Shown piece by piece: positions 1 to 64,000 of a stretch of DNA of 64,000 bases. The translations under genes and the position numbers were made by a program. This DNA is from Otis tarda. Taxonomy: Eukaryota; Chordata; Aves; Otidiformes; Otididae. Positions within the stretch are counted from its first letter, which is position 1. Each line of letters begins with the position of its first letter. Below the pieces are notes generated by a model. That model had not been told where the DNA came from, made no database searches, and saw only the letters and a program-made list of their open reading frames with translations. Location: contig CM048556.1 in assembly GCA_026413225.1 (NCBI GenBank), forward strand, positions 22,173,115-22,237,114, read 5' to 3'.

Positions 1-233
1 TCGTCGAGGTGAGGAGCTGAGGTTTCCTAAAGGTTCCACATGTCCCATGGGGGCTGTGTCCACAACCCATCCCGTCATCCTTTCTCTGGTGCTGTGTTCC
101 TGGAGCAGAAGCAGGGATGTTCTGCACTGCCAACCTGGCCTAGGTGGCACTTCAGGTGGACATGGACATCTTCTCCCATCTCCTCAGCATGTGCTAGAAG
201 GGTTTTTTAACACACCCAATGGTCTCTAAGCAG

Positions 234-3200
234 ATATTGGAGCAGGTGCTGCGAGAGCTGCAACCCCTCTGCACCGCGGAGCAGCGGTTCATTGAGGAAT
301 TCTTCCAGCTGAGCCAGGACCCTGCAGACCCACCGGTGCTGGAGGTGAGTGTGGGGACTATGTCCTCCCCAGTCACACTAGCCAGTCCTCCCCCCAGCCC
401 GATACAAGCCTTGGCAGGGACAGTGGGGTGGCTGCTTACCTCTGTCAGATACCCAGGCTCTTGTCCTCCAGGAAATAGTGGTGTCAGCAGTGGGGAAGGT
501 TAAGACCTCCTGGTGACAGAGGAGAATTTAAACTTAATTGATAACTTCAGCAAAAGCATTAAATACAGCACCCCAAAATGAGGCAGAAGAAGTGAACCCC
601 AAATCTCAAGTTTTCCTCTCTGAGGAAGGGCAGACATCATAATTTCCATCCCGTTCTTTCTTTCAGGCATCTGCTGCTAAGGGAGGAGAGAGCACGGCAT
701 CTCCAGAGGATCCTCCTTGCACCAAGCCCTGGAGCCAGTACGTGGGTGATGAGATACAGCTCTGCCCAGGGCATGGGATGGAGCGTCCTACAGGAACTGC
801 CCAAGGAACTAATGGAGAGATTCCACATCCCCCCCCCACCCCCTTGACCATCTTGAGGTCAACTAAGTGGTCTCAGGTTTGCACCCTGGCTGGCAAAACC
901 AAACAAAAAACCCCAAAAAACCAGGAGGCATCGTAGCTGGCCATGCAGGGGGGCTAAGGAGAGCCTACCAGTTCTGCCTCTGCCCAGCACAGTGACTCTG
1001 CTTCAGGGTGGACCAGAAAGCTGGATTTGTGTTTCATGGAAAACCCTATGTTTTGACCCTTTTTCTTTCCTTATTAGCAATGTCAAAATGAAAATTACTA
1101 TGGAACAGAAATCCTACCCAAAAAGTCAGCATAAAAACACAGAAATTGTGTTTGGCTGGCAAAACAGGACGTTAACATCCTCCCACAAGCAGAGATGGTG
1201 AAGAGCTGAAGGATGACCCAAGCATGAGCAGGCTCTATTGCGACACAGAATGCTTTGGCTCTTCCTTTAGCTTTGCCCTTGCCTCCACTGCTGGCCAGAG
1301 GGCCAGTGCACCCCTTCCCATTTAATTCCTTACTTTTTTTTTCCCAAAAGACTAGCAGAACCTACAACCCAGCTGTTGAGTGAGATCTTCAGTTGCCTGG
1401 AACCAGAGCTGAAAGCATTTCTAGAAGTCTGCAATAAGGTCCGCCCGTTCAGCTGCTTGCAGGTCCTGGTTACTTTGAGTGACTCCGTCTTCAAGATGTG
1501 GGGCTCTTCATCAGCTCTCCCCTCGTCCTTCCTCAACACTGTCCTGGGCAACATGCTGCTCCTGGCCAAGAGCAGCTTCAACAAATGCATTGTGAGTGTC
1601 AGTAGGAGTAAGCCCAAGTAGACCTGAATGATCTTTGACCTCCTCCATAACCTTCCAATATTGTTTTCATTGAAGGCAGCACAGGTTTAGACCAGCAGAG
1701 ATCTGGCTCTTTGGTTTTGGGAGGACTGGACCCTCACTGCATCAACAATTGTCTGTGAGGGAGGTGGGACACAAACAGCAGGACATGTCCCAGGACCTGG
1801 CAGCAGGGAGGGAAGTGTGGGGAGGTCCAAAGCCCATCAGAATCAGCCAAGGAACCTGGTCCTGAGTCCACTGAGGTCAAGTGAAGCCAGATGTTGACAT
1901 CAACTGTGTTTGTCATCTCCAGCCTCAAACAAGGGGGCTCATACAGATAATGTGAACTGAGACAGTGGTACCCACAACCGGTTACTTCACTTGTTTTCTG
2001 GCTTATACCTTAGCGCGCCTTAAGACAAGGCTGGGGCCAGCCAGATCTAAGAGTACCGTATCTTGTCTGTTGTTGCCAGGGGACCTTGTGCAAAGAGATT
2101 GAGGAGGTGAAGGTGCCCAGCAAGATGAAAGGCGGGATCCTGCCCTCTGTGAGCCGCTTTGAGGAGTTTGTGAACTTCTCAGAGGAGGTGTTCAGGACAG
2201 CTCAGCGGAGAGGGGAGCTGGACAAAGCACATCTCAAGCTGGCTGGCAGTGTCTTCAGCAGCAGTGAGTACAAAGGCTGGTGCCTGGCAGCATCACTCAG
2301 GCAAATCAGTCTTGCTTTTCACTGAGCAAGAGCCTGGGAGCATCAGATTTGGAGAGTATGGGATAGCCAGGTCCACAGTGTCTGCCACACCAGGATGGTC
2401 CCAGTTGGGACAGGGCTGAGACATTTCTTGGGAGCAGCAAGAGCCAAAGAGCAACTTCACCCCGAAACACCAAGGTGTATTGGTAGGGAGAGAGTAGTTG
2501 GGAGAGCACAGCGGGTGGTTTCCAGTAGGTCTTTGTGTTAAACAGCCAAACAACCTGTGACGATGCTCACCTCAGCTCTTGGTTAAACTCTCCACTGGTG
2601 ACCAAAGCCTGACAGCATCTGCATTCTCATTTCCATCCTGATCCAGCATGCAGGGTCTTCTCTCCACACCTGATTTGTTCCTCTCTTTTAAGTCAATAGT
2701 CTGTCCTCAGCAAGCCTGAAGGTGAACACGGATATGGTCATGATGGAAAATTTCCACCATGTTCACTGCTTCCTGCGCCAAAAGAAGATCCAGTGCCTGG
2801 AGGGCACAAAGAGAGAAGCCAAGCAAAGGTGTAGCGAGCACATGGAGAAATACGTCACCCAGTACCTGGGGCAGCCCCTGGAGAAGCTCAATGTGAGTAC
2901 AGGACAAACGGACCCTTGCCTGGGTCTCAAAGGGCAACCGCACTTCATAATTTTGTGAGTTAACTGGTGTTTAAACCACCCCTCCCCAAATCCAGTCTGG
3001 GATTACACTAGTGTGTTGCCACGCCCCTGCCCTGCTCAGACCCCACTCTGGGTTGCGTGCCTGTGCCCGGCAGATGCTGGGTTTTTATTTTTACGGCTGC
3101 CTGGACTAATAAGTTCAAGACAGCTTCATGCTTCCCAGGCAGCTGCTTTGTGAACTGAGCTCAGAGCATCTGGCTTCGCTAACTCAAACCGGCATCCCCC

Positions 3201-5262
3201 TTCCTCCCAGAGACGATGGCTGCTCCTGAGACCTCTCCTCACTCTGCTTCTCTCTTCTCGCTGGCCTAAAATGCCTCACATACGGAGATCAGCTTGAATT
3301 ATTTATAGGGCCTGTTACTTTCAATTTGTTTCCAGTCTCTGCTGTTGAGCATCTCGTAGGTTTGACTGGAAGATCAGCTCAGTGTCTCATGCAGCCCTGC
3401 TGTGTTAGTGGCTTCAAATCCTTCCTCTGTGAGGGAAAACTAGAATTTCATTGCTCACAACAAAGCAAGTTACACACGAGTACTCGGCTTGCATTCTGCT
3501 CAGGGATTCCCAGAGTCCTTCTCCAGCAGACCACATAGCTCTTCAGGTTTCAGCACCACTCACTAACATCAAGAGAAGTTGCAGAGGGGTCTAAATAATG
3601 CAGGAGCCCATCTCTTCTTTTAAACACAGCTGATACACTTAGGAACCTCTTTCCCTCTGAAAATCCTTAGGATTTAGGGCATTTCTTCACAGCCAAACCA
3701 CAGTGGAAAAGACAGCAAACAGATTATTGGGCTGTATGAAGAGGAGGGCACACAGTAGGTTGAAAGAAGTGGTTGTTCCATTTTTTCAGCCTTCATTAGA
3801 CCAGATGTGGAATGCCATGTCCAGCTGTGGAAGAGCTAGAGATGTATGTCACATCCGCCTCTGAGAAGAGGTGTTGCTGAACCAGGGCAAGGCCACCAGC
3901 ATGGTGAGGAGGGGCTGAAGGAGCCGGACTTGGTCAGCCCAGAGAAGAAAATTTCAGGGGTACTTAGGAGTCACTTTCCCTAGAAGATTACTGAGGTGCA
4001 CAGCAGGATGATGAGAGACAAGTCAGAAAAACCTAAAAAAAAAGGAAAGTCCCAGCTGGATAGAAGCTAAATATTACTATAAGGATAATAAAGCATTGAA
4101 ACAGTTTGTCCAGAGAGGTTGCACAGTCTCTGTCCTTGAAGGTTTTCAAGACCTACCTTCAGAAATGCCTCAAGTACCCTCATTTGAATTCAATGTTGAA
4201 GCTGCTTTGAGCAGGAGGTTGAACCAGAGACCTTCCAGCCTGACTGATTCCATGTCTGAAAAACTCATGTACAAAAAAAAAATATGTATTTGTCAGCACT
4301 GAGCTTTCTGCTGAGCTAAGATGCTCCTGGCACTTCAGCGAAAGCCAGCTGGGGTCTGTGTCTCTTGGGGCTGGCATTGCCCTGGGCTCTCCAGCAATGG
4401 CCATGCTTGCGGTGCTCCTTCTGAAACCCCTCCCTACAGAACAGCCTTTCCTGCTTTCGTGCAATATCCTGAACTGAGAAAACTTAAGTTTCACTTTATG
4501 CTTCTGCAGATTCTGAGATCCCCCAACCCCACCTCCAGCTCACCACAAAACACCAAGGAACATGAGTGATTTTCCCAGCAGGCCCACTGCTCCATGGTGC
4601 TGCAACCCTTAGAGATGCTGCCTGCTGAGCAGGGAGGGAAGAGAACTGATGAAATTCCCTTTCCTGGAGGACAATCTCCAATACTTCATTTCCACTTAGA
4701 GATGGGAAGGGAGCTGAGGAAGTGGCCAGGTTTCAGCCCTGACGCAGGAGTCCACCTTAGGGCTGCTCTTCAGCAAATGTCTCCTTGCCTTTCCAGCACT
4801 TCTTTGAAGGGGTCAAAGCCCGCCTGGCCCAAGGGGTGAAAGAAGAGGAGGTCAGCTTCCAGCTGGCCTACAGCAAGCAAGAGCTGAGGAAGGTGATTGA
4901 GAAATACCCTGGCAAGGAAGTAAAGAGAGCCCTTGAGACCCTCTACAGGAAAATCCACAAGTATCTCTCCCCAGAGGAAAACCTCTTGCCGGTAATGGGA
5001 GCATGGTGTGGGTGTAAGGGCACAATGTCTTGCAGGGTTCAGGACTGCAAAGCGTGTGTCGCGGTCACGGGCTGATGGCGGGAGCCAACAGTCTGTTTTT
5101 CCCCAGGTGGTGTGGCATGCTATGGAGCAGGAGTTCCTACGTCAGTACCAAGAGTTTGAGGACCTGATCCAACGCTGCTATGCGGGGTCAGGGATCACCA
5201 TGGACTTCACCATGGAGGACTTGCTGAGCTACTTCAACTCCATCACTCGGTCCAACCTGTAG
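234..5262 (+). CDS. EXOC1 (Sec3)-like exocyst subunit, C-terminal part (5' end outside window)
   Basis: Seven exons splice in frame: 234-344, 667-737, 1351-1591, 2080-2263, 2693-2892, 4797-4991, 5107-5262. Together they give 385 residues plus stop, and every intron is GT/AG. The product resembles the C-terminal half of exocyst complex component 1, which tethers secretory vesicles at the plasma membrane. Recognisable blocks are [50 protein letters not shown] and [18 protein letters not shown], in the same order as in human EXOC1. It differs from my recollection of EXOC1 at many positions. In birds EXOC1 itself is expected on the human-chromosome-4-like part of chromosome 4, away from NSDHL. 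I therefore infer a diverged paralogue rather than EXOC1 itself. The first acceptor (233/234) has a weak pyrimidine tract; an in-frame ATG at 219 could instead begin a short isoform. Family call is firm; paralogue status is inference. Confidence 0.85.
3720..4262 (+). mobile_element. Degenerate CR1-type LINE 3' fragment
   Basis: This stretch in an intron of the EXOC1-like gene reads like the 3' end of an avian CR1 element. Phrases such as 'ggttgaaccagagaccttcc' near 4216 and the earlier 'cagagaggttgcacagtctc' match the usual CR1 tail wording ('ggttggaccagatgacctcc'-like). The element is in sense orientation with the host gene, 5' truncated and heavily mutated, with no open reading frame left. 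The left boundary is uncertain. Confidence 0.6.
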
Positions 5263-5780
5263 AGGCAACTCTTCTCTGGAAGTCTGCTGGGAGCAGCTCA
5301 GGAACCCTTGTCCACAGCTATGCCTTTAAGCAGCTGACCTCCAAACCCTTCCTAAATTCAATACAGAGGGGTCTCATTCTGACCTTAATGCCAGAGCACC
5401 TGACTTGTTGGTCTTAGGCTAGCTCTCCCTTGGGGAAGTGGAGTTCTCAGACCCAAACCACAGCTTCCCTGCTCCAAGAAACCACTATGCAGCCAGTAAA
5501 AAACCTCCCAAACCTCAAATTTCCATCAAAGTGAGTGCTGGTGCTGTGCCTCTTCAGCAGAGCACACGTCCCAGCGCAGCTGAACAGTGAGAGGCATCTT
5601 CACCCTAGGAACTCTCTTTTATCTGATCACAGGTTTCACAGTGAACCTGTGCTAGAACAAGAGGGTTCCAACACACCAAGACACCCGGGTGGGTGCAGGC
5701 TCTGTCCAGGCACCAGAGCACACACCGCTGCTCTACCAGCTCTTCAGGAGAGACAAAGTGCAACATATTAAGCAAAAAGC

Positions 5781-5786
5781 AATAAA
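5781..5786 (+). terminator. Polyadenylation signal, EXOC1-like gene
   Basis: AATAAA about 520 bases after the stop codon at 5262. It is the first clear canonical signal downstream and would give a 3' UTR of ordinary length. Confidence 0.5.
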
Positions 5787-9403
<3,617 letters not shown>

Positions 9404-10356
9404 CCACAACCCATGCTTTGTCCGTGTCCCGGCAGGAGAATGGATGCAGAGGCCAGGCTTTTGACAACCAGTTTCAGGTCCAAGCTTTTTTTTTTGCGAA
9501 CCTAGGACAAGTCTCGAATCCCAGCCATAAAGTAGGGGCTGCATGAACCTTCAGAGCTTTCCCAGGGCAGCCTGCTCAGCTCTCACTCCTGGGTGTGAAT
9601 CCTGCTTTTATAAATCACCATCCATGGAGACTTCATGACCTTCTGGGAAGATTGGCCCTGCTGCTGCTGCGTTACTCATATTGGGACATGTTTCCTAATG
9701 TCTGACACCCCTTTTACTGTGGTTGAAGCCCCTCATTTCTACACTGTCTTCCATGAACACAAAGAACCTGTCATTCCTTACCTCTTAATAATCACTTTTA
9801 CGCAGCTGAAGATTTCTGTCTCCCTTCTTCTCCGTCTTCCTGCTTGGTTTGACTCAGGCTGGCTGGCACTGGCGGCTCTCACACCAAGCCAGTGTCTGGC
9901 CTGCACATCCCAGCCACCAAGGGAAGGACGCAACCTTGTGCTGTACCTGGAAGGGATTTGCTCCTCCTTTCCTTCCCCACACACGACACATTCCTGCGGG
10001 CCGTTTGGCTCAGGCATTCATTTTTGGAACAACATCCTCCTTGCAAAACTTGACCTCCCCCACGGCGACATGTCCCGAGCTTGGGAGAGCCTCTGGACCG
10101 GGGAGAGCAAGGCCACGCTCTTGCCTTCCTCTGTCCAGAAAAGGCATCGTGAGTCACTCCAGGAGCTCTGTCATGGAGCTGCCTGCATGGCACGAAGGGA
10201 GGAAGGTCTGTCAGCAGAGCCGGGGTGAGGGTCCACCACAGCAGAGCCCACTCCGACTCACAGATGGCTCTCAGTTACTTGTGGGATTGTCCTGACCTTT
10301 CTTCTTTTTGTAACTATTTAAAAAGCAATTCTTCAATTATTTAAAAAGGATAAAAA

Positions 10357-10362
10357 AATAAA
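10357..10362 (+). terminator. Possible polyadenylation signal for GLOD5
   Basis: AATAAA inside an A-rich tract about 950 bases after the GLOD5 stop. It is the best canonical hexamer before the minisatellite. A weaker signal nearer the stop could be used instead. Confidence 0.3.
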
Positions 10363-10743
10363 GAAGGACTGGGGGGTTTTCAGGGAGAGCAGTTCCCTGG
10401 CTGGCCACGCTGCCGTAGCAACATTGTCATCATGGAAACAGTGCCGGATGGCAGAGAGGGCTCTTCTGAATCCTACAGTCAAAATCCTCTCTAGAAATGA
10501 AATAATCAGTAGGTTTTTTTCTGCTGGCATTTCGCGAGAAATCCAGAATTCTCCATGGCACGAAAAAAAAATGCAAAGCCCTACAAAATTCGGCATGTGA
10601 GATTGTCAAAAGCCGGTACCGGCAGCGGCCGTAGGGGTGACAGCTGCTTTCAGCTCGTGTTTGTGGGAACTAAGAACACGAGCTGCCACGGGAGAGAGCC
10701 AGGGGCACCTAGTAACCTCCACCTGGCGAACGGAGTCCCGGGA

Positions 10744-11018
10744 AGGGACCCAATGGAGGGGACCCAATGGAGGGGACCCATGGAGGGGACCCAATGGAGG
10801 GGAACCAATGGAGGGGACCCATGGAGGGACCCAATGGAGGGGACCCAGTGGAGGGGACCCATGGAGGGGACCCAATGGAGGGACCCATGGAGGGGAATCA
10901 ATGGAGGGGACCCATGGAGGGGACCCAATGGAGGGACCCATGGAGGGGAATCAATGGAGGGGACCCATGGAGGGGACCCAATGGAGGGGAATCAATGGAG
11001 GGGACCCATGGAGGGACC
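10744..11018. repeat. Minisatellite of a 12-14 bp purine-rich unit, about 20 copies
   Basis: Tandem array of variants of GGGACCCAATGGAG and GGGACCCATGGAG, with occasional GGGAATCAATGGAG units. Alternation of long (aatgg) and short (catgg) units suggests a higher-order repeat of about 26-54 bp, copied as a block near the right end. The array is open in several frames on both strands, which creates long artefactual reading frames. It lies between GLOD5 and the ACOD1-like gene. Confidence 0.95.
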
Positions 11019-12151
11019 CCACGAGCAGAGTCGCGTGCCGAGCGGCGGCTGCTCTCCAAGGTGCTGAGCGCCCGCGGCGGGGCCCGGCCCTCCCACGGGT
11101 GGGTCCTGCCCACGAGTGGGAGAGTGCTGACAGCGGCATCCCGCTCCCACCAGCCCTACCCCAGCTTTTTCCCCTCTCTCTGATGGCCAGGGCTTCCTTC
11201 TCCCCAGCCAAGTGTGGGTGCCAGCGGATCCCTAGGGATTTCTGGCGTGGGATTGTAGTTATTGATGGATTGCTAACACAGATCCTGCCCAGCTCAGTGC
11301 TGCAAGTGTCCTTTCCTTCACTGAGCTCACTACCATAAATATGTTGGTGGAGAAATGTTTCCTTTTCTTAATTTTAAGTGTAATTTATCTTGGAGCAGCA
11401 GCAGGAAGGAGGACAACGGCTCTCTTCTTATTCAGCCCGAGAGGAGAAGGTAGGGACTTTGGTGGCACCATATTAATTGCTAAATTCCCTCAGTGACACA
11501 CAAGCTGGTCTATAATTTTCACAGGCCATTTTTTTTTCCTTGGCTTCCCTTGCCAGGGGTTTCAGCCTCATAATGAGTTCAGGATATGAAACATTTGCAG
11601 TTTGAAACTGGAAATAACGAGTGAGGCACTTTCCTGGGCAGGGATACTGAAGGCGTTCCCAGGGTCCTAGGGTTTTAGAGGAAATAACATGAATGAAAAC
11701 AATCTCAGGTATGCCTTCAGCTCCTAGATGCTCTGGAAAAACCACTTTCTGCTTCAACTGATAAGGGGCCCAACAAAAGGCAAGCTGGACCCTACCAGCC
11801 TTCCTGTGCCTTCCCTTCCTCGTTTTACACATTGTCTGCTGAAAGGTGCCAGGATTGCATCTGATGGGACAGCCAGATGAGGATTCAAAGGGCTTCTGAA
11901 TCTTGGGGAAAAAAATGTAGCCTGAAACCCAACAGAAAAGTTATTTTTTTCTGCTCCAGCACCAACAAGTAAGAGGCATTAGCTCCCTCCTCTCCTGCTC
12001 AGCTTCACTGCTACCTGGCAGTGGTGCAGCATGGTGCAGCAGGCACGGAAATGAGAACATTGGAACAAATGATCAGATTAAAACCAAAAACCTGATGGTC
12101 TACACAACACAGCATTAAATCTCTAAGCAGAAAATTAATTTACTTCAGTTC
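11019..12151. other. Intergenic stretch between minisatellite and ACOD1-like 3' end
   Basis: Nothing recognisable as coding. Immediately after the minisatellite about 100 bases are very GC-rich. The rest is ordinary unique-looking sequence with short open frames only. Confidence 0.4.
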
Positions 12152-12157
12152 TTTATT
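12152..12157 (-). terminator. Possible polyadenylation signal, ACOD1-like gene
   Basis: TTTATT on the + strand, hence AATAAA on the gene strand, about 1.3 kb beyond the stop codon at 13474. Use of this site would mean a long 3' UTR (12.15-13.47 kb), in which no other gene is seen. Confidence 0.4.
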
Positions 12158-13473
12158 CAGAAAGATTCAGTGTGCATATGCCAGACAGTACAAGAGAGCG
12201 GGTAACAGGCGGGCAAACACTTTTGCTCTGGCTGGGATGTTCTCTGCATTGACCACGGCCAGCAAGCGAAAAAGGACCTGGCCCACATTCCTTCCTCCCT
12301 GTCTAGTCCCACCTCGGCCTCCCTTGCAGAAGGCAACCCTCACTTCTGTAACAGATTCTGTACCTGTATCACAACCGTGTTAGAAACAAGTCCTTTGGAT
12401 CAGCCATCACAGTATTCGTTTAACAGACAGAGGAACATTGCATAGCTCTCCATCGCATTCTTCAGAAAGGACGCAGGGCAAGAAAGCCTGTCAGCGAGCG
12501 GCTACTCAGGAGCACAAGTACCGATTTCACCCCAGCTGGAAAGAACCGAGTCTCAGGAAGCTTTCCCTCCTTTCACAGGAGAGAAACAGGAGTTTCCCAA
12601 TGTCAGTCACAGCGGGTATGTGCCCAAGTCACCACCCGGAGATGCCCATCTCTGCACAAGCTGTAGAGACCACCTCTGGTGAGCCGGGTGCCCGGGCGAC
12701 CCGCGCAAAGCCCGGAGGGAAGACGTGGCCCAGCCCTAGGATTGGCAGGGATCGCCTCGCAGGAAGCGTAGGACTGATGTAGGGTTCCTCACCTACCCGT
12801 TGCCTTTCATTCTGAAAAGACATACAGGTTTTCAGGGTCCTTGAACCGTCCCTTGTAGAGAGAGAAGTGACAAACATTTCCCAAGCACTGAAGAAATCGG
12901 AGGCTTTTACTGGAAAAGAAAAAAAAGACAAAGTCCCTCTCTGCCCAAGAGTTTTTTGCAGGCAGGGCTGTTTACAGTACCTGATAGATTTTTCATCTGG
13001 CCAGCATGACTAACTAGCCATGATCCAAAAAGTGCCCAGAAGAGCGCTAAGAAAAGCACACATTTTGCCGTTGAACCTCCTCTTCTTCCCAGAGTCAGCA
13101 GTTAGGCATTCTGTACAGAAATAACTCTGAACACAGCTTTAAAAATGTCTAGACACGGTTCCTTCGGGGGAACCGGCTTCCAGATGATGCCGCAGGATTT
13201 TCACAGGATTTTTTTTTTTTTTCTATTTGTAATGGCCTTTCTGCTACTCAATGTCAACTGCGGGTTGAAATTTAGTGTGTGTGCTAATTACTGACACAGC
13301 CACACCTCCTGCCTCGTGGGCTCCTTCGGTATTAAAGCGCCTACCTTGACTTCAAGGGGTGGGAACTTGCCTGTCATTGGAAATGAACAGTAAAGCACCA
13401 ACGAAGAAAGGAGTTAGGTTTTCACCAGGACGAGTCCCTTACTAAAAACAAAAACAACCCACTTGCTGTTCCC

Positions 13474-16400
13474 TCACAGGCTGCAGGCCAGCTGGGAACT
13501 GTCTGACAGATTCTCCAGGTTGTCCACCATAGTGATGATGGTTTCTATTTTTTCTTCTGGAAGCACATGAGAGGCATTGGATCGAAACTTCTTCAGGAGC
13601 GATTCAGTGCTCAGAGGCTTCCTCCAGTGCCCATAGAAAGTGTCACATTTGCCCGTCAGGATGTCCCCACTGTGCAGGAGCAGGGCCACCTCTCCGTACA
13701 TCTTGTCAAAGTTGGCCACGTTATCTTCAGGGTGCTCCACCACCACTTTGTCCAGCAGCTCCCTCAGCTCCTGCCGGTGGATGCTGCTCTCTGCGAAGGA
13801 GCCGAGGCCGACTTCACCATCCAACAGGGCAGTGCAGGCGTTGAACTGGAAGGAGTGTCTGGCCTGGTGTTCAGAGCTGGGGAAAGGCCGATTGATGTAC
13901 TTTGACACCGGGATCTTCAGCACAATGGTGCGGATCAAAGAGGGAGAGAAGGACCCTGCGTAGTTGATGAAGAGGTTCCGGACAGATAAGGCGGCATCCA
14001 CCACCCAGTGCATCCCCAGGTGGGCTGGGAATCGCTTGAAAGCAATATCCTGCTTCTCCAAGAGGAACTCATGATGGTCACTCGGTGTGGACAGTGGTTT
14101 GGGCTGATAGATGCTGTAGAAAGCACTGAATCCAGAGCAACCAGGGATGTCGTCCAGAACCAAGGGGTTAGCCTCCATCCCCCGAGCGGCCAGCAGCGCT
14201 GCTTCGAAGCCCAGGCGAGCAGCATTTCCGATGTGCAATGGCTTGGCCTGGGTGGCGGCGTTTGCCATGGGTGCCCCTGCAAGCGACGCGGCAATGCCCA
14301 AAGCGTGCGCGCACTGGGCCGTGCTGAGGGAGAGCAGTTTGGCAGTGGCCGCAGCACTGCCCAAGGTACCGACCACCGAGGGAGGGTGGAACCTAAAGGG
14401 GAAATTGCAGATATGAGCATCCCTGCCTGCTTGGCACCTCGCACCTCGCCACCCAGTCCTGCCCAACTCAAAATTTAGCCATCTGAAAACTAAGTGTCTA
14501 CTTGAAACTTCATTGAAGAAAACAGACTGAGCTCAGCATCTCCAGAAAGCAATTTTTAATTTTCCCTAAGAATAAGTGGCTTGGCTTGTGCCCATAGAGC
14601 CAAACTTTCTCCCCCCAGAGGAACAAGGTGGCCTCATCCAATGTGCCCAGGGATTGCAGGTCACGGGAGGGACCAGGGACCGCGCCCACAATTAAGCTGT
14701 CTGTGTGGCTGTGGGCCACGGCCCATCTTCCTGTGCTCTTGCCCTGGCTGGTTTAGATGACGACACCGCAGGCTCAGCGGTAGTCCTCCTGATGGCTATT
14801 TTTGAGGCAAGATCACCGGAGGTCACCAAACACTCATCACCTCCAGCAGAACTGGCATTTGGCTCTCAGTAGGGCTTTACCCTGATCCTGAGTTCACCTG
14901 GACTTGAACTGATGTTTGAAACTCTGAGTAGGAGGTTAACAGACCCACCAACCCTCTTCCTACTCGGTGAGGAAAAGGAGGTTTACCTTTTGGGAATGTC
15001 GTGAGCCTCAGTGGAGAAATGCATGAGCCTTCCCTGCACTTCCAGGCCCACGTTAAATGCCAGCAGGAAATCCTTGCCGTTGGGTTTGGTGCTTGGAGGT
15101 AGCATCTGGGAAGCTGCCAGAAGAGCTGGCAGCACGGCCCCTGACGGGTGGGTAGCAGGGTGCCAGGTGTCGTCAAAGTCCATGGAGTGAGTCTGCCGGA
15201 GAAACGGAGGTAAGGACACGCTGCTGTGGAGGGGCTGGAAGCTGAGGGGTCCTTGCTGATAGTGCTGAGGCTACGCCTATAACAACACCCACCCAGTCAC
15301 CCCGCGGTCCCCACGGGGGCTGTTCGGTCCTTCTAAAAGCAGTGTGCAAGACTGCAGAGGAGCCCATGACTTCTTGTCCCCCGTTACCCCTCCCAGTCAC
15401 CAGTCTGCTTGCTGTGGTACTGGCTAGTGTCTTAGAAGGCACCACAAAGCAGAGCTTCTCCTGGAAGAGCCTGCCTTACCGCAACGCCGTTGGTGAACGC
15501 GGCCAGCGTTGGGGAGAGCTTCACGCCTGGCTTGCCGTAGACAGAGCTCACGGCAACGGAAGAGTACAGCTCCTGTGAAAGGGAGGGAAATTCAGGTGAG
15601 GACGGTGAGTGAGACAGTGATGGTGTGACGCCAGAACATCCCTCGCAAGGCGAGTGTCCTACGTCAGCCATGAAGTAAGGCTGTGGTGGTGATGTCAGGG
15701 TGGGGACCACAGAAACACACGAAAACGTGAGGATGCTCCTACCCGGCAGTACTGCAGAGCGAGGTCGAACACTTGCGTGGTGCTGCCCACGAGGCCAACG
15801 CCAATGCTGTCCAGGATCATCCTCTTGCTTCTGTGACGGACGACCTTGGACAAGTGCTCGGGTCGGACTGCATGGATGAAGGAGGCAAAGCTGCTGGTCA
15901 CGGTCTCCTCTGGAGCGCTCCTGGCCACCACTGCAGCACCAAGAGAGAGGGGAGGGGGTAAGAACACATGTGGGACACGTGCTGATGGCTCACAGGTCTT
16001 CACCCTCTGGTCTCACTGAATTTATTGAAGGGCAGAGGCAGAAGGAGAGTGTGGGACCTGCCCAGCATGTCCCTTGGGTCACAGGGCTGCATACAGCCCT
16101 AGAGACCTGGGAGGTGATGTACACCTTCCCTGTGCTGTCCCAGGCCGTGAGCCTCCCCTGGAAATGCCATGCGGACCCAAAGTCACCTCTTGTGTCTTCA
16201 GGCCCTTGGCGGAGTCCAGGAGAGGAGCACCACGGCTCCACGCTCACTCTACAGACAGTAGAGATACGCTCCTGGAGAGGGACCAGAGGATTCAGCCTCT
16301 GCTTAAAACGAAGACTGAACCAGAAGTTCTCCTGAGCTCGGCGGCTGAAGGGAAGTTTTCTCTGAAAACACCCTTGCTGGTACACAAGAAGCAAGACGTG

Positions 16401-18816
16401 GAGCTTCCCGAGGCGACGTCGGTGCCGGTATTTATGACGTGTAAGGGGCAGACAGCACGAACTACTGACTTCTGGATTTGAAAGTCACCATTTCCAAAGC
16501 TTTGGAGGTGCTACAATTCTGTGGAAAATATCCAGTTTGGGACCGTTGTGCTTTTAAAGTTCAGTGACAAATTGCATTTTTTGGTGAATTTATAATTCAT
16601 AGAGTTACAGTTATTACGACCCGTTATCATTGATAATATTATTCGGCAGGGCACGCGAGAGCAGAAAATGATAAAATTCAATATACGTGACATTCGTGTG
16701 ACTGCAAATCCACGTACACACACGTGGGGGGTACGCACACACGCACAGGGATGAAAGACAGCATTGATGGCCAAATGAAGCCAATCCCGTGAAAAAGTCA
16801 AGACGAGTGAAGCAAGAGATTAAAAATACTTTGCTTCAACATCTTGCAGGAAACCTCGCCAAGATCAGCAGGTACAAATGACAGCTTATTTTTTTAACCA
16901 GAAAACATCCCAATTAAAGGAATGACCATTCCCTGATTTCGCCAGCCTGTATTCACGCTGAGATGTCACGCCTGCCGGCTCACCGTTCGCCTGCGACGCG
17001 TTCGGACTCCCCCAGAGCCTGGGAGCAAAAACTGCTTGGAAACACAGCCGAGAATGTCACTGCTGTGAGTCACCGAAACAAACCCCAGCCCTCGCAGCGG
17101 CCCTACGAAATATATCGCTGTCGGAATCCCTAACGCTCAGCAGTTTGGAAACCTGCTGACAGAAAAAAAAAAAAAAAAAAAAATTAAAAAAAAATGTGTG
17201 TACCCTGGGAGCATCTCCAGCGCGGAGGAACGGAGGCACCAACGCCCTCCAGGAGAAGGAAAGGGTGAAGTCAGCCCGGGCTGGAGAGGCTGGAGGAAAA
17301 TCTGCTCCCTGCGCCCCGCACCCATGAAATCCCGATCGCTTCCTTCCCGTCAGCAAACGCTCTTTGGCACTTCAGCAGGCAGCGATATTTTTTAACCCCT
17401 CGGTTAAAGGCGTTCAATGACGCCGGTGTTTTTCCTCCCTCTGTGGCAGCTGTGCTGCAGAACTTGATTAAAACCAGTAAAAAAGGGCTCTGTCTAACAA
17501 ACCTGTCCAAGAGCAAAGAGATCTGCGTGGGCTGTTATTATTTCTCTTCTTCCCAAGCGCTCACTCAGTACCACGCTTTGTATTTTCGGCACTAATAACG
17601 CATTTCTAAACAAGTCAATAGACAAATTTACAACAGAGCGGCTACGCAGCAAGCTCTGCCCGATTTGTCCGCGAAGCGGGAGAGCAGGCGGGCTGCGAGA
17701 CGGGGACAGCCGTCCGCGGGGCGTTTCCAGCCCGAACGGCGCGGTCGGGCGCGATAACGGAGCAACGACAGACGGCGGCGGAGTTCGGGACGTGAGCAAC
17801 CCGACCGCAGCCGCGGCTGAAATAGCGTGGGTTGGCGGTCCAGGGGTACGAACTGGGAGAGCCTGGTTCTCAACCGGTTAAAGTTTCTGCTGCAGCGCAG
17901 GACCAGCAATCAACATTTTTTTTACCACTCATCACTTTTCCCCCTGTTCTTTAGCGACCGAGGGCACCCACCCCAGGACCCCCCAACCACGCTTTGTCCT
18001 CCAAGGACCCGAGCGGTTTATCACGGCGCGCTTCGCGCAGCGTTTCGGTTTTTTTTTTAAGTAATGACATGATAATTTAGTGATGCTCTGTAAAAAAAGG
18101 GCGGGGAACGCCGTTCTGCAGAGGGATACGAACCGTGAGCAGCGGTTTTGTGAACTTGCCGGGAGCTTGCCAAGAGCTTCTGGGATTTCTGGAGGAAAGG
18201 GAGAAAAAGAGCGTTTGTCACCTGAGCTCCTTGAACCTTTTCAGAGCCGTTTTACTGGTTGTGCCTCTAACACGGCATCGAAAGGCACTCACAGATCAAA
18301 CGAGCGGATAAGGCTAACTACATATTTATAAGAGGGGAAAAAAAAAAAAAAAGCATGTTTTCCAAAGCTCAGTCCAGCCGAGGTGCCAAGAACAGCCAGG
18401 GAAATAAAGCAGCACGGTGGAAGGGGCAGCGCAGCCGTGTCGTTCCTACCATGAAATCCTCGTACGGCGACGAGCGGGACCGGCTCAGAGTGGATGTCAG
18501 GAAAAAAAAAAAAAAAAAAAAAGAAAAAACCACCCGGCCTGTCCCAACAACAACACCCCCCCCCGCCACGGCAGTGGGCAAAACACCTCGGGGAGGCAGA
18601 AAAGGAGCAGGTCAGTAAAAAAATAAAGCGCCTGTGAAAACCATCGGAATTTTGTCAGCGCTGGAGCCAGTTCCCATTTAATGTCACGACAATTTCGACC
18701 GGTTGTGCGACCGCCCGGAAAAACGCCACGACCTCCTTAAAGCGAAAAAGGGAAGGTGAGAGACGCGGAGGCGTTGTCCCCGAAGCCGCAGTTACCTGTA
18801 AGGTCAGGTAGACCAT
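13474..18816 (-). CDS. ACOD1: ACOD1/IRG1-like cis-aconitate decarboxylase (itaconate synthase)
   Basis: Exons on the minus strand: 15930-15743, 15572-15480, 15192-14987, 14392-13474. They give 467 residues in perfect phase (human ACOD1 has 481), and the whole MmgE/PrpD fold is present. Residues I recall as catalytic in human ACOD1 are all conserved: Asp93, Thr97 and His103 in SMDFDDTWHPATHPSG, His159 in FHPPSVVG, Lys207 in AKPLHIGNAA, and Tyr318 in KYINRPFP. The enzyme makes itaconate from cis-aconitate, normally at mitochondria of activated macrophages. A candidate first exon (18816-18796, MVYLTLQ) sits below a TATA box. However, it ends in phase 0 while the next exon needs phase 1, so the true start or an extra small exon is unresolved. 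The setting beside CETN2/NSDHL differs from ACOD1 on human chromosome 13, so this may be the IRG1-like paralogue. Enzyme family certain, orthology uncertain. Confidence 0.93.
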
Positions 18817-18885
18817 GCTGGTGGCTGCCACGGCGGCGCGGTCGCCGGCTCCGCACTGCTCTGTCCCGGGGATGGGAGAGGTGGC
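18796..18885 (-). other. Candidate first exon of the ACOD1-like gene
   Basis: About 25-30 bases downstream of a TATA box the sequence has an ATG at 18816 in a good context (CCAGCATGG) and, 21 bases later, a consensus donor (CAG|GTAACT). The reading phase does not match the next recognised exon. It may be a leader exon with a short upstream frame, or a connecting exon was missed. Confidence 0.45.
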
Positions 18886-18908
18886 TGAAAGGTGCTTTGG
18901 TGTCAGGG

Positions 18909-18916
18909 TTTATATA
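18909..18916 (-). promoter_or_regulatory. TATA box of the ACOD1-like gene
   Basis: TATATAAA on the gene strand, about 95 bases upstream of the candidate ATG. It is correctly placed for a start site near 18880. Confidence 0.7.
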
Positions 18917-18993
18917 TGCTTCTGAAAGGCAATTTGCTTTTTGTTTTTTTTTTTGTGTTTTTTTTTTTTTCTGCAACTGAATTTCAAGCGTGA

Positions 18994-19001
18994 TGACATC
19001 A
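18994..19001 (-). promoter_or_regulatory. CRE/AP-1-like site upstream of the ACOD1-like gene
   Basis: TGACATCA on the + strand, a one-base variant of the palindromic CRE (TGACGTCA), about 78 bases upstream of the TATA box. ATF/CREB/AP-1 binding is inferred from the motif only. Confidence 0.4.
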
Positions 19002-19069
19002 GCCTCCGGGGACCAAGAGGGTGCGGGGAATAGATGAGGAGGGGTGTTTTTTTTCTCTGCCTAACAGAA

Positions 19070-19079
19070 GGGAAACCCC
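19070..19079 (-). promoter_or_regulatory. NF-kB-like site upstream of the ACOD1-like gene
   Basis: GGGAAACCCC matches the GGGRNNYYCC consensus in both orientations. It lies about 155 bases upstream of the TATA box. ACOD1 is known as a gene induced by inflammatory signals, which makes the site plausible. The run of C that follows also makes a chance match possible. Confidence 0.45.
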
Positions 19080-22000
19080 CCCCCGGTTTCAGGAAATAAA
19101 TAATAAAAAAAAAAAGATTTAGGACAATAACTGACAAAGTTCAAGGGAACTCCTCTCTCCAAAATGCCACAGGTGCCAATGTGTGAAGCAACCGGCCCCA
19201 GGCTCCTCCTACGCAGCAGGACTATAAAACTGGTCCTCACCAGGAAATGAGAGGGACACGAGCATCCTCCCAGTGAGCCGAAGTGCCACCACACCAGGTA
19301 ATCCAAGCTGCAGAGGGAGAAGGTGGTTTTTCTCTGATGCTTTTCTTGACTCCGTTCAGTGTTTTCTCAGTTGGCTGAACCTTTCCGTAGCTCTCCTCCT
19401 TCTAAATACTCAGAATTTATAAACCTGCCTGCCACGTGCTGCCGGGTCACTGAAACGTTAGCGCGGACCTGGGCGCTGGAGCTGCCAGGAGACCTCGGGG
19501 CCCTTCGCTCCCAAGGGAACGCCGGGGCTTTGGGGGGAACGCCACGGCTTTGCTTCGGCCAGCAGTGAAACCCGGGGACGTTTGGCACGCCGCGGATTAT
19601 TTTGTGCAGGATAAGAGCCTGGCGTGATACATCTCGCGTTTAAAACCAGCCTGGATCTTCTGCTCCATGCTGGGCACACCCTTGATCACTGCGATCATAG
19701 CAAAGCATCTCTGGGCTCTTTTCCACCAAGGAGAGCCAGGGCTGTGATATTTATTCTAGCTGGGTCGCGTTCTCGTGCGCTGCTGATTTTGCTGGGTGCT
19801 TATCCAAAAGCAAAGAACTGCATTTCATCTCTTGGAGACAGGGCGTTTTCTCAGAGCTGTACAAACATTTGCTATCATTAATGAGGTGGGATGGAAAACT
19901 AATCGCAGAACGCCACCGGGAAAAAGTGTCTCAAAATTTAACATTTTGGTGGTTTTGTGTGCGTCCCACGGATGCTAAGCCTTGCTGCAGCCTTCCGCGG
20001 AGAAAATGTCCACGCACCAGTGCGTTCCCGTTACTATCGCCAAAGCGAGGAGGCGCGGGCAGCAAAAGTCAGCGCAAAGCAGACGCGCGCAGTGCTGCCT
20101 GCAAAGCCCCGCTCCGACAGCGAGGTGGAAAGGGGGTGCAGGGGGGGAATTCCTTCTTCTGGAAGGGGTGAAGGGAGGTTACTGAGAGCCAGGTGGCGAG
20201 GGAAGGAAGCGGCGCCGGGAGGCTGCAGCCCCGCCGGCACGCTGGCCACGTGGGCACGGCTCGGAGGTCAGGCGGAGGGAAGACCTCCGAGCCACTTCTG
20301 CAAGCCCCAGGCTGAGTAACGTCGGGGGGCGAGCAGGAAAAGGAAAGGCGGTGGAGGAGGCTGGGTGAGGGAGGGGGCGGCTCTGGCTTTGCCCTCGCTG
20401 CACGAGGGGTTCGTGCAAGGGAGGGAGCGGCCCGGGCTGCCCCGTCCGTTGGGTAGAGCCAGCTCTCTGAAGGCCTGCCAGTGCCACGGGTGCCTCCTCA
20501 CTGCCGGGAGGTCTCCGTCCTCGCAGTGGGTGTGCTGGCCGGTACCCAGTGTGTACGCAGAGATGCTAACCCCCCCACAGGACCTCCCATTTGCTCCTCT
20601 GCCCCCACGCCACCCTGCATTGCCTACCCAAAGAGCCACCTTGCACCAGTCCCAGTCGAGGGTGCCCATCTCGCAGGCTTCGGTGCAAAGGAAAGGATCT
20701 GGTGGGGAGATCTCTCCTTGCTGTGTTGTGCGGCATGGGGGGCAGAGCTGCCACCTGATCAGTTTTCTGTAGCGCATGCAGGGAAACAGGTCCTTACGGA
20801 GTGCCAGAGGCAGCAGCAACGAGGGGTTTTACCACAGGGAGGCTCCTTCATCCTCCTCCTTTTCCATACCTCAGTCTAAATCCTCTCACAGCCGTTTCCT
20901 CTACACCTCCTTACCCCGACACGGCACATTCCGGTGTTTCCTTTCCCCCCTTCTCAGATGTCCTGTGAAGGATCGCACGGCCCTGTTAGTTGTGTCTCTC
21001 CATCCTTCACACAACCAAACTGTACACTGCAGGCTCTGCGGCCGCTAGCGTGGCTCGTTACGCAGGAACCACCACCAAAGAGAGCCTTGGCAAATGGAAA
21101 ACCACTCCGGCCAGCCAAGCAGTCCCCTGGCCAGCCCGTCTTCCTCCAGAAAACCCATCTCCTCCTCCTCCTCCAGAGACCGACTCAGAACAGGGGCTCG
21201 CTGCAGCATGCCTAGAAAGCCACTGGCCGAGCTGCTTCAGAAACATCTGGAGGAACTTAACGTTGTGGCCCGCCTCCAAGTACAACCATTTAAACCATAC
21301 CACTTATTTATATCCGCATGTCATTAAAAAAAATGACGCCACGGGCACCTGCTCAGCTCTTCCTAAGGGCGCATCCTTTCTTAGCACCTCCTCCAAGTCA
21401 GGAGTTCGTACGGATGCTTGGCGTTAAAAGAGAGCGTTCCTCCCGCAGAGCCGCGGTTGGGTGCATCTCTCCTTCTGAACCCCAAAACCCCAACCTTCAG
21501 CACAACCCAACAACTGAAGGAATTAACTGTCCCCCAAGGTTCACTTGAAAATGTTTACCCTTTCCACATTAAAGGAGAGCTGCAGTTGCTGAATCAGTTC
21601 AGAGCTGTTAGGAGTCAATTTATCCTTCATTTTTTGTGAAAATTACATCCTTTAGCACAGATGGAGAGAAGGAAAACATGGGGAGTTTAGTAGAACAAGG
21701 GAGTCCAGAGGCCACTGCCTTTTGCAAAACATATATGTCTTCCCATGAACGCTGTGTGTTTAAGAGCAGACACTGGGATTTAGGTTCATTAATGTCCACA
21801 AAACCATTTCTTCTTTGCGTGGTGCTCCTTCACCCCTCCTCACTCCCCCCATCCATCGCGGTGCCGCACGCTTGCCTTCCTGTCCAAAACACTGTTTGGA
21901 ATGGCTGGGAGCAGAATACATCACTGTCTCCTGTTCCAGCTCCTTTCGGTCATACAACGTTCTAAAAATACCGAAATAACAAGGACATGGCTGTTTTGTT

Positions 22001-22696
22001 TTCATCTTTGTTTCCTAACAAAAACCTCCAGAGAGCAAACTCGCGCTCACGGTACCCGGAGGAGTGGAAACGCGGGGGCCGCCGGCAAGCAGACACGTTA
22101 ATGGCAGAAGTATGAAGGGTTTGAAAACAAACCGTTTAGTCACCGGGGTTTCAAGAAAGGGATGGAGCTGGAAAATTCCATCTGGAAGGGAGACGGTGTC
22201 TGTGCGCACCGTGCCTGCCTGTTTGTCTGTAACAGTGGATAAGAAGTGTCCTGGAGTGGCTCAAAAATACCTTGTGGGTTCTGTCTGAATGTTTGTTGGT
22301 TTGTGTTGGGCTATTCATTCCTCTCCATCTCCAGCGGCCTGGAGAAGAGGGGGCAGGAGCCATCACCACCACCTGCAGCGCTTTGGGGCACCGAAATGTG
22401 TTTTTGCCAGAAATCCTGGTAGCCTAAATAGGGTTGTGTGTGTTTTTTCTGGATAGGACTCCGGAAAGTAGGCACCTAAAGTTTTGCTTTGAATCGAGCC
22501 TTTGTCTGGAGCCACGAGCGGGGAGGCACCATGGAAACACCTGAGCCTGTCACCAGTTTCTCCCTCCTCGCAGCAGGGGCACGGCTCTGAAGGCTGGCCC
22601 AGTGCCCGAGCCAAAGCAGCGCTGGTCTAGACGCCGACGACGGTGAGGTTGTGGGGGTGACCGCCGACACTCTTGTTTTGTCTGGAAGGAAGGGCC
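19080..22696. other. Divergent intergenic region between the ACOD1-like gene and gene A
   Basis: About 3.6 kb separates the two head-to-head genes. It is moderately GC-rich at 20.0-20.5 kb and contains no exon I can recognise. Long open frames here (for instance 20268-20819 minus) are low-complexity, GC-driven and lack family resemblance. Immediately before gene A (22.6-22.7 kb) the sequence is CpG-rich without a clear TATA box. Confidence 0.4.
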
Positions 22697-25600
22697 ATGG
22701 CGAGCGCGGCGGGTTTCGCGGCCGTCTTCTACAGCGAGCCGGCGGCGCTGGGGCTCCTCGCGAACGTGGTCAGCGCCTTCCTCCTCTGCCTGCAGAACTT
22801 CGCCGTGGCGCACACCAGCCTCCGGCCGCAGGGAGCAGAGGACATCCTTGCAGGTGGGTGATGCAGCTGGTGGGGGATACTGGGGCTGCTGGTTGGAGGT
22901 GAACTTTCCCTGAGAGCCCCCAGCTCTTTGAGAGTCATCCCCCATGGGCCAATGGACAGCATTGGTGGGATGGGCAGGGAAACGTGGACATTTTCCAGAG
23001 TACAGAAGGTCTGTGCGGTCCCAAGGACAGCTGCTCCTCCTTCCCCAGAAATTGCCAGGAATCTGGTCCAAACCTTTCATGCGCCATTCCCCTACCGTCG
23101 TAGGCCCAAACCGCTCCCGGACCTGCCCACCGTGCTGAGCATACCAAGGGGTTCGGTGGCCACACACCAAAGCTCAGCCCAGAGATTTTTCATAAAGCTG
23201 GGAAGAGAGGGGAAGATGGAAGCTTCTTCACAAGAAGGCTGCGGGACCTGCAGTGGGGCAGCCCCCAGAGCTTGGGGCTGCAGCACTGCTTCCTGCAACC
23301 CAAGCTTTTTCATGGCTTGCTTCCTACCTGTCCTGTTCATGTGTCTCTCAGGTGTCCATCTCATCCTGATTGGAGGCTTTGTCCAGCTCCTGGCAGGATT
23401 TCTCGCCTTCCGGAAGTATGACCACCTGGGAGGTGCAGCCTTTCTCACCTTCTCCGCTCTGTGGAGCAGTTACGGGGCTACGCGCATCATCACAGCCTCT
23501 TACCCCTCCGTGCAGAACATAACGCTGACCTCGGGGAACGCCAGCCACCTTCTGCCCGCCGGCACGGCCCACCTCTCTGGCAGCCAAAGCGCGGTGGCCG
23601 GGCTGGTGGCCTACATTGCCATTTCCTTTATCCTCTCCTTCTGCTCAGCCACGGTGAACTACATCATGCCCTTCATATTCGGGGCCATCGCACTTGCCCT
23701 GGTGTTTGAAGCAGTGGCGCTCTTTGGCCAGTGGGCCCTGATAGTGTCAGGTGTCATTGAGCTCATCATCGTCTTGTGCGGGCTGTACGGAGCGGTGGCT
23801 CTCCTGTTCAAGGGCATCACGCAAAGGTACGTCCTTCCAGGCTTTGGGAATCCCCTCTTCAATGTCTTGCTGCTGGGGTCCGCACAGAAAAGCTCTTCCA
23901 AGGCCATTGGGGAAGAAAAGAAAAAGAATACGAAGTATGCCGAGCCAATGGCCCTAGGCAACATCTGCGATACCATCTCTCCCTTTTTATTTGCCTTTTA
24001 TTTCTTTGGGTACATGAAGGACTTTTGTGTTGGAGCAGCGTGGATATCCATCATCTCCAGCTGCCAGCTGCTGTCCAGCTTCTACAGTTATCTGAGAGGT
24101 GACGTCTACCACACCACCAAGTTTGGTGCCCACAGCCTCTACTGGCTGACGATGGCTTGGGAAGAGTTTACACTCACCGCCTTCCTCGGGCGGTCCGAGG
24201 CTCAGGAAAGCAGGCTGGGAATGTTTGGAGGGTGGTTCTTCCTGGCTGTTGCCTGCATGCTCTTTCTGATGTCAACCCACAAAGACACCCTGGAGATGCT
24301 GCTAAATGCTTCATTCATCATCCTGACGACCGCCGCCATCCATCAGATCCCATTGCCAGCTGCTCACATCTTCCTGGGGGTGGCCTGCAGCCTCTGCACT
24401 GCTCTCTCCATGTACGCCACTTTCGCCAGCCTCATCAATTCCATCGGGGAGAAGGCTCTGATTCCAATTGGTGCCCAGGCTCTGTCCAACTCAGCTCTTC
24501 AAACCACGCTGATGGCTGTCAAAACCTGCTTCACAAGGGCCAAGAACCTCCCCAGCGGCACCAGCGCTGAAGTGCCAGACGCCTTGTTCTACATCTGCAA
24601 TGGCCTGGCCGCGGCCTCTGCCATCCAGGGCAGCCTCACTGACCCCAGCAGACAGCAGCTCTCCATACCCTCCGTGCTCATCCCAGGAGCCGTGATGCAG
24701 CTGTACGTCTGCAGGATCCAGGTTCAAGGAGGGAGGAGGTTTGGTTGCGTTCTGCCATTCTGCTACGCTGCCTTCTGGGGAGCATGGACCTGGCTCCGGT
24801 TTGCAGGTAACGCAAGGTCAGGGTTATTATTTTGCTTACGCAAAAAAAAAAAGCCCAACCCACCCAGGATGTTTTGGAAAGCCCAACCCACCCAGGATGG
24901 TTTTGGGAAGTTTCAGATTGCTTTATCCAACATAATTCCTTCTCCCATGGGGTTCAATGACACCAGGTCTACCAATATTCCTTCCTGGAAAAAGGCAAAG
25001 ACCAAACATCCCAGCTTGTACTCACCTCATCGATTGCCGTTGCCGCGGTCACTTGGTGCTCTTACAGCTATAGGAGTCTAAGTTGCGTCTTCCACTCCAA
25101 CAGACACCAAGATTCCCCTGCTAAACCACTGTGAGACAGCGCTCAGACTGTCTCTGGGCTGCTATCTCAGAATAACAGCTCAGGAGATGCTTTTGAGGCA
25201 GTGGAAGACTCCAGGTTCTGGATTTACCCTTTAGGAACCTGGAGCAACTCCTCTTGGCTGGTCATGGCCATGAAAGGAGATTTCAGAGTGATGAGCCTGG
25301 GCTTTTAAAAGCCTTGTTTAGCTCCAGGTGGGCTCCATGTTCATATAGCCTCGTGCCAGGCCCCATTAAAATGAGCACCTGTGCAGAAAGTTAAAGCTAT
25401 TTCTCAAGAGGCATGGCAAGAAGCTGTCAATGTTCTCACCCAAGCCCTGTTTATTACCAGCTGGAGCTAAAATCATCGGCTCTTTTGGCTATCCTTCCCC
25501 AGTTCTTCAGTTAATGCCTCACATGCAGAAGCAATGGCGTTTGGTGTGGTAGATGTTCTTTACAGCGGTCACCATCAGTTGGGTGACGGGTCGTTCTGTT

Positions 25601-28600
25601 ACGCCGCACTTAATGGTTTCCTCACCACCAAATCTGCCTCTCCCATTTCAGGCCACTTGCTGAACATCGGTCCGGGGAACAGCGAAGGATTCACTGCTGG
25701 TTCTGTTGCCTTTTTGGTGCTCAATGCTTTCTTGATTATTTTAGGTAAGTGCTAGAACCACATGCGATTGTTTGTTGAGGGGTATCTGGAGCCAGATCAT
25801 TAATCCCATCTGTGGTCACTCTGTGGTGGAGATGACAAGCGAGGGAGTCTCGGCTCTCTCTGTCAAGATTAAGCAAGAACTGAAATGTTTTGCCCACAGC
25901 CAGTAACAGAAGCTGAGCTGGGCTTAGAAGAAACAGTCATAAGGGAAGAACATTTCAAAGAAAACAAAAGGTTCAAATAAGGTGAAAGTGTTAGACCGAC
26001 TGGGCCACTGGCAGATCTCCACAGTCACCCTCCAGCCCAGCTGCTGTAAATCAGAACCTTTTTGGCTGCCTGAGAAGTGTTTTCCATGTGAGCACAGCGT
26101 ACTGGCAGAGTCAGGGTCTGGCAGCTCGTCTCGTGAAAGCTGAGGGCTGAACAAACCACGGCCGTACCCCTCTGTTCCCTCATGAGTGGGGAAGTCACAT
26201 CACAGACTGCTCCGTTTTACCAAATAAGATTAAGTTGATTTACGAAGTCTTCCACTGTTTCACACACATTTTTATGGACCATTCTCCAGTGTGAGTCCCT
26301 CTTGTTTCTGTTTCTTTTCACAGCTTCCTCTTTCAACGTGCTGCTTCTCTTCGTGACCCTCGCAATGGAGCTCTTGACCATTTGTTTTCTGCTCTTCACG
26401 TTGGAGAACCTCCCTTTGCCATTCGAAAGTGAGTTTTAGGTGAACTTGGTCCCCAAACCTTCACCCGCAGAGCCTGGCAAGGGGGTCCCTGGTTGGGGAG
26501 CAATGTTCTGCACGAGCCCAATATGGGAAAAAACAAGTAGGAGAGTTTGTCTTCTCTCCCTACAAGACTGGTGTGTGTGCAGGCTACAGATGTTGAGCCT
26601 TCAGGCTCCACGACTGGAGGAGGAAACCTTTCCTTTTATCACCTCCAGGTCCATTTAGGACCGCACACTCAGGTGTGGCTGATACTGCTGCATCAAGACA
26701 ACCTCCTGAGGTTCGGCACGGTCCTGCTTTCTAGCAGATGTTCAGTGATGTGAGGTTTGGGATGAACTAAACATGCCACCACTGTGCATGGCTGTAGTTC
26801 CCTTGAAGCTTTGGCTTTGCAGCAAGTGAGAATTTCATCTGTAATTACATAGAGTGCTTTAGCAAGATGCTTTGTGGAAGCTTTTCCACCAGGAGAAAAA
26901 AAAAACCTCAAACCAATAAAAGCCGTATGGCAAAAGATGCACAGGTAGGCAATCTCGGTAATTCCTTGAATTTTTAGACCCACAAATATGCTGGACCGCA
27001 AACGTTGCATGACAGGAAAGGCTGAAGTAAGTTTGCAATGCTGGGAAGTCATGAGGCACATAAGAAAATAAAACTTTGTCATCCCCCTTCTTGCCTTTGA
27101 CTCTCTGGGGTTTTTTTCCAGTTACGATCCTAAGCATCCTCAGCTTCATCTGCTTCTACGGAGCAACAGCGTCACTTGCAAACAGCATGTTTGGGAAGGA
27201 TCTCATGATGATGGGACCCCCTCTGCTCACAGTAAGAGACTTTGCATGATGGTGTAGCTTCCCTGGTCAGGAGGGATGTCCTGGGGTCTCTGGTCTCTCC
27301 TGGGGGAGCTGAGACTTCCACTGAACGTCCTTCCTTCAAAGCCTTAGTGCCATTGTAAATCCCGGTCGCAGCATTTCTGCAGGGAGCTGTGAGGTGAAAA
27401 TAAGCTCTCGTCCATTACGAATAACATGTATGGAAACTTGGAGATGGGGCAGGGACATTTACAAAACTCCTACCTCCGAAATGCCCATCTCCATCATCCC
27501 GTGGAATTAGCCATCTCCAAGCCAAGAACTGTTGACAGACTCAAGTTTTACAGCCCAGAACCTTGGGGGCAGGGAAGGAGGGAGTTGAAAGTTTCCCGAA
27601 GCGGACAGCAAGAGCTCCCCACCGGATCTGTTTAAGCTTTAAACTTTTTCCTAGCGCCTTGTATGTCTGAGCAAGGCAGTTCCACCTAACTGGGCTGATC
27701 GATCTCACAGCTCTGATTCCTGCCGCGGAGACACATTTTTGGTAAATCAGCGTTTCTAACCACGGGGACTCATGAGAAAGCACTTGAAACTTGATCTCAC
27801 TCAAATTCCTCTGGATTTAAGATTCCCAAGCAGTTTCCTTAGGTCACTTTGGACAGCAGTTATTTCTCCAGGGAGCAGTCACTGTGCTGGGTGGGATTCA
27901 TCTTCTGTAATTTTAGGCATCAGCGGTTCAAACGTCTGCCCCTGAGCTAGGCTCCTTGACTTTCTTTATTACTGGACAGAACAGATCACTTCTGCCTTGT
28001 GATTCATCTCACCTCTTTGGGTAAAGCGTCCCTAGAAGTGCTGCCTCTGCCCTGTGACTATCAAGGGAGCACGGCCCAGTGAGACACTTGCATTTGGGTG
28101 GACTGAATCCTACCCTGTGCTTCACATGTTGGCTTATTCCCACTATAATTGTTTTGTTGCCTCCTGATTATCGCCAGGTTGAGAGCTCCAAGAAGGACAC
28201 CGAAGATCCTCCACCCTGCATCTGCCCCAAGTCCCACTGCACGAGCGGCTTGAGGACCATCGCTGACTTGCTGAACACGGGGGCGGTGTGTGGGGTCCCG
28301 ACGGACACCGTGTACGCTTTGGCAGCCTCCTGCAAACACCCTCAAGCCATTGAGAAGGTCTACAGAATCAAGGTGTGAATGCAAGGCTGTCGTCTTGTTC
28401 CGTGGATCCTGCTTGGGTCCCGTAGATTAGTTATGTATGGCAGCAGAAACGGGAGCCCCTTGTTTCTCGTTGTCCCAAGACTGGGAATTTGACCACGGAT
28501 AGAGTTTAGGAGCAGCCACACCAAAACCTCATGGACTGTTTTCTGAGCCGAGCAACCTGGGGTGAAGCATCCTCTGCTCTGGGCGTGGGGCACCAGGAAT

Positions 28601-31508
28601 TAGACAGCTACGTCCTGCTTCGCTGGGGCGGGGGGCCAAAGCACAAACCCAAACTGGAACAGCCCCAGCGCTCGTCACAAGCGGGTCCGCCCCTGTATTT
28701 GTCCCCCCCGCCTTACGAAGTGCTGAATCAGAATCCCGGGTCTCAGTTTCCCCAGACTTTTGGAGACACTCAGCGCTGGACTCAGACCCCAAGTTCGCAC
28801 CTTCAATACAACTTTTGCAGCCCGGCCCCGTCTGTTCTCCATGAGGCAATTTCCTGGCTAGCCTGGAGAAATAAGCATAACAGACGATCTCAGCTGGCAC
28901 TTAGCGTGAACATCGGCAACAAAGGCAGTCTTTTCTGTCCTGCTTTGGTGCCAAGGCTAACCTTCCCTGCCGATGAGATAATATAAACAGAATGTAAATA
29001 CATGCCCAGTTCCTGAGTCACTTGGCCCCGCTGAAACTGATGTCAGCTGGGGACTGAAATGACACCGCTTTGTGAGCTCCTTTTATTTTCCCCTCCACAT
29101 CATCGCTCATTTCACAGCAAGCTTATTTCAAAGCACCGGAGAGCTGAAGAGGTGGTCACGTAAATGTTGGGTTGGTTTCCAGGGATTAGGCTCTCCTTCC
29201 GTTATCCTGTCGTGAATCGGAGGGTTTGACCTTGACTTACACCAGCATAAGTTAGAACAAAATCGGGCCCCGGGTCTTTAAGATGTTAAAAGCACCAATA
29301 CTGAGCAGAGCATCGCCGCTCCTGCGTTGGTTGTGCCTAAAGCGGGGGATTTGGATGCATCCCGCCAAGATCCCAAGAGCAGATGGCTACTCTCTCTTCT
29401 TCAGTCCCCTCAGCCCCTGGGAAGCACACAAACCAGGGATCCAGTGGGCTTCAATCTTCCCAACGCAAGCTTTCTCTCTTCATCTATTCTTTCCCCTCCT
29501 CTCTTCCTGGTTTTTTTTTTTTTGCAGGACAGGCCTCAAGAGAAGCCCATCTGCATCTTTATTTCAAACCTGGACCAGTTGCGAGCAGCTTCTCCCCCCA
29601 TCAGCCCGCTGCTGTGGGAATTCATGGAAAATGTTTACCCTGGTGGCGTCGGCTGCATCATCAAGAAAGGAGAGTGGCTGAAGAAGTTAGGTGAGATGAA
29701 CAGGACAGCCCTTCTGTCCCCCTTTTGTCTTTTCAAGACAGCAGGTCTGCAATCCACATACCCCTTTGGATGTCAGTGGGGACAGACTCTGTTCGTTTTA
29801 TCCCGAGAAATCCTCTCTGGGGCTCTTACATGTCTTGGTAAATGTTTAGCACAGGGTGTTAAAGAGCTGGAATGACTCATGAAGAGTGTGAGCCAGCATG
29901 ATGGTTTCCTTCACCCAGTCAGACTGGAAGGAAGGGAGGCTCTCCAGCCTGGGAGGGTCACCTCTCGCAAGCCCATAGCTGTTCGCTAGGAATGAGCAAC
30001 CCTGGGGTGGAACACCAAAGACAGACAAGAGGTCCCGGGGCGGAAGGGGTTCTCACGGGCATCCCTTCCCATCGTCTCTTGCGTCCTACCTATGGATAAT
30101 GCCAAAACTCTGTGAGCAGCGGTATGATTCACACTCAAACCTGGATTCTGGGAATCAATGAAAACATTAAAGACTGAAGAAACAGTAGGGGTTACGCATG
30201 CTTCAGAGGCACGGGTATGGGACAGGGTGGGAGGGCAGGCAACGGTCAGAAGGAGTTAGGTTCTGCGATAAAGATAGATCCTGCATCCATGAAGGCAGCT
30301 ATGCTGAGCTCCAGCCATTGGTCTTTTCCTTTTGCCTCTCCAACGTCCTCTGTCCTTCAAGGGGTCGGAGCAGGGTACACCAGAGTGGGAACGCAAGACA
30401 GTATCATGATCAGAGTGCCCGACCTGACTGTCCTGGTGCACCTCATCGACATGACGGGACCCTTGGCAATCACGTCGGCTAATCCCAGCGGAGAGGTTGA
30501 CAGCACGCACCACGACATGGTCATCTCGTGAGTACCCTGTTCACCAGCCCTCCTATCGCAGTGCAAACCCCCTCTCAGGGGTGGCCAGCACGTTTAGGTG
30601 GTGTACCAATCGTGACTTGATGCCCTGTGTGGAGGGGAACTTCAGCACAACGTGATATGAGGCACTGTCTAGAGTTGCTGGATTTTTTTTCCCTACAGGC
30701 GTCTTGGCCATAAGCTGGAGGGTGTTCTCTGTGACGGAGAATCTGACGAGGTGGTGGCATCCACTGTGGTCAACTGCACAAAGATTGATGAAAGTGAGTG
30801 TGAGAACCTCCCTTCCTACGGCAGCTATAGCATTTTCCTAGGACGTTTCCATTCCTTTCAACGGTATCAATCTGACACCACAGTGTGCTCCAAGAGTAAC
30901 AGTTCCTGAGCGCCTGGACATTTGCAAACGTGTTGATGAAGAGGAACAAACGAAAGATGTCCTTGTTGGACCTCTGTGTTGACAGAGAACAAGGCAGTGA
31001 GGAGAAACACGGTTGGGCAAGGAAAATCTGCCTTACAAGAGCAAAAATGCTTCAAGTGGGAGGGTGGATGCTTCTGAAAGGAAGGGTGTGTGCTCCTGGT
31101 AGAGCACCAGAATGAAGGGGTTACAGGAGCTCCACAGTGATGTAACAGCACAAGCTGAGGGTGTCAACCCAGCTGGATCTGGGTTGACATTTGAGTGGGA
31201 TTCTCTAGTGGAAAACTAAACTCTCGGACAAAGTGTGAGGTCGGGGTTGGTAGCTGTGTTTGCTTTCTGACAAAGTTTCCAGCCCTCTTGCTACACAACT
31301 TTATTATTAGGCTGTCCTGAGCATCTGGATGGTTTTACCGGTCCAAGATGTTCCTTTATATCCCCATCCCTTTCTTTCACCCCTTGGGATTATCCTAACC
31401 TTTTCATTCCTCCTCCGGGAAGGTGGCATCACGATCGTGAGAGAAGGCTGCATACCAGCAGGCAAGGTGATGCAGATATTTGAAAGGGTGAAGAGCAGGG
31501 TGGTCTGA
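22697..31508 (+). CDS. Gene A: triple SatP/YaaH-like membrane protein fused to a YrdC (TsaC/Sua5) domain
   Basis: Ten exons: 22697-22853, 23352-24806, 25652-25744, 26324-26428, 27122-27231, 28178-28372, 29528-29690, 30362-30527, 30699-30793, 31423-31508. All are in phase, giving 874 residues. The start has a strong Kozak context (GCCATGG). Residues 1 to about 600 hold roughly 18 hydrophobic segments in three blocks of six. Blocks 1 and 2 open with EPAALGL and EPMALGN, like the NPAPLGL signature of SatP/YaaH/GPR1/FUN34 acetate/succinate transporters. Each then has a segment such as GGFVQLLAGFLAFRK that resembles the family's second helix. Residues from about 610 form a YrdC domain with GVPTDTVYALAAS, KDRPQEKPI (the KxR motif), ITSANPSG (the SxN motif), and ASTVVNCT with IVREG near the C-terminus. 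Bona fide YrdC enzymes make threonylcarbamoyl-AMP for tRNA t6A. The role of this fusion is unknown to me. It is probably a multi-pass membrane protein. Confidence 0.88.
24843..24899 (+). repeat. Short direct repeat in gene A intron 2
   Basis: The phrase 'gcccaacccacccaggatg' occurs twice, about 29 bases apart, just after the exon 2 donor. It is probably a local slippage duplication of no functional consequence. Confidence 0.7.
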
Positions 31509-31888
31509 AACCGAAGGGAACCTTCCCTGCGCGAAGGAACAGCGCCTGCTGTCACTGAGAGACCTGAGGCATCCCGCGCCTGGCTGGGACAGCCATACCT
31601 TCTCTAACCACCCAGCACTCGCCTCCTCGGGAAACAGCAGCGCTTCCCCACCCAGCGTCTCTCCCGGGAGCTTTCTGCGGCTATTTATTGTTTATCTCCA
31701 GTAAGTGCCTGAAACCGCCGGGAGACCTGCCCGCGGAGCGCCAGCGGGATCCGGAGCTGATGCTCTGGGGCAGGAATTCCCAGAGTCCTGTGTTTCCTGA
31801 GTGCCTTGAACTGTGAATGTCCCGCCTGCTTGTGTATCCCCTTCCACCACACTCAGATCTGTGTATTTTAAACTGCTAAAATCCACTA

Positions 31889-31894
31889 AATAAA
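31889..31894 (+). terminator. Polyadenylation signal of gene A
   Basis: AATAAA about 380 bases after the stop codon at 31508, followed within 30 bases by a T-rich stretch typical of a downstream element. Confidence 0.6.
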
Positions 31895-34764
31895 TCCTTT
31901 TTTTGGAACATACGGAAAGGGCTTTGAGTTTCATTTGCATCCGCCCGAGCTATTCGTCCTCCAAAAATTCCAAGGCTCCGTGGCTAAATGCCGGAGGGAG
32001 GAATAAATATTGGAAGGCACAATCCTGACAGAGGGCTTGCAGCAAATAACTCCCCCCCCGCCATCCATCTCTGGCATCTTCACAGCCATTCCCAGTCCTG
32101 GGCTGGACTTGGGGCGCGCGGCTCCTCGCGGCACGCGGAGGCGGATCGGGGTCCGTGGCCACGCTGGGAGCTGCAGAGGGTCGGCGGCCTCGGGAGCCGT
32201 CCCCACGTCGGTCCCACGGCGTGGAGGGGAGGAGGTTTTCTGCCAAGAGCAGAGAGCGGCACTTTGCTCGCCCCCAAAGCAAACAGGAGCCGGGGCGAGT
32301 TGAGGACGAGGGGAATTCGTTCTTAATAAAGCCAAACCCCAACCAGGGAAACAATGAGTTCGGGCCCAAAGGCAAGAGACTGCTTCAAACCACGGGGATG
32401 CGCGCTGCCGATTCGGAGGTTTTCCGTAATGTTTTTTCCTGTACCGGAGGCAGCGTCCAAGCGGCACATCTCTGCCAGTTCCTGATGCTCGTTCCTTCTC
32501 CTTCCTCCTGCTCCGGGCAGGGAGGTGGCTCCCTCGGCACGGCCCCAGTGCCACCTCCCAGCACCCAAGGGACAAGCCCCTTCTTCCCTCCTCTTCTTCC
32601 TCGCCGGTGTTTGGGAGCATCTTTCTCTCCTGCTCGTGGACTTCTCCCTCAAGCCACGTTCCCCCTCCCTGCTCGCCCAGCACTGCTCCAAGTCCCGAGC
32701 AGCCAAACCTGGGAGCTCTCAGGGCTGGATTCCTCCCACGCTCCATCGCTAACATGTAAACAGCAATTCCAGTTTTAGCCGTGCTCCGCTTGCTTTGGCG
32801 CTGGGCTTGTTGTCCACCCCGTCCTCCACGAGGCACAGCCTGCTATTTGAGCCTGCGCTCGGGAGTCACCGTCAACAGCAGCTTTCACCCTGGCTCCGGG
32901 GCCGGATGTTGTTCCGTTTAAGCAGCTCCCCAAACTCCATTTAAAAGCCCTTGGCAGCCGTTCCGCGGGTCTGAACACAGGCTCCCCTTCACCCCGCGGC
33001 CTCCTGACCCTGCAAACCCGCTTTTGCAGCCTCCCCTCCCCGTCACCGTTCGCTCCGCTCGGGCTCCGCCGGGTATTCCCAGCCTCCTGTGGTTTCCCAG
33101 CCCGTGCCAGCATCTCCGAGTGGAATTCAGCCAGGCTCTCCTCCCTGCCTGCACTTTACGGCGCACACTGGGCCCTTCTCTCGCTCACAAGCGAGTATTC
33201 TGCCTCGCCGGGCCATCAAACGGGGTGGCACCTGTAAGACCAGAGCCCCTGTTCCTCCCCGGAGGTTAAAATCGGCTCCGTAACGGGACAGCCCGTCCCC
33301 GTATCCTCTGCACGAGCTAAGCGGAGGAGCAGCTCTCCATCGTTGTGGAGATTTCTGGGCGAGCTTTCAAATAGCATCATCCTCTCTGGACCGGACCTAG
33401 AAAGACGCAGAGCGAAGCCATCGATAAGCCAGTGCGGTGAAATCCTGCCCCTTCACCGGGACAGAGTTCCCCGCGGTCCCCGTGCTCCCAGTAGACCTGC
33501 ACCCCAGCTGCGGATGCTGCCGTAGAATATTCAGTTGAAATGGACGGATGAATGAATGAGGCAACCTCGTCGGACAAAGAAGAGGAGGCCAACGCCGGGC
33601 TGCCGGAGCCGCGCGAGGAGCCGTTAACCTCCCGCGAGCCCCAGCCAATAAAGCAGTCATTCAATGAACGCGTTCAGGTGCCAGCTGAGGTCCACCACCA
33701 TCCAGGAAAGGCTTAACGTTAAGCATGCGGTCAAGTCCCACAACACGGGGCTTCTCTCATGTTTTAACACTTGAAAAGCTACTCGACCTTTCCAAGCAAA
33801 TGAGGGTTTTTAAACATTGGCCATAAACTGCTGGAATGAAAGAAAAAGCAGAAGGTCCCTTCTTGACTCGCGGGTCTGCGTTCAACCGTCTCCGTGTCGG
33901 TGGCACGGGACGTTTCAGCTCAAGGGAAGGATGTGGAGTTCACCAGACGGCCCAGGATCTGGTAAATAGAGGCAAGTTTTGGCCTGGCTGGAAGAGCTAC
34001 CCGTGGGGGCTGCGGGCTCCTGGGATGTTGCAGAGGGAGCGTTTTGGAAGCAGTAGCAGCTCTGGCAGGTAAATCAAGACTGGGCTTGAGGAAAGCGCTT
34101 GAGAGCATTGTGGTGACTGGAAAACCGGAGGTTAAAATGGAAATGATTTCTATGAGCTGTAGACAAATCTAGAATTTACGTTACAAACGGAGCGAGATAA
34201 GAAGATTACAGGAGCCTCTTGCTTCAGACAACGGCTTCAGGGACAGCTGTGAACGGTGTTTCCTTCCACAACGTGCTTGTGCGAAGAATTACCTAACGGC
34301 AGAGCACAACGGAACCAATAACCACCTGTACTTACGGGCGGGGTGAGACCCAGGGATGTAAAGATAGGGATGTTTTTATGCATTAATTGGGGTTTTTTTA
34401 TGGTTTACAGAATGAGAAAGTAAACAAATGATGTTACAGAATTAAAAAAAAACCTACACCATATTCTGGGCTTCTTGCCTTGACCCTCACTGTCTCGTAA
34501 GTCTTCTGCTGAGTCATGAGGAATTGCAGGAGAGGTGTTTGTGCTGTGCCTATTTTCTAACGTCAGGTGTGGCTTGATAAAAAGAAAATTGGTGTTTTTG
34601 TTTGACACAATAAACTGCACAATCATTTTCATCTTCTGCCAGTTGGTGCTGGGAAAAGGCATGCATCTCTCTTTGTCACAAACAAGGAAATAAATGAGAT
34701 TTCTCCGTGTTTTCTTAGTGCTGCTAAATAGAGTGGAATATTTCCTCTACAAAACCTGCTTGGG

Positions 34765-34878
34765 TATATTATATTATATTATATTATATTATATTATATT
34801 ATATTATATTATATTATATTATATTATATTATATTATATTATATTATATTATATTATATTATATTATATTATATTATT
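34765..34878. repeat. ATATT pentanucleotide microsatellite, about 22 copies
   Basis: An almost perfect (TATTA)n array of about 113 bases. It breaks only at the right end, where one ATT unit and then GC-containing sequence begin. It is likely length-polymorphic. Confidence 0.97.
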
Positions 34879-37800
34879 ATCGCGACAAAGCCTTTTTGTT
34901 AAAACACCGTGAATTACAGTATCTTACAATAACATTAAATTTTTGCTGTTTCAGCTGAGATTTATCACAATTCTCCTCTTGACAAGCAAACCTACTGTTC
35001 CATAACCCCCAGTGATGTTGGTCGGAAACGCCCAACCGCGTGTGCAAGACCATGGGAGCAGAGGAACTGTAAAACGTAAACCGATTGGAGACGGGTCTGG
35101 CCTGGGAGCTTGTGCCCGGCAGGTATCCCCGACAAATGCCAAGGAAAAGTCTCGATTTTCCAAGGTGGTCACCAATGTCTGCCTCCAAGAAGGCTTTTTT
35201 GGTTGTATTCCCAACAGCAGCAACTCCCAATCCTGAGCACGTGTGATGAGATCCTGCCCAACGCAGTTGCCATCGGATCTCCAGGGATCCTTGGTGCTTT
35301 TGGTCTGTGCATCACATCGTCAGTTTTGCCACTTTAGCCCAAAATAAGACGGAATTCGTCACTGGGCTCTGAACAGTTATCGTGACACGTTAACCTGGAA
35401 GATGGCTCCGCCACCAGCCCCCACGTGAGCGAGCAGCACCGTGCCGAGACTCCACAAACACAACGGGTCTCTGTTTCCCGCGAACTCGGCGCGAGAAGGG
35501 TGGGAGCTGGAGCGACACCTGCGTGGTCACGTACCCACAATTCTTCCCAGGGACTCAAAGCAAACTCCCCAGGTCCGGATCGCCCGTGCCAGCTATTTCT
35601 GCAAGGCTGGAGGGAAACAAACACCCCTCCTTAGATCAACAACGGGAGCCTTCAATTCCTTTATTCAAGCTCTCCAAACACAGAGTCCTTTCATCGGGGC
35701 TGCTGCTCATGCTCAACGCCTCTTGCCGTGTTTTCCGTTACGAGAGGCTGTACATTGCTGGAGGCTCGTTTCCAAACAGGCTGCAATGAGCAACCGGGCC
35801 GTTGGTTTCTAACAGGGCGAGGGGTAAAAGATGTAAACCACGTCATAATTGTCCCTAAATCTCTCCTGCGGAGGGGCTCCTTCATTTTGCCCTCCTTCTC
35901 GTCCTCGTGTTTTGCTCAGAAGTGAGCTGGGCTGCAATTAAATTATTTTCAAGGGTGAGGCACCAGCTCTGGCAGAGAGAGCAGCCCTCTTGTGTGTGAC
36001 CAGATGGGAGGGGGGCAGGGATGGGAGAGGAGGTTTTAGGCAAGCGGACAGCAAGTCATTATTTCATTAAAAGAAACATTGGTGCAAAATGTTGCTGCAA
36101 AACTGAACGTCTGCTCACATCATCAAGGAAGTAAACTGCACCAAATGTCACTGGTGGTGAAGGGCATCACGTCTCTGTTCCAGGAGGGATGCTGGAGCTG
36201 GTGAAGGGAACGCTGGGGCATGGCCACCCGGCTTTCCACGGACAGGACCATTCTGCGGCCAAGAGACCAAAACCCTGAGGGTGACAGCACATGTGAACGT
36301 GCCACCAAGACTCCAACGCCTCTGCAGTGCCTCCTTTCTCAGGAAAGCAAGACTTGGTCAGTTCAGCTTTCCAGGGCACTGGATTTCCATCTCTGTCTCA
36401 GCACAGAAAACCAGCTTGTCCGCTCTCCTGGCCCCTCAGCTGGCAGCTTTCACCAGTCATGGTTTAACCTGAGAATAGGAAACAGCCATTCCTAAGCCAG
36501 GACAGCAGGTCCCATGAGTTGGTTTCTCCCTTCCTGGAGCCAGCCCAGGTCCAGGGTCCTGGCACTTGGTTTCGGTTGTGCTCTGCCGATACTTGTCTGC
36601 TTCCTTCTTCTTGTTTTTTCACTGATTGATATTTCATTTTATCTCTCAGCTAATATTATGAGTCAAAAGAAGGCATCTTCCTGGAGGCATGAGGGCATAA
36701 CCCCTGAATTTGCATTTTATCAAAGCACATTTTAACCGTAACTTCATGCAGAGTAACAGGAAAAAATAGCTGGTCTCTAGTGTTTGTTGAACACACGCAC
36801 GCACTCTCCTGCCCGACTCTGACCCTTCCACCCACGTCTGGTGGGACTCACTTCCTCAACAGATGGAATGAATTCTACTGTTCTGGGCAAGGCACGTCCA
36901 AAAAGTTCAAAAAGTGACCAAAACCTGCAGCACCACAGAGAAGGCAACCTCAAAGGATCCAACGGCTGCTGCATAAAGCCAGTGTTCAGTTATGAACGCC
37001 CCCAAAGCTCCTTTCGTACCAGAAGTTTCGCTATGAAGAGCGACAAGGCCTTTAGCTTCCTTTTACTCACGCCTTCTTGCGTCTTTGGAGAGCTAGAGCT
37101 TGGAAGCAAGATGGAGAACACAACCAACATCCATTACGTCTGTGGAAACCCCATCTCAGCTCTTTCTGTGGCCAAGGAGACCGTGTCCCAGCGGCCACAG
37201 TCACCGCTGCCTACTGGATTTGGTTTCTTCTTCGTGCCTGGAACTGCAGCGAGCTGCTAACTCTGCTCCCTCCTTACTCCTCCTCCACCTCTGCTGCCAT
37301 TTCTACTTCCCAAAAGACTCTTGCACCTCCAATTAGGTCTTGGCGTATTTTGCAAGTGAACGCAGCTGCTGGGAGCCGCAGGCAAGGAGGGCCTGGAGCA
37401 AATGTAGGAGACAGCAAAAAGGGGGACAGAGGCCGTGGTACCTCTTGGGGCAGGTAAGATCTGATAACCTCACGTGGGAGGACACGGTCCTCAGCGAGGC
37501 TGCCGGGGAAAGGATGCCGGAGGCAGTTAGGGGACTTGTGGGAATTTTGAGGAGATAAGGTGAGCTCGGTCGGGGCAGAGTCGGTGCTGCTGGTACTCAC
37601 CCATCCTCCAGGTTCTCAAGATTAGCGCACGGAAAGGCAATCTGGGTGCATCCTGCTGATTTAGGGTGTTGTCACCGACTGCACAAGGTCACAGCGGAAC
37701 CCGTAACAGCGAGAAACTGGTTATGCGCATCTGTCACCGGTTCAGCAGATAAGAGAGAAACTGTCTGGTCTGAACCAGACGTCAGGTCAAAGGAGGAAGG

Positions 37801-40194
37801 TTGCTGCAGTACCTCCCGGAATTGGCGATATGTCAGAGAGGGAGTTCAAAGATGGTTATTTACCGAAACTCGGCAATAAACACCTCATATGAAAGGCACG
37901 TTACTTCCTGCTGGGTGGATAACGTGAAAAATAGGGTCTGAGAATGGAGGCGCTGGGGTAGAGAAGGTCTCTAAACTCGGGATGCGATCTCACAACCCCT
38001 GCTCCTCTGAGAGCTGCGTCGGTCCAAGACAGGCTGCCTCGCGAGATGCTCGAGGAGTTTTCTGCTCCTGGGGCAGTACGCGGAGAATGCGAGGTTCCTC
38101 AACGACGCCTGGGCACGGCTGGCCCTGAAGGCACTGCAGTGTCTCCGTTCCACAGCTGCTCAGACAGATATATCTCTCTGAGGATAACTGTCTGAACCCT
38201 GACACCCGTCTCATGGCCAGGGCAGAAGAATTTGTTGAAATTCCTGCTTTTTTGGTGTCTAGGAAGAGATAATAACACGAGTAAGATCTCTTTGTGTTTT
38301 CCAGGAAGGAATGAAAAGGTGGTTCTCACAAGAACCAACACTTCTGAGCCTTTGAACATGGGCTCTTCAGCTGAGGTATTTATTACGGCTGCCGAACCAG
38401 GGCCAGAGGCAGTGCCGAACTGGACGTGCAGGACAGACCTCCCCATCCAGCCCCCCAACACGACCCTTTGCACCGACCGCTCTGCAGCGCGTTCTGCCCA
38501 TCTTCCTCCATCCATGGGGCTGAGAAGCTGGGGCCCCTTGAGTACTGAGATGCCAGCAACCGTGGCAATGGGGCAGGGGCATACGGGGACCCGATGAACC
38601 CACGGTCCCTGCCCAGAGATCCAGCTACCACTGAGCTTTTCCGTCCTCAGCCCCGGCTGTGACCGCCACGCACAGAGAGGAGATGGAAGCCTTGGAGCCG
38701 TCAGATGCTTTTCTAGCTGGGGCAGAAAGGAGGAATACGACGGAGTCACAGCTGGCAGTTAATCCCGTTAATTCTCCTTATGGCTCAAGAAGCTCAGTTT
38801 CCAGACCGCTGCTTTTTCCCCCAAGGTTTTTCACAGGGTCGATTTCATTCACTAGGGAGACAAACTCCCTGCTGCTGTTCCACACCAGACAACCTCAGGT
38901 GCGCCGCGAATTACGAGGGAGACGTGCCGCAAAGGACAACTTCAACAGAGTTGTCTTCTGCGCTGGTTAGGCGCCTGGCTGCCGTCACCCACCTGTCTCT
39001 GTCCTGGCTTACTCCGAGCCTCGGCTCAGAGCCGCTCTGTAGGTTCAGTTTTACAGCTGGCACAAACGCCGGGGGCTCCCGGGTGGCTCCAGCCCATCAG
39101 AGGTTGTCCGGCTCTCGGCTGGGCACCGCAGCTTGGCTATCGGCTACGTAAGTCCAAGCCGCGTTTCGTGAAGCAGCTGAAGACCTGGCCCAGGATTTTA
39201 AAATACGCTGTTTCTTTGTTGTCCTCAGTATTTTCCCCAAAAGCGACAAACCAGCTTTTCTGGTCATTTTGCAGTAACAGCTCTAGGCCCTTGATGTTGG
39301 AGGGAGGAGTACCAGGAAGAATGCAGCAGGGCGAGTACGACGTAAAATCTCTGCGGGTTGTGTTTTCAGATGCTGTGCCGTCAACAGTGCCCAGATCAAA
39401 GGGGTCTGCTTTGGCTGACTGTCACCCAATTCAGCAGGACTCTGCTTCTGCCTTTTCCTCCACCTCACGCCCCAGCCCAAGCTACGGGCAGACCTTGACT
39501 TCCTTATCTCAGGAGCAAGAGCCCGAGAGGAGAGGGCTCTGTCCCCGCAGAGCTCCCAGTTCCTGGTGTTCCTTTGTGCTGGAGGTGGCCGGGGGACATT
39601 CCTGCCTCTGCCCGTGTCTCGAGGCTTCTGCTTGGCCGGTCTCGCTCAAGAGGTGGTTGTGATGCCGCCCTTCCTCTCCGAACCACTCTACCCACTCTGG
39701 TATCAGGTCCACCCACTATGCCAACATGCATCCTCGAAGATGTCATCGAGAGGGTTCCTGTTCCTATGGCCCAGCTCTATTCTCAGAAGGGTGACCTGTT
39801 TTTTTCCTGCGACTGGAAAACAAACTTCTTTATTTTCCATTCTTTTTTTTTTTTTTTCTTTCCATTGACACAGATGTCTGGACTTCACAAAGGGCAAAAT
39901 CAAGGTGGGACAGCCCTTCTTTCTGGGTTGTTTTCCACTCCGGTGGGTTAAAGTGTTGGGTACTTGACAAAGGGGCCCATTCATGAGATTATTTTGTCTC
40001 CCAGCGTGACCTTTCAGGCCTAAAGGCCTCCGAGTCATTGACAATGCAACCAAAATTGGCCTTTCTCAGAAGACTCTGATCTTCCTCAGTCACTTCAAAC
40101 TCCTCCTATGTCAGGGGTCTGAGGACCCCAAGTCCCCTTCTGTCCCTCTCGTCTGGTACACTGCAATGGACCCATTCTTTCCCATTATCAGATG

Positions 40195-40298
40195 TGGTGC
40201 TGAGGGAAAAGGTTTAGCAGTGCATGTGTCAGTGCTAGGTCAACGGTTGGACTTGATGATCTTAAAGATCTTTTCCAGCCTAAAAGACTCCATGATTA
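40195..40298 (+). mobile_element. CR1 LINE extreme 3' fragment
   Basis: The phrase 'ggttggacttgatgatctta' followed by 'aagatcttttccagcc' and a remnant of the terminal short repeat is the hallmark of avian CR1 3' ends. Only about 100 bases survive, a typical 5'-truncated insertion. Confidence 0.85.
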
Positions 40299-41849
40299 AG
40301 CAGGACGGGAGAGGGACAGCAGGAGAAGGGCTCAGTGAGAGTCTCCTCCGAGGAGGGCTGGTGATGTCGAGGTACTAAAAGTTAAAGTTAAACCTAGCAG
40401 ACTTATGGAAATTGGGGATTAAGGTTTTAAACAATGCGCCTTTGTCTGAGCTGCCTAAAAGCAAGAAGCATAAAATGATAAAAAGCTAACTTTATCAGCA
40501 GCCTGTGAAGAACCGCTTCGGCTTGCCAAACTGCCGAGGGAACCAGGGGAAAGGTAATTCCGGCAGGGGGAACCCCAACCACCGACCCTCTGCCCAAATC
40601 GTACCACCGACCCAGAAGACGTAGGCAGAAAAAGAGGGCTGGGCACGCGTGCCAGTTCACACGCCGGGTGAAGAGGCTCTGACCAACCATTTAATGAAAC
40701 GACAACGCAAATGTACTAGAAGCTGAGTGTGCCCGTGCTTTGTGCACGAATAAGCGCAGATTTGAAGGCTCGGCGTGCCGTCCTGGGACAGGCAGCCATG
40801 CCTGCACACCTCCGCTCCGTGCGCGGACCGGCTCTGCACACCGGGCCACCGACCCGAGTTTCGGGACAACACTGGGCAACCATTTTTTACTAAACCTCAC
40901 ATTTATAGAGTGATGAAAATATTTCATAAACTCTTGTCAAAACCTCAAAATGGATTTGGTACACGATTTTTCAGAAAATATGCGGAAAAACGTTCAAATG
41001 TTTGTCTTAATAGTTTCTTGGCGAAGTGTTTTGGATTTGCCACTTTAAACAGAGCTTTTCCTCTCTCCTCACTTCTCTTTAGAAGTGGTTTTCTTCACCT
41101 TGAATGCTGGGAAAACTCTGGAAATATTAGTAATTTTTTTTTGCCTTGATTAAACTGAAATATCTCATTTAAATCTCCTCCTTCCTAAACTATTTCTTTC
41201 CAGTTTGCTTATACACGGCAGAGCCGCCGCCGGGGTAAAATAAGAACTGAACTTAAATATCTCCCCATCCCGCACACAGCGTCCTGGTGCTGCCGTCAAA
41301 ACCGTCTGTAAGAAACAAGCACCGTGGAGAGAGAGCGAAAGAGGAAAAATGGATCCAGGCGAGGCACCTTGTGGAGAATCCGGCTTTTTAAACCACTCGG
41401 GACCTGTGGCACACTGCGGCGCACCGCTGTCGGCAGCACAGGGCAGCAGCCCCCCGGTATGTTTAAGCCAGGGCTGGTTTCCCACAGCAAAAGGCTTTGT
41501 GATGCTTCAGCCCCTGGAGAGACGAACGCTTCCCACCACCCCCGCTCAGATTCCAGCGTTCACGGGGCTTTTTACCAAGTGCAGGAGAGGGGTGAAATCC
41601 AGCCCTGGTGTTTGCGAGCTCAGCAGCACTCCTCAGCAAGGGAGCTGGCTCCAGCGCGTTGATGTTAAGAGTTAGCTTCTCCTTCCCTCCTGTTCCCCAC
41701 CCCGGAAAGGGACGCAATCCGATTCCCTCATCAGATCCTCCGCGCACGGCCAGGAACCCCGACATGCTGAAACCCACAACGCTTTCACCCACAAGGGTTT
41801 CCCAGGCCCTTGCCGCAGATGATAGCACAGTCCCGTGTGAAAGATGACT

Positions 41850-41855
41850 GTTTAT
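41850..41855 (-). terminator. Possible polyadenylation signal of gene B
   Basis: TTTATT on the + strand gives AATAAA on the gene strand. A second overlapping-type signal lies about 15 bases further on. It is about 1.2 kb beyond the gene B stop, leaving a long 3' UTR. Confidence 0.4.
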
Positions 41856-43034
41856 TGAAAATATTTTATTGCTTTCTAAAAATCAGTTTAATAAACTTCA
41901 AAGAGATACAGTAAGTAGACCAGCAAAAGTCTTTAACAAACCCAATTACCTGGCATTTTCCTTCTCCGCAGGAAGAGAGCCAGCTCTGTAAGAACAAGCC
42001 GAGAAGACCTGGTTTTGCCGTAGTTTGTAGAGGTGGAGCTCCTCTGACTGCACAGCATTTATGCCTAAGTTCCAGCAGAACTTCAGGTGAAACCAATGAA
42101 GCAGTTCACTGGTTTCAGCTGGAGTTCGATCAGCACCTTGCACCTGAGTCAGGTAAGAATAAGATCCACATTTTGCAGAGGCTAAACGAGCCACTCACTG
42201 CACAGCCGGCAGTCTCTGCCGCGGAAAAGTCCTCACGGTGGTTTGAAACTTCTTTTCACCTCCTCCTGGTCAGCGGCTACCGCTCTGCGCTCTGGAGGAA
42301 ACGTACCGTGCGATGTGCACAGGTATGTTACACGGCAAGAGAGCGGCTCCTAGCACCCTCAAACGCCGCGCAGATGATTTTCCTCAAATCCATACTCTGC
42401 ATAGGATAACGTGGGAAGGGAGGGTCTTCCACAATGCTCCAGCACTTCTAAGGAGCTATTACTGGAGTCATCGAAAAGGTAATTCCACCCTCCCCTTGAC
42501 TGTGAAATACAGAAAATGGCATCTCAAGTAACGGCACGTCTTGTTTAGCTTTGGGTTCTGCGACCTCTGCCGAGAGAAGACCCCAGCCCCCGAGGCCGCG
42601 CTCCGCCTCGCCTGTTTCAGAAAGCCCACGGTAGTCACCACGCGGTACCCGAACGCACCCTCCCTTCTCCCTCTCCCGCTTCAAGTGTCGCGCAGTGTTT
42701 TTCCCCAACACGTAACGTTACTCTGTGCCCCAAACCGAAGGTATTAACTCCTAGTGAAAGCAAAAAAGCTGTTACTCTGGGGCCGGGCTGCCCCCGACAC
42801 ACCGCTTTCTTTGGGAATGTCGGCTCTCCAGTGAAAGCTGGCAGTCTCCGCAGGTGGAAATGTGACCTCCGGGTGACGGTGGTGTGTAAGTCAGCTCTGC
42901 ACTGGGATAGTTCAGCGGTATCCATAGAAAGATAAGTCACCCCTGCAGCTGGGAAACCTGCCCCGTGCCCCAGTTTGTCATTTTCCAGCAGACGCCTTCC
43001 TCGCGAACACGAAGCTGCCCGGCCTGCACGGGAG

Positions 43035-46000
43035 TCAGAAGCGAGTGTGATTCTCGCCGCCGACATCGGGGGACGGCGCCGGCACCGTCTCTCCCGAGGC
43101 AGCCCTGCCCACCCCGTTGTGCACAGCGTGGCCGTGGTTCCGATGTTCTTCCCGGCTTTTTGTGGAGCAGGTGCCACTGTTAGGGGCCGACGTTTGCTTC
43201 TTCTGCACCTGCTCCAGTATCTGCAGCACCTGAAATGAGTAACCACAGTTGTGAGTGGGTTAGTAATTAGGGGGAAGCACTCATTTCTTCACCAGCTATT
43301 GAAATAAAGCTAGTGAAATATTGAAATTCTTTCTCAAGCTCCGCGCCTGGGCTCAGCCTTGGCGTTACGCTAAGGATTTCTCTCTGCCCAGAGGCCTCAG
43401 GTGTAAATGGAGAGCCTGCCCCAGTCTCTCCTCGCGCGTTCCCCAGCAACGTGCTCAGCACAGAGACGCAGTGGTGTCCAGAGGCAGGATCAGGACACGG
43501 GCAACACAGGGCTCTGTTTTTCTGCTCTCTCACACCACCCACCATGATAACTCCTCATGCTGCCACAGATTTCTTTACCTCCTTACAGAACCGGGAAACC
43601 CCCAGTCTGAAACCGACTTAATGGAGAGGGGCAAAGGGAGCAGAAATAAAATCAAGACCGATTTTACCTGAGACTTGGGGATGATGCCGACTCTGAAGAA
43701 CCCTATGTTTCCACTGTCGATTTTGGTGCAGTCCACGACGGTGGAGGCAATGTTTTCTGGAGAAGGCCCATCACAAAGAACTGCATCCACCTGAAGAGCA
43801 ACGGATGTTCACACCAGGTTCCCCTCAGGCACTTGGGAAAAGAGAGGGCAGTTTCTCCCTCTCAACAGCAGGTCATTATCATCAAGGGCAGCTCTGCTCC
43901 TTCCTGCCTCACGGTATTGACACTAACAGCTGAATTTGGAATGAATCAACTTAATAAAAGCAGAGAGAGAGCTCTGTGTGGGGTGTAGGTCAGCAGTACA
44001 ACAAAGACAGCTTTACATCAGCTGAGGAGCTTTGAAGAAGTCCCATCCACAAGCATAGGTGTAGAAACCCAGGTTTTTGAGGAGCTAGAGGTGGAAGATT
44101 TGTACTACCTCTTGTTTAAAACTGCCCTCACCTAAGCTGCCAGGAATACACAAAATGTAGCAGTCAGGATTCAGCAGGGAATCCGGAGTGTGAATCCAAG
44201 TGTGAATGAATGAATCCTGCGTGTGAATCCAAGACAGCCACGCGAATGGCCATGACCACTGTGCTTCCAGAACTTAGGGAAGTTCTAACAGCCAGCAATA
44301 TTTTAGAGCTTTGGCACCAGTTTTAGACCAGCTTCAGCTTTAGAAGGGAATCCCCCGTGTTCTGACAGCTCAGCGCTAGCCGGAGCCCTGGCGCGTTCAG
44401 GCGTCAGTAGTTTTACTGCTCACAAGCAAAGCAGCATTTTTTTGTTGCTCATATCATTCTGTGTTGGAAGACAAACTAACTCACGTTGCCAAGCCACAAC
44501 CATAGTGTACAAATCAGAAGAATTTCAGTTTCCCACCAAGTTCTGTATTTTACACTGTTCTTTCACTAGGACACCGACATGAGGAGTGTCCACAGCATGT
44601 TTTTAATGAGATGCTTTCCCAGATTCTTGATATCACCTATTGATTTGCCTACTGGAAACAAAGCGGGTGCGTTCTTCCATCCCCACATCTTTTGGCACCC
44701 GTCGGAACAAAAAGCCACAGAGCCCAAGTTACCTTATTTCCCAGCTTGGCGTAGACTTGGTTGTGGTGGGTTGTGTCTGCCTCTCCCGTTGGGTTGGCTG
44801 ATGTGACCACAATGGGGCCGACCTGGCGACAGAAAAACGGGAATAAAAGCTCTGAGCGGGTTTTGTTGTATAGAACTGATGACTTGGACTCTGAAGTTCA
44901 CTTGTGAGTCTCTGCGATTCTAAAAAGAACTTGGTGTGATTCACCCAGGTAGAGACGCCTACTATGGAGGCAACCACAGTCCCACCAAATCTGTGTGCAA
45001 GTGACTAACGCCCTGATGAACTGGGGTTCACTGACGTTGATCACAAAAGAACATTTTGTTTTCCAGCAACAGCAATTGCCAAAGACCTACAATGCCTGTC
45101 CTTGAAATGAGGAGAACACGCCGGGTATCACAGTTCCTTTGGCCACATTCTGGACCTTCTGAAGTTATCCTGGCTTCAGACAAGCCAGATAAGCTTGCAA
45201 TAAAAATGTTCTGTGTAGGAAACCAAAGTGCCTGTTAATTATATCTTTTCTGGTTTTCCGACTCGGCAGTTACTCCTTTTACCATCTTTTCTGCAATAAA
45301 ATCAGCTACCTGCTGCCAGCATACCCGCCCCTTCTCAACGATATTTTTCTTGTGGGAGTTACTCATTTTAGCACTTTTCACTCCCCAAACCTGTCTGAAC
45401 ACGCTAGGATCCTCGCTTCATTGAGAAAAGAAACAGAGAGGAGAGGTGACATGCCAAGAGGGCTGACAGAGTTCTGGCCTCTCGCTGTCCTTCTCCCTTC
45501 CAGCAGGCCAGGGGACCCGGGTGCAAGGGGCTGACACCAAGCCTGCTTCCTGGACAGTGGAATGGCAGGGTCTGGTGGCCAGCGCTGCTGGGGCGTGCGT
45601 GCTCCGGCCACTCACCAAGTCGATGAGGTGCGTGGTGACAGAGCAGTCGGGGATGCGGATGGCAATGCTCTGAGGGGTACCGACGTATTTAGCTGAGTCC
45701 CTCATTCCCAGGAAGTCCACCCATTCACCTGCAAAAGGAAGAGTCACATGGCACTATGGATGTTCATCAGTCCAAACACAATGCTCTTGCCAGAAACATC
45801 GCCACGGAGCACGTGGCGTTGCAGGGATGCATGCCTCAAGCTGAGGTTTCAAAGCCAAAGCTCTCCAGCGAGCTCGGAAGCAACAGCATTTCCTCACCTC
45901 TGGGAACCACCAAGCTAATAGGAGATGGCCAGGCAGCCTCCATGAAGTCCCAGAGGAGGGGAGTGAACAAATGCTTTGCGGGTTCCAGTTGCTTTAGGCT

Positions 46001-49000
46001 AGAAATCCAGAGCGACATGGGGCGATCCTGAGCCTGGCGCTTGGACCTGGAAAAGAGGCAAGAAAAATGAGCCTGGAAGTAAGATGGAGATTTATTTTCA
46101 AGCTGAGAAGGAAATTGCGGTGGCAAGGCCTAGAGTTAACACAAGGTGTGTAGGCTCTGGCCCAGGTCATCAGGCTGTAGTAAAAGTAGGACTGTCCAAC
46201 AGATGGCCTGACAGGAAGGGACATTAAGGACTACTCCCAATCAGGAATGGCTACTCCAAATCAAACTTTTAGCTTCTTGCGTAGCGATGGGTAGAAGTCC
46301 CAATTGCCCAAGTTCTGAGGAAACCCCACCTGTACGAGGGGCCCCGGGTGCTTACAAAAGCACAGCTAGAGGCACTGTTAGACACGAGAGGGGTTTTGGT
46401 TGTGACAAAATGTACCTACAAAAACGTACAATAACCCCCAGCCCCATTTGTCACTTCTTTGGCTTTTCTTGTGATATCCAAGCTACCCGGCTCTATCACC
46501 TGCCAGGAGCCTTCAATATCCTAGAAGACGATTCCAGCTCAACTGTCTCCTTCCCTCATTCAGATCTTCTCCCCCAGGCTCATCACCTTGCTCTTCCCAT
46601 GAGGGCTAAGCTACCTGTCTCACTGCTCTCGATGGCTGCTGTAGCCGGTACTCAGCAGCCGCTGTAAGTCCCAGAGGCTTGTTGAGACTAGCCAAGGAAG
46701 CTCTAGTGGGGCAGCAAGACAAATACTTACTGGTGAGCTTTCTCCACAGCATCGGGCCGATTACAGGCTGCCACAAGCACATACACCGTATCCGTGGGGA
46801 TGCCGCAAGTCCCTCCGTTCTTCAGGATATCTGTTGGCATGTGAACAGGGCAGAACCCCGTGAGTCACTAGAAGTGAGGGGCTGTAACTCACGGAAGAGC
46901 TGTCACAGACAAAACAGCCAATTTGGTGCGCTCATCTCCTTTTGTCAACTAACAAAGTATTTCCTCTGACAGAGCATTTTCTAGCATTCTCCAAGAGGAG
47001 ATCTGGCATTTAGGGGAGTTCTGGGCCACGTTCATCAGGGCCAGAAGTCATTCAGCCCTGTGGGGAGAGCAAGCACCACGCACTTGCTCTGCTTTCTCTG
47101 TACAAAGCTTTCAGCGGTCGCCCCAGCCTGGAGGATGGATGTATCTCAGACTGGATGAGCAGACAGGGATATGATATGGGAGAGGCAGCAACAAATTCAC
47201 TGCTAAACCCAGCTCCTAACAAGGAATTGGTCCCATTTCCCCCACAGCCTATTTAGCTTCTAACGACGCTTGTAACTTGGCCCACTTTGTCAAAATGTCA
47301 TCAGATTATCAGGATTTCCACATCCGGATTTGAAAAATGTTCTTTCAATAATGTTCTGCTACAAAACCTCCCAGAACTGACCCTCTCCCCCCACATTATG
47401 TCCTCTGTATTTCCCTTACCTGCAATTCTCTTGACTGAGGAAGCTTTCCTGGCAGGCAGGTGAAGGCACTTGGTCGTTCCTCCCCCCACACCACTAAGCT
47501 GCACAATGGGCCTACCCATTGGTAAGCAGGAACCCTCAAAGGTGCTGTTGAAAAGGGCAGACAGGAAGCAGTAAAAGCTGACCAGGCCAAAGATGAGAGT
47601 GGCAGCAATGTCATAGCCGGCTGGAAGAGCATGGACGGCATCCAGCAAGAAGCTGATAGCGATGAGAAAGAAAGTGAGGGAGTAAAAGAACCAGGCGATG
47701 TTTAAGAAGAGTGTGCAGAAGACAATGAAGCCATTGAAGAGCATGAACGCAATGATGCCAACCGCTGTGTGGAAGCTTCTGGTGGTGCCATAGAGGCCGC
47801 CATATCTGGTCAAGCCCCAGATGATCCACATGACAGCATAGAGAATGAAGGCACTGCTCTCCAAGGTTTTACCCCGGGCAAAGGCCACCGAGCCGCCTAG
47901 AAGCTTAAGGATCCCACCAGCTACCACTACCCATGGAATTACAACAGTAGCAAGCGGAGCCTGTGGGTCCCCCGTCCTTGTGAGAGCAAAAGAAGCGAGG
48001 ACGCTGCATGCGTAGCCAAGCACCTCTGCATCTGCATACTTGGAATACCCTAGGTAGGGAGTGTGAAGGTCAGCCCCCTCACGAAGCTTCAGAAAACTGC
48101 TGCGAGCAAGCAGGGCCTTCACAGCACCCCTCCCTGTGGGGATCTTGGCACTGGCTTTCACATTGTACAGGTGAATCAGAGTCATCACGGCTGAGGCCAC
48201 GAAGATGGCCACATCCACGCCTTGGGGTCCACCTTCAAAAAACCCCTTGGGACGGCAAGCTAGTGCGATGCAGTAGGCCACATAAAACAGCAAATATAGG
48301 CCATCCACTGGGCTCTTAAGAGTGAGAAAAAGAGCCAGGACAACAAAAAGAATGGAGAAAACCACCAGGAACGGAGTAGGGAAAGATGGCTCCTCTGGTT
48401 GCCAGATTGGGTACAGAAGGCAGTAGCCTCCAGCAAATTTCAGGATGGAAGTGAAACCAAAGAATGTAGCCATCAGCACATCCATCGCACGGTATGACAA
48501 AATGCAGATGCCAATCTGGTAGATCCCAGCCGCCCACAGCCAGGGCACTTGACCGATAAATAGCTGGCCAGTGACGCCCAGGAGCCTACAGCCGAAGACA
48601 CTGGCAGACAGCATGTTCAGGATCAGACCGGTGACTGCAAAACGGTTCATGCTGCCGCTGGTGGACTGGATCTGCTCACGGGTCTTTTTCTTGGCCAGAT
48701 CCGTGCCAGGCAGGGCAATTTTCTCTTTGCTTAGGAAATAGAGAATCCTTCCCAGAGCAAAATAACCACCGACCAAGCAGATGACCATATAATTGCAAGC
48801 CACAGCAGAGGAACCGAAAGCTGTGCTATAAAGCATGGCAACTTCATGAGCACTGGCGAGCGAGACAGCAGAGGCAATCATAGCTAGGATGACCTCTCCA
48901 CAAAGGAAGCCCACCGCTGCAATAATGAGCAGGGCCAAAGTAAACGTGACCAGGCCAGGCACCATGGCATTGCGGAAATCACCAGCGTCGTTCAAAACTC

Positions 49001-50448
49001 CTTGCCCTCCCAGGATGAAGACCACTCCATAGCCGCACCAGAACACTGAGATGGTCAGGCAGAGAGACAAGAACAGGGAGGCATTTCTTAGGCTTCTCCG
49101 AACTCCTGTGAAACAGATGACCACGGAGACACAACTGTGATTTCAAGACAGTAGGACAGCATTCATTCTAAAAAGTTAACCTAGCACTGCCAAGTCCACC
49201 ACCAAACCATGTCCCTCAGCACCACACCTACATGTTTTTTAATGGAACCATAAAATCCAAAGTACTCTCAGAAAGCCTGGGCAATCATGTATTCAGTCTG
49301 TTAAAACTCTCTGAGATCCTAGTAAAGCATTCGTTCAAAACTAACATTGATTTCTTTGGTTGCCTCTACAGGAAAAAGCTGTGACAGTGCCATGCTCCTC
49401 GAGGAGAACGAATCAGTGGTCTGGCAAGGCTGCCGGTTCGTACAAACCTGTTGGCAAAGCAGACCAGAACATGCAAAGCTCTAGAAGGGGCAGGCCTTGA
49501 AGGCAGCCACCCTCTGAGTCTTACCTGTATACGCCAAAAGAGACGATAAGATCAACAGAAGGACTCCTAGAGCCGTGCCGGGGATCAGAGGGGCTGCTCT
49601 GGGTAAACTGTAGAAATGCACTGCCAGTAGGAGTGATCCTGTGTGCGACAAGGGAGGTGGGAAAAAAGAAAGAACTTGTAAGCTTTGCCCAAAACACCCA
49701 GGAGAGAACCAGAGTGGCAGGAGCAGGGAACAGAGGAAAAATAGCAGCACAAGATCCACAAATAAGGAAATTTAAGGAGCTGAGGGGGGTGTATTGTAAC
49801 TTGGTTTGTGTCCAAGGTCTCACCTCTTTCTGGGTGCCTATCAAGAAACTTGGACTTAATCATGTTTGAAAGGGCTCCCTTGTTGTCAGCTAAAGGTAAA
49901 AGTCAGCTCTCCGATTCCAGTCACACAAAAGGCAGACAGACGCACGCACGCTTTCCAGATGATCACATAAGCCTTGCGCCTACAGAAAACTAGCCTGAAA
50001 ATGGAACGGGGAGCACTCAGCAAGACAAAACACAAAGGAGCAGACGAAAAGGAGTGAACATAGAAAACAGAGCTGCAGGGAAAATGGCCAGAAAAGAGAG
50101 GGAAGTGCATCCAAATCAAGATCATTTATGAAAATGACTACCAAAAAGTTTTGATTTGCTTCCCACCCAGAGATGGATCAAGCACAAAAGTTCAGGCCAG
50201 CACTTTAAAGCCAAGACAAATATTTTGTTGGCTGCTGAAACAGGCAGAGGGATCCCTGGATCGAAAAGCTTTACCCAGGCAGAGAGGATTCAGAGTAAAC
50301 AAACTCCTTAGCCCCCTTTGCGAAGGGGGTGTCCATGACAGCCAGTCCCAAGCCCATCCTCCCGTGCCAAGAAGACTCGATCCCTACCTGCGGAAATGCC
50401 CAAGAGCCCTATGGAGGAATGCAGTGATTCAGCTTTTCTGTCTGCCAT
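43035..50448 (-). CDS. Gene B: paralogue of gene A, triple SatP-like membrane protein with a divergent YrdC domain
   Basis: Nine exons on the minus strand: 50448-50388, 49638-49525, 49105-47420, 46830-46731, 46046-45898, 45728-45616, 44822-44733, 43790-43668, 43229-43035. Phases agree throughout, giving 876 residues. The protein starts MADRKAESLHSS and has about 18 hydrophobic segments in three groups of six up to about residue 590. The third group contains VLGYACSVLASFAL and GGILKLLGGSVAFARGKTLE, which resemble helices 1 and 2 of SatP/YaaH transporters. A YrdC domain follows: GIPTDTVYVLVAAC, RIPDCSVTTHLIDL, VVTSANPTGEADTTHH, ASTVVDCTKID. Compared with gene A, the KxR motif reads KRQ in my alignment, so the Arg is replaced by Gln, and EKP becomes DRP. 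The SxN motif is kept. The last exon adds a hydrophilic tail of about 64 residues that A lacks. Transport and catalysis are both unproven, and the YrdC part may be inactive or altered. Confidence 0.87.
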
Positions 50449-50510
50449 CGCAGAGTCCGCTGGAGACCCAGATGTGGGCTGAAATGCTGCCTCTCTTTCC
50501 TCCCTAGCTC

Positions 50511-50516
50511 TTTATA
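50511..50516 (-). promoter_or_regulatory. TATA box of gene B
   Basis: TATAAA on the gene strand, 63 bases upstream of the ATG. It implies a short 5' UTR of about 35 bases and an uninterrupted first exon. Confidence 0.65.
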
Positions 50517-50651
50517 ACCAAACCAGCTCCTCTGGCCTGCGTTCCTCCCTGCTCTCCACCCCTTTTCCCTACAAACATCTTCTGTTAGTGTTCCCTTCTG
50601 CATGCGGGAGGAAATGCAAACGAGTTCCTTGCTGCAATAAATTTCAGCCTG

Positions 50652-50658
50652 TGAGTCA
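50652..50658 (-). promoter_or_regulatory. AP-1-like site upstream of gene B
   Basis: TGAGTCA, a perfect AP-1 (TRE) heptamer, about 136 bases upstream of the TATA box. The motif is short, so a chance match is possible. Confidence 0.4.
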
Positions 50659-50659
50659 G

Positions 50660-53600
50660 TAGGGACTGCTGGTAGCTCCCTCCAGGGGCCTGTTCATTTT
50701 ACTGTTGATTAACCTTTGTTAAAAAAGACACTTGAAAAATAACGCGAAGGGTTTATTACTCTTACTGCCTTTTCGCTACTGCCAGTGAGGAAATCACACC
50801 AGGTAAAATTAAGGTTTTTTAAAGAATCCGTCTTGCTGGAGCAAACAAGTACTTTGCAAGCCCAGGAGCTCCTTGGGGACGAGTTATTTCTCCTCACACT
50901 GGCCATGGTCCCGCTGTTTGTCCCTGTCACAGCTATGAATGCCTGGCAAACCCAGGGCAGATTCAGCGCCATTCCCTTAGAGGTGACTTCTGTCCATGTG
51001 TCACTCCACATCCACCCAATCCAGCCTCTCTGCGCATGCTCAGAGGGAACTCCTCCGACGCAGTTCTCCTGAGCGAGGTGGCAGCGCAAACGTGCAGTCT
51101 GAAGACCATTAGAGCGAGGAGAAACCTAGAGGAGCCTTGCGGGCTTTCCAGAACTGTGCAGGCAGCGAGCCTCAGTCATCGCCATGATCGCTGCTGAGTC
51201 CCAAGGGACCTGTTCCCAGCTTCCTACTACTTCCCATGGAGGATATGTCATCAGGGCATAAAGGTCTTTACCAACGGAGGAGAGGCTGCAGAAAGCAGTG
51301 AACACTGGTCTCAGGATGATGTTGGGTCACACGTCAAGTGGGAATTAGACAGAGAACTGTTCTGTGAGAGCTAACAGGGCTTTGATGGAAAACAGGGGCA
51401 ACACTCGCCTGCACCGGTGTACATTCCTCCACTGTTCTGTTTGCGTGCAGTGGGCCAGCGTAGGGTCAGTTCCTGCAAAGGACTCAGCTCCTGTTCCCAT
51501 CAGCCCCAGTTAAAGCAAGTTCCACTCGCAGCCTCTTGACAAGATAAAAGATACAAAACAGTGTGAAGAGCTTCATGCTGATATCCCTGGGCTGGTGGAG
51601 GATGACTCTGCAGAGGCCCTACGGCAGCAAGCTGCGATGTTCCTCTTGGCAGACCCTGCTCTGTGTTCCCCCATAAGCCACGCTCCGCTGCCAGGGCTGG
51701 AGGACAGAACAGCTGCTGGAAATGAGACTTGGAGCTGCACAGACTGCAGCTCAAAGACAGCCTCCAGGATCAGCCAAGAGGCGTTAGATCTGTAGCAGCA
51801 TCCAGAACAACCCCAGACCGTCAGGACCATGTCAAAGGACCCTGCTCCTCCTGCTCTCTGAGCCAGCTGGAGCATGATGGCACGCTTCCATTGAGCAGCT
51901 GGATGCCTACAACGGCTCCCAAACTTTCCTGGTTTCTCCAGTGCTTTGGAGAACAGTTATCTTTAACTGTGTTCACCCTTCAAGAACAGCTTTGAGGCAG
52001 TAGGGTTCCTTCGCACTCATCTTCACTAGAGTATTAATGCAGATTAAAACAAGGCGTTTAATATTAAAGCCAAATGTCTCTGCCATATTAACTGCGTGCA
52101 GACATTCCCACACAGAATGGAATAACTCAGCTGAAAAGTATTATTTATCAACAACATAGTATTGTTTATCAACAACATAGTATTATTTATCAACAATATA
52201 GTATTATTTATCAAGAACATAGCATTATTTATCAACAATATGTTTCTGGCAGACACATTTTTAGGTTCAACATGTCTATTGAGATAGATCTTAACACAGG
52301 AGGCAGCAAGCACTGGAACAAGCCTGGTTTACGGAGTTACACCTAACCAACGCTATCAGTAAGGGGAACCAGCTCAGTCAGTTTGCAACAGGCAGAGCTA
52401 AATGATGAGGTCTGCAGCAAGCTGTGCGCTTGTTTAAATCCCCAGCCTCTGGCTGTCTTTGTTCCATCATTAATGGGACTGCTCTCTAACCAGTTCAAGG
52501 AGGAAGAACCTATCTGTTCAAGTCGCAGCATAATTCAGCTGCTTTTTTAATGCAAGAGGAGATAACTCATTTCTAACCTACAGTTAGAACACCTTGGATA
52601 GTAAAACAAGCAGGAGCAAAAAGGCTTTGGGTGTTTTCCACACATATCTTACAGCTTAATTCCTGTTCTGGGCAATAAAAGTAACTGATGGGAAAGCCTG
52701 TGTTAGGTTAGCTGGACTGCAAGTCCTTTCTCATGTGCTTTTTGCTCCTGCTTGTACAGGTAGCAGGTTGGAGTACGTGGTGCTTGATATCTCTGGTTTT
52801 AAGAGACGCATGCAATAAATGAAATCACACGTATTAGCAATGCGTATCTTCCTCATGCCTACTAACGAACTCGCCAAAACACCATCCCATTATACACGTC
52901 TCTTCCAAATACGAGAGGCCCAAGGAAAATTTCTTATAAATAACCCTGAAAAACATTCTTCAGCCATGCTGCATGAAGTTTTTTGTTATCTGAAGAACAA
53001 GAAGACAGCCTCAACACGCCACGGTTATTTCAACAGCCCAAAGCTGAAACAGAGCGGTACAGAGCCATCTCAGGTGTAAGCACATCACGGACAAGGAAGA
53101 ACAAGTCTCTGCACGAGCAAGGGATTTTCCCCATCACATGCCGAGAATCTTGCTGCCTTGAGCTGCTACAAAGGTCAGGGCTCTGCCAATTCCTGGTACC
53201 GCTTCCCTGGCAAATGGAGAGATAGTGCTGTTAATGGAGAATCAAGTTATTAATTTCTAACCTCAAGACCCAAAGGAAAAAGCCACAACTGAGTGCAAAA
53301 TATCTGCTCTTGAGAGATGGGATATGAGGATAAGAACATTTAAGGTCAAAAAAGGAAATCTTGGTGTTAAAAGACCGAGGGTGCCTGTGCAGTGTAGGGT
53401 TTTAAAAATGGGGCACAGAGAGGAATGCACTGCCTTCAACATTTGCTCTGGGTGGGCTCCCTTTGATAGCACCTCATGTGCACAGGCTTTGGTACTTTAG
53501 TCTGAAATAGAATGGAAAAAGGACAGCTGAGAAGGAAAAACATGGCTGCTCTGTTGAACAGGTCACGTCAGCTGGGGATGCTCTGGAGACAAGGTGCTGG

Positions 53601-53740
53601 GAAGATCTGCAAGGGAGAAGTCGGTTGAGGAAACAAATAATATTTACACGCCCTGCCTGTGTCACTGGAAATAAAACCTTCTTGCCAGTAAGAAATTCAG
53701 CCCAACCCTCCTGGCCCCACCTGCTCCTGGGGGAGGGATT
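50660..53740. other. Divergent intergenic region between gene B and the GATD3-like gene
   Basis: About 3 kb with no recognisable exon. It contains a small 21-base tandem repeat at 52.14 kb and, near 53.56 kb, a TCACGTCA (CRE-like) motif about 180 bases before the TATA box of the GATD3-like gene. The short open frames are unremarkable. Confidence 0.4.
52141..52241. repeat. 21-base tandem repeat, five copies
   Basis: The unit TTATTTATCAACAACATAGTA is repeated five times with one to three substitutions per copy and a truncated last copy. It is AT-rich and has no evident gene association. Confidence 0.93.
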
Positions 53741-53744
53741 GCGC

Positions 53745-53752
53745 TATAAAAA
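53745..53752 (+). promoter_or_regulatory. TATA box of the GATD3-like gene
   Basis: TATAAAAA in a GC-rich surround, 78 bases upstream of the ATG at 53823. It is correctly spaced for a start site near 53776. Confidence 0.7.
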
Positions 53753-53822
53753 GGCTCCGGGCAGCGAAGAGAGATGCACAGCAATTTGAGGCTCTCCAGG
53801 GAATCCTGCTCTGGTCGTGACC

Positions 53823-56800
53823 ATGGGAAAGAGAGTGGCTGTCGTGCTGGCTGGCTGCGGGGTGTACGACGGGAGCGAGATCCACGAGTCTTCCGCTGTG
53901 CTGGTGCATCTCAGCAGGGAGGGGGCACAGGTAAGAGGCACGCTGGCAGGCTCCTGCCCCTTCTCTGGCTCCTCTCGCCCTGCTCTGCTCCGCAATCTCT
54001 CTCCCTTGCAGAAGGTACTTTAAGGAGCTTTGCAGCTTGCTGGGCAAACCACGAGCTCTCCGTTGCTGCTAGGGTAACACGAGCGACGGGAGTCAAAGCA
54101 AACAGCACAGCGCAGGAGCTGCTACAGCCAGCGCGGAGAACGCCCTAGTCTCTGCCCTGCTCTCGCAGCTTTGCCGTACGAGGGGATTGGCTCGATGCTC
54201 TGTGTTGAGCTTATCCAAACTCTGAAACAAACTTTCCTAAACGCCTTCTCTATTCTTTTTGGCTGGCACTTCCTCTTTTCTGCTCAGATATTTCTGTTTA
54301 AAAGACTACTATTGGTTTTTGCTGTTTGACATATACATCTTTTTAAAACCCTGAAGATTTTAACTGAAAATAGACAAGTTCTTGTGTCTTGAACTCAAAT
54401 AGCGGTAAAAAAGGCGACCCTCAGGCAGCCGCTCTAATATCCCATTAGTCATGACAGCCACTCAGCGAGACTGGAGAAGGAGGGAGAGCAGCCCTACGGA
54501 ACACTACGCTCAGCTCTGAGCCACCCGCAAATCCGAGTGAGAGCCGTTCTCCAGGGAGTCGGAATTGCTCTATTAAATACAAAGGCACAGTGGTGATGTA
54601 CCTGTGCTGCGGAGCCATCCCACCTAATTCTAAAGCCTTCAAAGTGTGCATTCTCTGTTCAGCTTAAAGCTGAGACTTATCCAGTCCTTTCCTCCACTGG
54701 CTGTAATTCTGATGCTTCTCTCCCAGAGCTGTTGCTTCCCTCCTGCCTCACGCTGAACGGGCAGGCTCAGAGCATCATCCCTTGATCGGCAGGGACCTCT
54801 AGTGTAGGAAACTCGGGCAGTATTTCCTCTGCCTCCCCTTTTTATTTTTCAGTCCTGCTTTGCCTAAGGAAACAAAGAGCAGAGCAGAGCAGAGCAGAGC
54901 AGAGTAGACTAGACTAGACTAGACTAGACTAGACTAGACTAGACTAGACTAGAATATTTCAGTTGGAAGGGGAATGATTGTCTAGGCCGACTGCCTGACC
55001 ACCTCAGGGCTGCCCAAATGAAAGCACGTTATCAAGGGCTCTGTCCAAATGCCTCCTAAACACTGCCAGGCTTGGGGCATCAACCGCCTCTCTAGGAAGC
55101 CTGTTCCAGTGTTTGACCACCTTCTTGGTAAAGAAATGCGACCTAACGCCCAGTCTAAACCTCCCCTGGCACAGCACGCATCCCATCTTCCCACGCATCC
55201 TATCCCTATTCCTCTCCACGTCCCCTCCTCAGGAAGCTGTAGAGCAATGAGATGCACCTCAGCCTCCTTTTCTCTAAACTAGACAAACCCAAAGTCCTCA
55301 GCCGCTCCTGACAGGACGTGTTTTCCAGCCCTTTCACCAGCTTGGCTGCCCTCCTCTGGACACTTTAGAGTACCATCACATCCTTCTTAAACTGTGGAGC
55401 CCTGAACTGCAAAGGTTTTACACTCCCAAAATCTATTGCCCATCTGTTAGCCACCCCCCACCCTTTAACTAATGTGAGTCTGAACCAGTACTGAAGGAAG
55501 GGGAAGCATTTTCCAGAAAAACAAATACTCAGTCTTTAGGAAAACAGTGGCTGGGGAGAAGAAACTCAAAGTCCTGTCTTTGAGAGAGGTGTGTGGTTTG
55601 ACAGCAGCTTGCTGGGTGGTCAGCACCCGTAGGGGATGACCAGCTTTGTGGGGGCAGCTGGGGCAGGGCAAATGCCTGAAGGATAACAGAACTTTTCCCC
55701 TCCTTCCCAGGCAGAGGTTTATGCTCCTGATGTTGACCAGATGCATGTGGTGGACCACGTGAAAGGACAGCCAACTCAGGAGAAGCGCAACGTGCTAGTT
55801 GAAAGTGCCAGAATAGCCAGAGGCAACATCAAGGACCTAGCGAAGCTGGACGTCAAGGGGCTGGATGCCCTAATCATTCCAGGTAGGACGGCACACGGGG
55901 TCTGCATGCCCAAAGTTTTGGGAACAGCTTAGATACGTGTAAGCCTTGAATGACATGGGATTCATGGGCTGGAGAGGAACTGTACAGAGCCACTGGGGAA
56001 GAAGACGGGCTAGAAACAGGGACTGGAAGGACAGACATCTTCCATCTGCGCTGGCACCAGCATGCCAGCTTGGGCTTATATTAAAAGAGCACATGGCAAT
56101 GCAGAAGCTTATCCCGAGAGGAGAGGGCAGATAACTGCTAATTGAATTATCCTCTGTACCATCTACTGAGCTTTTTTTTTACTGGATGTAAAACTATCTC
56201 CTCCCTCACCAACATGCCTACCTCCTTATCAGGAGACAAAAAGGCTGGGACAGAGAGGGAGTGACTCAAAAACGGAAAGCTTGGTCAGTCTGGCAATTCA
56301 TCTTTAGTGAAAGTATGACCACGTGATTTCAGCGGGGATGGATTAGGCCTGGAGCAAGGATTAAGAGACAAGTGGAAACCTGTCAGCATGTTCTATCAGA
56401 ATTCAGAAGAGAATTCATGGGTGAAACACAGTACCCAACAGAGCACTGATACCGCTCTGCAACAAAGGCGCTTTGATGTCTCACCTCCTGGCAGTCAGCT
56501 CACAAAGGCTCAGCCTGTCTGTTTTTAATTCTTTTATCAACATCGGATAAACGCTGCCATCCACCAAAACCATGTTAGCATTCTACCAAGTAATACCCCA
56601 GAAAAATATTGCCCTAGAGCACTAATCTTCTGGTCCAATCTGTTTCTATTTTCTCAGGTGGCTTTGGAGTGGCTAAAAACCTGAGTACTTGGGCCACCCA
56701 AGGCAAGAACTGCACGGTCAGCAAAGAGGTGGAGGGCGTCCTGAAGGCATTCCACGCTGCCAAGAAGCCCATTGGCCTGTGCTGCATTTCCCCCGTGCTG

Positions 56801-58095
56801 GCAGCCAAGATCTTCCCAGGCTGCGAGCTGACCGTGGGTCATGACACCGAGTGTGAGAAGTAAGTAACCCTGGAGTTCTGGTACTAAATCACACCATGAA
56901 CGTCACAGAGCCAGCAATGCCTCCCCAGTGTATGTAGCACCCTGTCCCAGCTGTCCTGCCCGGACAGTTAAATTCTTGCCACAGGTTGAACATTGTTTCT
57001 GAGAATGAATGATCCATGTCAAGCATTTATTAAATCAACCTTGGCTGATAAATTCAATAATCAAGAGTTTTTGAACAGCACCCCTTGTACTGATGTACAT
57101 GTACGTACATGTTCCTCTACATATGTCTGCTGTCAAAATTAGAAATCTGATTTTCCTTTCAACAAGTTTCTGTAATGGGAGTATTTTACCAGAGGGGGAA
57201 CAAGAGACTGCAAGAATTGCAAAGGAGTAAGTCAGATTTGGAGTCAGGGAGACGTTCAGATTTCTGGAAAGGAGGAATGAAAAGTACCTGGGAGAATTAT
57301 TTTACTATTTGTCAGCAGATGAGAGGGCACGCTGTACCAGCGGATTTGTTTGTGTATTTGTGTGCTTCTTTCCACAACTCTGATGGCTTAGAATAAGACA
57401 CTTTATTTTAAATACAATCTTACATTTGCCTCCTCAATGCTCACAGCACTCACACTATCTCATGCACCTCTTGGTCCCAGAGCAGGAAAGACACCAGACC
57501 AGCGTTAAGCAGATCCTAAGCAGGATCAGGATGACTTGGCCATGTTATGTTACTCCTATGGGAAAGCTGTGAGGGAATTCCCTCAACGGCAGGGAAGGAA
57601 CTATGATGGCTCAAGCCAGGAAGGGCTAGGAAGTAAAGCCACTTGTTGGAAGCTGGTGAAAAAAGTCCCAAACCGAAACACAAAGTCTGGGGTGGGCAGA
57701 GTTAAGTAGAGGAACATCTGTAGTGAAACATCAAGGTCTTATTTTGGCTTTACTTCAGATTTTTAACTCACTGTATTCTGTAGGTTTTCTTAGTTCGACC
57801 ATCCATCTCCGTAATGAACAAACTTCTCACTCTATGCTTTCGTCAAATCGCTGCGTCATGACAGCTTCCTCACATAGGGTTTATTCTCTCTTCTTCTTGT
57901 AGATGGCCGTATGCAAAGACAGCTGAGACCATGAAGGAGCTCGGCTGCAAGCACGTGAACAAACACGTCACTGAAATCCACGTGGATGTGAAGAACAAGC
58001 TGGTGACCACCAGCGCCTTCATGTGCAACGCCCCGATTCACGAGATCTACGACGGCATTGGAAAAATGGTCAAAGAAGTGGTCAGGCTTGCCTGA
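53823..58095 (+). CDS. GATD3: GATD3/ES1-like protein (glutamine amidotransferase class 1-like, DJ-1/PfpI superfamily)
   Basis: Four exons: 53823-53930, 55711-55882, 56658-56859, 57903-58095. In phase they give 224 residues covering the whole GATD3 (C21orf33/ES1) domain. Matching blocks are [79 protein letters not shown] and [25 protein letters not shown] is the nucleophile-elbow segment of the superfamily. Human GATD3 carries an N-terminal mitochondrial presequence. This protein starts directly at the first beta strand ([11 protein letters not shown]), so it is predicted to be cytosolic unless an upstream exon exists. The TATA box just upstream argues against one. The gene is head-to-head with gene B. 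The activity of vertebrate ES1 is poorly known; bacterial relatives (ElbB) have been linked to glyoxalase-like activity. It is probably a paralogue of the chromosome-21-type GATD3. Confidence 0.92.
54875..54953. repeat. (AGAGC)n and (TAGAC)n microsatellite at the CR1 tail
   Basis: About four to five AGAGC units run into about nine to ten TAGAC units. The second array abuts the end of the CR1 3' UTR, so it probably grew from the short terminal repeat of the element. Confidence 0.93.
54890..55400 (-). mobile_element. CR1 LINE 3' fragment with terminal pentanucleotide repeats
   Basis: Read on the minus strand, this contains the final part of CR1 ORF2 (residues like [31 protein letters not shown]), then a short 3' UTR. 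It ends in a (TCTAG)n run and a (CTCTG)n run at 54880-54952. It is 5' truncated, lies in intron 1 of the GATD3-like gene, and runs antisense to it. The open frame is only the conserved ORF2 end. Confidence 0.88.
56950..57430. repeat. Direct repeat copy 1 (in last intron of the GATD3-like gene)
   Basis: About 480 bases closely resemble 59030-59513, in the same orientation. A long near-identical core includes 'agtcagggagacgttcagat' and 'ggaggaatgaaaagtacctg'. The right boundary falls at 'cttacatttgc' in both copies. Confidence 0.9.
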
Positions 58096-58607
58096 ACGCC
58101 ACAAAGCCCCAGCACCCATCTCCTCTGGAGTGCAGGCACTGAGCCTCCGATAACGTTCTTCCCTTTTACACCCACATGTCAACACGCAAACTGCTACTCA
58201 AACAGAGCTCTTCCCCCTCACCAGACCAGCCACCGCCTGGGGGCTGCTGAGGAGGGAGAACTCTGGAGCCATGGAAGCGGTGTTCTGCCAAGGACACACC
58301 ACCTACTGACAGCAAACTGGCAGTAACTGGTGTGCAGGCACGCATCGAGCTGGCATGCAGAAGCCAGGTTTCCACGGGGCTCAAACACAGCCGCTGTCTT
58401 TGGTTTGAGTGGCCGAGGGGTTGCCTGGGTCACATCAGCCATGACTGCGCTGTCCTGACATGTGCGTATCACATGCAACAGGAACTGGTCCCTTCCTGAC
58501 ATCCCTTCCACATCCACCTTTGCCAGGGCTTCAAAGCTCCCCTCATATCTCCTGCTCGCAGAGCAGAGGAACTCGTGGCAAAGGGAAGGTACACAGTTCT
58601 GCTACTG

Positions 58608-58613
58608 AATAAA
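58608..58613 (+). terminator. Polyadenylation signal of the GATD3-like gene
   Basis: AATAAA about 510 bases after the stop at 58095. It is a clear, isolated signal. Confidence 0.65.
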
Positions 58614-59029
58614 ACCTGACACTTTTTACATGGGCTGAATTCTCCTGTCATTTCTTTGCCTTTTACTCTGGATCAGGACATGCTTTTAGTGCTACTGGTT
58701 GGCCCACGAGTGGGGAAAATGATACAGGAAGAAGTCACCAGCAACAAATCCCCTTGTTTTGCCAGGATTTGTGAGAGCCCAGACTTGGGCATGAATGTCT
58801 CATCGAGGATGTTCACATCCCTCCATAGACCTTGCTGTAAGTTCTTCTGTGCAGAGCACCAGGACAGGCGAGTGTCACAAAACTCCTCGATTCAGCCACC
58901 AAAACTTTGTACCCCTCAGCTCTGTCACCCCTGAACAGCACCAGATCTCGGGCAGAGCGGGAGCACGACAGGCGTCTAGGCCGCTGTCCTGTATTTGGAA
59001 CTTGTGGCGAGGGCTTTAAAGGGACAATC

Positions 59030-59513
59030 TCAGCTATCCTGCCCAGATACCTGAAGTCTTGTGACGAGCTGCACGTTATTTCTGAGAACGAATGATCCAC
59101 ATCATGGTTTATTAAATTAACCTTGGCTGATAAACGCAGTGATCAAGAGTTTTTGATCAGTACCCCTTATCACTTCCATATTCCTCTACGTATGCCTGCT
59201 GACAAAACTAGAAATCTGATTTCCCTTTTAGCAGGTTTCTGTAACGGGGGTGTTTTACCGTGCAGGGGCACAAGAGACTGCAAGAATTGCAAAGGAATAA
59301 GTCAGATTTGGAGTCAGGGAGACGTTCAGATTTCTGGAAAGGAGGAATGAAAAGTACCTGGCAGATTGTTTTACTATTTGTCAGCAGCTGAGAGGGCACG
59401 CTGCACCAGCTGTACCAGCGGAGTGGTTTGTACGTTTGTATACTTCTTTCCACAACTCTGATGGCTTAATTTAAGACACTTTATTTTAAATACAATCTTA
59501 CATTTGCAGCCAG
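59030..59513. repeat. Direct repeat copy 2 (between the GATD3-like gene and CETN2)
   Basis: Second copy of the element at 56950-57430, about 2.08 kb further on. It includes TTTATT at about 59480, which on the minus strand is AATAAA and could serve as a CETN2 polyadenylation signal. No coding content or transposon motif was recognised. Confidence 0.9.
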
Positions 59514-60125
59514 TGAATATTCCTGCAAACATACAGGGCTCCCAGCAGCAGCACTGGTAACTCCCCGTCTTTTGCAAAGAGATTTCTGTAAATGTCCGAA
59601 GTGAATGCCAGTAAGGTAAGCTGCTGCAGTCTAGTTACTTTTCAGTTTAAAGAAAATACTGAAAAGAGGGAGAGGACAATCACCATAAGACAGAGTATAA
59701 AATCCTGACCCCTGAAAATCTGTCATATAAAGAGTTCGCTACAGCTGGGCTCAAACCAAACTTTCAACTGCTGTGAAACAGGCTTGACGCTACCTGGTTT
59801 TGAGTCCTCTCTTTACCAAACCGTAATCATTTGACACGGGGGTTTTAGTCAGAGAAGGATCTGAATACCATCACTGAAAGATGCGATTTGTGTGTGGAAA
59901 ACCAGGAGTGTAAACATCTCAGGAGCACAAACAAGCAACCACCTTGCTACATGTAAACAGGTCAGCAGCTGGTAACGGTTCACAAACACAAGTTTAAGGT
60001 CATCCACTTAAAAAAAAAATATTGTCCCATATTTTCGCTCATCTCAAAATAAATAAAAGACTGTAAAAAAAGTGAGGCACCTACCAAACGTACATACACA
60101 CGCGCACAAATAAATAAAACTCTGT

Positions 60126-61018
60126 TCAGTAAAGGCTGGTCTTCTTCATGATCCGCAAGAATTCTTGCTCGTTCACTTCTCCATCCCCATCTCTATCTGC
60201 TTCATCAATCATTTCCTGAAACACATTTGTATGCAGAAATTAGATGTGGATTAGACTAGGATTAGAATTGTTAGATTAATTCAGAATTAGAACCACTTTT
60301 TAGTAAATCATATTTCAGGGGACAGTGTGTGCTCAACATCACACTACTACGCTAGAGGGTATTTAATGAACTAGACGCTAATATGCTTTCATACATATCT
60401 ATTTAGATAAAAATCTGTGTAGAAAATGTTGTACTATAGGAACTGTCCTGGAAGAAACAAAGCGTTTGGAGCAGATTTGTTCATTTTACCTCACTGTAAC
60501 AAAATAAAGCTGCAATTTTACTTACGCAATTTCGCCAGCCGTGTATGCTTAACCGGTCTTTCATCTCATAATCCATTTCCCAACCACAAATTGACAGAAA
60601 CTCTTCCATTTCTGCCAGAGAGGGGGCGCAGATTGTCCAACAGTTCACGTGGAAAGATCCCACAGGGATCAAGATCCCCATTCCCTGCTCTGGCTGCTAG
60701 CTCTAGCCCTTCGCAGACCAGTCAGAGAGACGGCTCAGTTCTCCAGGCAGAAGGGGAATCAGACTGTGACTTCTTAAAGCCGGAGGCCTTAGCACAGCAG
60801 CACAAAGGAGGATCAGGCCCCCGCCGCGCCGGGAAGGGCGGCTGAGGCCCGCGGGACGGCGGCCGCCTCAGCCCCCAGCCCACACCGCGGCCCCGGGGCC
60901 GCTCCGCGCTGACAGCGGCCTCTCCCCGCAGCGCCGCAACCGTGGCGCCAGAGCGGAGCAGCGCGGGGCCCGGGTCTCCGTCCCGCCGGGCCAGGCCGGG
61001 CCTGGCCGCACTCACCAT
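60126..61018 (-). CDS. CETN2: Centrin-2; only first (ATG) and last exons recognisable
   Basis: The last exon, 60215-60126, encodes [19 protein letters not shown] followed by [10 protein letters not shown] and stop. This is the fourth EF-hand loop and the C-terminus of centrin-2, a calcium-binding centriole and nucleotide-excision-repair protein. Its acceptor (tttcag) is good. A likely first exon ends at 61016 with ATG directly followed by a GTGAGT donor, which fits my recollection that CETN2 exon 1 carries just the initiator codon. The roughly 140 residues between (EF-hands 1-3) are absent from the 800 bases separating the two exons. An unexplained open segment with a GTAAGT donor (60690-60526) lies there instead. 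The gene faces NSDHL head-to-head as in mammals. Either the assembly lost an internal segment or the copy is broken. Confidence 0.75.
60526..60690 (-). other. Unexplained open segment with splice donor inside CETN2
   Basis: The minus strand is open across this interval and ends at a strong donor (TTGC|GTAAGT) in phase 0, which would join the CETN2 last exon in frame. The encoded sequence (for example [20 protein letters not shown]) does not resemble centrin. It might be an alternative first exon or chance. Confidence 0.25.
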
Positions 61019-61700
61019 CCCGGCGGCCGGTGCCTCGGGCCGGCTCCAGTCCCGTCGGGCCGAGACTCAGTATCGCGCTTTCCCATTGGCTAACACCCTA
61101 CGCCGCTGCTATGGCAACCCTCTCTCCTATTTGGTGGAGAGCTGAGGGCGGGAGGCGCTTGGAGGATAGCTATTCGCTTACAAGTGGCTAGGGCGGGTTC
61201 AACAGGTGACTGACGGGGAAGCAGAGCCTCTCCGCCCTCCATCGACGCGATTGGCCGAAGGGAGGAGGCCGCGGGCCAATCAGCCAGCGACAGCCGGCTG
61301 GCGCGATGCTCAGCCCAGGGGCGCGCGGGAGGAGAAGCGGCGGCAGCCCGCGAGGTGGGCGGGGTCTGCCGGCAGCGCCCGCGCTGATTGGTGGGCGGGA
61401 GGGATGGGCGCGAGGCGGGGGCGGAGCCGGGCCGGGGGTAAGGGCGGGCTGCGGGAGGGGGCTGAGGGCGGCGGCGGCGTGAGGTGAGCGGGGAGGGGTC
61501 GGGGTGGGGGAGGCCCTGGGGGGCCAGGCTGGGCCTGCAGGGCTGTGGGGGGCCTGGGGTGAGGGAGGGGTCGTGGGGGCCGGGGAATTGGGGGGTGGGA
61601 GGCTGCGGAGGGGCTTGTGGGGAAGGAGGCTGAGGGTGGGGGAGGCCGCAGGGGGCTGCGGGCTGGAGAGGGGTGCGGGGGCTCAAAAACCTGCAGGGAA
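60780..61700. promoter_or_regulatory. CpG-island bidirectional promoter of CETN2 and NSDHL
   Basis: Very GC- and CpG-rich sequence spans both presumed start regions. It contains several CCAAT boxes in both orientations: ATTGG near 61084, 61250 and 61386, and CCAAT near 61276. There is no TATA box. This is the typical arrangement of a shared housekeeping promoter, and the same gene pair is head-to-head in human. Confidence 0.85.
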
Positions 61701-61719
61701 ACTGGAGCTGGAGCAGCTC

Positions 61720-62990
61720 AGAAATCGCATTTTGCAGTGGGGTAACGGGAGGCGTGGGGGCAGCTTTGGGTGGGTCACCCTGTGCCCATCCTTCCAACCG
61801 GCCCGGTGTTCCTGACTGGGCAGGCGCCAGTCCTGCCTTTTTCCTTGCCATTCCAAAGGGCTTTTCAGAAAAATAAAAAAAAATGAAAAGTGCTAGGCTG
61901 TGTGGCGCGCACGGTGAGCCTGTCCAACAGAGGTATGAGCTTGCATGAGGCGTGGTGCTGTGATGATTTCGTAGCGGCGCTGGTGTAGCTGTTCCTGGAT
62001 CTCGTCCGGCTGCGTTGGCGCTCGTGTCCGTGGAGCGAGATGGGTCGGAGAGCTGCTGTGGCTGGAAACCAACCCGGACAGAAAATGATGAGTTTTCAGC
62101 TGGCCATAGCCTTGATCCCTCTCAGTGCATGAACAGCAGGAGGCAGCGGGAAGCACTGACCAGGAATAAGGAGAATTAAATCACCCTCTAAAGCAGTTGT
62201 TTGTCATAGTGAGGGCTTAAAGTGACCATAAAGCCATCAGAAGTCTTTGTGTGCAGCTTGTCTTTATGTTGAAAACAGGTCTAAACAGGCACGTTGTCTT
62301 TTTCTGTCTTTCAATTACACCCCGCACAGTAGGATCCCAGCTGAGCTGGGAATTTTGTTTGCTATTCCTGGGAGGAAGAGCGTATTTTGATGAAACTGGT
62401 GGCATCAACAGCCTGTGATGTGAAAACTTGGAGAATCTCATTGCTGGCTCCCCACTCTTCGCTGATGGGCACCAGTTAGTGCTGGCATTTCTTCCGTGCT
62501 GTGTCTGCTGCTGCGGCGCAGGCAGGCGTGGTGCTGCCGAAATGCTTGAACTTCAGTTTTATTTGGTTGTTCCTCACACCCTTGAGCAACCACATTTTTG
62601 AAGAGGACGTTGTCAAAACCTGCAGTTGTGTTCATGTCATTTGGAGTATAAATGTTCAGACTCAAAGGAAGTACACAGAGCTAATACCAGCTGAAATAGG
62701 ACAGTGTCTTTGTTATCAGGGGTATTTTAATAGAATAAAATTGTGCCTCTGAAAAAGCTATGTCATGTCACTGTTACTCTTGCGCTGCTTATTTTGTTCA
62801 GCAGGACAGAGAAAATTGGCTCCTTCTTTACGTGCTTCTGCTTTGGTGTAATGGCTTCAAACTCTGATTTCCGTGACTAGAAATCTATTTTTGAAAAAGT
62901 TCAGTTTGTGTTACTGGTGTGCTTAAGAAACTTAAGTATTATGTTGTGAATAAAATAATATTCTCCTTTTTTTAAAGGAATCAAGTTGAT
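61720..62990 (+). other. NSDHL first-intron sequence
   Basis: From the end of the CpG island to the acceptor at about 62978 no coding exon is recognised on either strand. A non-coding first exon of NSDHL probably ends near 61483, where a GTGAGC donor follows 'ggcgtgag'. The exact transcript start cannot be seen. Confidence 0.4.
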
Positions 62991-63007
62991 AGTGAACCAT
63001 CTGAGAA

Positions 63008-63938
63008 ATGGCCACTCGCCTCAGATCGGTAAGCTGAGGAGTTAAACGATGTTATAAATGTGCACTAAAGGTTATTTTTATAGTCTGCTTCTCCTCACCA
63101 GTTAGAATAGTGTCCTTTACTTGGGCGAGTGGAAAACTATCATAGAGAAAAACCTGGACTATCTCATCTGTACTGGTAGAAAATGATTCTGATATTCAGA
63201 GCCAGACAGAGGGCGTCCTTCTGCTGCTGGAAAACTGGTTCAGCACATTGTAGTGCAGCGTGCGGTTCGGGTGCTCTCATTTTATGAAGAACACGCTGGA
63301 ACTAATGATTAACTAAAAGTGATAAGCCTTGCCTTTACCTGATTGCTTTCTTGGCTTGGAGAATGGTTTTGTCCTTGCTAACGGTGATGGTTTTAGTATT
63401 CTAAATTATCTGTGCCATGTGGCTGAAGTAAATTCTGTTTGCTTTACGGTCAGGGCAGAGTTTGTTGGAGCAAGTCCTCTTTTTCTTCCCTGCTATGTGA
63501 GCCACTTGGTTATGAGGCAGAGTCCTGCCGAACACAGACCAGCGTGTGAGGGTAGCATGATCATTAGTGTGTTTGAACTTTTAAGTTACTGTGGTAGCAC
63601 AGACATACTGAACGGTCTTTTGATGTCTGAAATTAGACTCCTCCAATTAAACCAGTTACTGACCAGTTATGCCAAAATCCAGCACATTAAGATCTCCGGA
63701 AGTTTAGATCAGTTTACTCGTGCAGTTTGTTGGGGTTTGTCTGCTTGCTGAAGTGCTTTACTCCTTGTCTCTGCAGGCTGATAAGAAATGTACAGTGATC
63801 GGCGGGTCAGGGTTCCTAGGCCAGCACCTGGTGGAGCGGCTCCTGGAGAAGGGTTACGCAGTCAACGTGTTTGATATTCAGAAGAGATTTGACAATGACA
63901 AAGTGAAGTTCTTCCTGGGAGACCTCTGTGACAAAGAG
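63008..63938 (+). CDS. NSDHL: Sterol-4-alpha-carboxylate 3-dehydrogenase, decarboxylating; N-terminal exons (3' end outside window)
   Basis: Two coding exons are present: 63008-63028 (MATRLRS) and 63777-63938, in phase, giving 61 residues. The second encodes [20 protein letters not shown], the Rossmann nucleotide-binding start of NSDHL, then [20 protein letters not shown] and [14 protein letters not shown] removes the C-4 carboxyl group in cholesterol synthesis at the ER and on lipid droplets. The N-terminal leader here is only about 11 residues before the beta strand, much shorter than in human NSDHL (roughly 35). The start chosen is the first ATG after a clean acceptor. The remaining exons lie beyond the window. 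Confidence 0.92.
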
Positions 63939-64000
63939 GTACAGACTAACAGCAGCTGGATAGAAAGGCTGGCTGTTTAAATAAATGTTCAAACAGCTTA

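Follow-up and report, generated by a model that had tools for sequence, protein, structure and literature searches.

Two convergent genes at the locus

The window analysed here is the whole stretch of 64,000 nucleotides of Otis tarda DNA, and the exons of the two genes discussed below are collected in Table 1. Gene 1 lies on the plus strand (22697-31508), and splicing of the genomic sequence joins its ten exons into a protein of 874 residues without an internal stop, across nine introns that all have GT-AG borders. Length and coordinates are exactly those given in a first-pass annotation of the DNA letters; the gene is real, intact and had been read correctly there. For exon 8, the acceptor at 30362 is favoured over the one at 30374, because the GEW-to-GT spacing (18 residues) then equals that of the paralogue.

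When the gene-1 protein was searched against its own genome, 17 places were found at E up to 1: ten in gene 1, six on the minus strand of the same window, and one at a YRDC-like locus elsewhere (C24). On that minus strand we find gene 2 (50448-43035), which has nine exons and 876 residues, again with no internal stop, and is convergent with gene 1, tail to tail. Gene 2 is an intact but diverged copy of the same ATO-YrdC type, and it goes beyond the first-pass annotation, which named gene 1 alone. In the YrdC domain, which scores 114.9 bits in gene 2, the two proteins share 47.6 per cent identity across 210 residues; in the membrane blocks the figure is 21 to 31 per cent. As a substitute for a dN/dS test we compared codon positions: the first, second and third positions differ in 38, 31 and 64 per cent of the 210 YrdC codons, and in 60, 49 and 69 per cent of the 590 other codons.

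Table 1. Exons of genes 1 and 2 and a possible polyadenylation signal, in window coordinates
Feature	Position	Strand	Content
Gene 1 exon 1	22697..22853	+	start, EPAALGL (residues 14-20), helix 1 of block 1; open frame, GT donor, phase 1
Gene 1 exon 2	23352..24806	+	remainder of block 1, block 2 (EPMALGN 23942-23962), beginning of block 3; PF01184 matches
Gene 1 exon 3	25652..25744	+	block 3
Gene 1 exon 4	26324..26428	+	block 3
Gene 1 exon 5	27122..27231	+	end of block 3
Gene 1 exon 6	28178..28372	+	linker, start of YrdC domain (T682, K705)
Gene 1 exon 7	29528..29690	+	YrdC domain (R707)
Gene 1 exon 8	30362..30527	+	YrdC domain (T797, S798, N800); 30374 is a possible alternative acceptor
Gene 1 exon 9	30699..30793	+	YrdC domain (S836)
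Gene 1 exon 10	31423..31508	+	end of YrdC domain (R853), stop codon
AATAAA, possible gene-1 polyadenylation signal	31889..31894	+	
Gene 2 exon 1	50388..50448	-	start codon assumed
Gene 2 exon 2	49525..49638	-	block 1
Gene 2 exon 3	47420..49105	-	remaining block 1, blocks 2 and 3, linker, first few residues of first YrdC helix by alignment
Gene 2 exon 4	46731..46830	-	YrdC domain; Pfam match begins (residue 622)
Gene 2 exon 5	45898..46046	-	YrdC domain; KxR reads K-R-Q
Gene 2 exon 6	45616..45728	-	YrdC domain
Gene 2 exon 7	44733..44822	-	YrdC domain; intact SAN
Gene 2 exon 8	43668..43790	-	YrdC domain
Gene 2 exon 9	43035..43229	-	end of gene 2, stop

The junction between the membrane part and the YrdC domain differs in the two genes. 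Exon 3 of gene 2 ends at residue 620, and its last residues, SSVKRIA, align where gene 1 has its first YrdC helix. A fusion within this single exon, requiring no splicing, was considered and rejected, since the Pfam match starts only at residue 622. The junction introns of genes 1 and 2 thus lie on opposite sides of the linker, and both proteins need a splice there, which supports one continuous protein.

Upstream of gene 1, in head-to-head orientation, there is an ACOD1-like gene of the MmgE/PrpD type, resembling itaconate synthase (about 13474-15940, minus strand). Its exons were found within about 13.5-15.9 kb, the first exon not being among them, and the partial protein obtained by joining them by hand has cis-aconitate decarboxylase as its top PDB match (E 2.6e-149). 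The corresponding family, PF19305, has two loci in this genome, the gene in the window and one on C1. That such a gene adjoins gene 1 in one genome is weak evidence for a shared function.

The membrane blocks and their likeness to SatP

The first-pass annotation had described gene 1 as three fused SatP-like six-helix repeats followed by a YrdC domain, and had proposed a Pfam search of the whole protein. In that search, the spliced 874-residue protein scores 43.8 bits against PF01184 (cut-off 25) and 117 bits against PF01300 (Sua5/YciO/YrdC; residues 671-855). When the blocks are cut apart, blocks 1, 2 and 3 score 34.0, 22.0 and 15.7 bits against PF01184, so that block 1 alone passes the cut-off by itself, and a profile match of an individual six-helix block to the SatP family is indeed found.

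The comparison with 79 enterobacterial SatPs by HHalign gives E values of 2.5e-4, 1.8e-4 and 9.7e-3 for the three gene-1 blocks, and for each of them none of 60 local shuffles reaches the real score, the margin being small for block 3 (22.5 vs a shuffle maximum of 20.9). With a simple Smith-Waterman alignment against one SatP, scores as high as those of blocks 1, 2 and 3 arise in 1, 0 and 4 of 200 shuffles, respectively. Reversed controls, run for all six blocks of the two genes, gave E 0.19 or worse. Block 3 of gene 1 matches block 3 of gene 2 with E 3.7e-11, and the profile built from this pair matches SatP with E 4.2e-5. The description as three SatP-like repeats and a YrdC domain in one gene therefore holds, with profile matches that exceed the shuffled controls, weakly so for block 3. 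As internal repeats, the blocks are only weakly alike (HHalign E 0.0034 for 1-2, 0.046 for 1-3 and 0.044 for 2-3).

The two NCBIfam acetate-transporter models with any match to gene 1 are AceTr_1 and PRK10659, and neither cut-off is reached (30.1 of 50 bits and 23.6 of 297 bits). A PDB sequence search with the membrane part (640 residues) gave no match at E up to 10, and profile methods are therefore needed for this part. In gene 2, block 3 alone is SatP-like above shuffles, while blocks 1 and 2 are reached by 46/60 and 41/60 shuffles; with PF01184 the whole protein reaches 18.8 bits and block 3 by itself 23.7 bits, both below the cut-off of 25.

AlphaFold models of gene-1 exon 2 and gene-2 exon 3, each computed with 17 SatP rows in the alignment, are of low confidence (mean pLDDT 52.8 and 51.1). 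A Foldseek search with the gene-1 model places five SatP chains at the top (E 0.06 to 0.2), all 86 matches having E above 0.001, and these matches are not independent of the SatP rows that went into the model. With the gene-2 model, no SatP is seen among the best 50 of 199 matches.

About 18 hydrophobic segments had been claimed for gene 1; hydropathy at one threshold shows 16 in the membrane part, along with one false segment within the YrdC domain. In blocks 1 and 2, helix 3 is expected to be a weak one, and gene 2 likewise shows 16 of its 18 expected helices at one threshold. The claimed block openers are where they were said to be, EPAALGL at residues 14-20 and EPMALGN at residues 250-256, and in the third block the signature reads VPDALFY; gene 2 has no close form. 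The exact family signature, NPAPLGL (PMC13316224), is present in none of the six blocks. Gene 1 is therefore classed as an AceTr/SatP homologue and not as an acetate transporter. At the position aligned with SatP F17, which we take to be the constriction Phe and whose distance from the signature agrees with that of ScAto1 F98, blocks 1-3 of gene 1 have N, D and N, and those of gene 2 have I, N and S, a comparison to be treated as a lead, the alignment being uncertain at such distance. SatP L131 has been equated with ScAto1 L219 (PMC9409672), and the ScAto1 variants F98A and L219A are reported to admit larger acids such as succinate (PMC13316224), so the lost Phe need not close the pore.

The distribution of charges gives an indication of the topology. 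In gene 1 the linkers between the blocks have 8 and 4 K/R, against at most 4 in any other loop of the membrane part; in gene 2 they have 7 and 8, against at most 3. The gene-1 sequons N108 and N115 follow the weak helix 3 of block 1, ahead of helix 4. This pattern would agree with protein ends that lie in the cytosol together with the YrdC domain, and N108 and N115 would then be on the outer side. Two further gene-1 sequons, N371 inside a predicted helix and N840 in the YrdC domain, are against this topology or neutral. In gene 2, N66, N578 and N872 would be cytosolic, and N66 and N578 count against it.

The YrdC domain and its active site

The KxR and SxN motifs, said in the first-pass annotation to be intact in gene 1, are so (K705-D-R707 and S798-A-N800). 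To place the remaining substrate residues, both proteins were aligned to PDB chain 6f87, which we take to be Pyrococcus abyssi Sua5; with a shift of one, all 11 named residues match by letter. In the P. abyssi enzyme, K56xR58 and S143xN145 are reported to bind ATP, and T33, S181 and R195 threonine; the yeast enzyme is reported to need all seven positions for synthesis (PMC10321239). Gene 1 has all seven (T682, K705, R707, S798, N800, S836 and R853, against T33, K56, R58, S143, N145, S181 and R195). Gene 2 has six (T633, K656, S749, N751, S787 and R804); the arginine at the R58 position is replaced by Gln658. Its loss suggests one of two things: gene 2 may act as a pseudo-enzyme partner, or what counts may be binding and not catalysis.

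As to the type of enzyme, a Thr precedes SAN in gene 1 (T797), in gene 2 and in the YRDC-like gene on C24, and we read this residue as the TsaC signature threonine described in PMC10321239. Three further positions are specific to Sua5. Of these, gene 1 alone retains P59, and N62 and H67 have given way to K711 and F716 in gene 1 and to R662 and W667 in gene 2. The top PDB sequence matches of the domain are threonylcarbamoyl-AMP (TC-AMP) synthase chains of 340-346 residues (5.3e-17 and 3.3e-16); E. coli-type YrdC and YciO follow with 1.3e-5 and 4.1e-5. The gene-1 domain stays narrowly under the NCBIfam cut-off for TC-AMP synthase (TIGR00057, 120 of 123.2 bits) and reaches 43.1 of 175 bits with the TsaC model PRK10634. 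Since these cut-offs are not attained, we file it as TsaC-like and not as a TC-AMP synthase. Those exons of the separate YRDC-like gene on C24 that were read contain KGR and TSAN, and the fused copy would therefore be dispensable for ordinary t6A.

Possible roles of the fusion

Vertebrate ATO proteins are reported to be about 900 residues long, to carry three SatP-like repeats and a C-terminal YrdC domain, to fall into two clades and to be absent from mammals (Ghasemi et al., June 2026, PMC13316224). The same paper reports the YrdC fusion in almost all vertebrate members, already proposes a ring in which a dimer takes the place of the hexamer, and suggests in its discussion that the fusion may couple import to assimilation. 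Both the ATO-YrdC architecture and the two-chain ring of the first-pass annotation are thus already published. Its statement that no function was described for such a fusion stands for the function, as far as that paper goes, and does not stand for the architecture and the ring idea. No further paper on vertebrate AceTr-YrdC proteins was found by full-text searches in an open-access library. Sections 8, 14 and 15 of PMC13316224 describe no linked convergent pair, active-site comparison or gene surroundings. What is added here is the convergent gene 2, the active sites with seven and six of the seven residues, the absence of exact NPAPLGL from the six blocks, and the ACOD1-like neighbour.

Gene 1 is almost certainly a member of this family, with three SatP/AceTr-type repeats and then a TsaC-like YrdC domain that would be cytosolic. 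Both genes fit in length and in the order of their parts, with the repeats first and the YrdC domain at the C-terminus, and no architectural difference between gene 1 and the family was found in that paper's description. With SatP and Ato1 (AceTr, PF01184) gene 1 shares the six-helix unit, a significant profile match and an EPxALG motif that resembles NPAPLGL, but it has three units per chain, an inexact signature and N or D at the position aligned with F17. With TsaC/YRDC and Sua5 (PF01300) it shares the seven substrate residues, and with TsaC the Thr before SAN; it differs by the fused membrane repeats and by having no SUA5 domain after the YrdC domain, and gene 2 differs by the missing KxR arginine. 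TobZ and HypF likewise hold a YrdC-type domain within a larger fused enzyme, but their partner is a Kae1-like domain (PMC9654439), whereas in gene 1 it is a membrane protein.

The overall explanation that we favour, tentatively and at somewhat less than an even chance, is an ATO family member in which a transporter ring carries a tethered YrdC enzyme. The repeats, the one continuous frame and the complete set of substrate-binding residues are present in gene 1. The detailed mechanism is possible but doubtful. Two gene-1 chains would form a six-domain ring resembling the SatP hexamer, the pores of which would conduct a small carboxylate or bicarbonate. At the membrane, the tethered domain would convert threonine, bicarbonate and ATP into threonylcarbamoyl-AMP or a close relative, with the low-affinity substrate delivered to it by the ring. 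SatP is reported to assemble as hexamers (PMC8471396). For t6A formation by YRDC/OSGEPL1, a Km for CO2/bicarbonate of 31 mM is reported, and bicarbonate is described as rate-limiting for mitochondrial t6A formation (PMC5951830). The fusion would make sense if the ring brought bicarbonate or a carboxylate to the tethered synthase. Side of the membrane, ring, transport, substrate, catalysis and coupling to the enzyme are what we infer here, and PMC13316224 likewise infers the ring, the transport and the coupling. Counted against this explanation are the absence of exact NPAPLGL, the N, D and N that gene 1 has where SatP has F17, the missed NCBIfam cut-offs, the loss of the R58 arginine in gene 2, the YRDC-like gene on C24, the gene-2 sequons N66 and N578, the poor AlphaFold models and the lack of SatP among the best 50 Foldseek matches of the gene-2 model.

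A fold that earlier surveys placed in microbes only is kept in non-mammal vertebrates, fused to a bicarbonate-using type of enzyme. If transport and adenylation are coupled, bicarbonate or carboxylates would be fed or sensed in a novel manner.

The YrdC domain could also be a sensor and not an enzyme, with the binding of ATP, threonine or bicarbonate gating the ring, as in a gated channel or transceptor. We consider this rather unlikely. Speaking for it are the binding residues, complete in gene 1 and kept in gene 2 save for one that is reported as required for synthesis, and the presence of a YRDC-like gene elsewhere in the genome; gene 1, however, retains every residue reported as required for synthesis (PMC10321239), and the allostery is a proposal only. 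It is for the retention of these residues that the enzyme-coupled reading is given the edge. The neighbouring copies, one with the full set of active-site residues and one lacking a single residue, allow it to be tested directly which of the two has been kept, catalysis or binding.

Distinctly unlikely is that the membrane part no longer transports and serves to anchor or organise the YrdC domain at the membrane. The inexact signature in every block, the loss from gene 1 of the Phe aligned to F17 and the gene-2 blocks 1 and 2, no better than shuffles against SatP, would all agree with such a role. However, gene-1 blocks 1 and 2 and gene-2 block 3 are still SatP-like by score, and the reported behaviour of ScAto1 F98A and L219A shows a pore altered at these positions passing larger acids (PMC13316224).

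A reading in which genes 1 and 2 would together make one mixed ring of active YrdC enzyme and pseudo-enzyme, passing a dicarboxylate or bicarbonate in view of the N, D and N of gene 1 and with a possible link to the itaconate-type enzyme encoded by the head-to-head neighbour upstream, is very unlikely.

That two neighbouring genes, one for a membrane protein and one for a separate YrdC protein, have been wrongly joined is extremely unlikely: the intron that separates gene-1 exon 5 from exon 6 has about 950 bases, in neither gene does a single exon contain a helix block together with the Pfam YrdC match (620 vs 622 in gene 2), and the gene-2 AATAAA at 46096 lies in an intron of its YrdC part, with none within about 1 kb past the stop, but frame and GT-AG sites are kept across the junction in both genes, which are collinear, the gene-2 block-3 exon runs on through the linker to residues aligned with the first YrdC helix, the gene-1 linker is located in a YrdC exon, gene-1 intron 5 contains neither AATAAA nor ATTAAA, and almost all members in vertebrates are reported to have the fusion (PMC13316224).

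The rest of the window holds several other features. On the plus strand, exons at 53808-58083 have a weak DJ-1/PfpI match (17.9 bits vs a cut-off of 26.6) and presumably belong to an ES1/GATD3-like protein, and an exon at 63795-63926, which scores 33.2 bits with the NAD epimerase family and 26.3 bits with the 3-beta-HSD family, is taken by us to be NSDHL-like. On the same strand, two exons at 1373-5259 match the exocyst Sec3 C-terminal family (26.0 and 24.9 vs a cut-off of 23.7 bits), and a Glyoxalase-family exon at 7877-7978 (29.9 bits) is presumably GLOD5-like. Finally, a G-rich tandem repeat at 10741-11019 has periods of 14, 27 and 53 bases, with about 21 copies of the 14-base unit.
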